Assembly: GCA_949318235.1 (NCBI GenBank)
Contig: OX439135.1
Location: 24,411,550-24,475,549, forward strand
Direction: 5' to 3'
DNA: 64,000 nucleotides
Origin: Ecdyonurus torrentis
Taxonomy: Eukaryota; Arthropoda; Insecta; Ephemeroptera; Heptageniidae
The notes beneath the pieces were generated by a model. The model was not told the DNA's origin, did not search any database, and saw only the letters and a program-made list of their open reading frames with translations. The position numbers and the translations under genes were made by a program. Below, one piece after another: positions 1 through 64,000 of the stretch. Within the stretch, counting starts at the first letter, position 1. Each line of letters starts with the position of its first letter.

Positions 1-176
1 ACGACCCCATCGGTACATTGTGACGTCAGATGCGTGAAATAACCGCTAAAATAAAAATAAATGATAATAAATACAAAATCAACGTGTTGGTGTATAATTC
101 ATGGATAATATGGTAAGGTAATTTTCAATCTAGTATTCTAAATGATAAAAAAGTAAGTTGACAAGGGATTTAAGTT
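1..176. repeat. Family P arm (foldback half)
   Basis: Matches the right arm of the P foldback at about 15350-15519: both contain tgtacattgtgacgtcaga-like sequence, a shared ggataatatggtaaggtaat-type stretch, and both end near gtaagttgacaaggg. Truncated by the window start. Carries one TGACGTCA. Confidence 0.65.
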
Positions 177-234
177 AATGAAAAACAAGTCAATGTTTTA
201 CTATATGCGAATATTGACTATAACGAAGTCACAA

Positions 235-330
235 CTGTTTTGAGGCTGACTATAAGTGATTTATCTCACATCCACTTCCGTTTTGACATACTGCGCATGC
301 GTAGTAAGTAGAAAGGGAAGCGGATGACTG
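235..330. repeat. Family F hairpin, truncated
   Basis: Begins like the other F copies (caactgttttgaggctgac) and contains the palindromic centre around ctgcgcatgcgtagta, but stops inside the right arm (gaagcggatg). A D hairpin follows directly. Confidence 0.6.
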
Positions 331-333
331 CTT

Positions 334-492
334 ATGTTTACTCAAAATGCGGAAAAGGAAGTGCCGGAAGAGGTAACCACGTGACGTTAAAAGTGGGAGA
401 AAAGTTGGTGCCAGCAGCAAGCTAGGCCTGAGCTACCTCCCACTTTTACCTTCACGTGGTTTCCTCTTCCGGCATTTCCGTTTCTATTTTTT
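334..492. repeat. Family D hairpin element
   Basis: Inverted repeats: tactcaaaatgcggaaaagg with ccacgtgacgttaaaagtgg on the left, and ccacttttaccttcacgtgg followed by cttccggcatttccg on the right. Contains CACGTG. Related copies are at 8015-8198, 8218-8358 and 22937-23232. Confidence 0.7.
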
Positions 493-1256
493 AGAGGAAG
501 CATACGCACTCTATTTCTCTGCACCCAATTTTACCTACTACGTGTGTCACTATTAAATATTTTAATCAACGGGTCAAACTGGCAGTGAAGGAGCCTCATT
601 CACAGGAGCCTCATTTCTAGGGGTAACAAAAGGGGCGTAACAAACTGGTTACGACCCTTTTTGGGCCTCTAAACAGGGAGGGGGGACGTCCAAGTCTGCC
701 CGATTGTCTGTTATTTCTGAATATTTTCTTTTACATAGGTTATATTATATAGTAATATTTAATAGTTCATTAAGAGCGAGACTTTTTCAATTACATTATC
801 TTCTTTTTCCTTTTTAATTAATTATACTCATAAAACTCAAATTAACCACATTAATTCAATGAAAAGTCTACTGAAGGACCCATATCTGACCCACATACCG
901 CATATTTATTAAAATAATACACTTGATTGTAATCATAAGTAATCAAATATTTATAACAAATTATTTAAAAAAATACTTCACATAATTATATTTAAATAAT
1001 AATAATAATAAAAATAAATAAATAAATTAAAAATATAAATTTAAAAATTATTATAACAATAAATAAAAATAAACAAAACACATAAAAAAGCGACACGGAC
1101 CACAAAGCATCCCACATGTAAAGCAACAATTAACAGTCAAGCAAACAATTAATATGCATTTAGTGTATTGATCTGTAAAAATTAGAAACATTAAATACAT
1201 TTATTAATAATAATAAGATTAACTAATAATAATAATATACTAATAATAATCTTTTC

Positions 1257-1589
1257 TTAAAGGGCCCCTGGACTCAAAAACAAATTGTCTCTCAATTATA
1301 AATGCAGAGATAGGATTATTATAAATACACATATTTTGTGCCTTAACCCTTCAGTACTCTCGCAAACTGGGAAGAAAGCTTGTAAAGTAGACAACCTGCG
1401 CTACAATTTCTATTGTAGACCAGGAATTGTTGACGTCATGAAGTCCTAAAGTTGCCTACTTTACAGTTTTTCAACTCCAGTTTGTGAAGCTACAGAAGGG
1501 TTGAAGGATATAATATGTGTATGAATAATGGTCCCATCTCATGAATTTTACGTTTTTGATTCAATTGTTTGAGGCCTGGAGCCCTTTAA
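1257..1589. mobile_element. TTAA-bounded inverted-repeat element
   Basis: Left end ttaaagggcccctggactca and right end tgaggcctggagccctttaa are inverted repeats starting at TTAA on both sides, as for elements that target TTAA. 333 bp, with a second hairpin nested inside. Confidence 0.6.
1341..1507. repeat. Family Q hairpin nested in TTAA element
   Basis: Left ccttaacccttcagtactct with ttgtaaagtagacaac, right gcctactttacagtttttc with cagaagggttgaagg: arms pair with a few mismatches. Includes one TGACGTCA near 1432. Confidence 0.55.
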
Positions 1590-1886
1590 AGTGCATACAG
1601 GGCTATTTCAGCCATATTACATATTAACTAGATATAAATTGAAATTTTGTTTACTCTGCAATCAAAATATTATTAATTGATTTAGGTTATCATTTAATAA
1701 TACATTATTGGCTAAAAGTTAAATTTAAAAAGTTATATTGTAATTAAAAAATATATTTAATCAAAAAACTAGAATCACTAGTAGCCAGGATTTTGCATAC
1801 GCCCTTTTTTTACAATTTTTTCATAATATTATTTTTTTTTTTCCAAACTATAAATTGTTGTTGTCTGAAGCTCGCTACGTAATTAC

Positions 1887-2040
1887 CTGAGTATCCAGGC
1901 TGACAAACACACGTGTAATTGTTGATGCCGTCAACACAGGTGGCTCCATTGTTGCAAGGATCTGTAGAACACTCGTTGATATCGAGATTACATGTGGGAC
2001 CTGTCCAGCCTGGTCTGCACTCGCAGAAATATCCACCAAC
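1887..2040 (-). CDS. Exon 11 (last in window): end of EGF 10 and EGF module 11
   Basis: 154 nt, phase 0 in and phase 1 out, acceptor GACTGGTAG and donor TCAG|GTAATT. It encodes [18 protein letters not shown], then [16 protein letters not shown] and [12 protein letters not shown]: a calcium-binding EGF with an O-fucose type site CNNGATC. The final cysteine must come from the next exon, which is not found in 1-1886. Confidence 0.87.
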
Positions 2041-5000
2041 CTACCAGTCATAATAATTAACATGTAATTATTATTGGCTACAAAATTCATACAAAAAATG
2101 TAATAGGTGGACAGGGGCGTATTCAGGGTCAGGGGGGTGTTTTTTAGGGTCCAGACACCCCCGTCAGGTCTAAAAAAGCTTAGGGAAAGGGAGTGGTTAC
2201 CCCTTTTACCTATGCTCAATATAGGTTGGACCCCTCCCGTTGCAAAATCCTGAATACGCCCCTGGGTAGACATATAACCCAGAAAATATTATACTATAAT
2301 AATACCTAATGCAGGTGCACTGTGCAACAATAAAGGTAGGACTCGCTTAGATTAAGTGGTATTATAGTTTTATAACAACCTGTTCCAAATTAAAGAGTAT
2401 ACCTATTACAAAATATAGGATTCATGTGCCTGCCATAGGTAGTAAAGTAAAATTATCACTTTTTTACGGTACTGTTTAAAAATATAACGCTTGGTAGAAA
2501 ATATTACGTATTTTGCTAGTTAGCATTTTTTATTGAATTTTTACACATTTATTTATTTATTTATTTTTCTATTTATTTATTCTTTTATTTTCTTGGTAAT
2601 AATTAATGATATTGCAGAATCAATTAATAATTAATAAATCGATCGTTCAGTCTATCAATCAATCATTTTATGCAATCAATTAATTAATAAATACATTTAT
2701 TAGTAACATCACTGTGCATTATGAAATTAAAATTTTATGTGCGCATATTTATGTCACAAGTTCCTAATATTGCACTCCGTGAAGAGCTTCAACTCTATAT
2801 AAAAAAAGTGGCAAATATTTCAAGCATACTCACATAGTCCTGACAGTTGAGTTGATTGTGACAAGGCGAGTCAGAACACCTGATCTGTTTCTCACAAAAG
2901 ACGCCGGTCCAGAAGTCGGGACACTTGCACCCCAGTTGTTCTCCAATACAGGTACCACCATTGAGGCAAGGCTTGAGGAAGCAGTTGTTCGCCGTGTCCT
3001 GGTGGTGAAAGGAGGGGAGGGGGGAGGGGGCAAGCTGGAGGAGGGCGGGGGAAGGGGGCAATTCACACTGCAAACCTGAGAGGGTAACATGCATAACATA
3101 TATAAGCTTTGACATAAGGTTAGTTTGCATTAATATAAAATACGAAATTTTAAATATTTTAATGGGGTAGTTACCGACTGATATCTCGCAAACTAGACGG
3201 TCACTGATTATAATATAAACACAACAAAGTCAAAGTCAAACATGTGAAAACATGATCAAATATTTAAGTTATTACACTTTAAAGATAATTAACATGTAAA
3301 TGTGGAAATTCAAATTTTAACGTCAAATTAGAAATTAATTTAAAAAAAATTGCAACAAAATAAAACTTTTAAATTTAGTTTATTAGTTTCATCTTTTCAC
3401 GATTTCTGGTCCAAGTCGGTCACGTTCGACGTTAGTTAACATCATAGCGTTTTTCTCACAAGAATCAACCCTGAATCAACCTCTCTTTTTCACGTGGATG
3501 CAGTTTATTTTATTATCAATGATATAAAGATCTACTCAACCAATAATATTTATAGTTTAATATATAATAATACTATAAAATAATATATATTAAAAGATTC
3601 AGTAAAAATATTTTGTTACTTTAAATAATTACAATAATTAATTTATATATAAAAAAATTTAAATTAAATAAATATTATATTTTTTATTATAATATAAATA
3701 ATTGACCTAAAAATAATTTTAAATTAAGATTTCTATCTATTTCTTAATATAATAATATAATAATTATAAATAATAATATAAAACAAATGTATATTGATCA
3801 ATATATTATATAGATCAATATACATTTGTTTTTTTAAATTATTAATAATAATATGGTTTGAGAAACTTAAACTGCGCAGCCAGGCCCGTTTTATTTTTTC
3901 TTACGTATTAAAAGCTATGAAAATATTAATTAAGTTTTTAATTATTTCTTATCAATACTCGATAACATCGATTATTTATTAACTATCTTATAGAATTTGA
4001 AACTGAAATAATTTATTTTAGTATATAACTATTTTTTTTAGGGTTTCATTAATTTTGAGATATTACTAAAAATTTCATTTATTTTTATTAAACATTTTGA
4101 ATCGTAAAAATAATCAAATTTTAGATACAACCGTTTTAAAATGCATTAAAAAGTTTCCATTGCAATTTTTTTTTTCTTTTTGGTTCTTTTTTTTTTTTTT
4201 TTTTTTTTTTAACTAGAGATTTTGTAAAACAAAAATTCTGTTCTCTTGCACCAAAAAATGCGCATGTCATTTGCATAACCATAGGCGATCGTCATTTTTG
4301 GTGCAGAGAACAGGGTTTACGAACAGAATTACTAAGAGTCCGGTGCACTCTGGAAAAACACCGTGATCGAAGTCACGTGACCAGTGATTCAAGTGCCTGA
4401 AGTTCTTACAGGATATTTCTATGATAGTAGCAAACAAAAATACCAGCGATAAAGGTATTGAGAGAAATTCCTGGCCAAGTTTGGACAATGCATTTCTTAT
4501 CGCAACATGAATCACTCATATTATGTATAAATGTTGAAGTAAAGCTTTATATTTTATAAAACTTGATATCGTTGCTTCTTTCTATACGCATGATAGATAG
4601 ATTGAATGAACAAAATACTATAATACTAATAAAAAAATAATAATAAAAAAAGCAAAATTTAGCAAGCTAAAATTATTAGGAGATTAAAAATTACATTAAA
4701 GTACTGTGGGCTTTACGGAAAGTAAACATATAGATGGCGCGAACTTTTGCCGCTTTTTTGTGTGCCGCGTAGTTTAAATGGGTAAGGCAGAAATAAGGCT
4801 ATTGGGGTGACCAAAGATCTAAAAAACATATCAGAATCATCACTGAAGACGCAAAATAATTTATTGAAGGTATTTCACGCCAGAAAACATCAAATTACGA
4901 GGAAAAACGTGCATTAAATTGAAAATATACGTCTTAAAATTTGTATCGTCACTGAATACTTTGGCGCAATTTTATCCATGGCGCGTGACTTAAATAGTGA

Positions 5001-8000
5001 GAAAGAAAACAGTCCAGAAGGGTTTATTTAGCTACACTCAAACATATTAGTGTACTAAACTAAAGAAACAGACACTGAAATGTATTTATCAACGTAAAAT
5101 AAAAACATTTAAGATGAATTTTAGGTGTAATATTATGATTTTTGCTGCACAGCTATCGGTTTGATCAAATGCCTCTCTAAATGGCCGATAGATGGTTGTA
5201 GCTTCTACTTTATTACTGCCACCTATCGGCCATTTAGAGAAGCACGACCGTCTCGGCAAACCGATGGCTGTGCAGCAATAATCATAATATTACACCTAAA
5301 ATTCATCTTAAATGTTTTTATTTTACGTTGATAAATACATTTCAGTGTCTGTTTCTTTAGTTTAGTACACTAATATGTTTGAGTGTAGCTAAATAAACCC
5401 TTCTGGACTGTTTTCTTTCTCACATATTTAAGTCACGCGCCATGGATAAAATTGCGCCAAAGTATTCAGTGACGATACAAATTTTAAGACGTATAATTTC
5501 AATTTACTGCACGTTTTCCTCGTAATTTGATGTTTTCTTGCGTGAAATACCTTCAATAAATTATCTAGCGTCTTTAGCGATGATTTTGACATGTCTTTGG
5601 GGTCTTTAGTCGTCCCATTAGCCTTATTTCTGCATTTGTCATTCAAAATACGCGGCACCAAAAAAGGCGGGAAAAAGTAGTACTATCACATGTTTAGTTT
5701 CCGTAAAGCCCACTGTAGTTTGAAAGAGGTTGTTAACAGCTGATTTTAAATTTATTTGAAGTTTGGCGCTTACTTGATTTTAATTTAATCATAAAAAACT
5801 TTGCATTTACCAAGTCTCGATCCTCTGACCCTCGTCACAAATACGCATAACAAATGTTTTCGTAGTTCTTAAATTATTTTTTTTATTATTAATTTTTTTT
5901 AAGCAACAAATTTAATTTATTACTTCGTAGCAGTAAATTCTTAATTATAATGTAGAATTATTGGTTTCACTAAAAAACAACAATAACTTTTAAAGTTTAA
6001 AATTATCAAAATTCAAAAAGTACAAAAAAAAAAAAACTAATATAGCTCATTCAGTAAAGATGTTAGTTTCAATTATTGTTTCATTAAAGCTTTGATAAAA
6101 GTGTACTATCAAATTTGATAATTATTATTTAATGCGAAACAAAGACTAATTTTGTAAGTTACAATTTTCAAGAGCAGTGAAAAAAAAATGATAATATTTT
6201 GAAGAAAAAAAAAAGTGTCTATAGTCATATTGAATGTAGTTTTTTGGTCAAACATTTGTAATTATGTGCAAGTAATTTATATTTGAAGTGAAAATTATTT
6301 GAATTCATTATTATAAGTATTGCATATCAAGGAATATATAAAACTTATTCGTGTATACTTCACGCAATTTACACCGAGATCAATGCAAAAGCTTGTCGAG
6401 GACAATTTCTCACTCAATAGGTAGGTAAAAAGCAAAAATTACATGCTTGAGGTATATTTTAAATACACTAGAAATAACCAAATAAAAAAAAATGAATAGT
6501 TTGATATTTAAATTGATTACCTTCATTACTTAATTTTCCATAATAGAATATTTAATTTTATTAGTTTTGGATTTATGTTATTGAAAAATATTGATAAGAA
6601 CTTGATAAAATTTGCATTAATCATTATTATTGAATTATTTTTCCTATATACGCAGTGCTGTATGTTATTTTATTATGAAAAATAATGACACTATATTGTC
6701 GAGTGGCTTATATAATCAACATGTATTAGAAGTAAAACTATTTTGATGATAAAGGTAGATACTAGCTTCCTGTCTACAAAAATAAAATAAAGCCCGAGGC
6801 AATGTGATTCAGTACTGCATAATTCTAAGGCGTAAGTAAAATAAAATGTAAAACTTAATTTCGTATTTATCAAATTTCTCACTTATTACTTATCAATTTG
6901 GAATTTAAATTACACCATCAAATAGAACAAAAAATTAAGCGCGCATTGGTAGCTTAAAATTTTTTATATTATTAACTGACGCATTTTAATAACCAAAAAA
7001 CGTTATATCTGAAGTATTTTTTGCGATAGAAAAAATTCGCACTTCCAATGCGCAGACATTGTAAAAAGCTATTAGTGTTCCAAAAATAAAACTTTAGAAA
7101 CAGTTTTTAGAGAAATAATCGCGAAAATACGATTTACATATGTTTATATGGATGTACGAAAAGTTGCCTATCTACTAAGGGACAGCAGTGCACCGGACTC
7201 TTAAATGGAGCTATCGGTATAAATTGCGGGAAAAGTTTCAGGTCATATAGTAATTTAACATTATATGGTGATAAGGCATATTTTTCGATTTTTATGAGAA
7301 AACTACATATAAGTATAGGGTCTATGCATTCATGTTAAAGTCGACGCCATGTTGGATAACTCAATAACATGGGTGATATAGGGAAAAAAATCATTTTGCC
7401 GGTTTAAAACCAATATGCAATATTTTTGAGAGCAATTCATGCTGTAAATATGTTGAATTAGTATCTCAAGTATGTCAGAAAAATAACAAATAACAAAAAA
7501 TTAACCAATTTCCCAAAGCAAAATGGCTTAAATGAAGTTTGCCCTATGCTGAGCAATGTTATGCACTACTCCAGTATGGCCTCCAAGCGCAATAAATATG
7601 ACGTCATCCGCATACACCCTATACTGCCCCGATTGCGCGGCTATACGTATTTGAATGAAGAATACTAGACATGTTCATAAAGCCTGCATGTTTTCAGCTA
7701 CTAAAATGACGATCAACTTTGGTTATTCAAAGGTAATGCGCATCTTATGTAGCAAGAGAAGAGACAATGGTTTACGAACAACACTATTGCTACATGCAAT
7801 ATATGATATGCAGAAAAGTACTTTTAGAAGTTTTTAATTAACAAAGAAGGTGACCGACTTGGACCGGAAATCACTAAAAGAGGAACTAAATTTCAATATA
7901 ATTCTTTGCGCGTTCTTTTTTTCCAGCAAATCAAACACTATAATTTTCCAATGAAATCGAGTAACTTTTAAAAAATGTTTTATTATTCCGAATAAAGTTT

Positions 8001-11000
8001 TAATAAAGAGTGTTTCTGTTTACTCAAAATGCGAAAAAGGAAGTGCCGAAAAAGGAAACCATGTGACGGTAAAAGTGGGAGAAAAGTTGTTGCCAGCAGC
8101 AACTATAGGCCTATAGGCCTGAGCTACCACCCACTTTTACCATCACGAGGTTTCCTCTTCCGGTCACTTCCTTTTCCGTATTTTGAGTAAACATAAAGAC
8201 ATTTTACGTAAAGCTAAAAAGCGGAAAAGGAAGTGCCGGAAAAGGAAACCATGTGATGTTAAAAGTGGGAGGAGCTCTGACCCAGCTTGCATGCGAAGCT
8301 TTCTCCCACTTTTACTGTCACGTGATTCCCGCTTCCGGCACTTCCTTTTCCTGTTTTTATAGGTTTACATAACAAGTCAAAAACACTCAATATTTTTATT
8401 TTTTAAAAAGTTTCTAATGTGCTAAAATTTGAATTTCCACATTTATACATGTTATCTTTAAAGTGGAATAACGTAAATATTTGATCGTGTTTTCACATGT
8501 TTGACGTAACTAAACTTTTAATTAACATTTCTTCTTTACGTTGATTTAATATTATAATTCGCAACTGTCTAGTTTGCGAGAAAGCGGTCGGTCAACAACT
8601 ACCTTAATCTAAATATCTCCTTCACTGATTCTCACAGCTGGCTTGTTAGCACAATAACGATTAACTTATCTAACTCTGATCATCTTATCACTTCTTAATT
8701 AAGGCGGGAAATCAACTATACTGTATACTGCGAGATTTGATTAAAAGCGTAAAGAATAATCTAAAATTTTGCACTAAAATTAAATCTAAAACTAAATTAA
8801 ATGTAAAATTAAATAGGATAAGGTGTATCTTCAAAAATGCAAAAAAAAAAAAAAAAAAAAAAAAGGGGGTCACAATGCTAGATTTTAAATTATGATTTTT
8901 TGAAGTTTTAGTCCCGAGCCCAAATTAATTTCAATAATAATTTTGTCGGATGGTTACGCGTTCTGAAAAATTTATCATAGGTAGCTCAGGTGTTAACTTT
9001 CAAATGTCATCATAAAGTTGGCTCGTTTTACATTAAAATTTCAAGATTCTAGCCACTTGTTTAACCCTTAATAATTCATTTCATTAGCGGATTGCGGACT
9101 TTTCATGTATCAGGTTAGCTGTCAGACAAGTGAGACAGGGAGTATATATTGAACCTTAAATCATTTGCAATTTCTGTTATTCAATTTATTAAGATTCAAT
9201 AGTATTTATAACTTTATAAATAATAATAAAAACTTTAAATAAATTTTTATTAAAAATATTTACTAATTTTATTATTTATATTATAAAATGATATTTAACA
9301 AAGTTTTAAAATGTTTATTTTAAATTTATAATGTTAAAAAAAAAACTAAAAAATATGTTTTTTTAATTATTAACTAATAGTTTGATGATTAATTACTTTT
9401 TTGTTAAGTATGCGACAACGTGTTAGTATGACAACATTTAACACAAACAATGACAATCTCTCTCTCTCGATCTCTCTAAACTACATTAATACAAATATAC
9501 ATATTTCCATGAATAGAAAATCGTACGTATATAGGGTGTATACGCATGACGTCATATTTAATGCACTTAGACGTCATAATGGAGTAATTTTTAGAATAAC
9601 TATAGATGGATTATAGGCGTACATATCTGATTGCCAAACAACTTCGCTTGTAGTCCTTTTATTTTAACCTCCCTTTGTCTTTTTCTTCACTAGTTTTTTC
9701 CACCCCTTGTTCTGCATATGTTTCCATAAAGCAATATACAATAATTATTTTATTTTTTGTGATATTTGTAAATGTTTTTTCTTGCTACGTAGTATTATTA
9801 TTCCCCTCTTATTACTGCAGTATGGCGTCCAAGCGCATTAAATATGACGTCATGCGGATACACTCTATATAAGTATAGTTTAGAGAAAAGTTGGTACAAA
9901 ACTGTGACTCACTCACTCACACATGTAACTCAAAGTCATGTTCACACACATATACATTAGTGACAACACAAACACGAAGTTAGATACATAAGCCAGGTAA
10001 GTAAATAAGTAACAAGTGACGTACCTGAGTACCCTGGTGCACAAGAGCAGTTGTAAGACTCAGGCCCGGTCTCGAAGCAAGTACCACCGTGAGCACAAGG
10101 GGTGCTAATACAAGGTGAGTGGTGAACCAGAGAACGTTCTCCCACTGTGCAGTTAGGTGGAGTTCCTGTTGACATGAAATAGTTAATCATTGATTAACAT
10201 GTTATGAATACATACCCCCCCCCTCCCCTACGTACGTAAGCTGCAACGCTAACAAACCTTGACTATAAAGCCATAGACCACATAAAACAACATGTGCTTT
10301 TTAATGAATAAACACGAAATGGTATCTTAAAAACTGTTTACAATTGTTTAACAGAATGTTAATATAGCCCCACTAGAGAGCGTGAAAATACTGTAAAGTA
10401 TGCAATTTGGTTGACTTTTCATGTTTATGACCTCAGAAACATGCAAAAATTAGTATGAAAATGTTGTGCGGGTTGCATAAATCGAAATTTCTGATCACTG
10501 CTACGGGGCTACTGTTGTGTTTTGAGACAAACTAAAATTATTTATGTAAGTCCTATCAAGTGTTTTGTGATATAAATGCTTATGTTTTTCTCTGGTCTAT
10601 TCCTTTAATTACCTAAGAATCCTGGTTGACACACACATATATGTGAAGGTCCAGGAGAAAGTCCTCCGTTCTCGACGCACACAGAGTTACTGGAGCAACC
10701 GCCACATGCATCAATACCCAGGTTGTCGAAGGCAGGACTGGAGGGCGGAAGTGAAGTCAGACGTTCACAGTTGAGACCAGAGTAGGCCGGGTGACAAATA
10801 CATTCATAGCCGCCTAGGAGGTCGCGGCACTCACCGCCATGTTGACACGGCGAAGAACTGCACTCGTCCAAGTTCTGAGCAGAGATGTGCAGTTAGTAAA
10901 CAACAAAATTTACAAAAAATAATAGAATGATTATAAAAAATATAAAAAATTATGATGCAGTGAATATTATTTTTATTTGTCTGTCTATTTATTGCTTAAT

Positions 11001-11321
11001 TAAAAATGTTGTAGAATCAATGAAAAAATAAATTAACTAGTGAATTCATAAACAATTAAATTTCACTCTAATAAATGGTGCATTACTTTAGTTACAAATC
11101 TAACTTATTTAAGATAATCACTTTTAAGTTATTATGAGTACGTAGCTAAAATAATGCATTTTAGCAAGTTATTAAAAATAGCTATTTTATGTTGTTTGAA
11201 GTTTATTTAAGCTATTTTAGTTAAAATAGCTATTGTTAATAATTTGTTAAAATGCATTATTTTATCTGCTGATATTAACTCAAAAGTGTTTATCTCAAAT
11301 ACTAATTAGGATTCGTAATGC

Positions 11322-11352
<31 letters not shown>

Positions 11353-12157
11353 GTAGTGTTATTATCTTTTAACATTGCATGTACCATATTTTTAGAGAAA
11401 ACGTAGAGAAAGATATTTAAATGAGTATTTCTAGTGTTCCGAGTTGTTACTTACAATTTCACAGTTCTGTCCTCCAAAGCCAGAAGCACACTGGCACACG
11501 TAGCTACCGTAAGTGTCGAAACACGTGCCCTGGTTGAGGCAAGGTCCATGCCGACATTCGTCCACGTTCTCATCGCAGTGGAGGCCCTCGTAACTGAAAT
11601 TTAAATCAACAATCTGTCAGCGCTAGCTATATTTAATGATTGACAAAAAAAAAATGTAAGAAAATGTTGTGCGGGTTCCATAAATTGAAACTTTCTGCCA
11701 CTCACTACAGTTGTTTTTAGTAGAGTTGTAAAAAAAAAAAAAAAAAACTCGTCTTTCTTTTAGCCCGGTTTGACTTGAAACCCGGGTTTAGCTTGAAATC
11801 ACGCTTAAACTCGAAAAACGAGCCAAAGCTCGGAGAGCTCGATATTTGAGCCAAAATTTGAAAACGAGCTTTCGAGCTTATGAAGAAAAAATTTCGTTTT
11901 TCATTATGAAAATTGTTTTTGAAGGATGACAGTCGAAAATATAGTAAAATAATCAAAAAAAAATTTTTTAAAGAGCCTATTTTGCAAGATGCAATATTTA
12001 AAAACAACGTATTAATCAATAATTACAAACTTTTTTTTTTGCTTTCTTAAAAAATAGTTTTTTTTAGCTCAATTTCATTTCAAATCTCGTTTTTTTCCAC
12101 GAGTTAGCCACGGGCTAAACTCGAAATGGCTCGTTTTGAAACCCGGATAAAAATTTT

Positions 12158-12203
<46 letters not shown>

Positions 12204-12412
12204 GAGCAATCGAATATTTTGGCTTGGGCCGGTGCTCGAACCGGTTTAAATTTACAACTCTATTTTTGAGACAAACTTTTAATGTAAGTCCCATCAAGTG
12301 TTTTGCGATGTAAAGGCTTATGTTTTCTTCTAGTCTTTATTCCTTGAATTAAAAATATCTTGTTTTGATGCTTCAGTGGCTTAACTAAAATAAATGTAAA
12401 CAATAATGGGGG

Positions 12413-12451
<39 letters not shown>

Positions 12452-12690
12452 GGTTTTAAAAATTAAAAGTTATAACTTCACACTAGAAAAATTTTATTAA
12501 TTAAAATTTTAGAGCGATTTGTTTTAAAAATTAAAAATGTAATTATTTGTTCTTGTCTGTCAATTTGTTATAAAAGAAAATATTTATTAATAAATTAAAA
12601 TTAAAGTTAATGACTTGGAAATCAATTTAAGATTTTTAATTAATTGATAATTGAAGATTTCACAAAATATTTAACATTGATTTGAATTAA

Positions 12691-12751
<61 letters not shown>

Positions 12752-13072
12752 TCTCTCTAAAACTAGGATTATGCATCTCTCTTTGAAGTTAATTGAACTA
12801 AATATAAATTCAATAGGCTTTTAATATAAAAACTAATTTTCTAACCACATAAAAAAATCATATCAAATATCCAACGCAAAGACAATCTACGTAATCATAG
12901 TAATTCAGCCGACATCAAATAACAAAATAAGTTTGCTGTGGTAGCAAAGTAACTTTGAATTATACAAGATTATGCCAACGATATCGCTGCCTAATATTAT
13001 TGTATGGTGATTATCAATAAGGAGCGCGGGAACAAAAATTATAATCCACTATTTCCTATCATTTAGCATTGC

Positions 13073-13130
<58 letters not shown>

Positions 13131-14363
13131 TGGTGAAAATTACTGCACTGACTTGTGAGGTTACAAATAGTTAAATGTGGAATACTATATAGACATATAC
13201 TTTTACATATTTTAAGAGAGTAAAATGTAATAATTTAACATTTTAGAAGCCTCTTCTTAGCGTGTTTGTGAGAAAACTACTGCACTGAGGTCACCAATAT
13301 TTAAATATGGAATACTAGACATACTTTTACATGTTTTAAGACATTAAAATGCACTAATTTAACATTGTAGAAGCCTCTTCTTAGCGTGTTTGTGAGAAAA
13401 CTACTGCACTGGCTTGAGGTCACAAATATTTAAATATGGAATACTAGACATACTTTTACGTGTTTTAAGACAATAAAATGTACTAATTTAACATTGTAGA
13501 AGCCTCTTGTTAGTGTTTTTGTGAGAAAACTACTGCACTGAGGTCACAAATATTTAAACACACCATAGCTAATACAATTCACAAAACTTCCTCCCCTAGT
13601 CAACTCACCCAGTTCTACCGCAATGACATCTGTATCCATTGATCAAGTCCTCACACACTCCTCCGTGCAGACAAGGGTTGGACACACATTCGTCGATGTT
13701 GGTTTCACATCTGGGCCCCATGAAGCCAGGGGTACAAATACATTCTTGTCCTCCACTTGAGAGCAAGTTGCAGGTCCCGTTGTTGAGACACGGGCTGTTC
13801 GCACAAGCCTGCACCATAAACATTGACGTTACAAAACATGTACAGAAATATCAAATTATTTCTTTTACGGCCATAGAAAACATGAAACAACATGTTCTAT
13901 TTAATTATCATACACAAAATGGGATCTACAAAACTGATGATAACTTTTACCAGAGTGTAAATGTGTCCCCACAAGAGAGCGTCAAAATACTGTAAAGTAT
14001 GCAATTTGTGTAAGAATATTTCTGTTTATGACGTCAGAAACATGCAAAAACTAGTATGTTATGCGGGTTGCATAAATCGAAATTTTCTGATCACTGATAC
14101 GGCGTTACAGTTGGGTTTTGAGACCAATTACTGTTATTTATGTAAGTACCATCAAGTGTTTTGTGATGTAAATGCTTGTTTTCATGTTGTCTATATGCCT
14201 TTACAGTAACGCTAGTATAATGAATGCTTCATACTGGCGTCGACGTAACATATATCACTATTCAGGGCAGGGTCACATTAGAAACTGTCTAGGTACCTCT
14301 AGCTCTAATTTAGCATTACGCTTATATGATCAGAAAAAAATGTCTTCTTTTTCCTTTCCCCCC

Positions 14364-14404
<41 letters not shown>

Positions 14405-17400
14405 ATAGGGTATTTGCATTCATGTTAAATTCAACGTCATGTTGGATAACTCAATAACATGGTTAGCATAAGAAAATAACTCATTTTAGCAGTTTAAAAC
14501 CACTATGCAATGTTTTTGAGAGCATTGATGCTGTAAATTTGTTGAATTAGTATCTCAAGTATGTGAGAAAAATAGCAATAAATTAACATATTTCTCAACG
14601 AATTGGAACTTTAAAAAAAATATGAAGTTTTGCCCTATATACTGAGCAATGTTATTCACTACTCCAGTATGGCATCCAAGTGCATTAAATATGACGTCAT
14701 GCGGATACACACTTATCACTTGTTCCAAATTTTGTTATTTATGTAATCACAAGTTTACCATTTAATTTTAGATAATAATGGCAACTACCACAATTTTAGA
14801 GATATTGTTTGAAATTAACTATTACGTATTTGTCATGAAATTAAATAAATAAATAAAATATTATATAAAAAAAAATTTTTAAAAACAATATATTAATATT
14901 ACGTATTTAAATATTGTAAATGTATAATATACTAACTTCTAAAAAAAAATTATAATAATTTTTATCTATGTTAAAATAAACTAAATGGTAATTAATAAAT
15001 TATCACTTTGTTGAAATATATTTTGTAATTTTTAAATTTGTGTTATTTTTGTTAATAATAATTAAATTTTTATACACCCTATATTAGAGAAAAATACTGC
15101 ATCGATTCCGGGAATACTTGATTTAAATCCCTTAAATTGTCAACTTACTTTTTTTATCATTTAGAATACTAGATTGATAATTACCATACCTTATTATCCA
15201 TGAATTAGACACCAACACATTGATTTTTGTATTTATTTTCATTTTGACTGTTATATCACGTATCTGACGTCATAATGTACCGCCACCAATCACAGTCACC
15301 GCTCTGGTCACTTGATAAATTTAAGCCTCTCTCTCAAGTTCTTTACCCCTATTACAGCCCCATCTGTACATTGTGACGTCAGATACGTGATATAACAGTC
15401 AAAATGAAAATAGATACAAAATCAAGGTGTTTGTGTTTTATTCTTGGATAATAAGGTATGGTAATTATCAATCTAGTATTCTAAATGATAAAAAAGTAAG
15501 TCGACAAGGGCTTAAATAGTGATAATATATGCATATATAAACTTCATATCTCTGTGTTGCAAAATTTAACTCCCAGTAAGTTTCAATGGAGATTGTCATA
15601 TATATATTTTTTATTATTCCTTGATCATATACTTTTAATATTTTTCAAGTTTCCTTCCTTCTCTAACATTCACCATGTGGACTCCAGAGATGCCTGAAGT
15701 GATTTTTATATCGTCTAGTAAACGTTAAACATTATTTAAATTTATAAAAAAAGAAAATAAAAAATAATAATAATAATATAAATACAATATTATTTACTTT
15801 TAAAAGTTTCAAAATATAATTATTAATAACATAATATTTAATATTTTTTAAATATTTTACATAATTTTTTTGTTGAAAAATAATTTAAAAATAATAAATA
15901 ATAAGATAATAATTGAAGTGCACATTGTTGTTATTTAAAAAAAAAAAGAAGAAGAAGATTCTTTTTATTTTTAGTATCTGTTTAAGCAATTTTTAAAAGA
16001 AAAAAAAAAAAAAACTATGGTCAGAGATATTTAATAACAATCAACCACACTTGTGAAGGATTTTTATTAATTTTTTTTTTTCTCGATAAATTTTCTAAAA
16101 AGTGTCACCATTAGTTTCTATTAGTTTTATTATCATGTGTAACAAATTTCAATTCGGTTTATCCCTCGGTTATGTGGTAAAAAATAGCTATCACATATAA
16201 CTACATTACCGAGGTACAAATTGATTTTATGAAATTTGGTACTCATGCTATTGAAGCCAATAGAAACTTATGCTGAACGAATAAAAACATTATCGACTAA
16301 AAAAAAAAAATAAAAAAAAAATCATGTGTTGAATTGTTAAAGGGATTTTTAAGTCAAAATATTGCGGTTTGGTACCAGAAATTTACAGTACAAATACTAT
16401 ATAGAGTGTGTGCGGATGACGTCATTTTGAATGCTTTCCGATGCTCTTCTTGAGCAATAAATAACTCAGCATAGGACAAACGTAGTTTTTAGATATTTTC
16501 TAGTTATTATTTTTCTTCAATACTTGAAAAACTAATTCAACATATTAACAGCATCAATGCTCTCAAAAATATTTCAAAGTATTTTTAAACTGGCAAAATG
16601 AGTTATTTTCCTATACTGGGCCCATGTTATTTAGCGCTCACGTATGACGTCGACTTTAACATGAATGAAACCACCCTATAGATACACTTTCACTATAAAT
16701 ATATCACCAGTAATCAGCTTATATTGTAATTATCTAAAATATTTTGTTTACAATTTTAATTACCTGTTGCCCAGATGTCAAGACCTCGCAATGTTTGCCC
16801 GAGAAGTTCGGCTCGCAGACACACAGATAATTTCCAGAGTTATCCTCGTGGCAGTGTCCGCCATTTCTGCACGGGTTAATCCCGTCTCTGATACACGGAG
16901 AACCTGCAAGAGTGAGTGTTAATTAAGGGAGTAATAGGGTAACAACTTTATATCTCAAAAACTAGAAGTGTTTTAGGTCTAAATTTGGTGTCATTGTGTA
17001 GCTAAGGGTCACACCTAGCCGTGATAAAAATTTCATTATTTTTGACCGTCCCGAAAAAAAGAAAAAACAAAAGTTTAACACGAAAGCTAAACCCTTTCAT
17101 TAAAACTTCCCGTGTAAAATAGGCGTTAAATTACAAACTCTCAGAAAAAAAATTATTGAAATTAACATTCGACCTTATGGGCTTAAAAGTTTAAAAAATC
17201 ATATAAAACAATTTGAAGGTATTCACCAATTTTTTTTATATATTTGAAATTGTCTCAAGCTGAAGTATCATTGTGCAAAATTGCAGATTTTTTGGACGGT
17301 AAAAGTTTGAATCTAATGACCGACGTCGGTAGCCCCCCCCCCCCCCCCCTAAAACACAGAGACTAGTATTACATACAAAGTTACTTCAACTTAGCAATAA

Positions 17401-20400
17401 GAACTTTGAACTACCATGAGTGGATATGTCACTTTTTAATTGACTTCAGACAGATTTGTATATTTTGAATCTTATTTTACCCCAATAGTATTGAGGTTAT
17501 CGGTTTAAAAAATTCTTAAAAAATAATAATAAATAAAAAAAAGTCACAAAACACGTAAAAGTTTGCTCATAGTATTCGTCATTTTAATATCTCCGGAATC
17601 AGTGCACTATAAATTTATGAAAAATAAAAAATGGAAAAATTATCGGTTTATCTTGCGGGGAAAGCTAAGGGTCCCTTAATTTAACATTACCGCGCTTATG
17701 AGAGAAAACACGTTTTTTTTTTGTTTTTTTGTTTTTTTGTTTTGTTTTTTTGTTTTTGCAATTTTTTCGCAATTTTTGAGAAAACTACTGCACCGATTCC
17801 GGAGAAAACTCAATGAAAAATACTATAGACAAAATTTTACGTGTTTTAAATTCCTTTCACATCCTTGCACTTTGACGCCATGTTTGTGGTGCTTAATGCA
17901 TTGTCCAGCATAGGGGAAACATCATTTTTCCTCATTTGTCGCAAAAATACATGTTTATTTTGATTGTAAGTATTTTTCTGATATTCTTCTAGCTTATTAG
18001 GAGCTGGAAATAAGGCTTTGATTGAGGTTTGAAGCTTCTTTTGCTATTTTTAAAAAAGACGTTTTTCCAATGCTGGCCTGCGTATTCTTGACCAACAAAA
18101 TGACGGCTTTTAAATATGAGTGCAACCGGTCTGTAGAAAAATTTTACTAATAATTTGATACCGATAACCTCTATTGTTTCTTCCCATAAGCATAATGTAA
18201 ATTTAGGGACTTCAGTTTTACCCGCTCGCTAAATTGCATTGCAACAAATAACATTTAATTAACATTAAACCTGCTAACAAAGTATATTTTTATTAATTTA
18301 ATTTTTATTTTATTGTTACTATTGACGTTTTTTAATGTTTTAATTAAAATTATAAAAAAATAATAATATATTTAAAGGCGTAGAACACCTTGAACAAAAA
18401 AGTTGCGTAATATCCTAACAAACCTGAAAATCAACGTTGATTTGGACGGAGTCATTGATTTCTAATTTAATTTCCATTCACAAAATGCCGCTGCCGGTCA
18501 CTGACGTCACAGCTCGCCTGGTCCACTCGCAAGTAAATCGGGCAAGCTGTGACGTCAGTGACCGGCAGCGGCATTTTGTGAATGGGAAATAAATTAGAAA
18601 TCAATGACTTTTCAGCCAAATCCACGTTGATTTTCAGGTTTGTTAGGATATTACGCAACTTTTTTGTTCAAGGTGTTCTACGCCTTTAAGTAAATAACAT
18701 TTTTGTACAAATATTTAAATAATTTTATATTTATTTTGTTAAAATTTGCATTTTTAAAATTTTATTTTAAATTATTTTTTTTATTTAAAGTTTTTCATAG
18801 CAACACTATTAAACTGTGCATTAGCATATTTTCCATTATTAGCTCATAAGTATGTTGTTGGATCGATGATTGGTAGAATAGGAATCTATGTTTAATGAAC
18901 AAGTATCTGAAACTTATTGGCGATGGTCAGAATTGATAAATGATTTAATATTAATGGATTAAAACTTGAAAATAAATCTATAAGGCGCAATCATATTGAT
19001 TGAATATTAAAAATTACGTTTTTATTTTTCAAAAAATACGGCATATTTTTCGTAAACGCTTTTAAAGTCTTTTTTTTTTTTTTTTTTTTTTTTTTCGCAA
19101 CTTTTGCAATTTTTTTTAATAAATCATGAATGAAACCAACCATAATGTAGAATATGACACACAGGAAAAAATACGATAACAAATGTAAATAGTAATGAAC
19201 TAAAATTTTTAATTTACTTTTGAATTAAATATGCCCTACTGATATCATTAAATTAAGAACAGTCATTGTATACAATTCTAAAAATAATGTCTGTTATTAA
19301 AAAACCAAATCAAACAAACAAGTATTTACCTTTGAAAATTATTTAGAAATATTAACAATATTAAAATTAAATTTCTACTGACAGAAAACTACTTGTTTTA
19401 ATTTGTCAAAATGCAGTTTAGTTTGTCGCTATAGGGTGTATGCGGATGACGTCATATTTATTGCACTTGGAGGCCATACTGGAGTAGTGCATAACATTGC
19501 TCAGCATAGGACAAACTTCATTTAAGTCAATTTTCTTTGGGAAATCGGTTAATTTTTTGTTATTTGTCTCACATACTTGAGATACTATTTCAACATATTT
19601 ACAACATCAATGCTCTCAAAAATATTGCATAGTGGTTTTAAACTGGCAAAATAATTTTTTGTCCTATGCAACCCATGTTATTGAGTTATCCAACATTGCG
19701 TCGACTTTAACATGAATGCATACACACTATAGCGCGCGGCGTCCCCTAATTTAACATTATGCTTGTGGGGGGAAATATATATATATATATTTTTTTTTTG
19801 GCAATTTTAGTGAAAACTACTCTACGTATTCGGATATAATTAATTAAGAAATACTATAGATATACTTTTACGCGTCTTAAGCCATCTAAAAATTTTCAAA
19901 GAATTTTTTAAACTGCTAATCTCCAAAAAGAAATATTGCCCATCTAACCCATCTTTCTCATTTACCCACGACAAAGTAATAATAAAATAAAAAAAATTAC
20001 TTACCAGAAAAGTTTACCATAAATATAAACCAATGTTTGGCTACTATAAACTACAACTCTACATCTACACATTTAGATCTAAAAATATACAAAACTTTTT
20101 GTTATTCATTTTTATTCTTTAATTTGTCAACAACTTACATAATTATACAGTCAGTGCAGATTTTATAGCACCAGGTTCTAAATGCACACACACGAGTGTG
20201 ATATTTAAAAATTAGCGTCGACTTTGTAATTCTTATGATAAAAACATGTACTGTGTTTCAATGGTAAAGTTCGTGGAGCTTATCGGTTTAGCGCGCGGGG
20301 TGACGCGGGGAAAGCTAAGGGTCCCCTAATTTAACATTAAGCTTATGGAAAAAAAACATTTTTATGTTTTTATTTTCTTATTTTTTTCCATTTTTAAGAT

Positions 20401-23400
20401 CCATACTTAACTGATTTCGGAGAAATTTAAATGAAAAATACTGGACATACTTTTACGTGTTATAAGCCATAGAAATTTTTTATTTTCATTGATTTCTAAT
20501 TTATTTTACATTAACAAAATCACAGCTGCGGGTTTGTGATGTCACAGTAAAATAAATTAATTAACTAACAAAATGAACAAATAGTTGAAGAATATTCAAT
20601 TTTTTAGATCTAATTAAAAAAATAAAAATAAAAAAAATGAATGAATGAATGAATTGTAAAAAAAAAAATGAATACAAAAACGTTATAATATATTTTGAGA
20701 TTTGCATATTTGGTATGACCAACTTACCCATATCTTTGTCACAGTTCTTGCCAGTATACCTAGGAGCACAGTGACATTCATAGTCGTTCTTGTCATGTCT
20801 CGAGACACATGTGCCGTGTCGCATGCAGGGCTCATTGTAACAATGGTCTATCACATGACCTGCATTGTTGTTGTTGTTGTTGCAGCAAGCAAACACAGAC
20901 AAACAAACAAACAAACAAGCACACTCAAAAACAAACACAAACATTGAGCGAGCACAACTATACTATATACCATGCCAATGAAAACAATACAATGAACAAA
21001 CATTAGGGGGTGTGAAGGAAGGTGGTGCGAATAAAAAAGCAAGGGATGGATCTAGCTTTAAGGCCTAGAACAACTTGAACAAAAAAGTTGTGTAATATCC
21101 TAACAAACCTGAAAATCAACGTTGATTTGTCCAGAGTCATTGATTTCTAATTTATTTTCCATATACAAAATGACACGAGCGGTCACTGACGTCACAGCTC
21201 ACCTGGTCCACGCGTGCGTAAAACAAGCGAGCTGTGGCATCAATGACCACTCGCGCCATGTTGTGAATGCAAAATAAATTAGAAATCAATGACTCTGGAC
21301 AAATCAACGTTGATTTTCAGGTTTCTTAGGATATTACACTACTTTTTTTTCAAGGTGTTCTACGCCTTTAAAGAGAAAGTACAAGGGTTACAAGATGGCT
21401 TCTTCAATGTTAGATAATGACATAAACTGTTCATTGCGACTTACATATGATGCCTCAAATCCCTTTAGTAGCCCCATGGTAGCCCTGAAAACTTGCGCTC
21501 ATCGTGCGAGATATGCAGTCTGTTACACCATAGTAAAAAGCCGTAACTATGACGTAAAAGATACCGGATGAGTTGCATATCTCGCAGGATGATCACGAGT
21601 TTGCGGGACTACGGAAGGATTTTGGGTCATCATTATGTGAGTTTATGAACAGTTCATCTCATTATCTAACATTGAAGAAGCCATATGTTGTAACCCCTGA
21701 ACTTACTCTTTAATAAGGTGGACTTCTGATAATTCTAATCCTATCTTTTATGAGCAGTCTTTTTTTTTTTAATTTATAACTATTGCTTACTTCCACCGTT
21801 TCCGATTGAATTCAAAATTTTTTTTTATGAACATTTAATTTTTAAATTATAATTATAATTTTATAAAAATGATTATAGCAACAATAATTACTCTTATTGA
21901 ATCTTATATGAAGAAGCTCATATCTGCCATGCACTTTAATTTAACATCTTTTAAGTTAATGGATTATTTGCAATTATTTGTTAAATTTATAAAAAAAATA
22001 ATAATAATTACAAAAAAAAAAAATTAAGTTTGTTGTAAATTTAATTTCTATAAAATACTAAACTATTAAAAAATATATAATAAAATATAAAAATAAAAAA
22101 ATGAAATAAATATATTAAATTTAATAATAATTTTAGTGGTAGTAAAAAATAATAATAAAATAGAATTAAGTAAAATATTATTAGATTTTTGTTATATACA
22201 ACAATGAAGGAAAATAAAGTGCAAAACTTTGAAAAAACAGGTGCTGAAAAAAACAAAACAAAACAATGTAAAACAAAATGTGAATAAAAGAAAAAAAAAG
22301 TGTTTTTGCATTTTAATTTTTAAAATTTTATAATTCTTGAATTTGCAATCTAAATTGTACCTGATTTTTTTTTTAATTTTATAAAAATACCTTTTATATA
22401 TGTATGTATTTATTTTAAAACTGGAAATAAATAAATTATGATTGTTAAATTATTCAGTACAGCAAAATTACTAGTCAAAATCAAAATTTCTCCGTAAATT
22501 TTAATCATTTACCTCAAACGGGTTTTTTTTTTCCCCCCCCCCAGTTAAGTTTGTATTGGCTTTAATATCATGAGTACCAAATTTCAAGTCAGTTTGATCA
22601 TTAGTTATGTGGAAAAAAAAATAACATGGGAAATATAGAATGTACTATGCTTACTATGTTATTTTTCTCATGTTATTTCCCAGGTTATTTTTATCATTTT
22701 ATTTTACTTTATTTTTTTCCACACAACTAATGGACAAATTGACTTTAAAATTGGTGCATGTGCTATTGACTATATAGTAAAGAAACAACTGTTTTGAGGC
22801 CGACTATAAGAAATTTCGATCACATCCGCTTCCGTTTCTCCTTACTACGCATGCGTAGTAAGGAGAAACGGAAGCGGATGTGACTGAAATCGCTTAAAGT
22901 CGGCTTCAAAACCGTTGTTCCTTTACTAGTCAATGTATGTTTACTTAAAAACAGGAAAAGGAAGTTCCGGAAAAGGAAACCACGTGACGGTAAAAGTGGT
23001 AGAAAACTTCGTGCCAGCAGCAAGCTAACCTTAATACTGTTCGTAAACCCTGTTCTCTGCTCCTAAAATGACGATCGCCTATGGTTATTCAAATGGAATG
23101 CACATTTTTTGGTGCAAGAGAACAGGGTTTACGAACAGCAATCTTGAGCTACCTGGAGCTACCTCCCACTTTTACCATCACGTGGTTTCCTCTTCCAGTC
23201 ACTTCCTTTTCCGCATTTTGAGTAAACATAAGCAGTCAATACCAAAAGGTAACGCAAACTTATTAGAATGAATGAGCTAGCATAATTATTATGACAGTTC
23301 GCCTGCAAGTTTAGTAGGTAGGCTTTTTGCTTCACAGTCTACTGTACATTTATAAAATATGAGCCTAGTATATTAATAGGTGAGACCAGAGTTACAAGTA

Positions 23401-26400
23401 CAATATTAAGCAAACTGGCAGTAGGCTGTGAAGCAAAAAGCCTACCTGCCAATCTGACAGGCGCTCTCGCCATTTTGTCTCATAAAACCCAGTCTGTAGT
23501 ATTTATGTATTTAATTTTCATGATTAATAGACTTAATCATCAATTAAAGCCATAGACCATACAAAAAACAACACGTGCTTTTTAATGAATAAACATGAAA
23601 TGGGAACTTCAAAACTGATGACAATTTTTACCAGAATATTAATGCAGCCCCAGCGTAAAAATACTGTAAGTATGCAATTTTTGCATGTTTCTAACGTCAG
23701 AAACATGCAAAAATTAGTACTAAAAAAAAAAAAAAAAAATGTGCGGGTTGCATAAATCGAAACTTTTTGATCACTGCTACGAAGCTACAGTTGGGTTTTT
23801 ATAGACAAACTAATATTATTTTTGTAAGTCCCATCTAGTGTTTTGTGATATAAATGCTTATGTTTTTCTCTAGTCTATTCTTTTCAGTAAAAAAAAAGAA
23901 AAAAAAAAAAGTCCATTTACGTTTGAGGTTTTTTAAATGAATTAAAAAAAAAAATTTACTGTCACAAATTTACTTGTTACGGTTATAGTAAATAATGTTT
24001 GTAAATGCAAAAACACTGACTTGAGCCCAGCAGGCAGTAAGTGAAGTGCACCCCCAAGTAGCTAGCCCTACATAAGACAAGTGACGTCACAATACTCACA
24101 ACTAGCGTGGTCCATGGGACAAGGACCCCACTGTACATTGACTCCTTGCAGATAAGTCCCCACAGCCTCCCTCAGGACCAGACTGGGACCTTCTAAGATA
24201 CATCCCACGTAGCCCTCGCCTCCCAGCATCACCACCGTGGCGGCTACCTCTTCAGGGCTTGTGATGTCTCCACGTACTGTCACCTGGAAGCACAAATTAA
24301 CGTTAAATTTGAAATTCGCGCGTTAAAATTTGCAGAAGACGAACGTAAAACGAAAAAGTCTTCTAAGGGGGCGTGGTCACTCTAAAAAAATTATACATTA
24401 CTTTTAGTTACGAATCCTAAATTAATTAAAAAAATCACTTTTAAGTTATTATGAGTAGCTAAGTAGCTAAGTTATTATATTATCAAATTAACGTTAATTT
24501 TGAAATTCGATAACATCTAGTTATTATAATGAATGACATAGATTATAACAAATTGTGTTGAAAATGAGCTACAATAATTATTACGTAGTTATTTTTGTAT
24601 TATTTATGATTTCAGGAAATACGTATAATTTTAAAAATTAGAGAAGAAAAAATACCAAACAAATAAATATATATTTGAATAAGTGAACAAATCAATCAAT
24701 CAATCAATCAATTAATCAACCAATCAATCAAACATTCTATCAATCATCAATCAATCAACCAACCAATAATCAATCAATCATTTAATCAATCAATCAATTA
24801 ATAAATTAATCAATCAAACAACCAATTAATTAACCAATCAATTAATCAATCAATGAATCAATGAATCAATTAGTAAATAAAAAACAAATGCAGGCAGTAG
24901 TTTTCTATAACAAAAACTATTATGTTAATAAGTTAGTTAAGCGTGTAATAACTCTTGGCCCAGCTGTACATTTGCAATCGATAAATTCTTGTGTTGCGTG
25001 TCAATTCTAAATCTGATAAAAGCCGGAATTCCGTGTTTTATTTGTTAATATTTGTTACTTAGTTACATTGAACTGTGGATGCTATTTATTATGCACAATT
25101 TGACCCACTAACGAAATAAACAAATTATTTGTAGTAGTGCTGGTATAATAATTTATTGGATTTGTGATAAAAATATTAATACCATGTTAAATCATATCAT
25201 ATCGTGTTTTTTTTTTTTTTTTTTTTTTTTTTTCCAGCTAGAAATAAGGCTTTGATTCATGCTTGAAGCTTCTTTTACTATTAAATATATAAAAATGACG
25301 TTTTTCCTATGCGTTGGCCTGTGTACTCCTGACAAAGCCAAGTCAAGACTCATGTGCGCGCCGTGTACCGCACGACACGCACTTACCGAATAATGCATCG
25401 TATGCATTTCTACACAATGAAACATAGCTCGTTCTGTAAAATAAAGTGAATCTCAATAACAGTGATTGGTTGACCCACAAAATAAGACACATTCATTGGT
25501 TGATCTTGTTTTTGAGCCGATAAAATTGAGTCGCATATTGAGACTGGAACTTTTTTTTGGGAAGTTTCTTTCATTCTTATCAAGTTCAAAAAGAAGAAAA
25601 AACAATGATTGACCATAATATGTATAAACGTAGTAAACAGGTAACGACGTCATAACCAGCTGTTTTTAACAAAGGAATATTTTCAAATCTGGCTCAATAT
25701 TTGTGTGTAGTTTATAGAACGAGCTCATAAGCATATTTGATATTTTGATGTTTATTGAGGTTTCTTACACCAACGGTAAAGCAATACAGTAAACCACATA
25801 AAACAACATGTGCTTTTGAATCAATAAACACAAAATGGGATCTGCAAAACTGATATGACAATTTGTACCAGAATGTTAATGTAGCCCCACGAGAGAGCGT
25901 GAAAATACTGTAAAGTATGCAATTTGAGTGAAAATTCATGTTTATGACGTCAGAAACATGCAAAAATTAGTATGAAAATGTTGTGCGTGTTGCATAAATT
26001 AAAATTTCTGATCACTGCTACAGTTGGGTTTTGAGACAAAGTAATGTTATTTATGTAAGTCCCATCAAGTGTTTTGTGATATAAATGCTTATGTTTTTCT
26101 CTGGTCTATTCCTTTAAGGTTTCAAAATGATAAAGAATACAATCGAAAGGTTACAAAGTTCAAATTAATAAACGTGAGGAAGGAGAAGAAGTGAAAAATA
26201 AAAAAAAAAATAAAAAAAAAAATGAAGAACGTTATAAATAGAAAAATTATTCACTTTAATTTTCATTCTTATTGTTTTGCTTCAATAAATTTTAAATTTT
26301 CTAATCATGCGAAACGAATTTCACAAAAAAAAAAAAAAAAAAAAAAATTCAAACCAACACTCTTACTGTAATCGTATTTTTTTCTCACTCTTTTACAAAA

Positions 26401-27165
26401 AGATGTTGTAATTTTTATAAAACCGTTTAATGTGTTAAAATTATAATTTCTGAAGTGTAAGTACAGGTTGAAGTTTAAGAAAGCATTTTTTTAACGTAAA
26501 AATAGTTGGTAAAAAATACATGAAGTATAATTATAAAGGTAAAGTTCACTTCCTAGATGTCATGTTTTAACTTCGTGACTTTAAAGTAATTATGCTCTCT
26601 CTGTTGTTAGTATCTTTTGCATTGTTATAAATATGATTCATATAATAATAACTGCCAATTTTAGCTTATTGCGTAAAATTTTCTTTTATTTTCATGACGG
26701 GGAAATTATAAATGTAGAAAGGTTATAATGTTTTACAAATTTAAAAAAATTCAAAAAATTCTCAGTTTTTATTATTCATGTAATTGGATTTTACGTGAAA
26801 TCTACATGAAAAAGAGTGCATTAAATTGCAAAATAGTTAAATGCAGGGTCACTGTGTGGTTATATATTAATTAGCTTAGAACAGGTATATGGTGGTTTCA
26901 TTCATGTTAAAGTCGACGTCATAAGTGAGTACTAAATAACAGTAACACATTTTGCCAGTTTAAAAATACTTCACAAAATATTTTTGAGAGCATTAATGTT
27001 GTTAACAGGTTAAATTAATACCTCAAGTATGCCAAAAAATATATATATATATATATATAAATATAAGGTAGTAGTAATATATAGAGAGACCCAGCATTTC
27101 TTTTTTGTGTGCAACATGGTAAGAGGGGAAACTTGCTAATAGGAAGGAAGGGGAAACTTGCCATG

Positions 27166-27201
<36 letters not shown>

Positions 27202-29277
27202 AACTTGCTAGGTGATTTTTTTTTTTAAAGTGGTTTGAACGAGGTTGTTAACAGTTGATTTTAAATTTATTTGAGGTTTGGCACTCACTTGATTTTAATT
27301 TAATCATTAAAAACTTTGCAATAACCAAGACTCGATCCACCGACCCTCGTCATGCAAAACCAGCACTCTACCGACTGTGCTATCAAGGCACTAGGAAATT
27401 AAACAGCAACTCATATAATATATATTGCTTTTTGTAAATATTTTCTAATCAAACGCCTTTCTCGCTTCTCAGGGAATATATTAATTAATTATAATGAAGT
27501 TCATACATATTAAGTACTCTATCGAAATACGTCATAATTGCCCCCAAAAAAGATTTAAGGGTCCCACCCCTGCAAATTGAAGTTTTCCGATTTAAACACA
27601 TAAAACGACTTTACTGGGGTAACTCGACTTGCTAAAGATGATGGTGACCACCAAACATGCCAAAATCCCCCCCCCCCCCCCAGACTGATTTAAGGGTGAC
27701 ACCCTTGCAAGTAAATGTTTCCCGATTTGAAAGCATTCAGCGACGTAAACGGGGTAACTAGACCTACCAAGGACGATGGTGACTACCAAACATGCTAAAA
27801 TTGGTCCCCAGACGGATTTAAGGGTCCCACCCCTGCAAATTAAAGTTTTCCGATTTGAACGCATTCAACAACGTTACCAGGATAAATTGACCTACCAAGG
27901 ACGATGGTGACTACCAAACATGTCAAAATGGCCCCCCAAGAATGATTTAAGGGTCCCACCCCTGCAAATTAAAGTTTTCCGATTTGAACGCATTCAACAA
28001 CGTTACCAGGATAAATTGACCTACCAAGGACGATGGTGACTACCAAACATGTCAAAATGGCCCCCCAAGAATGATTTAAGGGTCCCACCCCTGCAAATTA
28101 AAGTTTTCCGATTTGAACGCATTCAACAACGTTACCAGGATAACTTGACCTACCAAGGACGATGGTAACTGCCAAATATGCTAAAATTGGCCCCCAGACG
28201 GATTTAAGTTTCCCACCCCTGCAAATTAAGGTTTTCCGATTTGAACGCATTCAACGACGTTACCGGGATAACTTGACCTACCAAGGACGATGGTGACTAC
28301 CGAACATGTCAAAATTGCCCCCAAGAATGATTTAAGGGTCCCACCCCTGCAAATTAAAGTTTCCCGATTTGAAAGCATTCAACGACTTTACTGGGGTAAC
28401 TTGACCTACCAAGGACGATGGTGACTACCAAACATGCTAAAATTGACACCCAGACGGATTTAAGGGTCCCACCCCTGCAATTTGAAGTTTTCCGATTTGA
28501 ACACATTTAACAACTTTACTGGGGTAACTCGACTTTCTTAAGATGATGGTGACCACCAAACATGCCAAAATTGACCCCCAGACTGATTTAAGGGTGTCAC
28601 CCTTACAAGTAAATGTTTCCCGATTTGAAAGCATTCAACAACTTTACTGGGGTAGCTTGACCTACCAAGGACGATGGTGGCTACCAAGCATGCTAAAATT
28701 GACCCTCAGACGGATTTAAGGGTCCCACCCCTGCAAATGGAAGTTTTCCGATTTGAACGCATTCAACGAAGGTTAACAGGATAGCTCGACTTGTTAAAGA
28801 TAATAGTAATTACCAGAAATGATAAAGTTGACTCCCTGACCAATTTAAGGATCCCACCCCTGCACATTGAATTTCTTCAAATTTGACGCTTTTAACGACA
28901 TTAACGAGATAACTTGACTTCCCAAAGGCGATACTTGCCACCAAAAGTACTAAAATTGATCTCCTGACCAATTAAGGGTTGCCACTCCTGCAAATTGAAA
29001 TTTTCCGACTTTGACACTTTCAATGACAATATCGAGGTATTTTGACCCGCCAATGACGATGATGACCACCAAAAATGTTTAAAATTTGACCTCTGACCAT
29101 TGTAACGGTGTCACCATTGCAAGTTATAACACTCCAATTTTGACGCATTCAAACAAATTTTGTAAATTTTTAATTAAAAATATGAAAAATCTTTTTTGCA
29201 ACAACAAATTACTTTCAACAACGTTACCGGGGTAATTTGACCCACCAAAGACAATGATGACCACTAAAAATGTCAGA

Positions 29278-29318
<41 letters not shown>

Positions 29319-32300
29319 TTTTTTTTTTGTTTTTGTTTTGTTTTGTTTTGTTTTGTTTTGTTTTGTTTTGTTTTGTTTTGTTTCTCAGCTACTTTTCTTG
29401 AATATACTTTTACCCAAAATCCCTTTTCTTTAAATTTATTTTAGAATTTATATTTTATCAGAGTATGAAAATATTTCAGCTGTCCATTTTATAAATATTT
29501 TACGTATAGTATGTAAAAGAGTATTTCAAAATTTGAAAATGATTTTAATTACAATAAAATGAACGTGAAAAAGATAAAATATTTTACTTTCCTAGGTATA
29601 TTTTTACGCTCCGATTTATCAAATATATGCCACATTCTTTAGATAATGTAGATATAATAACACCTACAGATCCAGTAGTTAAAATTTGGCATCTATTTTC
29701 CAAGGAAAGAGGCATCGCTTTGGTGGGTAATTTTATGATTAACTGATAATTAATTATTCTCATTATTATTATTATTTTCTATTTGGGTATTTAAGCTTTG
29801 CCTATCAATTACTAAAAAAAATGTTAAAATAAAAGAAGCAACGTAGAAAATTAGACAAATTTAGCTTTATATAACAGCTTAGAAAAAAAGGCAGACATTG
29901 CAGACATAATAAGTAAACAAAAATTGAAATAGAATAATAATTCGTAGCAGAAGAATTTGTATTTTGTTTTTTATCGTTATTTTTTGAAAAAAAAATGGAA
30001 AAAAATTATAGCAATAAATAATCTACTATTAAAAGAGGAAAGAAAAAATACAGAAATAAAAAAAAAATATATATTTAAATCCTTGCAATCAAAAATACAA
30101 TAATGGAGCAAAAACAAACTACAAATTTAACCACTTAATTATAAAAAAATGTTAAATTTAAGCAAAACGCGCCACTCTTTGAGAAATTTTTTATTAAAAT
30201 TGATGCTATTTTGTTAAGGGCATTAGACTAGTTTTAGCCTATTTCTGACGTCATAAACAGTAATATTCACGCAAATTGCTTACTCTACAGTTTTTTCACG
30301 CTCTCTTATGGAGCCACATTTACATCCTGGTAAAAATTATCATCAGTTTTGTAGATCCCATTTTGTGTTTAATGGTTAAAAAGAACATGTTGGTTTATAT
30401 TTTCTATAACTGAATGGATTTTGGAAATAAATTTTGTTTCTTTGGTTTATTTTTTAAACAAATATATAAATAAGGTCCAAAATGCACCAACTAAAAAAAA
30501 AAAAAATTTAATTGTTATTAAATTTATATATTATAAACGAATATCTAAAACAAATTTGAGTAATTTTGAAGGAAATTAAGTTGTGATGTAAAACCTTAGA
30601 AAAAGATTAAAGAATCCATAAGTTACAATTAGAAATATACATATTAATAATAAAATTAAAAAAATAATAATAATATCAAAATATATGTATTACTAGTTCC
30701 AGTACGTTACTAAGATTTTATTGCCTGATTTTAAGTTTTGTTATGGTAAAATACTTTATGATCAGGGCCTACATTTTTTTAGTGATGTTGCAGCACTTGA
30801 TTATAATTTAAATTTTTTATTGAGTTAATAAACCAAAGTTAAAAATAATTCTTAAAATGAAAACCAAGTACAGCTCTGACCAAAAGTTTGAGAACGATTT
30901 GTGTATATGCAACCCACAATTACACTATGTTATCTTTATGAGAAAACGCTGCGACCGCCGCTGTCCCGTTCTTAAACTTTTGGCCAGAGCTGTACATAAT
31001 TAAAAAAATACCTACTTCTGAAAAATAGAACAAAATTGAAATCGTTATGCAATTAAGTAAATTGATAACTCATAAATGTCTTTAAGGAAAAATATTTTCT
31101 AAAGTAAAAAAAAAAAAAAGAAAAAAAAAAAAAAGAATATAAAATCAAAAAAAAAAAAAAAAAGATAACAAAACTAAAAAGAAAAAAACAAAAACAAAAA
31201 AACAAAACAGTGGATATAGCCACATAGCTGCAACTTGCAAGTTTTTTTAAGTAAAAGAATTCATTTTGAATTATATATTAACGTATTTTATGATTTTAGT
31301 TATGAGTTTTAAAACAATGCCAAACAAATATTTTAATTAATACAAATAGTTCTATAGGCGCTTTTAAGTGATCTGACCAGGGTCGTGAGATCCTGTGTTA
31401 TTGCCCTATACTAAAAACGAACCCTTAATGATGTAGTTCAAATTTTCACCGCAACAATCAACATGTAAAATGTAAGTGGCGCTGCGATCTGTGTGTGAAT
31501 TTTAAAATTCCCATACAGATTACAGCGCCACTTTTATACGTAATTTTGTATTCTTGCATTGTTGCGGCGAAAATTTGAATTACATCATTAAGGGATCGTT
31601 TTTTCAACAATAGCTTCCTATCCTGTTTATTTATCCAATGGATCTGACATAAAATATTTTCCTTAGTTTTAAATATTTATATGATTTGGTCCAGATTTGA
31701 TTATCCGATTTAAAGTAAAAAGGGTATTTATTCATGTATTATACATAATTTTTTTGTTTATGCTTTTTTATTGATCATTACACTAATGTAAGTATTTACT
31801 AATTTACAAAGATAAAATGTTAATAATACAATAGTGCGTAAAAATTTATAGTTTAATATTAAGAAACAACTAAAACAGAAAGAAATTAAAATCATAAAAG
31901 TAAAATACCTTGTTAAACCAAAATAAACTATTCAAAACTATGGACTTGCCGAAAAATCAGTATAAAAATTAATATTGTTCATTGACATACTCAAGAACAT
32001 TTAAAAATAACACCAAGGGTATCAAATAAAAGCATTGATTTATTATTCCTAAAACAAAATCCAAAGGAGAGAAAATTAAAAATATACAAATAATTAAAAA
32101 TTGAAAAACGGTTTAACGTAGTACGTGACCAATTTGGACCGGAAATCGCTAAAAGAAGAACTATATTTTCAAAAAAAAAAAATTATAATAATAATAATAA
32201 AAAAATTAAAACAAAATTTAATATTTATTTCCCACAAACAAACAATAATAAAATTTTTAAATAAAATCGAGTAAATTTAAATTTAGTTTTTATGTTCCGA

Positions 32301-35300
32301 AAAAAGTTTTTATAAATTTTTAAGTTTTAGAAAATTTCTAATTTGACTAAAATTTGTCGCAAAAATTTGAATTTCCACATTTACATGTTTATAGAAAAAT
32401 AATAATCAAAGCAAATTGCACATTGCAGTTTTACCTTATTAAATACATCTTCATACATAAAGCAGTATAGAAACATTCAAGTAAACAAATAAAAAAGCCT
32501 TACATCATTTATTTTAACTTTCAAAATAAAGCAAAAATTAAACATCTTAAGGGGGGTAGTTGACCGACTGATATCTCGCAAACTAGGACGGTTTCGCATA
32601 ATAATAATAACACAAAGTAAAGAAGAAATGTTACTTAAAAATTTAATTATGTCAAACATGTGAAAACACGATCAAATATTTTAGTTATTACACTTTAAAG
32701 ATAACATGTAAATGTGGAAATTTAAATTTGAGCAGGAAATTTTAGTCAAATTAGAAACGTTTTTACAATTAAAAATATCATTAAAATCTTTTTTGATATA
32801 AAAGAATTTATTTTAAATTTAACTTGATTTTATTTGAAAATTATAGTGTTTGTTTTATTGGAATTAAATCATGTACAAAAAATTATTGGGAAAATATAGT
32901 TCTTCTTTTAGCGATTTCCGGTCCAAATCGGTCCCCCACCACCTTAAAACAGAAGATGACTGTTATCGATATAGAAAAAAAAAAAAAAAAAAAAAACGAA
33001 AATATTATTCGTATTGAAAAACTTTGTAGAATAGAAACCAAAAATTATATTTGATTAGTATAAAATAACATGTTTATTTTATTTTTTTTTTCTTCAAGTT
33101 TTTTAAAGAATATTAAATCAAATAACTAACCAACCAATCAATTAACTTGTTAAACCAAAAGAAACTATATTCAAAACGACAGCAGAAAACATATTGAACA
33201 ATCGTTATGAAAATAATAATGATCATTGACATACGTAAAAACTATATACCAAACAAAAAATACACGTCATTATAATAACAACGTTATCCTTTAATCAATA
33301 AAAAAATCGAAACTTAAAAATTAAAAACCCAGTTATTTAACGGAAAAAAAATACAAATAACATGCAGTACTGAAAAAACAAAGGAGACAAATCGAAAACA
33401 AACAAATAAAATTGATAATAATAGTTTAAAATATTACATTTTTAAAAAGATGTATTATATTAAATTGCATTTACATATAGTCACTAAAGATGAGCTTACA
33501 GTATATAATAAACAAGTTAATAAAAAGTAAATTTCTAAGTGTAGTTAAAGCAAATAAACTATAGTGTCATGCATAAAAATCAGTATCAAACCAAGAGACC
33601 AATCCTAAAAAGTGACGAGTCCTTATTATTAAAGTTTCAGTTGTGTTTTGAAAATTGTGTTGTAAAACAAAGAAAAGTGTTGTAAAGAAAATAAGATCCA
33701 GCTTAATAATAACAAGTAACTTTATTAAGGCGTTGTTAGGGCTGCACAGCCCTATTTTACAAAACCTTTACGCCAAAATTACATGAGAAAATGACATAAG
33801 TAAAAAAATAAATACAACAATGCGATAAGTATGCAGAAACAACGTTTCCTGAAACAATAGGGAAGTTCGTGCTAGTTTTTGTACGTAATTATTTTCTATA
33901 TATAGGAAACACCTATCACCGCCACCAAAGCCATGCTGCCATAAACTTGCTGCCATGCCCCCCCCCCCCCCCCCGGGCCGATGCAGCCCCCACCGCCGCC
34001 GAAGTCCTCCGCCGCCGCAAGAACCGGCGCACACAAAACTTATTACCGGCCCGGAACCGGCGCGCACAAAAATTATAACCGGCTCGGAACCGGCGCACAC
34101 AAAACTTATTACCGGCCCGGGACCGGCGCGCACAAAAATTATAACCGGCTCGGAACCGGCGCGCACGAAATTTATAACCGGCCCGGAAAACTTTGATACC
34201 TTGCGGCGGCGGAGGACTTCGGCGGCGGTGGGGGCTGCATCGGCCCGGGGGGGGGGGGGGGGGGGCATGGCAGCAAGTTTATGGCAGCATGGCTTTGGTG
34301 GCGGTGATAGGTGTTTCCTATATATAGAAAATAATTACGTACAAAAACTAGCACGAACTTCCCTATTGTTTCAGGAAACGTTGTTTCTGCATACTTATCG
34401 CATTGTTGTATTTATTTTTTTACTTATGTCATTTTCTCATGTAATTTTGGCGTAAAGGTTTTGTAAAATAGGGCTGTGCAGCCCTAACAACGCCTTAATA
34501 AAGTTACTTGTTATTATTAAGCTGGATCTTATTTTCTTTACAACACTTTTCTTTGTTTTACAACACAATTTTCAAAACACAACTGAAACTTTAATAATAA
34601 GGACTCGTCACTTTTTAGGATTGGTCTCTTGGTTTGATACTGATTTTTATGCATGACACTATAGTTTATTTGCTTTAACTACACTTAGAAATTTACTTTT
34701 TATTAACTTGTTTATTATATACTGTAAGCTCATCTTTAGTGACTATATGTAAATGCAATTTAATATAATACATCTTTTTAAAAATGTAATATTTTAAACT
34801 ATTATTATCAATTTTATTTGTTTGTTTTCGATTTGTCTCCTTTGTTTTTTCAGTACTGCATGTTATTTGTATTTTTTTTCCGTTAAATAACTGGGTTTTT
34901 AATTTTTAAGTTTTGATTTTTTTATTGATTAAAGGATAACGTTGTTATTATAATGACGTGTATTTTTTGTTTGGTATATAGTTTTTACGTATGTCAATGA
35001 TCATTATTATTTTCATAACGATTGTTCAATATGTTTTCTGCTGTCGTTTTGAATATAGTTTCTTTTGGTTTAACAAGTTAATTGATTGGTTGGTTAGTTA
35101 TTTGATTTAATATTCTTTAAAAAACTTGAAGAAAAAAAAAATAAAATAAACATGTTATTTTATACTAATCAAATATAATTTTTGGTTTCTATTCTACAAA
35201 GTTTTTCAATACGAATAATATTTTCGTTTTTTTTTTTTTTTTTTTTTCTATATCGATAACAGTCATCTTCTGTTTTAAGGTGGTGGGGGACCGATTTGGA

Positions 35301-38300
35301 CCGGAAATCGCTAAAAGAAGAACTATATTTTCCCAATAATTTTTTGTACATGATTTAATTCCAATAAAACAAACACTATAATTTTCAAATAAAATCAAGT
35401 TAAATTTAAAATAAATTCTTTTATATCAAAAAAGATTTTAATGATATTTTTAATTGTAAAAACGTTTCTAATTTGACTAAAATTTCCTGCTCAAATTTAA
35501 ATTTCCACATTTACATGTTATCTTTAAAGTGTAATAACTAAAATATTTGATCGTGTTTTCACATGTTTGACATAATTAAATTTTTAAGTAACATTTCTTC
35601 TTTACTTTGTGTTATTATTATTATGCGAAACCGTCCTAGTTTGCGAGATATCAGTCGGTCAACTACCCCCCTTAAGATGTTTAATTTTTGCTTTATTTTG
35701 AAAGTTAAAATAAATGATGTAAGGCTTTTTTATTTGTTTACTTGAATGTTTCTATACTGCTTTATGTATGAAGATGTATTTAATAAGGTAAAACTGCAAT
35801 GTGCAATTTGCTTTGATTATTATTTTTCTATAAACATGTAAATGTGGAAATTCAAATTTTTGCGACAAATTTTAGTCAAATTAGAAATTTTCTAAAACTT
35901 AAAAATTTATAAAAACTTTTTTCGGAACATAAAAACTAAATTTAAATTTACTCGATTTTATTTAAAAATTTTATTATTGTTTGTTTGTGGGAAATAAATA
36001 TTAAATTTTGTTTTAATTTTTTTATTATTATTATTATAATTTTTTTTTTTTGAAAATATAGTTCTTCTTTTAGCGATTTCCGGTCCAAATTGGTCACGTA
36101 CTACGTTAAACCGTTTTTCAATTTTTAATTATTTGTATATTTTTAATTTTCTCTCCTTTGGATTTTGTTTTAGGAATAATAAATCAATGCTTTTATTTGA
36201 TACCCTTGGTGTTATTTTTAAATGTTCTTGAGTATGTCAATGAACAATATTAATTTTTATACTGATTTTTCGGCAAGTCCATAGTTTTGAATAGTTTATT
36301 TTGGTTTAACAAGGTATTTTACTTTTATGATTTTAATTTCTTTCTGTTTTAGTTGTTTCTTAATATTAAACTATAAATTTTTACGCACTATTGTATTATT
36401 AACATTTTATCTTTGTAAATTAGTAAATACTTACATTAGTGTAATGATCAATAAAAAAGCATAAACAAAAAAATTATGTATAATACATGAATAAATACCC
36501 TTTTTACTTTAAATCGGATAATCAAATCTGGACCAAATCATATAAATATTTAAAACTAAGGAAAATATTTTATGTCAGATCCATTGGATAAATAAACAGG
36601 ATAGGAAGCTATTGTTGAAAAAACGATCCCTTAATGATGTAATTCAAATTTTCGCCGCAACAATGCAAGAATACAAAATTACGTATAAAAGTGGCGCTGT
36701 AATCTGTATGGGAATTTTAAAATTCACACACAGATCGCAGCGCCACTTACATTTTACATGTTGATTGTTGCGGTGAAAATTTGAACTACATCATTAAGGG
36801 TTCGTTTTTAGTATAGGGCAATAACACAGGATCTCACGACCCTGGTCAGATCACTTAAAAGCGCCTATAGAACTATTTGTATTAATTAAAATATTTGTTT
36901 GGCATTGTTTTAAAACTCATAACTAAAATCATAAAATACGTTAATATATAATTCAAAATGAATTCTTTTACTTAAAAAAACTTGCAAGTTGCAGCTATGT
37001 GGCTATATCCACTGTTTTGTTTTTTTGTTTTTGTTTTTTTCTTTTTAGTTTTGTTATCTTTTTTTTTTTTTTTTTGATTTTATATTCTTTTTTTTTTTTT
37101 TCTTTTTTTTTTTTTTACTTTAGAAAATATTTTTCCTTAAAGACATTTATGAGTTATCAATTTACTTAATTGCATAACGATTTCAATTTTGTTCTATTTT
37201 TCAGAAGTAGGTATTTTTTTAATTATGTACAGCTCTGGCCAAAAGTTTAAGAACGGGACAGCGGCGGTCGCAGCGTTTTCTCATAAAGATAACATAGTGT
37301 AATTGTGGGTTGCATATACACAAATCGTTCTCAAACTTTTGGTCAGAGCTGTACTTGGTTTTCATTTTAAGAATTATTTTTAACTTTGGTTTATTAACTC
37401 AATAAAAAATTTAAATTATAATCAAGTGCTGCAACATCACTAAAAAAATGTAGGCCCTGATCATAAAGTATTTTACCATAACAAAACTTAAAATCAGGCA
37501 ATAAAATCTGAGTAACGTACTGGAACTAGTAATACATATATTTTGATATTATTATTATTTTTTTAATTTTATTATTAATATGTATATTTCTAATTGTAAC
37601 TTATGGATTCTTTAATCTTTTTCTAAGGTTTTACATCACAACTTAATTTCCTTCAAAATTACTCAAATTTGTTTTAGATATTCGTTTATAATATATAAAT
37701 TTAATAACAATTAAATTTTTTTTTTTTTTAGTTGGTGCATTTTGGACCTTATTTATATATTTGTTTAAAAAATAAACCAAAGAAACAAAATTTATTTCCA
37801 AAATCCATTCAGTTATAGAAAATATAAACCAACATGTTCTTTTTAACCATTAAACACAAAATGGGATCTACAAAACTGATGATAATTTTTACCAGGATGT
37901 AAATGTGGCTCCATAAGAGAGCGTGAAAAAACTGTAGAGTAAGCAATTTGCGTGAATATTACTGTTTATGACGTCAGAAATAGGCTAAAACTAGTCTAAT
38001 GCCCTTAACAAAATAGCATCAATTTTAATAAAAAATTTCTCAAAGAGTGGCGCGTTTTGCTTAAATTTAACATTTTTTTATAATTAAGTGGTTAAATTTG
38101 TAGTTTGTTTTTGCTCCATTATTGTATTTTTGATTGCAAGGATTTAAATATATATTTTTTTTTTATTTCTGTATTTTTTCTTTCCTCTTTTAATAGTAGA
38201 TTATTTATTGCTATAATTTTTTTCCATTTTTTTTTCAAAAAATAACGATAAAAAACAAAATACAAATTCTTCTGCTACGAATTATTATTCTATTTCAATT

Positions 38301-41015
38301 TTTGTTTACTTATTATGTCTGCAATGTCTGCCTTCTTTTCTAAGCTGTTATATAAAGCTAAATTTGTCTAATTTTCTACGTTGCTTCTTTTATTTTAACA
38401 TTTTTTTTAGTAATTGATAGGCAAAGCTTAAATACCCAAATAGAAAATAATAATAATAATGAGAATAATTAATTATCAGTTAATCATAAAATTACCCACC
38501 AAAGCGATGCCTCTTTCCTTGGAAAATAGATGCCAAATTTTAACTACTGGATCTGTAGGTGTTATTATATCTACATTATCTAAAGAATGTGGCATATATT
38601 TGATAAATCGGAGCGTAAAAATATACCTAGGAAAGTAAAATATTTTATCTTTTTCACGTTCATTTTATTGTAATTAAAATCATTTTCAAATTTTGAAATA
38701 CTCTTTTACATACTATACGTAAAATATTTATAAAATGGACAGCTGAAATATTTTCATACTCTGATAAAATATAAATTCTAAAATAAATTTAAAGAAAAGG
38801 GATTTTGCGTAAAAGTATATTCAAGAAAAGTAGCTGAGAAACAAAACAAAACAAAACAAAACAAAACAAAACAAAACAAAACAAAACAAAACAAAAACAA
38901 AAAAAAAACAAAAAAAAAAAAAAAAAAAAAAAAAAAGATCTGACATTTTTAGTGGTCATCATTGTCTTTGGTGGGTCAAATTACCCCGGTAACGTTGTTG
39001 AAAGTAATTTGTTGTTGCAAAAAAGATTTTTCATATTTTTAATTAAAAATTTACAAAATTTGTTTGAATGCGTCAAAATTGGAGTGTTATAACTTGCAAT
39101 GGTGACACCGTTACAATGGTCAGAGGTCAAATTTTAAACATTTTTGGTGGTCATCATCGTCATTGGCGGGTCAAAATACCTCGATATTGTCATTGAAAGT
39201 GTCAAAGTCGGAAAATTTCAATTTGCAGGAGTGGCAACCCTTAATTGGTCAGGAGATCAATTTTAGTACTTTTGGTGGCAAGTATCGCCTTTGGGAAGTC
39301 AAGTTATCTCGTTAATGTCGTTAAAAGCGTCAAATTTGAAGAAATTCAATGTGCAGGGGTGGGATCCTTAAATTGGTCAGGGAGTCAACTTTATCATTTC
39401 TGGTAATTACTATTATCTTTAACAAGTCGAGCTATCCTGTTAACCTTCGTTGAATGCGTTCAAATCGGAAAACTTCCATTTGCAGGGGTGGGACCCTTAA
39501 ATCCGTCTGAGGGTCAATTTTAGCATGCTTGGTAGCCACCATCGTCCTTGGTAGGTCAAGCTACCCCAGTAAAGTTGTTGAATGCTTTCAAATCGGGAAA
39601 CATTTACTTGTAAGGGTGACACCCTTAAATCAGTCTGGGGGTCAATTTTGGCATGTTTGGTGGTCACCATCATCTTAAGAAAGTCGAGTTACCCCAGTAA
39701 AGTTGTTAAATGTGTTCAAATCGGAAAACTTCAAATTGCAGGGGTGGGACCCTTAAATCCGTCTGGGTGTCAATTTTAGCATGTTTGGTAGTCACCATCG
39801 TCCTTGGTAGGTCAAGTTACCCCAGTAAAGTCGTTGAATGCTTTCAAATCGGGAAACTTTAATTTGCAGGGGTGGGACCCTTAAATCATTCTTGGGGGCA
39901 ATTTTGACATGTTCGGTAGTCACCATCGTCCTTGGTAGGTCAAGTTATCCCGGTAACGTCGTTGAATGCGTTCAAATCGGAAAACCTTAATTTGCAGGGG
40001 TGGGAAACTTAAATCCGTCTGGGGGCCAATTTTAGCATATTTGGCAGTTACCATCGTCCTTGGTAGGTCAAGTTATCCTGGTAACGTTGTTGAATGCGTT
40101 CAAATCGGAAAACTTTAATTTGCAGGGGTGGGACCCTTAAATCATTCTTGGGGGGCCATTTTGACATGTTTGGTAGTCACCATCGTCCTTGGTAGGTCAA
40201 TTTATCCTGGTAACGTTGTTGAATGCGTTCAAATCGGAAAACTTTAATTTGCAGGGGTGGGACCCTTAAATCATTCTTGGGGGGCCATTTTGACATGTTT
40301 GGTAGTCACCATCGTCCTTGGTAGGTCAATTTATCCTGGTAACGTTGTTGAATGCGTTCAAATCGGAAAACTTTAATTTGCAGGGGTGGGACCCTTAAAT
40401 CCGTCTGGGGACCAATTTTAGCATGTTTGGTAGTCACCATCGTCCTTGGTAGGTCTAGTTACCCCGTTTACGTCGCTGAATGCTTTCAAATCGGGAAACA
40501 TTTACTTGCAAGGGTGTCACCCTTAAATCAGTCTGGGGGGGGGGGGGGGGATTTTGGCATGTTTGGTGGTCACCATCATCTTTAGCAAGTCGAGTTACCC
40601 CAGTAAAGTCGTTTTATGTGTTTAAATCGGAAAACTTCAATTTGCAGGGGTGGGACCCTTAAATCTTTTTTGGGGGCAATTATGACGTATTTCGATAGAG
40701 TACTTAATATGTATGAACTTCATTATAATTAATTAATATATTCCCTGAGAAGCGAGAAAGGCGTTTGATTAGAAAATATTTACAAAAAGCAATATATATT
40801 ATATGAGTTGCTGTTTAATTTCCTAGTGCCTTGATAGCACAGTCGGTAGAGTGCTGGTTTTGCATGACGAGGGTCGGTGGATCGAGTCTTGGTTATTGCA
40901 AAGTTTTTAATGATTAAATTAAAATCAAGTGAGTGCCAAACCTCAAATAAATTTAAAATCAACTGTTAACAACCTCGTTCAAACCACTTTAAAAAAAAAA
41001 ATCACCTAGCAAGTT

Positions 41016-41050
<35 letters not shown>

Positions 41051-42153
41051 CATGGCAAGTTTCCCCTTCCTTCCTATTAGCAAGTTTCCCCTCTTACCAT
41101 GTTGCACACAAAAAAGAAATGCTGGGTCTCTCTATATATTACTACTAATATATATAATAAACAAAACAAAAAAGTTAATTTTTCAAAGAAAATAGCCAAA
41201 AACTAGGTTTGTCCTATGCTGAGCAACGTTATTCATTGCTCTACATGAGCATCGAAAAGCATTCAGAATGACGTCATGCGCACACATCCTTTTAAATATT
41301 ACTTTTAGGTAATATAATAGTCCACTTTACCTGTTATTTAGTAAAAAAGTAATTTGTATCCATGTATCACTTAATTATACCACTTTCTCCCCTCTAAATA
41401 TTTATATTACATTAAAATTTTACAATATATTTACTTCAAAAAAATATTAAAAAAATTCTTGCTGCAACGTTTATTTTTCTGATTTTTCAAGAATAAAAAA
41501 TTACGTAATGCACTGTGCATGCAGAAAACTATGTAGCTTTTTTAAAGTCTTTATTCTGCCAATCTTTTCATTATTTCAGTACAGTACCATTAAATATTTG
41601 CACAGCATATAAAATAGAATTATTTGAAAAAGCTACACAATAAATAAATGCATAATAATGCTGAATATACTCACTAACAACATAAGTCTAAAAATAATGA
41701 CGATAGTAATTTTAACCTTCAATCCTAACTGTAATTTTAAACAACAACAACACAGTTTTCCTAGCTTCATAAAAAAAATAATAAAAAAATAAAAAGAGCA
41801 AAAAATGCAAGTTAGCTTTAACGTAATTATGCACTAGCGTGCTGTGCTGCAAATCGACGCTGCGGAAAATCACCACATGATTTCGAATTTTTTAAAGGAT
41901 CGATTTTGTAGACAAATGCTTTAGCAGCTATTGTTTATACTGAACGTCTGGCCAACTTTTGGTTACCTGTTAAACTAAGGTACTTAAACTATATTAAGTG
42001 AGTGAGCCAATATGATAATTGATAACAATTAAAACTGTATGTTCGATCGGAAAGTATATTTTATATAAGAAAAATGCTATACACACTTTTATTTTTTTTA
42101 AGCTAGTAGAGAATAATACAAAAAATACATAAAAACGTAATTTATGCTGCATT

Positions 42154-42184
<31 letters not shown>

Positions 42185-44430
42185 GCTATATTGGTTGAGT
42201 TCAAATGTACTATAACTATAATTATTAACTTTTAATTAATTCTGAATAAAGTAAATATAAAAGACTAAATAATTATCTAAATACGAGTACATATAAGTAT
42301 ATATATAAGAAATTAATAAAAGCTCTTTATCATGTATGTTTGATTACGCTAGTTAAATAATGATATATGTTTGTGTATTTTGTTTTATTGTAAAAACTAA
42401 ATACTCTGACGATAATATCTGAATATGTTATAAATAAGTCGGCGGACCTTGAGGTGGGTATGTCCTCTTTTTAGCCTCGTAATAAAAACTATTTATTATT
42501 ATTAAATGTTGTTATTTTGTAATAGGTAATTATGCTGAACATCTTAACAATTATGCTATATTATAATCGCTACTATAGAATAAATTGTGTTATGTTGCTG
42601 CATTGAGCTAGCAGAATTTATTATTATTTATTTTTTCAAATGTATGATATGAGCAAACATTTTCACCAAGTTCCATATTATATATAAGATGTTAGATGCC
42701 CCAGGAAAAGTTTTGGCCAAGGTCGCGCAACTTAAAGAAATTCACCAAAGACATCATATCACCACTTGTTCCCCTATCAGTGACGTAACTGGTGCACGGC
42801 ATCGTATTGGCTTAGAACCAAGGAAAATCCATCGCAAAATGAAATCGAATACGTGAGTTTTGTGCTGCGCTCTACCTCTTTATTATATGAAGCTTGTATT
42901 TTCATCGTAAACAAAATATAAAAATTAGAATATATTGCATATGAAAATATAAAAAGTACAAAAATCTTGATAATACAATAACATGCATACAAGTTTTGGC
43001 CTTGGTTTTAATTTATGATGACTTCATATTTCAACGTTATATCAGTTGAAATTAGTTAAGTGTAAAAGAGAAGAACAACGCGATATTTTACACTCTGCTG
43101 ACTGCATACAAGTACACTCACCTTTGCTCATTTAAAATTGCATAAAAATATCAAGAATATCTCTGCAAAACATTTGTAATATCACGGTCTGTGAGCAACT
43201 ACTGCGTGAGTCTTTTACTTTGTCTTGTTTTAAATATTATTTTTTTATGTGAATATTTAAGTCGTCGCTGTATTTAACTGTATTTGTCTGTCTGTCTATA
43301 GGGTGTATGCGGATGACGTCATATTTATTGCGCTTGGAAGCCATACTGGAGTAGTGCATAACATTGCTCAGCATAGGATAAACTTCATTTAAGCCTCATC
43401 ATTCAATTTTGTTCTTTGGGAAATCGGTTAATTTTTTGTTAATGTTATTTTTCTCACATACTTCAGATACTAATTCAACATATTTACAACATCAGTGCTC
43501 TCAAAAATATTGCATAGTGTTTTTAAACTGACAAAAAGATTTTTTGTCCCATGCCACCCATGTTATTCAATTATCCAAGATGACGTCGACTTTAACATGA
43601 ATGCATAGACCATAGACCGGTTGCACTCATATTTCAGATCCGTCATTTTGTTGGTCAAGATTACATAGGCCAGCATAGGAAAAACGTAATTTTTATTTTT
43701 TCAATAGCAAAAGAAGCTTCAAACCTCAATCAAAGCTTTATTTCTAGCTCCTAATAACCTCGAAGAATATGAGAAAAATTTATTTAGTTGCAACAAACTC
43801 TTTTTTTGGGAAAAATTAGGAATAATGATGTTTCCCCTATGCTTGAAAAAGACTTATACACCACAAACATGGCCACAAAGCGCAAGGATGTGCTAGGGGT
43901 CTATACCTTAGCGTTTATTTTATTCATTCATTCATTCATTCATTCATTCATTCATTCATTCATTCATTCATTCATTCATTCATTCATTCATTCATTCATT
44001 CATTCATTCATTTTTGAGTTATTTTAAAAATAGTTATGTGATAGTAAATAAATAATATACAACTACAAAACTAGTTCAATAACATAGGAAACGTATAGAA
44101 AAACTAAATAATGTTTCAATTTTTTGTTACATTTATATTCCGTGTCAATTGAGGTTAATTCCAAGAAGATTGTTGTACTAAATCACTATTATTACTAAAT
44201 ATAAGTATCGTATCAACTTGCTCTATTTTTACTATCTATAATTCAATATCCAATTGGATTGACATGGTCATGTATTTTTATTTTATTAATGCTTTAGATT
44301 ATAAAAATATAGTTCATACACTAATGCACACAATAAAATTATTATTATTATTATTATTTTACTAAACTCGCCCTATTCAGGCGCATATATGCAGGCACTA
44401 CTATACGAGGTTTTATAAATGTTCGATTGT

Positions 44431-44467
<37 letters not shown>

Positions 44468-46324
44468 GTATAATCAAGAACTGCATTATTTGAAATGGAT
44501 GATAATGCAAACTTAAGTTGTTCTTACAATATAGTATTAATGCTTATTTAATATTCTATTTACTAACAACTTTGCGTAGCTATTTTTTGAATGTATACTG
44601 AACCGAGGCTTGAAACTTTTAAATGAAGGAGATTTGACAATATACTTTTACGCGTTTTCATTTTTTTTTTTTGTCTCTGTCTCTGTTTCTCTCTCTTTCT
44701 CTCTTTGTTTGTTTGTTTGTTTTTTTAAAAAACAAACTTGTAAACGTTGTTGCACCAGACTTCTACTACATGGCTATGACTTGATGACAATGATGACTCA
44801 CCTCTCCTTGCCCAGGTGAAGACAAAGTGATGTTCCCCAATCTGTCCACGATCTCCACGGTGTGCCAGCGATTATCAAGGATCCTCGGAGCAGGTAGCAA
44901 TGTCTCGTGTCTGCCTCTGGCTTCTGTCGTCACCGCCAGCACCAGACCTTCTGCTCTAGCCTGCAAAGTACACAGATAATTAGGTTAAAAGGAAAACGTG
45001 TTTTTCTTCATAAGCGTAATGTTAAATTAGGGGACCCTTAGCTTTCCCTGCGTGCTAAACCAGTAGCGATTTTTTAAACCCCTGCATGTTCAGGGGTTTC
45101 AAAAATCGCAAACTGGTAAGCTCCAAAATTATGCTTTTTATAAATTTGAAATTGCCTTTTCCATATTGTACAAAAAAAAAAAAAAAAAAAAAAACGTCAA
45201 ACCTAATACTGTACTTAATTTTCCTATACTATTATTAGCTACTCTAGGGAAAATATTCTGGAGAATAAAAACATAAAATAAGAATTATAAGCATTATATC
45301 GTGTGAGCCTAAAATGTAGCACATATTTTCTATATTTCAATTTTGTTTAATCTCATACATATTTATTATATCTCTATTCTCTTTAAAGGATCATGTAACC
45401 ATGCTTTCGTCAACAGCCTTTCATCGTATGAAGTTGCGCATAAGTTCGGAGTTCCGCGAATCAGTCAGAAACGACGAGATTTGATGTGATACTAATCATT
45501 AATTTATAACATTTCGTTATTCAATAAATAAAATATATATTTAAAAAATAATAAGAAAAAAATATTATATAAATAAATTATTTAAATTGTTTTTTATTTT
45601 TAATTTCACTAAATTATATTACAACTTATATATTTATTTTTAATAATTAATTTTTGTAATTAAATTAAAAATTTTAAAAAATTAGGCACATGAATTTTAA
45701 TTTAAATTTGTATTTCAGTCTCTAATTTTTTCAATATATGATACGGGAGTAGGGTACCGACGTCGTCCATTAGACTCAAACTTTTCTCTCCAAAAAAATC
45801 TGGAATTTGGCATAATGATAGTTCAGCTTGAGACAAAAGTTCAAATATATAAAATTTTAGGGTGTCACCGTGCAAATTAATTTTATATGATTTTTTGAAA
45901 TTTTAGGCCCATAAGGCCCAATGCTAATTTCAATAATTTGTTCTTTTTTTCGGGATGGTCAAACATCATGAAATTTTTATCACGGCTAGGTGTGACCCTT
46001 AGTTACAAAATGACACCAAATCTAGACACAAAACACTTCTAGTTTTTGAGATATAAGGTCGGTACCCTACTCCCTTAAATTATTTAAATGTTAAGTTTCT
46101 TACCTCTAACGCTAACCCAGGCACTCCTTGCCTGGCAGGCTGGTTAAACAGTGGACCACCCACACAAGACCTGAAGCTGAGACCAATATGTCGACCACGC
46201 AAAGACAAAGGTCTGGGCAGTAACATACGTATGTGTGCGCTGCCATTGAAGTAAGCTTCTCTAAATGTTCCCTCGGTATTTGTCTGTGTCCATACTAGAC
46301 TTGGACCCAGTGTTAATATAACAC
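1887..46324 (-). CDS. Partial Crumbs-like EGF/laminin G gene, 11 exons in window
   Basis: Eleven exons on the minus strand, each with AG acceptor and GT donor, join in phase: 46324-46104, 44960-44802, 24283-24100, 20859-20728, 16903-16764, 13808-13609, 11593-11455, 10874-10613, 10165-10025, 3075-2834, 2040-1887. The sum is 1974 nt, about 658 codons, with no internal stop. The product has one laminin G domain (about residues 1-187) followed by about eleven EGF modules. At least four EGFs have calcium-binding starts (NIDEC, VDEC, LDEC, DINEC), and several carry Notch-type O-fucose (CLNNGTC, CAHGGTC) or O-glucose (CSSSPC, CVSNPC) sites. Proteins of this layout are extracellular; Crumbs sets apical polarity as a type I membrane protein. 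No signal peptide, membrane segment or cytoplasmic tail is visible because both gene ends are missing. Crumbs is my best family match from domain order; Eyes-shut, Fat-like or another EGF/LamG protein remains possible. A skipped phase-symmetric exon cannot be excluded. Confidence 0.82.
2041..2833. other. Intron 10-11
   Basis: 793 bp. It contains the hAT-like MITE at 2112-2264. The remainder (2265-2833) is AT-rich with short ATTT and AATC runs (about 2545-2585, 2630-2690) and no other recognisable feature. Confidence 0.6.
2112..2264. mobile_element. hAT-like MITE
   Basis: 153 bp with terminal inverted repeats caggggcgtattcagg and cctgaatacgcccctg (16 bp, perfect). The CAGGGGCGTA-type terminus is typical of non-autonomous hAT elements. 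A clean 8-bp target duplication is not apparent, perhaps because of decay. It lies about 70 bp upstream of the exon 11 acceptor. Confidence 0.75.
2834..3075 (-). CDS. Exon 10: Pro-rich linker, EGF module 9, start of module 10
   Basis: 242 nt, phase 1 in and phase 0 out, acceptor CCTCTCAG and donor GACTAT|GTGAGT. It finishes EGF8 (LQCE) and then encodes a Pro/Leu/Ser linker of about 25 residues that corresponds to the pyrimidine-rich DNA at about 3000-3060. EGF9 follows ([28 protein letters not shown]), then the first half of EGF10 ([16 protein letters not shown]). The linker is not part of a usual EGF spacing, but the frame stays open on both sides. Confidence 0.84.
3158..3440. repeat. Family A element
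   Basis: Starts ggggtagttaccgactgata with tctcgcaaactaga, contains gtcaaacatgtgaaaacatg and acatgtaaatgtggaaattc, and ends ggtccaagtcggtcacg. Same order as the A elements in the palindrome arms and at 7838-8607. Confidence 0.7.
3781..3831. repeat. Short perfect palindrome
   Basis: 19-bp arms aaacaaatgtatattgatc (3781-3799) and its exact complement (3813-3831) around a 13-bp AT centre. Could be a small foldback relic. Confidence 0.75.
4235..4329. repeat. Family E hairpin element
   Basis: Left attctgttctcttgcacc, right ggtgcagagaacagggttta ending gaacagaat, around ccataggcgatcgtcatttt. Related copies at 7660-7795, 23036-23143 and 57964-58085. Confidence 0.65.
4702..5717. mobile_element. Foldback element G, about 1.0 kb
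   Basis: Ends tactgtgggctttacggaaa and tttccgtaaagcccactgta. The arms (about 490 bp each) are inverted and similar but not identical, converging on aaatggccgatagatgg / cacctatcggccattt near 5180-5240. Segments such as cacgccagaaaacatcaaat / tgatgttttcttgcgtga show moderate arm divergence. No recognised protein. Confidence 0.8.
5717..5840 (-). mobile_element. tRNA-derived SINE fragment
   Basis: Homologous to the SINE in the palindrome arms (27234-27392): gaggttgttaacagctgatt, ggcgcttacttgattttaat, and the degraded B-box region tctcgatcctctgaccctcg. The head (A box) is missing. It abuts the end of foldback G. Confidence 0.7.
7314..7624. mobile_element. Family B MITE
   Basis: About 310 bp. Ends tatagggtctatgcattcat and gcatacaccctata. 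Internal landmarks are attaaagtcgacgcc-type sequence, a ggtttaaaaccaatatgcaa stretch and gcaaatgacgtcat-type ends. One TGACGTCA at about 7599. Confidence 0.75.
7660..7795. repeat. Family E remnant
   Basis: Contains actaaaatgacgatcaactt, tggttattcaaaggtaatgc and tggtttacgaacaacac, as in the E copy at 57964-58085; the ends are degraded. Confidence 0.5.
8015..8198. repeat. Family D hairpin element
   Basis: Left gtttactcaaaatgcgaaaa with accatgtgacggtaaaagtgg, right ccacttttaccatcacgagg with cgtattttgagtaaac. Nested in a family A copy. Confidence 0.65.
8218..8358. repeat. Family D hairpin element, second copy
   Basis: Left gcggaaaaggaagtgccgga with aaaagtgggagg, right ctcccacttttactgtcacg with cggcacttccttttcc. 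Confidence 0.65.
9529..9868. mobile_element. Family B-like element with two same-type ends
   Basis: Left atatagggtgtatacgcatg followed by acgtcatatttaatgcac. The right end is the inverse of the same kind of terminus (gcattaaatatgacgtcatg, then cactctatat). Other B copies have one such end and one catgaatg-type end. Two TGACGTCA. Confidence 0.6.
10025..10165 (-). CDS. Exon 9: EGF module 8
   Basis: 141 nt, phase 1 to 1, acceptor TCAACAG and donor TCAG|GTACGT. It encodes [12 protein letters not shown], then [15 protein letters not shown] and [17 protein letters not shown] fits the O-glucose site and CAHGGTC the O-fucose site. NCT and NCS give possible N-glycosylation sequons. The module closes with LQCE from exon 10. 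Confidence 0.86.
10166..10612. other. Intron 8-9, mostly one MITE
   Basis: 447 bp, of which about 340 bp (10267-10606) are a single family C element. Only about 100 bp next to the acceptor side and a few bases next to the donor are not element-derived. Confidence 0.7.
10267..10606. mobile_element. Family C MITE abutting a splice donor
   Basis: About 340 bp. Begins aaagccatagaccacataaa, contains tgtagcaatg-type landmarks such as gaaacatgcaaaaattagta and gtgcgggttgcataaatcga, and ends tctctggtctattccttt. Termini are inverted (atagacca / tggtctat). The TGACGTCA of other copies is changed here to tgacctca. Confidence 0.75.
10613..10874 (-). CDS. Exon 8: EGF module 6 and atypical module 7
   Basis: 262 nt, phase 0 in and phase 1 out, acceptor CTGCTCAG and donor TTAG|GTAATT. 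EGF6 ([31 protein letters not shown]) is calcium-binding with an O-glucose type site CSSSPC. A linker with [11 protein letters not shown] follows. Then comes a less typical module, [22 protein letters not shown], with shortened first loop and an inserted Gly/Pro stretch. The donor GT is followed after four bases by the end of a family C element. Confidence 0.86.
10875..11454. other. Intron 7-8
   Basis: 580 bp. It contains the family U hairpin (11089-11322) and a T run (about 11326-11352). The rest is AT-rich. Confidence 0.6.
11089..11322. repeat. Family U hairpin
   Basis: Left tgcattactttagttacaaa with ataatgcattttagcaag, right taaaatgcattattttat with attcgtaatgca. A fragment of the same left arm occurs near 24400-24475. 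Confidence 0.55.
11455..11593 (-). CDS. Exon 7: end of EGF 4 and EGF module 5
   Basis: 139 nt, phase 2 in and phase 0 out, acceptor ATTTCAG and donor GAAATT|GTAAGT. It begins [18 protein letters not shown], closing EGF4 and opening calcium-binding EGF5, and ends [23 protein letters not shown] is an O-fucose type site. Confidence 0.88.
11658..12350. mobile_element. Family C right half, split by nested element
   Basis: gttgtgcgggttccataaat at 11660 continues, after an interruption at 11721-12262, with gagacaaacttttaatgtaa and tcccatcaagtgttttgcga, as in intact C copies. The left half is missing. Confidence 0.65.
11721..12262. mobile_element. Nested element with TAGAGTTGTAAA ends
   Basis: 542 bp with 12-bp perfect terminal inverted repeats tagagttgtaaa and tttacaactcta, inserted into a C element. 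The interior has gcccggtttgacttgaaacc, gctcgaaccggttt and two long A runs; stretches such as aaacccggataaaaat suggest an imperfect internal inverted structure. No transposase. Confidence 0.65.
12693..12747. repeat. CT microsatellite
   Basis: About 26 CT units; a few more irregular CT units follow to about 12760. Confidence 0.95.
13074..13128. repeat. Poly-T tract
   Basis: About 54 consecutive T, the longest homopolymer in the window. Its length in the assembly may be inaccurate. Confidence 0.95.
13130..13560. repeat. Tandem array of about 127-bp units
   Basis: About 3.4 units, with gtgagaaaactactgcactg recurring near 13269, 13393 and 13521, and atactagacatacttttac in each. The unit resembles part of family K (actgcaccgattccggag, acttttacgtgttttaa), so it may be a locally amplified K fragment. 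Confidence 0.75.
13609..13808 (-). CDS. Exon 6: EGF module 3 and most of module 4
   Basis: 200 nt, phase 0 in and phase 2 out, acceptor GGTGCAG and donor ACTGG|GTGAGT. EGF3 is [30 protein letters not shown]4 starts [18 protein letters not shown] and continues to [10 protein letters not shown], with a calcium-binding start and a C-x-D-x4-Y-x-C hydroxylation-type motif. The split codon GG|T gives Gly with exon 7. Confidence 0.88.
13865..14206. mobile_element. Family C MITE
   Basis: Begins acggccatagaaaacatg, contains cacaaaatgggatctacaaa and tgtttatgacgtcagaaaca, and ends near gtctatatgccttta. It starts about 57 nt upstream of the exon 6 acceptor. Its subtype resembles the fragment inside the palindrome arms. 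Confidence 0.7.
14403..14713. mobile_element. Family B MITE
   Basis: ctatagggtatttgcattca at the left, tatgacgtcatgcggataca at the right; about 310 bp, same order as 7314-7624. Confidence 0.7.
15121..15519. mobile_element. Family P foldback
   Basis: Long inverted arms: tgtcaacttactttttttat, atttagaatactagattgat and ccttattatccatgaa on the left are mirrored on the right by atcaatctagtattctaaat and aaaaagtaagtcgaca. Each arm carries TGACGTCA (about 15267 and 15376). About 400 bp; one arm of another copy opens the window. Confidence 0.75.
16100..16275. repeat. Family J-like inverted repeat
   Basis: ttagtttctattagttttat with aacaaatttcaattcggttt is mirrored by aaattggtac-type sequence, aaatttggtactcatgctat and gccaatagaaac. 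Similar in design to 22575-22770. Confidence 0.45.
16399..16681. mobile_element. Family B2 MITE
   Basis: tatagagtgtgtgcggatga to gaatgaaaccaccctatag. The B2 subtype has gatgctcttcttgagcaata next to the CRE-like end. About 80 bp downstream of the exon 5 donor. Confidence 0.7.
16764..16903 (-). CDS. Exon 5: EGF module 2
   Basis: 140 nt, phase 1 in and phase 0 out, acceptor CTCTTGCAG and donor CAACAG|GTAATT. It encodes [18 protein letters not shown] and [14 protein letters not shown], a six-cysteine EGF module without the calcium-binding D/N-x-D/N-E/Q start. A family L element begins about 20 nt upstream of the acceptor, on the intron side. Confidence 0.86.
16925..17350. mobile_element. Family L element next to exon 5 acceptor
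   Basis: Left aagggagtaatagggtaaca with tatctcaaaaactagaagtg; inside gtcacacctagccgtgataa and aatgaccgacgtcggt. The same order, inverted, is found at 45745-46077. Its end is about 20 nt upstream of the exon 5 AG. Confidence 0.65.
17483..18180. repeat. Nested K and M element cluster
   Basis: K-type ends attgaggttatcggttta (about 17487) and accgataacctctatt (about 18160) face each other. Between them lie another K end (ttatcggtttatcttgcggg, about 17641), the K body, and most of an M element (catccttgcactttgacg to gtgcaaccggtctgtag, about 17856-18136). Confidence 0.55.
18372..18689. mobile_element. Family H foldback, near-perfect hairpin
   Basis: About 318 bp. Left ttaaaggcgtagaacacctt, right aaggtgttctacgcctttaa. 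The arms pair almost throughout and meet near gctcgcctggtccactcgc. Each stem carries ctgacgtcac. Second copy at 21057-21372. Confidence 0.85.
19429..19732. mobile_element. Family B MITE
   Basis: ctatagggtgtatgcggatg to gaatgcatacacactatag. Internal acattgctcagcataggaca and atcaatgctctcaaaaatat. Confidence 0.8.
19733..19895. repeat. Family K fragment
   Basis: Contains gtcccctaatttaacattat, a TATA run and atatacttttacgcgtctta, in K order (minus orientation), directly joined to the preceding B element. Confidence 0.5.
20270..20477. mobile_element. Family K element
   Basis: gtggagcttatcggtttagc, gggaaagctaagggtcccct and atacttttacgtgttataag match the K copies at 46423-46680 and 62557-62776 in reverse orientation. 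Confidence 0.6.
20728..20859 (-). CDS. Exon 4: EGF module 1
   Basis: 132 nt, phase 1 to 1. It encodes [13 protein letters not shown], then [15 protein letters not shown]: six cysteines in EGF spacing, with an O-fucose type site CMRHGTC. The donor is ATGG|GTAAGT. The acceptor is AATGCAG preceded by a CAA-repeat tract instead of a pyrimidine tract, which is unusual. Confidence 0.87.
20862..20884. repeat. CAA/TTG microsatellite at exon 4 acceptor
   Basis: On the minus strand a run of about six CAA units ends at AATGCAG, the inferred acceptor of exon 4. Confidence 0.8.
21057..21372. mobile_element. Family H foldback, second copy
   Basis: tttaaggcctagaacaactt to aggtgttctacgcctttaa. Arms contain ctgaaaatcaacgttgattt and its inverse. 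One stem keeps tgacgtcac; the opposite stem has changed it to tggcatca. Confidence 0.8.
21366..21713. mobile_element. Family I foldback joined to H
   Basis: tttaaagagaaagtacaagg to gaacttactctttaa. Arms pair through gttacaagatggcttcttca / gaagaagccatatgttgtaa and gcgagatatgcag / tgcatatctcgc. About 348 bp, sharing TTTAAA with the end of H. Confidence 0.75.
22575..22770. repeat. Family J hairpin
   Basis: accaaatttcaagtcagttt with atcattagttatgtgg is mirrored by ccacacaactaatgg and aaattgactttaaaattggt, with an AT-rich interior. Confidence 0.5.
22775..22929. mobile_element. Family F hairpin, complete
   Basis: tagtaaagaaacaactgttt to aaccgttgttcctttacta, centred on ttactacgcatgcgtagtaa, a perfect 20-bp palindrome. 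Arms carry catccgcttccgtttctcct and its complement. Confidence 0.85.
22937..23232. mobile_element. Family D hairpin interrupted by E
   Basis: Left tgtttacttaaaaacaggaa and accacgtgacggtaaaagtg, right ccacttttaccatcacgtgg and gcattttgagtaaacata. The loop is enlarged by an E element. Confidence 0.75.
23036..23143. repeat. Family E hairpin nested in D
   Basis: ctgttcgtaaaccctgttct to agaacagggtttacgaacag: a 20-bp perfect inverted repeat around tgacgatcgcctatgg. Confidence 0.8.
23296..23466. repeat. Hairpin with about 31-bp arms
   Basis: gtaggtaggctttttgcttc continuing acagtctactg is mirrored by cagtaggctgtgaagc and aaaaagcctacctgcc, about 80 bp apart. Confidence 0.65.
23546..23886. mobile_element. 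Family C MITE
   Basis: ttaaagccatagaccataca to ctctagtctattcttttca, with an A run inserted near 23724-23738. The dyad site is mutated to taacgtcaga. Confidence 0.7.
24100..24283 (-). CDS. Exon 3: C-terminal part of laminin G domain
   Basis: 184 nt, phase 0 in, phase 1 out, acceptor CTTCCAG and donor TAGTT|GTGAGT. The product contains [16 protein letters not shown] and [10 protein letters not shown]. 'LGG...GYVGCI' followed by a second Cys about 30 residues later is the conserved closing disulfide region of laminin G domains. The split codon T|GT restores a Cys with exon 4 (DHASC|HVIDHC). The splice across 20.5 kb is supported by phase and domain continuity only, not by transcripts. Confidence 0.85.
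24688..24870. repeat. AATC microsatellite, imperfect
   Basis: Run of aatcaatc-type units with substitutions over about 180 bp. Confidence 0.85.
25232..25350. repeat. Family M fragment
   Basis: agctagaaataaggctttga, gaagcttcttttactatt and tgcgttggcctgtgtactcc match 17990-18100 and the inverse of 43650-43760. Confidence 0.55.
25427..25726. repeat. Family S element
   Basis: agctcgttctgtaaaataaa at the left and tttatagaacgagct at the right form inverted ends. The interior (aataacagtgattggttgac, cgtagtaaacaggtaacgac) recurs inverted at 56257-56490. Confidence 0.6.
25780..26118. mobile_element. Family C MITE
   Basis: gtaaaccacataaaacaaca to ctctggtctattcctttaa, with atgtttatgacgtcagaaac inside. 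Confidence 0.75.
26885..27052. mobile_element. Left half of a B2 MITE, split by the palindrome
   Basis: ggtggtttcattcatgttaa, gtcgacgtcataagtgagta and tacctcaagtatgccaaaaa match the left half of B2 copies at 57242-57583 and 60978-61290. The matching right half begins at about 41158. Confidence 0.8.
27234..27392 (-). mobile_element. tRNA-derived SINE, left arm
   Basis: Mirror copy of 40825-40984. On the minus strand the tRNA-like head has an A-box-like tagcacagtcgg and a B-box-like ggatcgagtc, followed by a tail in which aaatcaagtgagtgccaaac and tcaactgttaacaacctc occur. Confidence 0.7.
27552..29279. repeat. Tandem array of about 128-bp units, left arm
   Basis: Units start (gatttaagg or variant) near 27552, 27687, 27815, 27944, 28073, 28201, 28329, 28457, 28585, 28713, 28841, 28970 and 29098, with a partial unit to 29279. 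Common parts are gtcccacccctgcaaatt, gatttgaacgcattcaac and ctaccaaggacgatggtgac. The units starting at 27944 and 28073 are almost identical, while the inner units from 28841 on are clearly diverged. Confidence 0.9.
29281..29383. repeat. Poly-T and TTTTG microsatellite, left arm
   Basis: About 37 T, a short mixed part, then about nine TTTTG units. Mirrored at 38836-38936 in the right arm. Confidence 0.9.
30228..30410. repeat. Family C fragment, left arm
   Basis: tttctgacgtcataaacagt, tcacgctctcttatggagcc and tagatcccattttgtgttta are the inverse of part of the C copy at 13865-14206. Mirrored at about 37807-37990. Confidence 0.65.
30869..30994. mobile_element. Tc1-like mini-element, left arm
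   Basis: 126 bp from TA to TA, with ends tacagctctgaccaaaagtt and aacttttggccagagctgta. Such TACAGCTCTG-CCAAAAGTTT termini are typical of Tc1-like transposons. The mirror copy is 37228-37353. Confidence 0.75.
31414..31603. repeat. Hairpin element T, left arm
   Basis: aaaacgaacccttaatgatg to atcattaagggatcgtttt; stems also pair via caccgcaacaat / attgttgcggcg and agtggcgctgcgatctgt / acagattacagcgccact. Mirror at about 36616-36805. Confidence 0.75.
32115..32392. repeat. Family A half element, left arm
   Basis: gtacgtgaccaatttggacc, aaatcgctaaaagaagaact and gaatttccacatttacatgt correspond to one half of A; the other half is missing. Mirror at about 35828-36104. Confidence 0.6.
32547..32947. 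mobile_element. Family A element, complete, left arm
   Basis: 401 bp from TTAA to TTAA: ttaaggggggtagttgaccg at one end and ggtcccccaccaccttaa at the other. Inside are gtcaaacatgtgaaaacacg and gcgatttccggtccaaatcg. Mirror copy 35275-35675. Confidence 0.75.
34021..34185. repeat. Five 33-bp GC-rich repeats at the palindrome centre
   Basis: Units at 34021, 34054, 34087, 34120 and 34153, each exactly 33 bp, all beginning gaaccggcgc or ggaccggcgc. They alternate between a cttattaccggcccg type (1, 3) and an attataaccggctcg type (2, 4); unit 5 is mixed. 33 is a multiple of three, so several frames on both strands read through. Flanks are ccgccgcc-type DNA and C/G runs of 17-19 bp at about 33958 and 34247. 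Confidence 0.92.
35275..35675. mobile_element. Family A element, complete, right arm
   Basis: Mirror of 32547-32947, bounded by TTAA on both sides. Confidence 0.75.
36616..36805. repeat. Hairpin element T, right arm
   Basis: Mirror of 31414-31603; aaaacgatcccttaatgatg to catcattaagggttcgtttt. Confidence 0.75.
37228..37353. mobile_element. Tc1-like mini-element, right arm
   Basis: Mirror of 30869-30994, tacagctctggccaaaagtt to aacttttggtcagagctgta. Confidence 0.75.
37807..37990. repeat. Family C fragment, right arm
   Basis: Mirror of 30228-30410; here in the usual C orientation: aacacaaaatgggatctaca, ccataagagagcgtgaaaaa, tttatgacgtcagaaatagg. Confidence 0.65.
38938..40665. repeat. Tandem array of about 128-bp units, right arm
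   Basis: Exact-order mirror of 27552-29279, with the same near-identical pair and the same diverged inner units. Confidence 0.9.
40825..40984 (+). mobile_element. tRNA-derived SINE, right arm
   Basis: From about 40828 the DNA reads as a tRNA-like head: tagcacagtcggtagagtgc (A-box region), an anticodon-loop-like ttttgca, and ggatcgagtcttggt (B-box-like). The 3' CCA-end and stems are imperfect, so it is not a functional tRNA gene. A unique tail (aaatcaagtgagtgccaaac) follows, shared with 5717-5840. This is the classic build of a tRNA-derived SINE, possibly from a tRNA with a TGC anticodon. Confidence 0.7.
41158..41297. mobile_element. Right half of the split B2 MITE
   Basis: gttaatttttcaaagaaaat, aggtttgtcctatgctgagc, aagcattcagaatgacgtca and tgcgcacacatcct continue, in the same orientation, the half at 26885-27052. 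Confidence 0.8.
43296..43612. mobile_element. Family B MITE
   Basis: ctatagggtgtatgcggatg to aacatgaatgcatagacc; full B order. Confidence 0.8.
43610..43907. mobile_element. Family M MITE joined to B
   Basis: catagaccggttgcactcat to gtgctaggggtctatac, with tagacc / ggtcta inverted ends. Inside are agcaaaagaagcttcaaacc and ccacaaacatggccac. It shares its first bases with the end of the adjoining B element. Confidence 0.7.
43922..44012. repeat. ATTC microsatellite
   Basis: About 22 tandem ATTC units, nearly perfect. Confidence 0.97.
44802..44960 (-). CDS. Exon 2: middle of laminin G domain
   Basis: 159 nt, phase 0 to phase 0, acceptor TTTGCAG and donor GAGAG|GTGAGT. It encodes 53 residues: [13 protein letters not shown], then [20 protein letters not shown]. 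The W-H-x-V-x-I/V strand is a laminin G hallmark. It joins exon 1 as [14 protein letters not shown]. The next coding exon lies 20.5 kb away across the intron that holds the giant palindrome. Confidence 0.88.
45066..45108. repeat. Short hairpin
   Basis: gcgattttttaaacccctg, a 5-base loop region, then caggggtttcaaaaatcgc: arms of 19 bp with one or two mismatches, about 145 bp into the intron from the exon 2 acceptor side. Confidence 0.7.
45745..46077. mobile_element. Family L element next to exon 1 donor
   Basis: cgggagtagggtaccgacgt to gtcggtaccctactccctta: inverted ends of about 16 bp. Inside are tcacggctaggtgtgaccct and acttctagtttttgagatat. It ends about 24 nt into the intron from the exon 1 donor. 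Confidence 0.75.
46104..46324 (-). CDS. Exon 1 (in window): N-terminal part of laminin G domain
   Basis: 221 nt, entered in phase 1 after a TTTCAG acceptor and left in phase 0 at GAG|GTAAGA. It encodes about 73 residues including [15 protein letters not shown] and [13 protein letters not shown], the first beta strands typical of a laminin G fold (a 'F.G.s.i.l..p' start, then 'l.fRt'). The other two frames are closed or give no domain. The preceding exon, which must end in phase 1, is not within 46325-64000. A family L element ends about 24 nt beyond the donor. Confidence 0.85.
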
Positions 46325-46422
46325 CTGAAACATAACAACAAACAAATATTTAGAGCAGTGGTAAACAACATTTACACATTTTGTTACACATATGGAGCAA
46401 AATATAGGGATTTCATAGGATA

Positions 46423-46547
46423 CAATGGAGATTATCGGTCTAAAAATTTCTTAATAAATTTCGTAAAACACAAAACGCTTAAAACACGTAAAAGTATGTC
46501 TCGTATTTCTAATTTAAATTTCTCCGAAATCGGTGGAGTAGTTTTTC

Positions 46548-46599
<52 letters not shown>

Positions 46600-46680
46600 G
46601 TATTTCCTCATGAACGTAACGTAATGTTAAATTAAGGGAACCTTATAGCTTTTCCCCGCATTAAACTGATAAGCTCCATT
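46423..46680. mobile_element. Family K MITE
   Basis: acaatggagattatcggtct to taaactgataagctccatt, inverted ends; body acacgtaaaagtatgtctcg and aaatttctccgaaatcggtg, with an A run of about 46 (46551-46597). Confidence 0.7.
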
Positions 46681-47754
46681 AATACAGGAACCTTTATTAG
46701 CATTGTGCCAAAATATGAGTAACATAATGCTCTTCTTTTTTGTTTTCAAAATGTTATTCAAATTTTTGAAACCTTTAATATAATCTACATTACTTTTTTC
46801 AATTATGGTACTCCTATATGGTAATTATTGACGTATCTTTATTTTTTTGTTCATTTTTATTATAAAATGTTAACCACTCTGCATATTATGCTTTCTTCAA
46901 TGTATTGGTTCAGAGATAGGGCTTGTTACCCTGACTGCACCTTTTGACTATCTTATTTTGCAATAAACATAATTATTATCTATTTATTAATTATTCATTT
47001 ATTTATTTATTTAAAAACAAAGCGACACAAAATTCTGGGTCTTTTCCACATATATAGTAAAATTGAATTACGTAATCGTTTATTTCAATATTAATTATTG
47101 CCAATATCTTCAAAAATTTGCAATATAACATAAAATAGGAACAAAAATCACAAAAAATAATAATAAAATCGAACAACGAACCATCACAAATTTTGCAATA
47201 ATAAAGATAAGATAGATAAAGATAGAACTCGTGATTTAAAAATAACAAAGAATAAATGGATTTAATAAAAGTAAGTTTTCATGGTATGTACATTGAATTA
47301 ATGATGAGACAGAAAATACAAATTCTAGGAAATAATTAAATTAGTCTAAATTATATTTCAAAATTATTTTAATTTCTATATAAAAACACACCCAGGGAAA
47401 TTAGCTTGAAAGGGAGTTGATATAGTAAGTAAAATGCTGGAACAAAAGAAATATAAATTTGCAGAAAGGATGTAAGTGTACAAAGTCATTATTGTCCTGG
47501 CAACAATGGAGGTTTAATTATTTACTGCGAGGACGTCATGAGGAGCCTCCATTGTCAATCTTTTAATTACAAAACTTGATTGTTAACCTTCGATATTTTT
47601 ATTAATTAATTAATTAGATTGAATTATTTTAACTTGCGTCCTATAGAAATATTTTATATTTTAAAATTATTATTATACTTTTTATTTTATACTTTCGGAG
47701 TTGTGACTACAGTCGCTAAAATCAGAACATGGCAAGAATAAATAACTTAATTTA

Positions 47755-47890
47755 TGCTGCATTTGTGTCAATATAGCATAAATTATGTTATTGAAATAGC
47801 ATAAACAATTATGCTATACAAAGTAATATTTATGCTATGCTAACATAGTTATTATGCAGGAGAGCATAAATTATGTTGCATTGAACTATA
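47755..47890. repeat. Family R AT-rich repeat
   Basis: gcataaattatgttattgaa, ttatgctatgctaacatag and gagcataaattatgttgcat recur in similar order at 59135-59250. Confidence 0.5.
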
Positions 47891-47954
47891 ATGTTTCTGA
47901 AAATGAAGGTTTACGTATTTATTTTTGTATGTGTTAATACATGTCACTCTGATT

Positions 47955-48176
47955 CTTTGAAAATTTCTATAGCTTAAAACACGTAAAAGTATGTCCAGTA
48001 TTTCTCATTCAAATTTCTCCGGACTCAGTGAAGTAGCTTTTTCAAAAATCGCACAATAATAAAAAGAAAGAAAGAAAGAAAGAAAAAAATTTGTTTTTCC
48101 CCATAAGCGTAATGTTAAATTTAGGAACCCTTAGCTTTCCCCGCGCGCTAAACCGATAAGCTCCATTACTAATGTT
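47955..48176. mobile_element. Family K element
   Basis: taaaacacgtaaaagtatgt, gcgtaatgttaaatttagga and gctaaaccgataagctccat; contains an AAAG microsatellite at about 48062-48084. Confidence 0.6.
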
Positions 48177-48649
48177 ATAACAAAACATCAACATTTGTGC
48201 TCTACAATATAGCAAGTGTTCAATGTAGCGTCAATTACGTAAATTAATTTTCAAGGTGAAGAAAATGATAAAAAAAAAATAAATATTTATTAATTTTACT
48301 TTACTCGCGATCTATAAATATGATTAAATAATTGAAATAGCTCGAAGTTTCATGTCAAAATATTTTAATGTAATAAAGTAGTGAATTATTTATTATTCAC
48401 AAAGTAACGTGTAAAACTAACAATTATATATTTATAACAACGCGGCGCGGCAAACACGCAAATCGTTGCCAAGGTTACAGAGAATAATATTAAATTTCTT
48501 ACAATTTTCCCACGAAGTTAATATTAGTAATTATATATTACACTCACTGCATATTATTATTATAGAAATATAAAAATACAAATGTGTCATCGTTGTATCT
48601 GATGGAGTTTCAATGAAGTGAGCGAGAATAGTCTAGGGACATATATTTC

Positions 48650-48988
48650 AAGGTATAGACCACATAAAACAACATGAGCTTTTTAATGAATAAACACGAG
48701 GGATCTTCAAAACTGTTGACAATTTTTACCAGAATGTTTATGCAGCCCCACGAGAATGCGTAAAAAAAACTGTAAAGTAAGCAATTTGCGTGACTATTCA
48801 TGTTTGTGACGTCAGAAACATGCAAAAATTAGTATGAAAATGTTTTGCAGGTTGCATAAATCGAAATTTCTGATCACTGCTACGGGGCTACTGTTGGGTT
48901 TTGAGTCAAACTATAAAGTTATTTATGTAAGTCCCATCAAGTGTTTTGTGATATAAATGCTTATATTATGTTTTCTTCTGGTCTATTC
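48650..48988. mobile_element. Family C MITE
   Basis: aggtatagaccacataaaac to ttcttctggtctattcat, with tgtttgtgacgtcagaaaca inside. Confidence 0.75.
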
Positions 48989-49426
48989 ATTTTTTGGTTT
49001 TAGCGATTCTTTGACAATATTTTATTTCCTGCAGTGAGGAAATTTTTAAATTAGGAATACGTGGACGTTTTTTTAACATAATTTAACATTTTATAATTTT
49101 TCACCAATAAACCACGTGCAATAAACGCGCTTTAAAGGTTGTAAAACATATTCATTATAATGATTTTTCCACAACTAATAACGTAGGAATGTTTTTTGTT
49201 ATTTTAATTTAATTAAAAATATTTCGTTTATTGCTAATGGTCCATTCAAATGCAATTTATAATTTACATAAAAAAAATTAATTTTTAAGAGTTTCTAAAA
49301 AGTGATATATATATATATATATTTTTTTTTATTAAAATTAGATTGATTTTAATATCTATGAGACTCTTTACAATACAATTCGAAACATTTGTCCATAAAA
49401 ATTAAACAATTGCCCTTTTCACATGA

Positions 49427-49711
49427 AGTCATTCTGATTGCTTTTCGATGCTCTTCTTGAGTAATGAATAACATTGCTCAGTATAGGACAAATGTAGTTT
49501 TTGGCTATTTTCTTTGAAAAATTCGCAAGTTTTGGTTATTATTATTTATCTCATACTTGAGGTACTAATTCAACCTGTTAACAACATCAATGTCCACAAA
49601 AAAATTGCGAAGTATTTTTAAACTGGCAATATGTGCCATTTTCCTATACTGGCCAATGTTATTTAGTGCTTACTTATGACGTCGACTTTAATATGAAGGA
49701 AAACACCCTAT
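49427..49711. mobile_element. Family B2 MITE, left end degraded
   Basis: tgcttttcgatgctcttctt, acattgctcagtataggaca and gacgtcgactttaatatgaa to acaccctatag. The left CRE-like site is mutated (tgaagtca). Confidence 0.65.
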
Positions 49712-50410
49712 AGCAGCTTTAAAAGTATACTGTATACACAGACACACAGTACGGTATATTCAAATATCACTCACAACACAATAATATCATATTTGACTCC
49801 CATTGTATTTATAATAAAATTTAATCTATTTGAATTCTATTTTCACTCACGCTCCTAGAATGTGATAGTGTATAGCATTACCATCATGCTTATTAAATTA
49901 AATATTTAATATTAATTTATAAATAAAATTTTAAATAAATATTTAAAAAATAAGAAAAATTATTAATAAAATATAATACATACATATATATTATAAAATT
50001 TAATAAATTAATATATTATATTTATTTAAAAAAAAAAACAATATTACATTTATATATATAATAAATTAAAGCACCATATTTAGAAATGATTACTTTAACC
50101 TTTATTTAACCTTGCTTATGCACACCTATATGTATGTATGTAATCATACTGTACTGTATATTTATGCAGGTTTTCATAACGTAGACTATAATTTTACTAT
50201 CTAACTCACAATTTATTATTATACCTAGCTCTCTGTATGTGAACAACTAAAGTTTATCTTTTCATTGAATCGTTTTTCATTGATAACAACTTTAGTAATA
50301 AAATAATTACAATAAAAATATAATCTTCTTTTCACTTCAATGCTTGTGTGGTGAAAATAAATTTTTTGTAGTTAAAAATTTAAGAAAGTAATATCCAGCT
50401 GTTCTTTTCA

Positions 50411-50721
50411 ATTATAGGGTGTATGCGGATGACGTCATATTTATTGCGCTTGGAGGCCATACTGGAGTAGTGAATAACATTGCTCAACATAGGACAAACT
50501 TCATTTAAGCCAATTTTCTTTGGGAAATCGGTTAATTTTTTGTTATTGTTATTATTCTCACATACTTGAGATACTAATTCAACATATTTACATCATCAAT
50601 GCTCTCAAAAATATTGCATAGTGGTTTTAAACTGGCAAAATGATTTATTTTCCTATGCCACCCATGTTATTGAGTGATCCATCATGGCGTCAACTTTAAC
50701 ATGAATGCATAGACCCTATAC
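50411..50721. mobile_element. Family B MITE
   Basis: attatagggtgtatgcggat to aacatgaatgcatagaccct; full B order, one TGACGTCA. Confidence 0.8.
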
Positions 50722-51654
50722 AAATTATTTCGTATATATATATTTTTTTTATTATGTTATATATTTATAAATAAATACTTTTTTTTTTTTTTTTTTTTTT
50801 TTTGCAATATATACCACATTAGCTAATAATAAAGACAGACTTTTTATACCAATAGTAAGCTTTTTCTTGTATTAGTTTTATTTATAATTTTACTTTATTT
50901 TAAGTTACATATTTATAAATATTGTAATCTTAATATCTAGCTTATTTCCATTAAAAGAATTCATTAACTTTGTGTGGAGTTCCTCATTGCTGCAAAATAT
51001 GCACGAGATTAAAATGAACTTAAAATTAATTTATTTCCATTTCTGTAATTAATATTTCATATTAGTAAGTACTAGAGATACAGTAATAAAATTATTATAT
51101 ATTATACATTGTCATTATTTGTACTATATATAATTTTACATTCAAACACAATCATAATATATTTTATCTTCTCTCGCAAAGGTCATAAAATTACAGACAT
51201 TTTACGTGCACCACGTGACATTACGTGCACCGTTTGTTTGTTTGACTATAGTCAAATATAACGGTTAATTAACTTGACGACTTTTTTAAACTCGATCGTT
51301 GTTATACAACAATGTAAAACATTGCACTGCCTGCTTTTACAAATCATCATGTTACACTGGACTAACAAAAAACTGACCACTTAAAATCAAACGCGCATAC
51401 GAATGTTCAACACGGCTTCAGTTGTTTCAGAACATTTGATGATCTATTATACAACTTTTTGTTGAATTCATTTTTGAACTCATTGTGATTGGTTTCATAT
51501 AAATTATTCTCACTTTTTTTTAATGATTATTAGGATATATATTTATATATTTTTTTTATTTAAAGATCTAATATATATTTTGCTATATTTATTTTAAATT
51601 ATTTTGATATATTTATTTTAAATTCAGAACCTACATTAATTACATATAATAAAA

Positions 51655-51816
51655 TTATATCCAGTATTTCTCATTTAAATTTCTCCGAAATCGGTAAAGT
51701 AGTTTTCTCAAAAATCGTAAAAAACGTGTTTTCCCCCATAAGCGTATTGTTAAATTAGGGGACCCTTGGCTTTCCCCGCGTCTCCCCGCACGCTAAACCG
51801 ATAACCTCCATTGTTT
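51655..51816. repeat. Family K element, truncated
   Basis: atccagtatttctcatttaa, attaggggacccttggcttt and gctaaaccgataacctccat; the left end is missing. Confidence 0.6.
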
Positions 51817-52728
51817 GAACTGAAAAAGTTTCAGAATTAAAGCAATTTAAAAAATGGTCCAAATTTACACCACGTATGTGTTTTTTAAAAAAATATTTAT
51901 TTGACTTTGTATTGTTCATTGTGTTTCGTGAAATAAATTATAAATATATTATATATTGCATACATAATAGCATTTCGGCTAAAATAAAAATAATAAAAAT
52001 CATGCGAACAGTATTTCAAATGAATCAAACATTAAAATTATCCCCCCACCCCCCTCATATCAGTACTGTACCACCCTCTTTTCCACCATGAACGCGTTTA
52101 ACTTTCAAGGTTTAACAAGTATCAACCGCATGCAATTAAATAAATGAGAGTACTAAATATTTTTTCTCAGTGTGTTTGTGAAGCAGAGAGTGGGGGGTTC
52201 TTCATTATTTATACTTTTACTTTGCTCTATGTATCGAGATATAAGATAAGTTCAAGGAACCTGCTGCTCTGACGTCATACTTTACTACTAATATGTTATA
52301 TTATACTTTGCAGCACGAAGTAGTTACCTTTGTCTTAGTTAGTCATCTACTTTACTAATTATATATCGCGGCGTTAACATCGTAAAAATTAGAGCTGGTT
52401 ACAGGGATTTTTTAATTGTCGTTGATTTTGTTTGACATAATTTGGTGTATTTTTAAAAAAATAAGAATTACAAAATAACACTGATTACATAGAACAAAAA
52501 TTACACTTACAAAAAAATACTGCTATGTTTTGCTAATTGTAGGTGTAAACTGCAAGAGGTAAACATTCGGCTCAGGTATTAACATACTGCATATTATCAG
52601 GTAGAGACCGAATTGTCAACAAAATACCTATTAATCTGTCTGTGCTGTGTATTTTTTTTTTTTTTTTTTTAAGAATTTGTGCTTTTTTGTTTTAGTTTGT
52701 TTTATCGAGCTTTTTTTTTTTACCTTTT

Positions 52729-52759
<31 letters not shown>

Positions 52760-52839
52760 TGCAAATTTTTAAACAAACAAAAAAAAACTCTAAACTTGCG
52801 AATTGTTATATTAATAATAATTTAATTTCAAGTCTTTTT

Positions 52840-53110
52840 CTAATTAATAATTTTACTAACACTTAAATTTACTCCATTTTATTTGAAAATTATAGTATTT
52901 GTTTTGTTGTAAATAAATAATGTACACTCCCCCCGAATAAATCTGACCGGTAGCGTTAAAGTTTCCTCAAATATTTAACATTTGGAGACTTGAACGCTGC
53001 AGTCAGATTTATTCAGGGGGAGTGTACAAAAAATTATTATTATTAAATATAGTTATTCTTTTAGCGATTTTCGGTCCAAGTCGGTCACGTTCTGCGTTCA
53101 ATGAAATTCT
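52840..53110. repeat. Family A remnant carrying a nested element
   Basis: ttactccattttatttgaaa and gcgattttcggtccaagtcg with gtcacgttctgcg are A landmarks, separated by the element at 52921-53028. Confidence 0.6.
52921..53028. mobile_element. 108-bp MITE with long inverted ends
   Basis: tgtacactccccccgaataa then atctgacc, mirrored by gtcagatttattcaggggga with gtgtaca: arms of about 29 bp with one mismatch, both ending in TGTACA. Nested in an A remnant. Confidence 0.8.
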
Positions 53111-53582
53111 GTAATATTTAAAATATAAATTCATGAAAGAACAATGTCGCTAGCAAAGTCATTCAATCAGAATGTTCAAAGTTTTCTCACATCATCAGTA
53201 AAACCAGAAACACTGCATGCATATTCGTGACGTATATAATTTCGTTGAAGTCAAAGATCCTTATTGATATATTTTATGTATGTGGGAGTTGTTGAGAATG
53301 TATATGAATCATTTTATATATTTTACCTGGCTGGAATATGTGTATACACGTTCTACTTTTCATTATTAATTAGCTAATTCTTTGAAATAAAAAATTATCG
53401 ATCATATGGTGAGCGTAAGTTAACAACGATTCTACGATACGAACGAATTTTTTAAATTTTCGTGTATCATTTGTTCAATGTTAAAAGATATAGAGAATTT
53501 CGCCAAAAAATTGACAGTCGATATTAGCGACAATCGAATTGTTATAAGTTATCAAATCATTACCGTAAAGGATCTGCTTGAC

Positions 53583-53726
53583 TAATAGAACTGCTTTAAG
53601 GCCGACTATAAGCGATTTCTCTAGCATCCGCTTCCTTTTCTTCTTACTACGCATGCGCAGTACGTCAAGCCGGAAGTGGATATGAGCGAAATTAAGACAG
53701 CCTCAAAACAGTTGTTACTTTATTAG
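53583..53726. mobile_element. Family F hairpin
   Basis: ctaatagaactgctttaagg and gcatccgcttccttttcttc, mirrored by ccggaagtggatatgagcga and aaacagttgttactttatta, centred on ctacgcatgcgcagtac. Confidence 0.7.
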
Positions 53727-55096
53727 ATGCTTCTAACTGATGAAGAAATTTTTCTATGATTTATTGGCTTATATGCTAACGTTAAAGTATGTCTATTACC
53801 TCACCTAAAATTTTTTTTGCAGATTCAGTGCTGTAGATTTCTCAAAAATCGCAAGAAACAAAGTATTTATATTAGGTACAAGTATTTTAAATTTAAAACT
53901 TTAAAACTATGCTAATTACTCTGTTATGTAACTGATGCTACAAAACTTTGTTTTACGTATATTTAAAATAATTAACAAAAATTATACATATTTTTACATA
54001 TATAAGTAATAATTAAATACTTATCAAAATTATCATTATATTTAAATAAATAAACATTTAATTATTTAAATTTTTAAATAAAATCTTATAAATATTATTA
54101 CAACACTTCCATAATTAATATTAAATTATTAGTAAATTTTGCTATTTCTGTTTGTAGAGTTCGGATATATTTTGTACACCATGAGTGTTTATTGAATGTA
54201 AATTAAAGTCACAGCCTAACAGATTTGTGTGATTAGGGAACAAACTGTATAATTGTTATTACAATTATTGTATTTCATAGCTCAATGTAAATACAATTCA
54301 AATGCGCTCTCTTTGGTTGGATTAAAAACTATTATGAAATATGCTTGAATAAATTGCATTCTCTCATCCCCTTTCTTTTTTAATACATTTAAGTATTTGG
54401 TAATAAAAATGCACGAGCAGTATTCACCAACAATGAAATATAGTAGCGAGATAAATAACAACAATATATTATACAATATGTATAAGTGTACGGTATAAAT
54501 ATTTAAGTTGAAGACGTGAGAGAGTCTTAATATAATGCTGGAGAACATAAATGCATGTCACATATATCGTTAAAAAAAAAAAAAAAAAAAAAAAAAAGAT
54601 AATAGCTAACTTTATAGCGGTTTATTGTTGTTTGATTTGCTTTGAATGTTGTTATGTTATAAAAAATACTCTCACTTGAGCAAAGAAAGAAGAAGAAAAA
54701 AAGTATTCATTCAGCTTTTATTTGTAATCCGTGGGAAATATACAGATTTATAGGAAAAAAATTATTTGATGAAAATAGTTTTTATTATAATGTTAGGATT
54801 CAGACAGACAGGCAGACAGACAGTTAGAAATACGTTAAAATGAATTTAATCCTATATAAGTCTATACATTATTGATATAAGTTTTTTGATACAATAAATA
54901 AATTTTTGATACGTTTAAAAATTCCGCAAAGAAAATAAAAAAATCGTCACCAATATAGAAATATTTGAAATTTCAAATTTGAAACTGAATTTCTTAAAGA
55001 AACTCTTCAAATTCATGCATTCAATATCAAATTAAAAAAACAAACAAACAAAAAAAAAATCGAATGTGTTTAACTAAAATACTGTAGCAACTTATG

Positions 55097-55251
55097 CAGG
55101 GGCCCACGAGATAACTATAGAGACGGCCCCCATCCGCGGGGGGGGTCTGGGGGGCAAAGCCCCCCAGAATAGCGCCGCAGGCGAAAATTTTACGAAAAAG
55201 GGGGCGTGGCTAGCTAATTTTAAGTAAAAATTACAATCATTTACGTAAGAA

Positions 55252-55297
<46 letters not shown>

Positions 55298-55625
55298 AGG
55301 GCAAGAATAGAAAATTCGTGTGTAATAAAATATAATATTTCTTTGACATGACTAGTAACCTGCGATATCAAATTTTTTGTATGTATATTGCTTTGTCAAA
55401 GTGCATCATCTTTTGAAGAAAAAAAAAACTGACAAGAATTCTGAAAGTCCGTCATGAGACATTGGGTTGAGATTAATTTATTTCTATTTAAAACTTTTAT
55501 TTTCAACCTTTATATTGAAGGATCAGTCATCACAATAAGATCTTATTAAAATTATATCAATTTATAAACTATATATATATATATAAGATTCAAAAATTTC
55601 CTTCCTTTCCTTTCCTTCCTTCCTG

Positions 55626-55659
<34 letters not shown>

Positions 55660-55748
55660 CGTTTGTTGCGAAGACGGCCCGGCGCCGGCCCTCTTTAGCC
55701 GCGGCCCTTCGAGATAATCTCGAAATCTCGGCGCTCAATCCGCCACTG
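55097..55748. mobile_element. Non-autonomous hAT-type element with 8-bp target duplication
   Basis: Element caggggcccacgag ... ccgccactg is flanked by direct repeats aacttatg (55089-55096 and 55749-55756). Termini of CAGNGGC type and an 8-bp duplication are hallmarks of hAT elements. 652 bp with GC-rich ends (ggggcaaagccccc at about 55151-55165; ccgcggcccttcgagataat near the right end), two homopolymer runs and a TTCC-type run. No transposase. Confidence 0.8.
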
Positions 55749-56256
55749 AACTTATGCAATAGAATGAAATTGAATTATTATTGATTTCCAAAACTTAAAA
55801 TACATTATATCAGCAGTAATTAATATTTGTTAAGGTACAGGTTAGTAATGTATATTAGACAATTACATTTCAACAAGTTAGTATTGTATATTAGTTAATT
55901 ATATTTGCAGCCAACATCAGTTTGAAGAATACAACGATGTTTACAAGGTTGCCATGGTGATGATGTATTCAAGTAACGTGAAGTGTAGTATGTATAGACT
56001 ATAGACAATGTCAAGTCACGTGATGTGTAGGTACATTGTTAAGAGTCACGGCCGTTAAACCGGAAATACACTCACTAAACATCGCCAAGTATATTACAAA
56101 AAATTTAAAAAAATTAAAAAAAAAAATAATAATAAAAAAAAAAAAAAAAAAACGAATGGTAAATAATTTTAAAATAAAAAGAGTTATAAAACAAATTATG
56201 TTCCAAACTAATCTAAGCCAGCTTCGAAATTTTTTCTTTATTAAAAACATCTGATC

Positions 56257-56490
56257 ATGACGTCACTACCTGTTTACTACGTTTATATGAATGGTTCATC
56301 AGTTATTTCTTCGTTTAGAACCTGATAAAAATGAACAAAACTTCACAGAAAAAAAAAGGTTGCAGGCTCAACATGCGACTCACTTTTATCGGCTCAAAAA
56401 GAAGATATCAACCAATGAATGTGTCTTATTTTGTTGATCAGCCAATCACTGTTATTGAGATTCACTTTACTTTACAGAATAAGCTATATA
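56257..56490. repeat. Family S element, inverted copy
   Basis: atgacgtcactacctgttta, ttatcggctcaaaaagaaga and ccaatcactgttattgagat are the inverse of 25436-25650. Confidence 0.6.
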
Positions 56491-57241
56491 TTTGCTACTA
56501 ATTTCATACCGTATATCATGATCACCCATCATTGCATAGGTGACTACAGCACTAATAACTTAGTCATCGCGTACAGCATAATGTTCTAGTAAGAACATTA
56601 CGAAATTTACACACACACGTTTTCAGAGGTAGATTTTACATTGCACATTTAATACATTTCCGACACTAAGATTGGTGAACGAATTTATTTATAAAATAAT
56701 TTTAAATAAATTTTAAATAAATTATATATCACAAAATGTAAATAAAATCATTGCAAATTCAAATAATTTTAAAATAAATTAAAATTTGTTACAAAATTAT
56801 GTTATATTAAAAAAAAATAATAGGTAAAAATAAAACAGTAAAATGAAAATTAATAAGATAGGCATATAAAAAATTGAAGACAGCAATTACAAATTAAACC
56901 AGTATCTCGGGGTGTAATTATTTTTTATTAACAAAAATCTAGTTTTTTTATTTTTTAGCTACTTGTTTTTAATAAGCAAAAAAAAAAAAAAAAAAAAAAA
57001 AATCCGGTTAAAGAAAGTTAAAATAATTGAATAATTAATTTTAAATATTGATGTGTTACTTTAAATTTTACTGCAACTGTTTATATGAAATTGGTGTTGA
57101 TATGAATAACGTTCAAAATTATTACTTTTATTTCTATCATTAAATACATTAATTATACAAACTTTAATACGTAAAGTAGAATTTATGTTGCTGTAATTAT
57201 TATTATCAAGGAAAATATATATAATATATATGGATTGCAGA

Positions 57242-57583
57242 AGGGTGGTTTCATTCATGTTAAAGTCGACGTCATAAGTGAGTACGTACTAAATAACATT
57301 GGCCGGTATAGGAAAAATGCACATTTTGCCAGTTTAAAAATACTTGGCAATATTTTTGAGAGCATTTGATGCTGTTAACAGGTTGAATTAGTACCTCAAG
57401 TATGCAAGAAAATAATAATGATAAAAAAAGAGCTAATTTTCCAGGGAAAATAGCCAAAAACTACGTTTGTCCTATGCTGAGCCATCTGTCTCATATGCTG
57501 AGATATGCTGAGACAGTTATTTATTGCTCAAGAAGAGCATCAAAAAGCACTCAGAATGACGTCATGCGTACACACCCTGTATA
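57242..57583. mobile_element. Family B2 MITE
   Basis: agggtggtttcattcatgtt to gacgtcatgcgtacacaccc; about 340 bp, with a short local duplication of atgctgagata near 57495-57512. Confidence 0.75.
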
Positions 57584-57709
57584 TATTAACTGCTTTATTC
57601 AAGTAATTTAATCAGCTACTGCGGGATTTTACAAATTTATCGTAAAGAAAGAAAAATCTGAAATCTTGCACGGTGAAACATTACAATAAAAAATCGTGAA
57701 AAAAAAAAA

Positions 57710-57870
57710 AAAGTTCACTCTCATTTTGATTTATGATATTTTAAAGTTTTAGTCCCATAAGAGCCCATGTTAATATAAATAATTATTTTCTCTCTTATCT
57801 GATGGTCACGGGTTCTAAATCATATAGGTAGCTTTTACTGTTAACTTGCAAATGCCATCATAATGTATGG
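57710..57870. repeat. Family L-like fragment
   Basis: atgatattttaaagttttag with tcccataagagcccatgtta and ggtagcttttactgttaac; similar to 8885-9015 and to the inside of L. Ends missing. Confidence 0.4.
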
Positions 57871-57963
57871 AAATTTATTATTATTATTACTTTCGATTTT
57901 AAAACACAATCCTTAAAACAAATTCTTATTAAGATTACAGGTGTTTTGATATAGAGTACATTA

Positions 57964-58085
57964 ATGCTGTGCGTAAACCCCTGCAGGTTCTCGTTCTCTG
58001 CTACTAAAATGACGATCAACTTTGGTTATTCAAATGTAATGCGCAATTTTTTGATGCAAGAAAACAGCAAAAGTTTATAAACAAC
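57964..58085. repeat. Family E element
   Basis: gcgtaaaccctgcaggttct, ctaaaatgacgatcaacttt and tgatgcaagaaaacagc; arms partly decayed. Confidence 0.6.
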
Positions 58086-58819
58086 ACTAGTTATTCACTC
58101 GACCAGAACGCTACAATTTTTTTTTAAGTATGACAAAGTGCATTTTAACATGCAAAATTAAAACTTAATAATAGCAATAGTAGTCAGAAGATCCATCATA
58201 CATAAATACGTACTAACAAGTTGAGAGGTTATTGTTATCATTCATATCTACTTTTATTACTGCCGGTAAGTTGCGAACTGTAGCGAAACTGCTGAAGAAC
58301 TTGGTAGTTCAATTTTGTTGAACATCAGTGTGTTAGGAATGAAATTAAATATATAAATAACATTAATAATAAATAAATTAATTATTTAATAAAATCAGTA
58401 AATTAAAATATTTTAATTTTATATAATAAAATATAGAATATCAACAAAAAAAAAATATATATATAATTTGCAAATTCAATATTTAATAATAAAAGTAAAA
58501 AGTAAAATAAATGTTAAAAAAATATTAATAAATACTTGAAATACTTGATTATGTATTACCACATTACACCGTGTGTTTTACAAATATGACATTTTTAATT
58601 ACTTCAGAATTTAAATCATTATTATCATATATGATATAAACAATGTCAGTGATCATACTGATAATGTTGCATTACATTAAAAATGAAGATACGTGTGAGT
58701 AACAATCAAATTACTGATCCAAAATTGCACCCAGATAACAATAATTATTTACTTAATAATAATTAATAACTATGACAAAGTGCATTTGATAGAAATCATC
58801 AACAGATCCACCATTCATA

Positions 58820-59135
58820 CATAGGTTGTGTACGCATGACGTCATTATGCATGCTTTTCGATGCTCTTCTTGAGCAATGAATAACATTGCTCAGCATAGG
58901 ACAAACCTAGTTTTTGGCTATTTTCTTTGGAAAATTAGCTATTTTTTGGTGATTATTATTTTTCTTGATTACTTGAGGTACTAATTCAACCCGTCCTCAG
59001 CATCAATGGTCAATGCTCTCAAAAAAATTACGGAGTATTTTTAAACTGGCAAAATGTGCCATTTTCCTATACCAGCCAATGTTATTTAGTACTCACTTAT
59101 GACGTCGACTTTAACATGAATGAAATCACCCTATA
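58820..59135. mobile_element. Family B2 MITE
   Basis: cataggttgtgtacgcatga to catgaatgaaatcaccctat; one TGACGTCA. Confidence 0.75.
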
Positions 59136-59250
59136 GCATAAATGATGCTAATCTGCAACAATATAAATAATTATGCTTTACACATAATATTTATCTAATA
59201 TAACATGATTATTATGCAGTATAGCACAAATTATGTTGCATCGAACAAAT
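59135..59250. repeat. Family R AT-rich repeat
   Basis: gcataaatgatgctaatctg, gattattatgcagtatagca and aattatgttgcatcgaac; like 47755-47890. Confidence 0.5.
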
Positions 59251-59378
59251 TCTGGTGAAAATGAACTAACACACTTATTATGCATTTTTTTTTAAACCTT
59301 GATATATTACAAGACACTTCAATTTTTACATTTCAATACTTCAAATACATTCCTATTATCGCATACTCTACGAACAAC

Positions 59379-60045
59379 TTAAGGTACTACTTTAGGGTAG
59401 GAGTGAAAATTTTTTATTTTTACTTTGAATTAAGTTAAGGCTGGTGTACCCAAAAATGAAATCAAAAAAATTCTATCTTAAAAACTCGCGTCGCAACAGA
59501 GCGTCAAAGTATCGCAAATGGCCCGCCCCCTAATGCTAATGAATCTATATTTGGACCCTAATTTTGAACAACTTCAAAATTTTTTCAGCGGTTAAAAAAA
59601 ATACTAGCTTGTTCTTCATGTTGATTTTTAATGAAAAATGATTTTTCAGATTTTTCTAAAACGAATCTGCCGAGAAAAAAATTATCGCAAATTAACCCAT
59701 GTTAATGTGAATATGCAATCTTCATTAATTTTTTTCTCTATAAATGTCTCGTAAAAATCGTTTAAAAAGTCAAATTCATTAAAACTTGATCTATAGAACA
59801 CAATAGTATTTTTTGTTTAGAAGTTGGTCAAGAAAAATTTTGCACACGGGGAGCTTGAAGTTTTGTATGTTTTGCGTGTTAAAGGGGGCGTATTCCAACG
59901 ACTTTTAATGCTAATTTGCGGAAGATTTGATTTGAGCCGAAACTTTTTGGAGTATAGAGAATTGTTCCTTGGTTCATTATGAACCTAAAAAGTGATATTA
60001 AATTAAATTTTACGACAATATTGCTACCCTAAAGTAGTACCTTAA
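59379..60045. mobile_element. TTAA-flanked MITE N
   Basis: 667 bp from TTAA to TTAA. ttaaggtactactttagggt with ag, and its exact complement ctaccctaaagtagtacctt with aa, form perfect ends of about 22 bp. TTAA duplication suits piggyBac-type transposition. The interior has no coding frame. Confidence 0.8.
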
Positions 60046-60977
60046 CTTGCAACAGAAAGTAATATTTCAATAATGCATAAATTAAACATATAAAATAAAA
60101 ATAATAATAAAAAATAATTTTACTAACATTTAAATAAAAACATACAAAATTATTAAAATATAAAATATTGCTGCATATAAAAAATTATATTTTAATATAT
60201 ATAAAAATAAACTTACAATAAAAATAAACTAAAATATAAAAAGATAAATATAAACTATAATTATATAATATAATAATTTTTACTCACAAATGAATAAAAA
60301 TATAATAAAAACCAAATAATGATCCTATATATATGGGAATAGCGAACGATTTTTACGAGCTGTGATCTACATTTGAAATATATCTCAATTTAAAAAGTTC
60401 GCTGAACTGAATTTATATCTCGAACATCGTGTTTCACGAGTTTGATTAAAAAAACAACATTGTTATGTTCTTGATTTGCAGATGTAATTATCTTTATTGA
60501 GAGTTCAATGTAATTACAATTACAATTTATTTGAGTACTTGAGATTTAGACATAATATATTATTTTCATGCAGATCCTTATTATAATATGTATTTTTTTC
60601 TTCTTTTTTTCCACCCTTCAGTATTATCATAATATACCATGCTATTACATACACTTCTCCCAATACTAGTTCCAGCGGATACAGTGCAATTAACAATGTA
60701 AGTCAACTGTGATTGGCTAGTAGGTTTATAACACGCTCTCTGATTGGTTTAGCACCGCGGATACAGCTTTTGGTGGGAACGACCTTGTTTTGGCCAGTGT
60801 AGTTTGTTTTTTAATACATTTATTTTAATTTTGAAAATGTAATCGAAGTAAGAGATCAATAGAATTTTTAAATATCATTTCAATAATTTTATTATTGTTA
60901 AAGCTTTAATTATCGCTGAAACTTTAAAAATTAAATGATAGGTGTTCAACTTCTACTGAAAGAAACGAAATAAATTT

Positions 60978-61290
60978 CTAGAGTGTTTTCATTCATGTTA
61001 AAGTCGACGTCATAAGTGAGTACTAAATAACATTGGCCGGTATAGGAAAATGGCACATTTTGTCAGTTTAAAAATACTTCGCAATTTTTTTAAGATAATT
61101 GATGATGTTAACAGTTTGAATTAGTATACCTCAAGTATGCAAGAAAAATAATAATGACCAAAAAATAGCTAATTTACCAAATAAAATAGCCAAAAACTAT
61201 AGGTTTGTCCTATGCTGAGCAATGTTATTCATTGCTCAAGAAGAGCATCAAAAAGCATTCAGAATGACGTCATGCGCACACACCCTATAT
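60978..61290. mobile_element. Family B2 MITE
   Basis: ctagagtgttttcattcatg to catgcgcacacaccctatat. The most complete B2 copy, useful as reference for the copy split by the palindrome. Confidence 0.8.
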
Positions 61291-61326
61291 AAAAATTTAA
61301 TTCTTAATTTTTAGTTGCTTTCTTTT

Positions 61327-61681
61327 TAAGTCATAGACTACATAATACTACACGTGCTTTTTAATAAGTAAACACGAAATGGGATCTTCAAAACTGTTAA
61401 CAATTTTTACCAGAATGTTAATGTAGCCCCACAAGAGAGCGTGAAAAAACTGTAAAGTATGCCATTTAAGTGAAAATTCATGTATAAGCTATAAACACTT
61501 TCAAAAGAAACATGCAAAAATTAGTATGAAAATGTTGTGCGGGTTGCATAAATCGAATTTTCTGATCACTGCTACGGGGCTATTGTTGGGTTTTGAGAAA
61601 AACTAAAGTTATTTATGTAAATCCCATCAAGTGTTTTGTGATATATAAATGCTTATGTTTTTCTCTGGTCTATTCCTTTAA
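61327..61681. mobile_element. Family C MITE
   Basis: taagtcatagactacataat to ctctggtctattcctttaa; the dyad region has been replaced by cataagctataaacactttc-like DNA. Confidence 0.7.
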
Positions 61682-62556
61682 TGCAAATAACATATAATAA
61701 GTATAGGCTACATTCTAAATTACCTGCAAAGAATGACGTATAAAGAAAACCAGAAGTGAGAACAAATTTTTCGAACACAACTAGATATTAACTATACATT
61801 AAATAAGATACAAAAGCTATAAACACTTTCAAAATATAACCGTTAATAATAATTAAAGTATTATTTATAATTATAGAAATTGAGAATGATGAATAATAAT
61901 ATTTCCTTTAGAAATATAACGTTTCTCTTCCCATGTCATTTCTATTTAAAATAAATATTTGAAATTTGAATGTTTGGGAATTTTCACATCTAATATATTG
62001 TTGTGATTTACATTGTTGTTATTAGAAAATATACGTGTGAAGCAATCTGACAAACAACAATAACAAGTGTAACAAATATACTGTATGTAGTTGACAGCTA
62101 TTATATTGTATTGTTGGTTATTTTGAAATATATGTTTTTGTTATTATGCTCCGTAGACAAATACATTTTTTTTTGTATTTAGTACAGTATTACTTGCAGG
62201 GGTCACAGGTTCAATATCTCTTAATTTTTAATTTCTAATATTAAAATCACATTTAATATCATTACATTAGCCTCTTCAGTCTTTGATTTTTTTTTTTTTT
62301 TTTTTTTTTTAATTACTGTATTTTATTGCCGTTTAACGACGTTTTTGGGCGACTCTCAGAATGACAAAAATATTTCTCTTTTGTCAAAAAGGTTTTCTTG
62401 CTTTTGTGGACCCCTTATCCAATCTAAAATGCTCAAAATAGCTTTAAAAATCGCGTAAATTCAGTGGTGTTTTCTGGTCTGATTGCTGTATTTTTATCTC
62501 ACATTTTTATTATTAATAGTATTTTTAATTTTTTTAATTTTTGTCTATTTTTATTG

Positions 62557-62776
62557 AATGGAGGTTATCGGTTTAAAAAATTCTTAAAAAATTACTATGT
62601 CTTAAAACACGTAAAAGTATGTGTAGTATTTCTCATTTAAATTTCTCCAAAATCGGTGGAGTAGTTTTCTCAAAAATCTAAAAAAAAACGTGTTTTTCCC
62701 CATAAGCGTAATGTTAAATTAGGGGACCCTTAGCTTTCCCCGCATCTCCCCGCGCGCTAAACCGATAACCTCCATT
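62557..62776. mobile_element. Family K MITE, complete
   Basis: About 220 bp. aatggaggttatcggtttaa to ttaaccgat-type end taaaccgataacctccatt: 19-bp inverted ends. Body: taaaacacgtaaaagtatgt, gcgtaatgttaaattagggg, gctttccccgcatctccc. Best reference copy of K. Confidence 0.85.
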
Positions 62777-62991
62777 ATCTGATGCCCACTTTAATTTATA
62801 CTGGGCTTGAAGAGGGGGTATAATTAAATCTATCCCTAATAAAAAAAAAAGAAGAAGAAGAAGAAGAAGTAAATAATGCTGCATTAAATAATTCCTATAC
62901 TTTGTCCAGAGCACAAATGTTGATATTTCGTAATGACATTACTAATTATGCAGCAGAAATATTTTGCTATGTGGTATAATTATTATTGGGT

Positions 62992-63180
62992 CTATGCATT
63001 TATGTTAAAGTCAACGTATTTTTAAGAGCTAATTTGTTAATAATAATAACAAAATTAATCGATTTCCCAAAGAAAATAGCCAAAAAAATAAAGTTTGTCC
63101 TATACTGAGCAATGTAATTCATTACTGCAGTATGGCGTTCAAGTGCATTAAATATGACGTCATGCGCATACACCCTATAA
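62992..63180. mobile_element. Family B MITE, internally deleted
   Basis: attgggtctatgcatttatg to gacgtcatgcgcatacaccc, but only about 190 bp: the middle part containing the ggcaaaatg region is absent. Confidence 0.65.
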
Positions 63181-63245
63181 AATATGCTGCAATGAGCTAG
63201 CCTAACTATCTCGTTTAAAAAATGTAACTCAAAAATTTAACTTAC

Positions 63246-63264
63246 TATATATATATATATATAT
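63246..63264. repeat. AT microsatellite, short
   Basis: About ten TA units. Confidence 0.9.
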
Positions 63265-63314
63265 AATAGCATAATATATACGGTAATACATAATATACTA
63301 ACCAAATATATAGG

Positions 63315-63424
<110 letters not shown>

Positions 63425-63820
63425 ATATATACATAGTAATTTTAAAACTACATTAAATAGTTTGTAGCACATAACAGCTATTATGCAATTAACATTAAAT
63501 CCGTTAAAAATAAACGAGTCTTGTAATTATATAATGATGATTTAAATCACTTTTATAATTACTCTAATTATTTTAAATATTAAACTTTTTTTTTTTTTTT
63601 TTTTTTTTTGACATTTGAACACGATGCTAATGTAGATCCGGAGAGATAGATAGATTAAGCGGCTGATTAGAGCTGCCATGTATTAAAGTTTATAAACTGG
63701 TATATAACAATCACAACTTAATTACGGTTCTGTGGTTTTGATTGGACTGATTTTAAATGGGGACCTATATTTACAAAGAAAACATGATTATAGGTACTTT
63801 AATATATACTAATTTACCTT

Positions 63821-64000
63821 AAAGGAATAGACCAGAGAAAAACATAAGCATTTATATCACAAAAAACTTGATGGAATTTACATAAATAACTTTAGTTTGT
63901 CTTAAAACCCAACAGTAGCCCCGTTGCAGTGATCAGAAAATTTGATTAATACAACCCGCACAACATTTTCATAATAATTTTTGCATGTTTCTGACGTCAT
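63821..64000. mobile_element. Family C MITE, inverted, cut by window end
   Basis: ttaaaggaatagaccagaga, gcatttatatcacaaaaaac and tgcatgtttctgacgtcat are the inverse of the right half of C. Confidence 0.75.

Follow-up and report, generated by a model that had tools for sequence, protein, structure and literature searches.

A dispersed family of giant palindromic elements with Maverick-like ends in the mayfly Ecdyonurus torrentis

Snap-back derivatives of protein-primed linear genomes carry one genome end twice and have lost genes. Mobile elements of the Polinton type are described as encoding a protein-primed DNA polymerase B (PolB) and a DDE integrase (PMC6431247), and intact vertebrate Mavericks are reported to span 12.7 to 24.6 kb, with terminal inverted repeats (TIRs) of 46 to 1,447 bp, ends of the form 5'-(AGT)2//(ACT)2-3' and also (AG)3//(CT)3, and 6-bp target duplications (PMC8097293). 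Among elements composed largely of inverted repeats, the nearest published form that we found is Galileo copy 112 of Drosophila willistoni, reported as 9,021 bp long with terminal repeats of 4,246 and 4,680 bp, ~140-bp tandem repeats, and, in that account, no transposase (PMC4168063). The palindrome described here (copy A) is larger, has no detectable coding content, and belongs to a family that is similar to Maverick (Polinton) elements in its ends and in the footprint of its insertions.

Structure and insertion site of copy A

The window (the whole 64,000-bp stretch of E. torrentis DNA analyzed) is AT-rich, with about 30% GC, and copy A occupies 14,077 bp of it (27070 to 41146, no strand assigned), with outer limits that were set by the end motif and sit one base inside the BLAST self-match. 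In that self-comparison, 27069 to 34021 pairs with 41147 to 34200 at 99.77% over 6,956 columns, with 5 mismatches and 6 gap openings. The left arm (27070 to 34021, plus strand; 6,952 bp) and its mirror image, the right arm (34200 to 41146, minus strand; 6,947 bp), are 99.9% identical, and their paired coordinates sum to 68,216 to 68,223. Global alignment gives six substitution columns, two within a poly-T/TTTTG repeat and four clean (29414, 29887, 30712, and 33309, with 29887 adjoining a poly-A run), and all gaps fall within homopolymers or the poly-T/TTTTG repeat. A sequence-only reading of the window had described a 14.1-kb near-perfect palindrome with arms of about 6.95 kb, coordinate sums of about 68,219, rare substitutions, and a 178-bp non-palindromic core, and self-alignment bears out this description. 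A chance origin was rejected, as the longest identical arm block, at 2,283 bp, is far above chance and further inverted loci exist.

The core (34022 to 34199, plus strand; 178 bp) is made up of five 33-bp ACCGGC-rich units, a pattern with no match in 100 shuffles. Each arm holds a ~1.54-kb array of 128-bp units, about 12 of them in the left arm (27552 to 29091, plus strand) and an equal number in the mirror array of the right arm (39125 to 40665, minus strand); units inside one array are just about 81% alike, and a 25-base piece of the unit had no match in pattern scans of prokaryote and viral collections. Smaller repeats are nested in the arms (30227 to 30414, about 30868 to 30995, 31413 to 31603, and 32115 to 32936) and mirrored in both, and the inverted ends of one are reminiscent of Tc1/mariner MITEs. 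Frames in the left arm are no longer than chance would give: 159 of 200 shuffles equaled or exceeded the longest, at 90 aa, and coding content was rejected by this shuffle test together with tblastn using polymerase pieces. Scans of the window for tRNA and Rfam families gave no matches at their thresholds.

Elsewhere in the window, 4698 to 5721 forms a 1-kb palindrome, 88% self-complementary and with inverted ends of its own. The segment beside it (5715 to 5837) is 90% like 27230 to 27352 in the outer arm of copy A, a piece that runs into a stretch read by eye as tRNA-like, in which ARAGORN found no tRNA. Small self-complementary repeats also lie at 18340 to 18722, 21056 to 21373, and 22775 to 22928, the first two of which are mutually related.

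Copy A is an insertion, because its flanks are the left half (26886 to 27045, plus strand) and right half (41154 to 41290, plus strand) of one ~310-bp dispersed repeat, split at or in a TA repeat within it. The halves are continuous in five other aligned window copies; the comparison used five window copies in one alignment and eight in another, with four common to both. By end reading, the element starts with AGTAG (AGTAGT in copy A; 27070 to 27074, plus strand) and ends with CTACT (41142 to 41146, minus strand). AATATA is present on both sides (27060 to 27065 and 41147 to 41152, plus strand), with four extra bases (27066 to 27069) intervening before the left AGTAG, so that this imperfect pair in AT-rich DNA is only a tentative target duplication. 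A 10-bp duplication in the TA repeats was dropped as uninformative.

Ten frames were scanned in the window, and the five with Pfam EGF domains (minus strand, 1810 to 20962) all lie to the left of the palindrome; these five, of animal type, apparently belong to one host gene. Neither of the nearest candidate exons (24068 to 24322 on the left, 46080 to 46349 on the right) matched Pfam, even with E≤10 allowed, and the right one has no PDB match. An intronic location, as the sequence-only reading had it, is not confirmed.

The family, its ends, and a relative with a predicted polymerase

An arm probe (window positions 29400 to 30260) identified nine loci, A to I, in the 503-Mb genome. The search scored 40 of 47 candidates and gave 44 match rows, of which 20 belong to the nine loci and the other 24 (34 to 105 bases) were set aside as matches to other repeats. 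It gives a lower bound on copy number, and the family has at least seven palindromic elements. These seven are inverted pairs spread over four contigs (A, B, and D on C17, C and E on C8, F on C26, and G on C12), with sizes of 14,077 (A), 14,846 (B), 14,819 (C), 14,510 (D), 13,301 (E), 15,204 (F), and 15,172 bp (G); an earlier probe of the core and inner arm had found two inverted loci besides A, namely B and C. Cores were read in A, B, C, and D and are not palindromic, and E, F, and G were read as two inverted outer stretches with both ends, from which their centers are presumed. B has a core like that of A (about 90%), as does C in parts (about 80 to 91%), which suggests that the palindromic form is older than the split of these three copies and was inherited rather than formed anew each time. 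The core of D has no likeness to those of A to C by blastn, and the ACCGGC core motif was not found in the examined pieces of H and I. The outer few hundred base pairs differ among A to E, the end itself excepted.

The remaining two loci are not complete palindromes. Locus H (C12) has one arm and the center, and its second arm breaks off after about 200 bp at a 200-N scaffold gap (C12:35218001-35218200), as expected of hard-to-assemble sequence; the two inner arm pieces, 196 bp each, match perfectly, and the 38 mismatch columns are confined to a ~100-bp core. Locus I (C8) showed no palindrome when its interior stretch was compared with itself.

AGTAG and CTACT are the outermost bases in all eight readable elements (A to G and I), and the end of H was not found in the DNA around it when probed with the motif of E. 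The strict (AGT)2 end, AGTAGT, is present in A and B only, and C to G and I have AGTAG followed by A or G. Perfect 6-bp target duplications flank C (ATAACA), D (AATGAA), E (ATTATT), and F (TGTATA), each with a chance of about 6e-4 per locus; B, G, and I sit in TA arrays, making a TATATA duplication uninformative. The ends and insertion footprint thus resemble those of Maverick (Polinton) elements. As to whether further copies would share the ends and the center of copy A, a question raised by the sequence-only reading, the ends are common to every readable element among the nine loci, and the center is alike in B and C but not, by blastn, in D.

Element I (C8:31877483-31894307; 16,825 bp) is non-palindromic, with 250-bp inverted ends that are identical except for one poly-A indel and a terminus 98 to 99% identical to that of D over 123 bp. 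Its left side carries an array of the 128-bp type and its right side is like one palindrome arm (about 75 to 83%, in pieces). Between these sides lies an 810-codon frame (L046:570-2999) that continues in-frame into 628 codons on the adjoining stretch (L044:1-1884). The 810-codon frame has C2H2 fingers and Endonuclease_7 above cut-off, with endonuclease VII matches in PHROGs. The 628-codon frame has at least 7,986 homologues (best, 66%); among the 120 listed, 14 carry PF03175 and 25 carry PF02945, with names including "DNA-directed DNA polymerase" and "DNA polymerase type B, organellar and viral/Recombination endonuclease VII." Judged by these homologues, I carries an open frame for a predicted PolB-type DNA polymerase. 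The 628-aa piece itself matched nothing in Pfam (E≤0.1) or PDB (E≤1) and gave only a weak match to a PHROG of unknown function. Eleven other scanned frames of I gave nothing above a cut-off, and no integrase, ATPase, protease, or capsid was recognized in the 13 scanned of the 62 listed frames. Polymerase remnants were not found by tblastn in the searched pieces of A to H, the best match (E of 1.4) lying in the window outside the palindrome.

Arm homogenization within copies

The two arms are homogenized within each copy while the copies differ from one another. Over full arms, differing columns number 6 of 6,945 in A, 5 of 7,276 in B, and 2 of 7,262 in C, and identity between these copies is 81.9 to 85.3%; among their variable gap-free columns, the arms agree within every copy in 1,257 and disagree in some copy in 7. 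In 3.6- to 3.9-kb stretches of seven copies, arm substitutions number 0 in B, C, D, F, and G (with some gaps) and 5 in A, and the 40 apparent substitutions of E all fall in the first 59 bp beyond the element's end, with none inside it. In D, 2 of 2,840 inner-arm columns are mismatched and the outer 529 bp contain no mismatch; the end stretches of F and G have 2 mismatches in 640 and 0 in 643 columns, respectively. In a 16-row tree built on a 900-bp stretch, the left arm groups with the right arm of the same copy in seven of seven copies.

F and G differ from each other at 22 columns in their left arms and 19 in their right arms, with no arm substitutions there in either copy. Had the two arms evolved independently and these changes arisen since insertion, about 24 to 44 arm substitutions would be expected (Poisson P of 4e-11 or less; the lower figure, 24, counts clustered changes down). 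The arm comparisons point either to in-place conversion from arm to arm or to fresh identical arms in each new copy.

Insertions follow the same pattern, with private insertions of at least 30 bp found in both arms of A (4), B (7), and C (4). Several are array units or simple repeats, two of those in A lying in the poly-T/TTTTG repeat and most of those in B in the 128-bp array; those outside arrays and simple repeats are the 271- and 397-bp insertions of A and the four of C. A full 331-bp dispersed repeat, 82 to 89% identical to near-full copies elsewhere, with others within the window and beside C, occupies both C arms and is absent from A and B, meaning that a transposon-like element inserted in one arm was carried over to the matching site of the opposite arm. 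Other private insertions could instead reflect loss from the remaining copies. The only large difference between arms is a stretch of 165 bp that the right arm of B lacks.

Origin of the elements and comparison with known systems

We consider it probable that copy A is a member of a family of 13.3- to 15.2-kb palindromic, non-coding mobile elements of the Maverick (Polinton) type, derived by snap-back and mobilized in trans; this reading is the simplest account of the ends, footprint, size, absence of genes, and relative I. Each element would consist of two inverted copies of one ~7-kb end-arm round a short center, bounded by AGTAG...CTACT and duplicating 6 bp of target on insertion. It may have arisen as a snap-back (panhandle) derivative of a PolB-bearing linear element, in which a strand of the linear protein-primed genome folded back on itself, so that the end-arm was duplicated in inverted orientation, one end was kept twice, and the genes were lost. 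We infer that copying would be by a protein-primed polymerase, with integration in trans. Mirror copying, either by a single strand folding on itself or by arm-to-arm gene conversion, would keep the arms identical; a folded single strand would form a ~7-kb hairpin, each arm serving as template for its partner, and this would account for the mirror copying as well. In its fullest and more tentative form, a quite possible one that we would stop short of calling probable, the elements are gene-free, fully palindromic Maverick satellites, snap-back genomes of near-intact-Maverick size that parasitize a PolB-bearing relative and whose perfect mirror image is rebuilt in each round of replication, erasing or cross-copying one-arm mutations and transposon insertions.

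We note, however, that several observations count against the Maverick-type reading, including the lack of an integrase, ATPase, or capsid in the scanned frames of I, the negative Pfam and PDB scans of its 628-aa polymerase piece, the restriction of the strict (AGT)2 to A and B, the imperfect duplication of A, the outer-end divergence among A to E, and the core, which is unlike in D and without its motif in I and H. One alternative is a version of this reading, with which its odds overlap: the elements are Maverick-type and the arms owe their identity solely to in-place conversion between the arms of old insertions, with no regeneration during replication. The homogenization data apply to it equally and the few arm differences of A could be unconverted mutations, but the perfect 6-bp duplications of C to F and the near-identical 250-bp ends of I suggest recent insertion, leaving little time for in-place conversion. 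Six base pairs make a weak clock and this is not decisive; we rather doubt this alternative while regarding it as possible.

It appears unlikely that the elements are ordinary cut-and-paste transposons of foldback type (Mutator/FB, Galileo/P, or the like) whose terminal repeats have become overgrown and whose arms stay similar through in-place gene conversion of the kind in Y-chromosome palindromes. Such an origin draws on the close resemblance in form to Galileo copy 112 (PMC4168063), on the ~220-bp tandem repeats described in the terminal repeats of Tetris (PMC4079207), and on the mirror-copied insertions, which fit gene conversion. The long inverted repeats with tandem arrays found here are those of foldback elements (Mutator/FB, Tm1), but the duplication is 6 bp, as opposed to 9 bp reported for Tm1 (PMC3169594) and 7 to 8 bp for Galileo and the P superfamily, relative I, with a terminus nearly that of D, carries a predicted polymerase frame, and no transposase was seen in the loci studied. 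The proposal of a foldback-type mobile element in the sequence-only reading stands as to mobility (the split target repeat and related copies with target duplications), foldback-like form, and the absence of coding frames, and is incomplete as to kinship, with the duplication length, the ends, and relative I pointing to Maverick/Polinton elements. Its other proposal, a very recent local inverted duplication, does not fit and was rejected, since such an event, like a simple read-through chimera, would repeat one flank on the other side, and the flanks of A are two halves of one repeat, with inverted pairs on four contigs. An assembly or library artifact, whether a missed adapter or an amplification chimera, is highly improbable. 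Artificial palindromes are described in long reads after whole-genome amplification (PMC6218980) and H is cut by a gap, but the cores of A to D are not palindromic, and the inverted architecture of A recurs at six other loci whose flanks differ, perfect 6-bp duplications bordering four of these.

If the Maverick-type snap-back reading is true, foldback-like elements would be linked to virus-like self-synthesizing transposons, and the family would be a counterpart, in an animal genome, of defective snap-back genomes. The contrast within and between copies makes mirror copying measurable, and an arm-to-arm copying event leaves a natural trace in any insertion that is private to a copy but present on both sides, the 331-bp repeat of C being an example; here such traces occur in dispersed elements instead of the palindromes of sex chromosomes. 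We found no report of palindromic or snap-back Polintons in the open-license literature, judged by titles and the starts of abstracts, and no counterpart, in the portions of the literature on comparable elements that we drew on, to the Maverick-like ends and relative, the number of giant-sized copies, and the quantified arm homogenization.

The family shares with Maverick/Polinton elements the AGT-type ends (in the strict (AGT)2 form in A and B only), the 6-bp target duplication, a similar total length, and a relative (I) with a predicted PolB-type frame; it is unlike them in that A is devoid of coding content and consists almost wholly of inverted repeat, in contrast to vertebrate TIRs of 46 to 1,447 bp, and in that no integrase or capsid is recognized among the scanned frames of I. 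Like Galileo copy 112, as reported, it is a giant near-palindrome without a transposase, with tandem repeats and pieces of other transposons in the arms (PMC4168063), but copy 112 is 9 kb long, belongs to the P superfamily with its own 7- to 8-bp duplications, and has unequal numbers of repeats in its arms. Tetris and Tm1 are likewise described with long terminal inverted repeats that contain internal tandem arrays (PMC4079207, PMC3169594), but these are shorter, their arm arrays vary in unit number, and the duplications of Tm1 are 9 bp. Y-chromosome palindromes are also inverted duplicates with arms reported to be under gene conversion (PMC3403216), on a non-recombining sex chromosome, whereas the elements here are dispersed and mobile. 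If one end was kept twice and the genes were lost, as proposed here, the E. torrentis elements are like snap-back derivatives, from which they differ in forming a dispersed family with diverged members.
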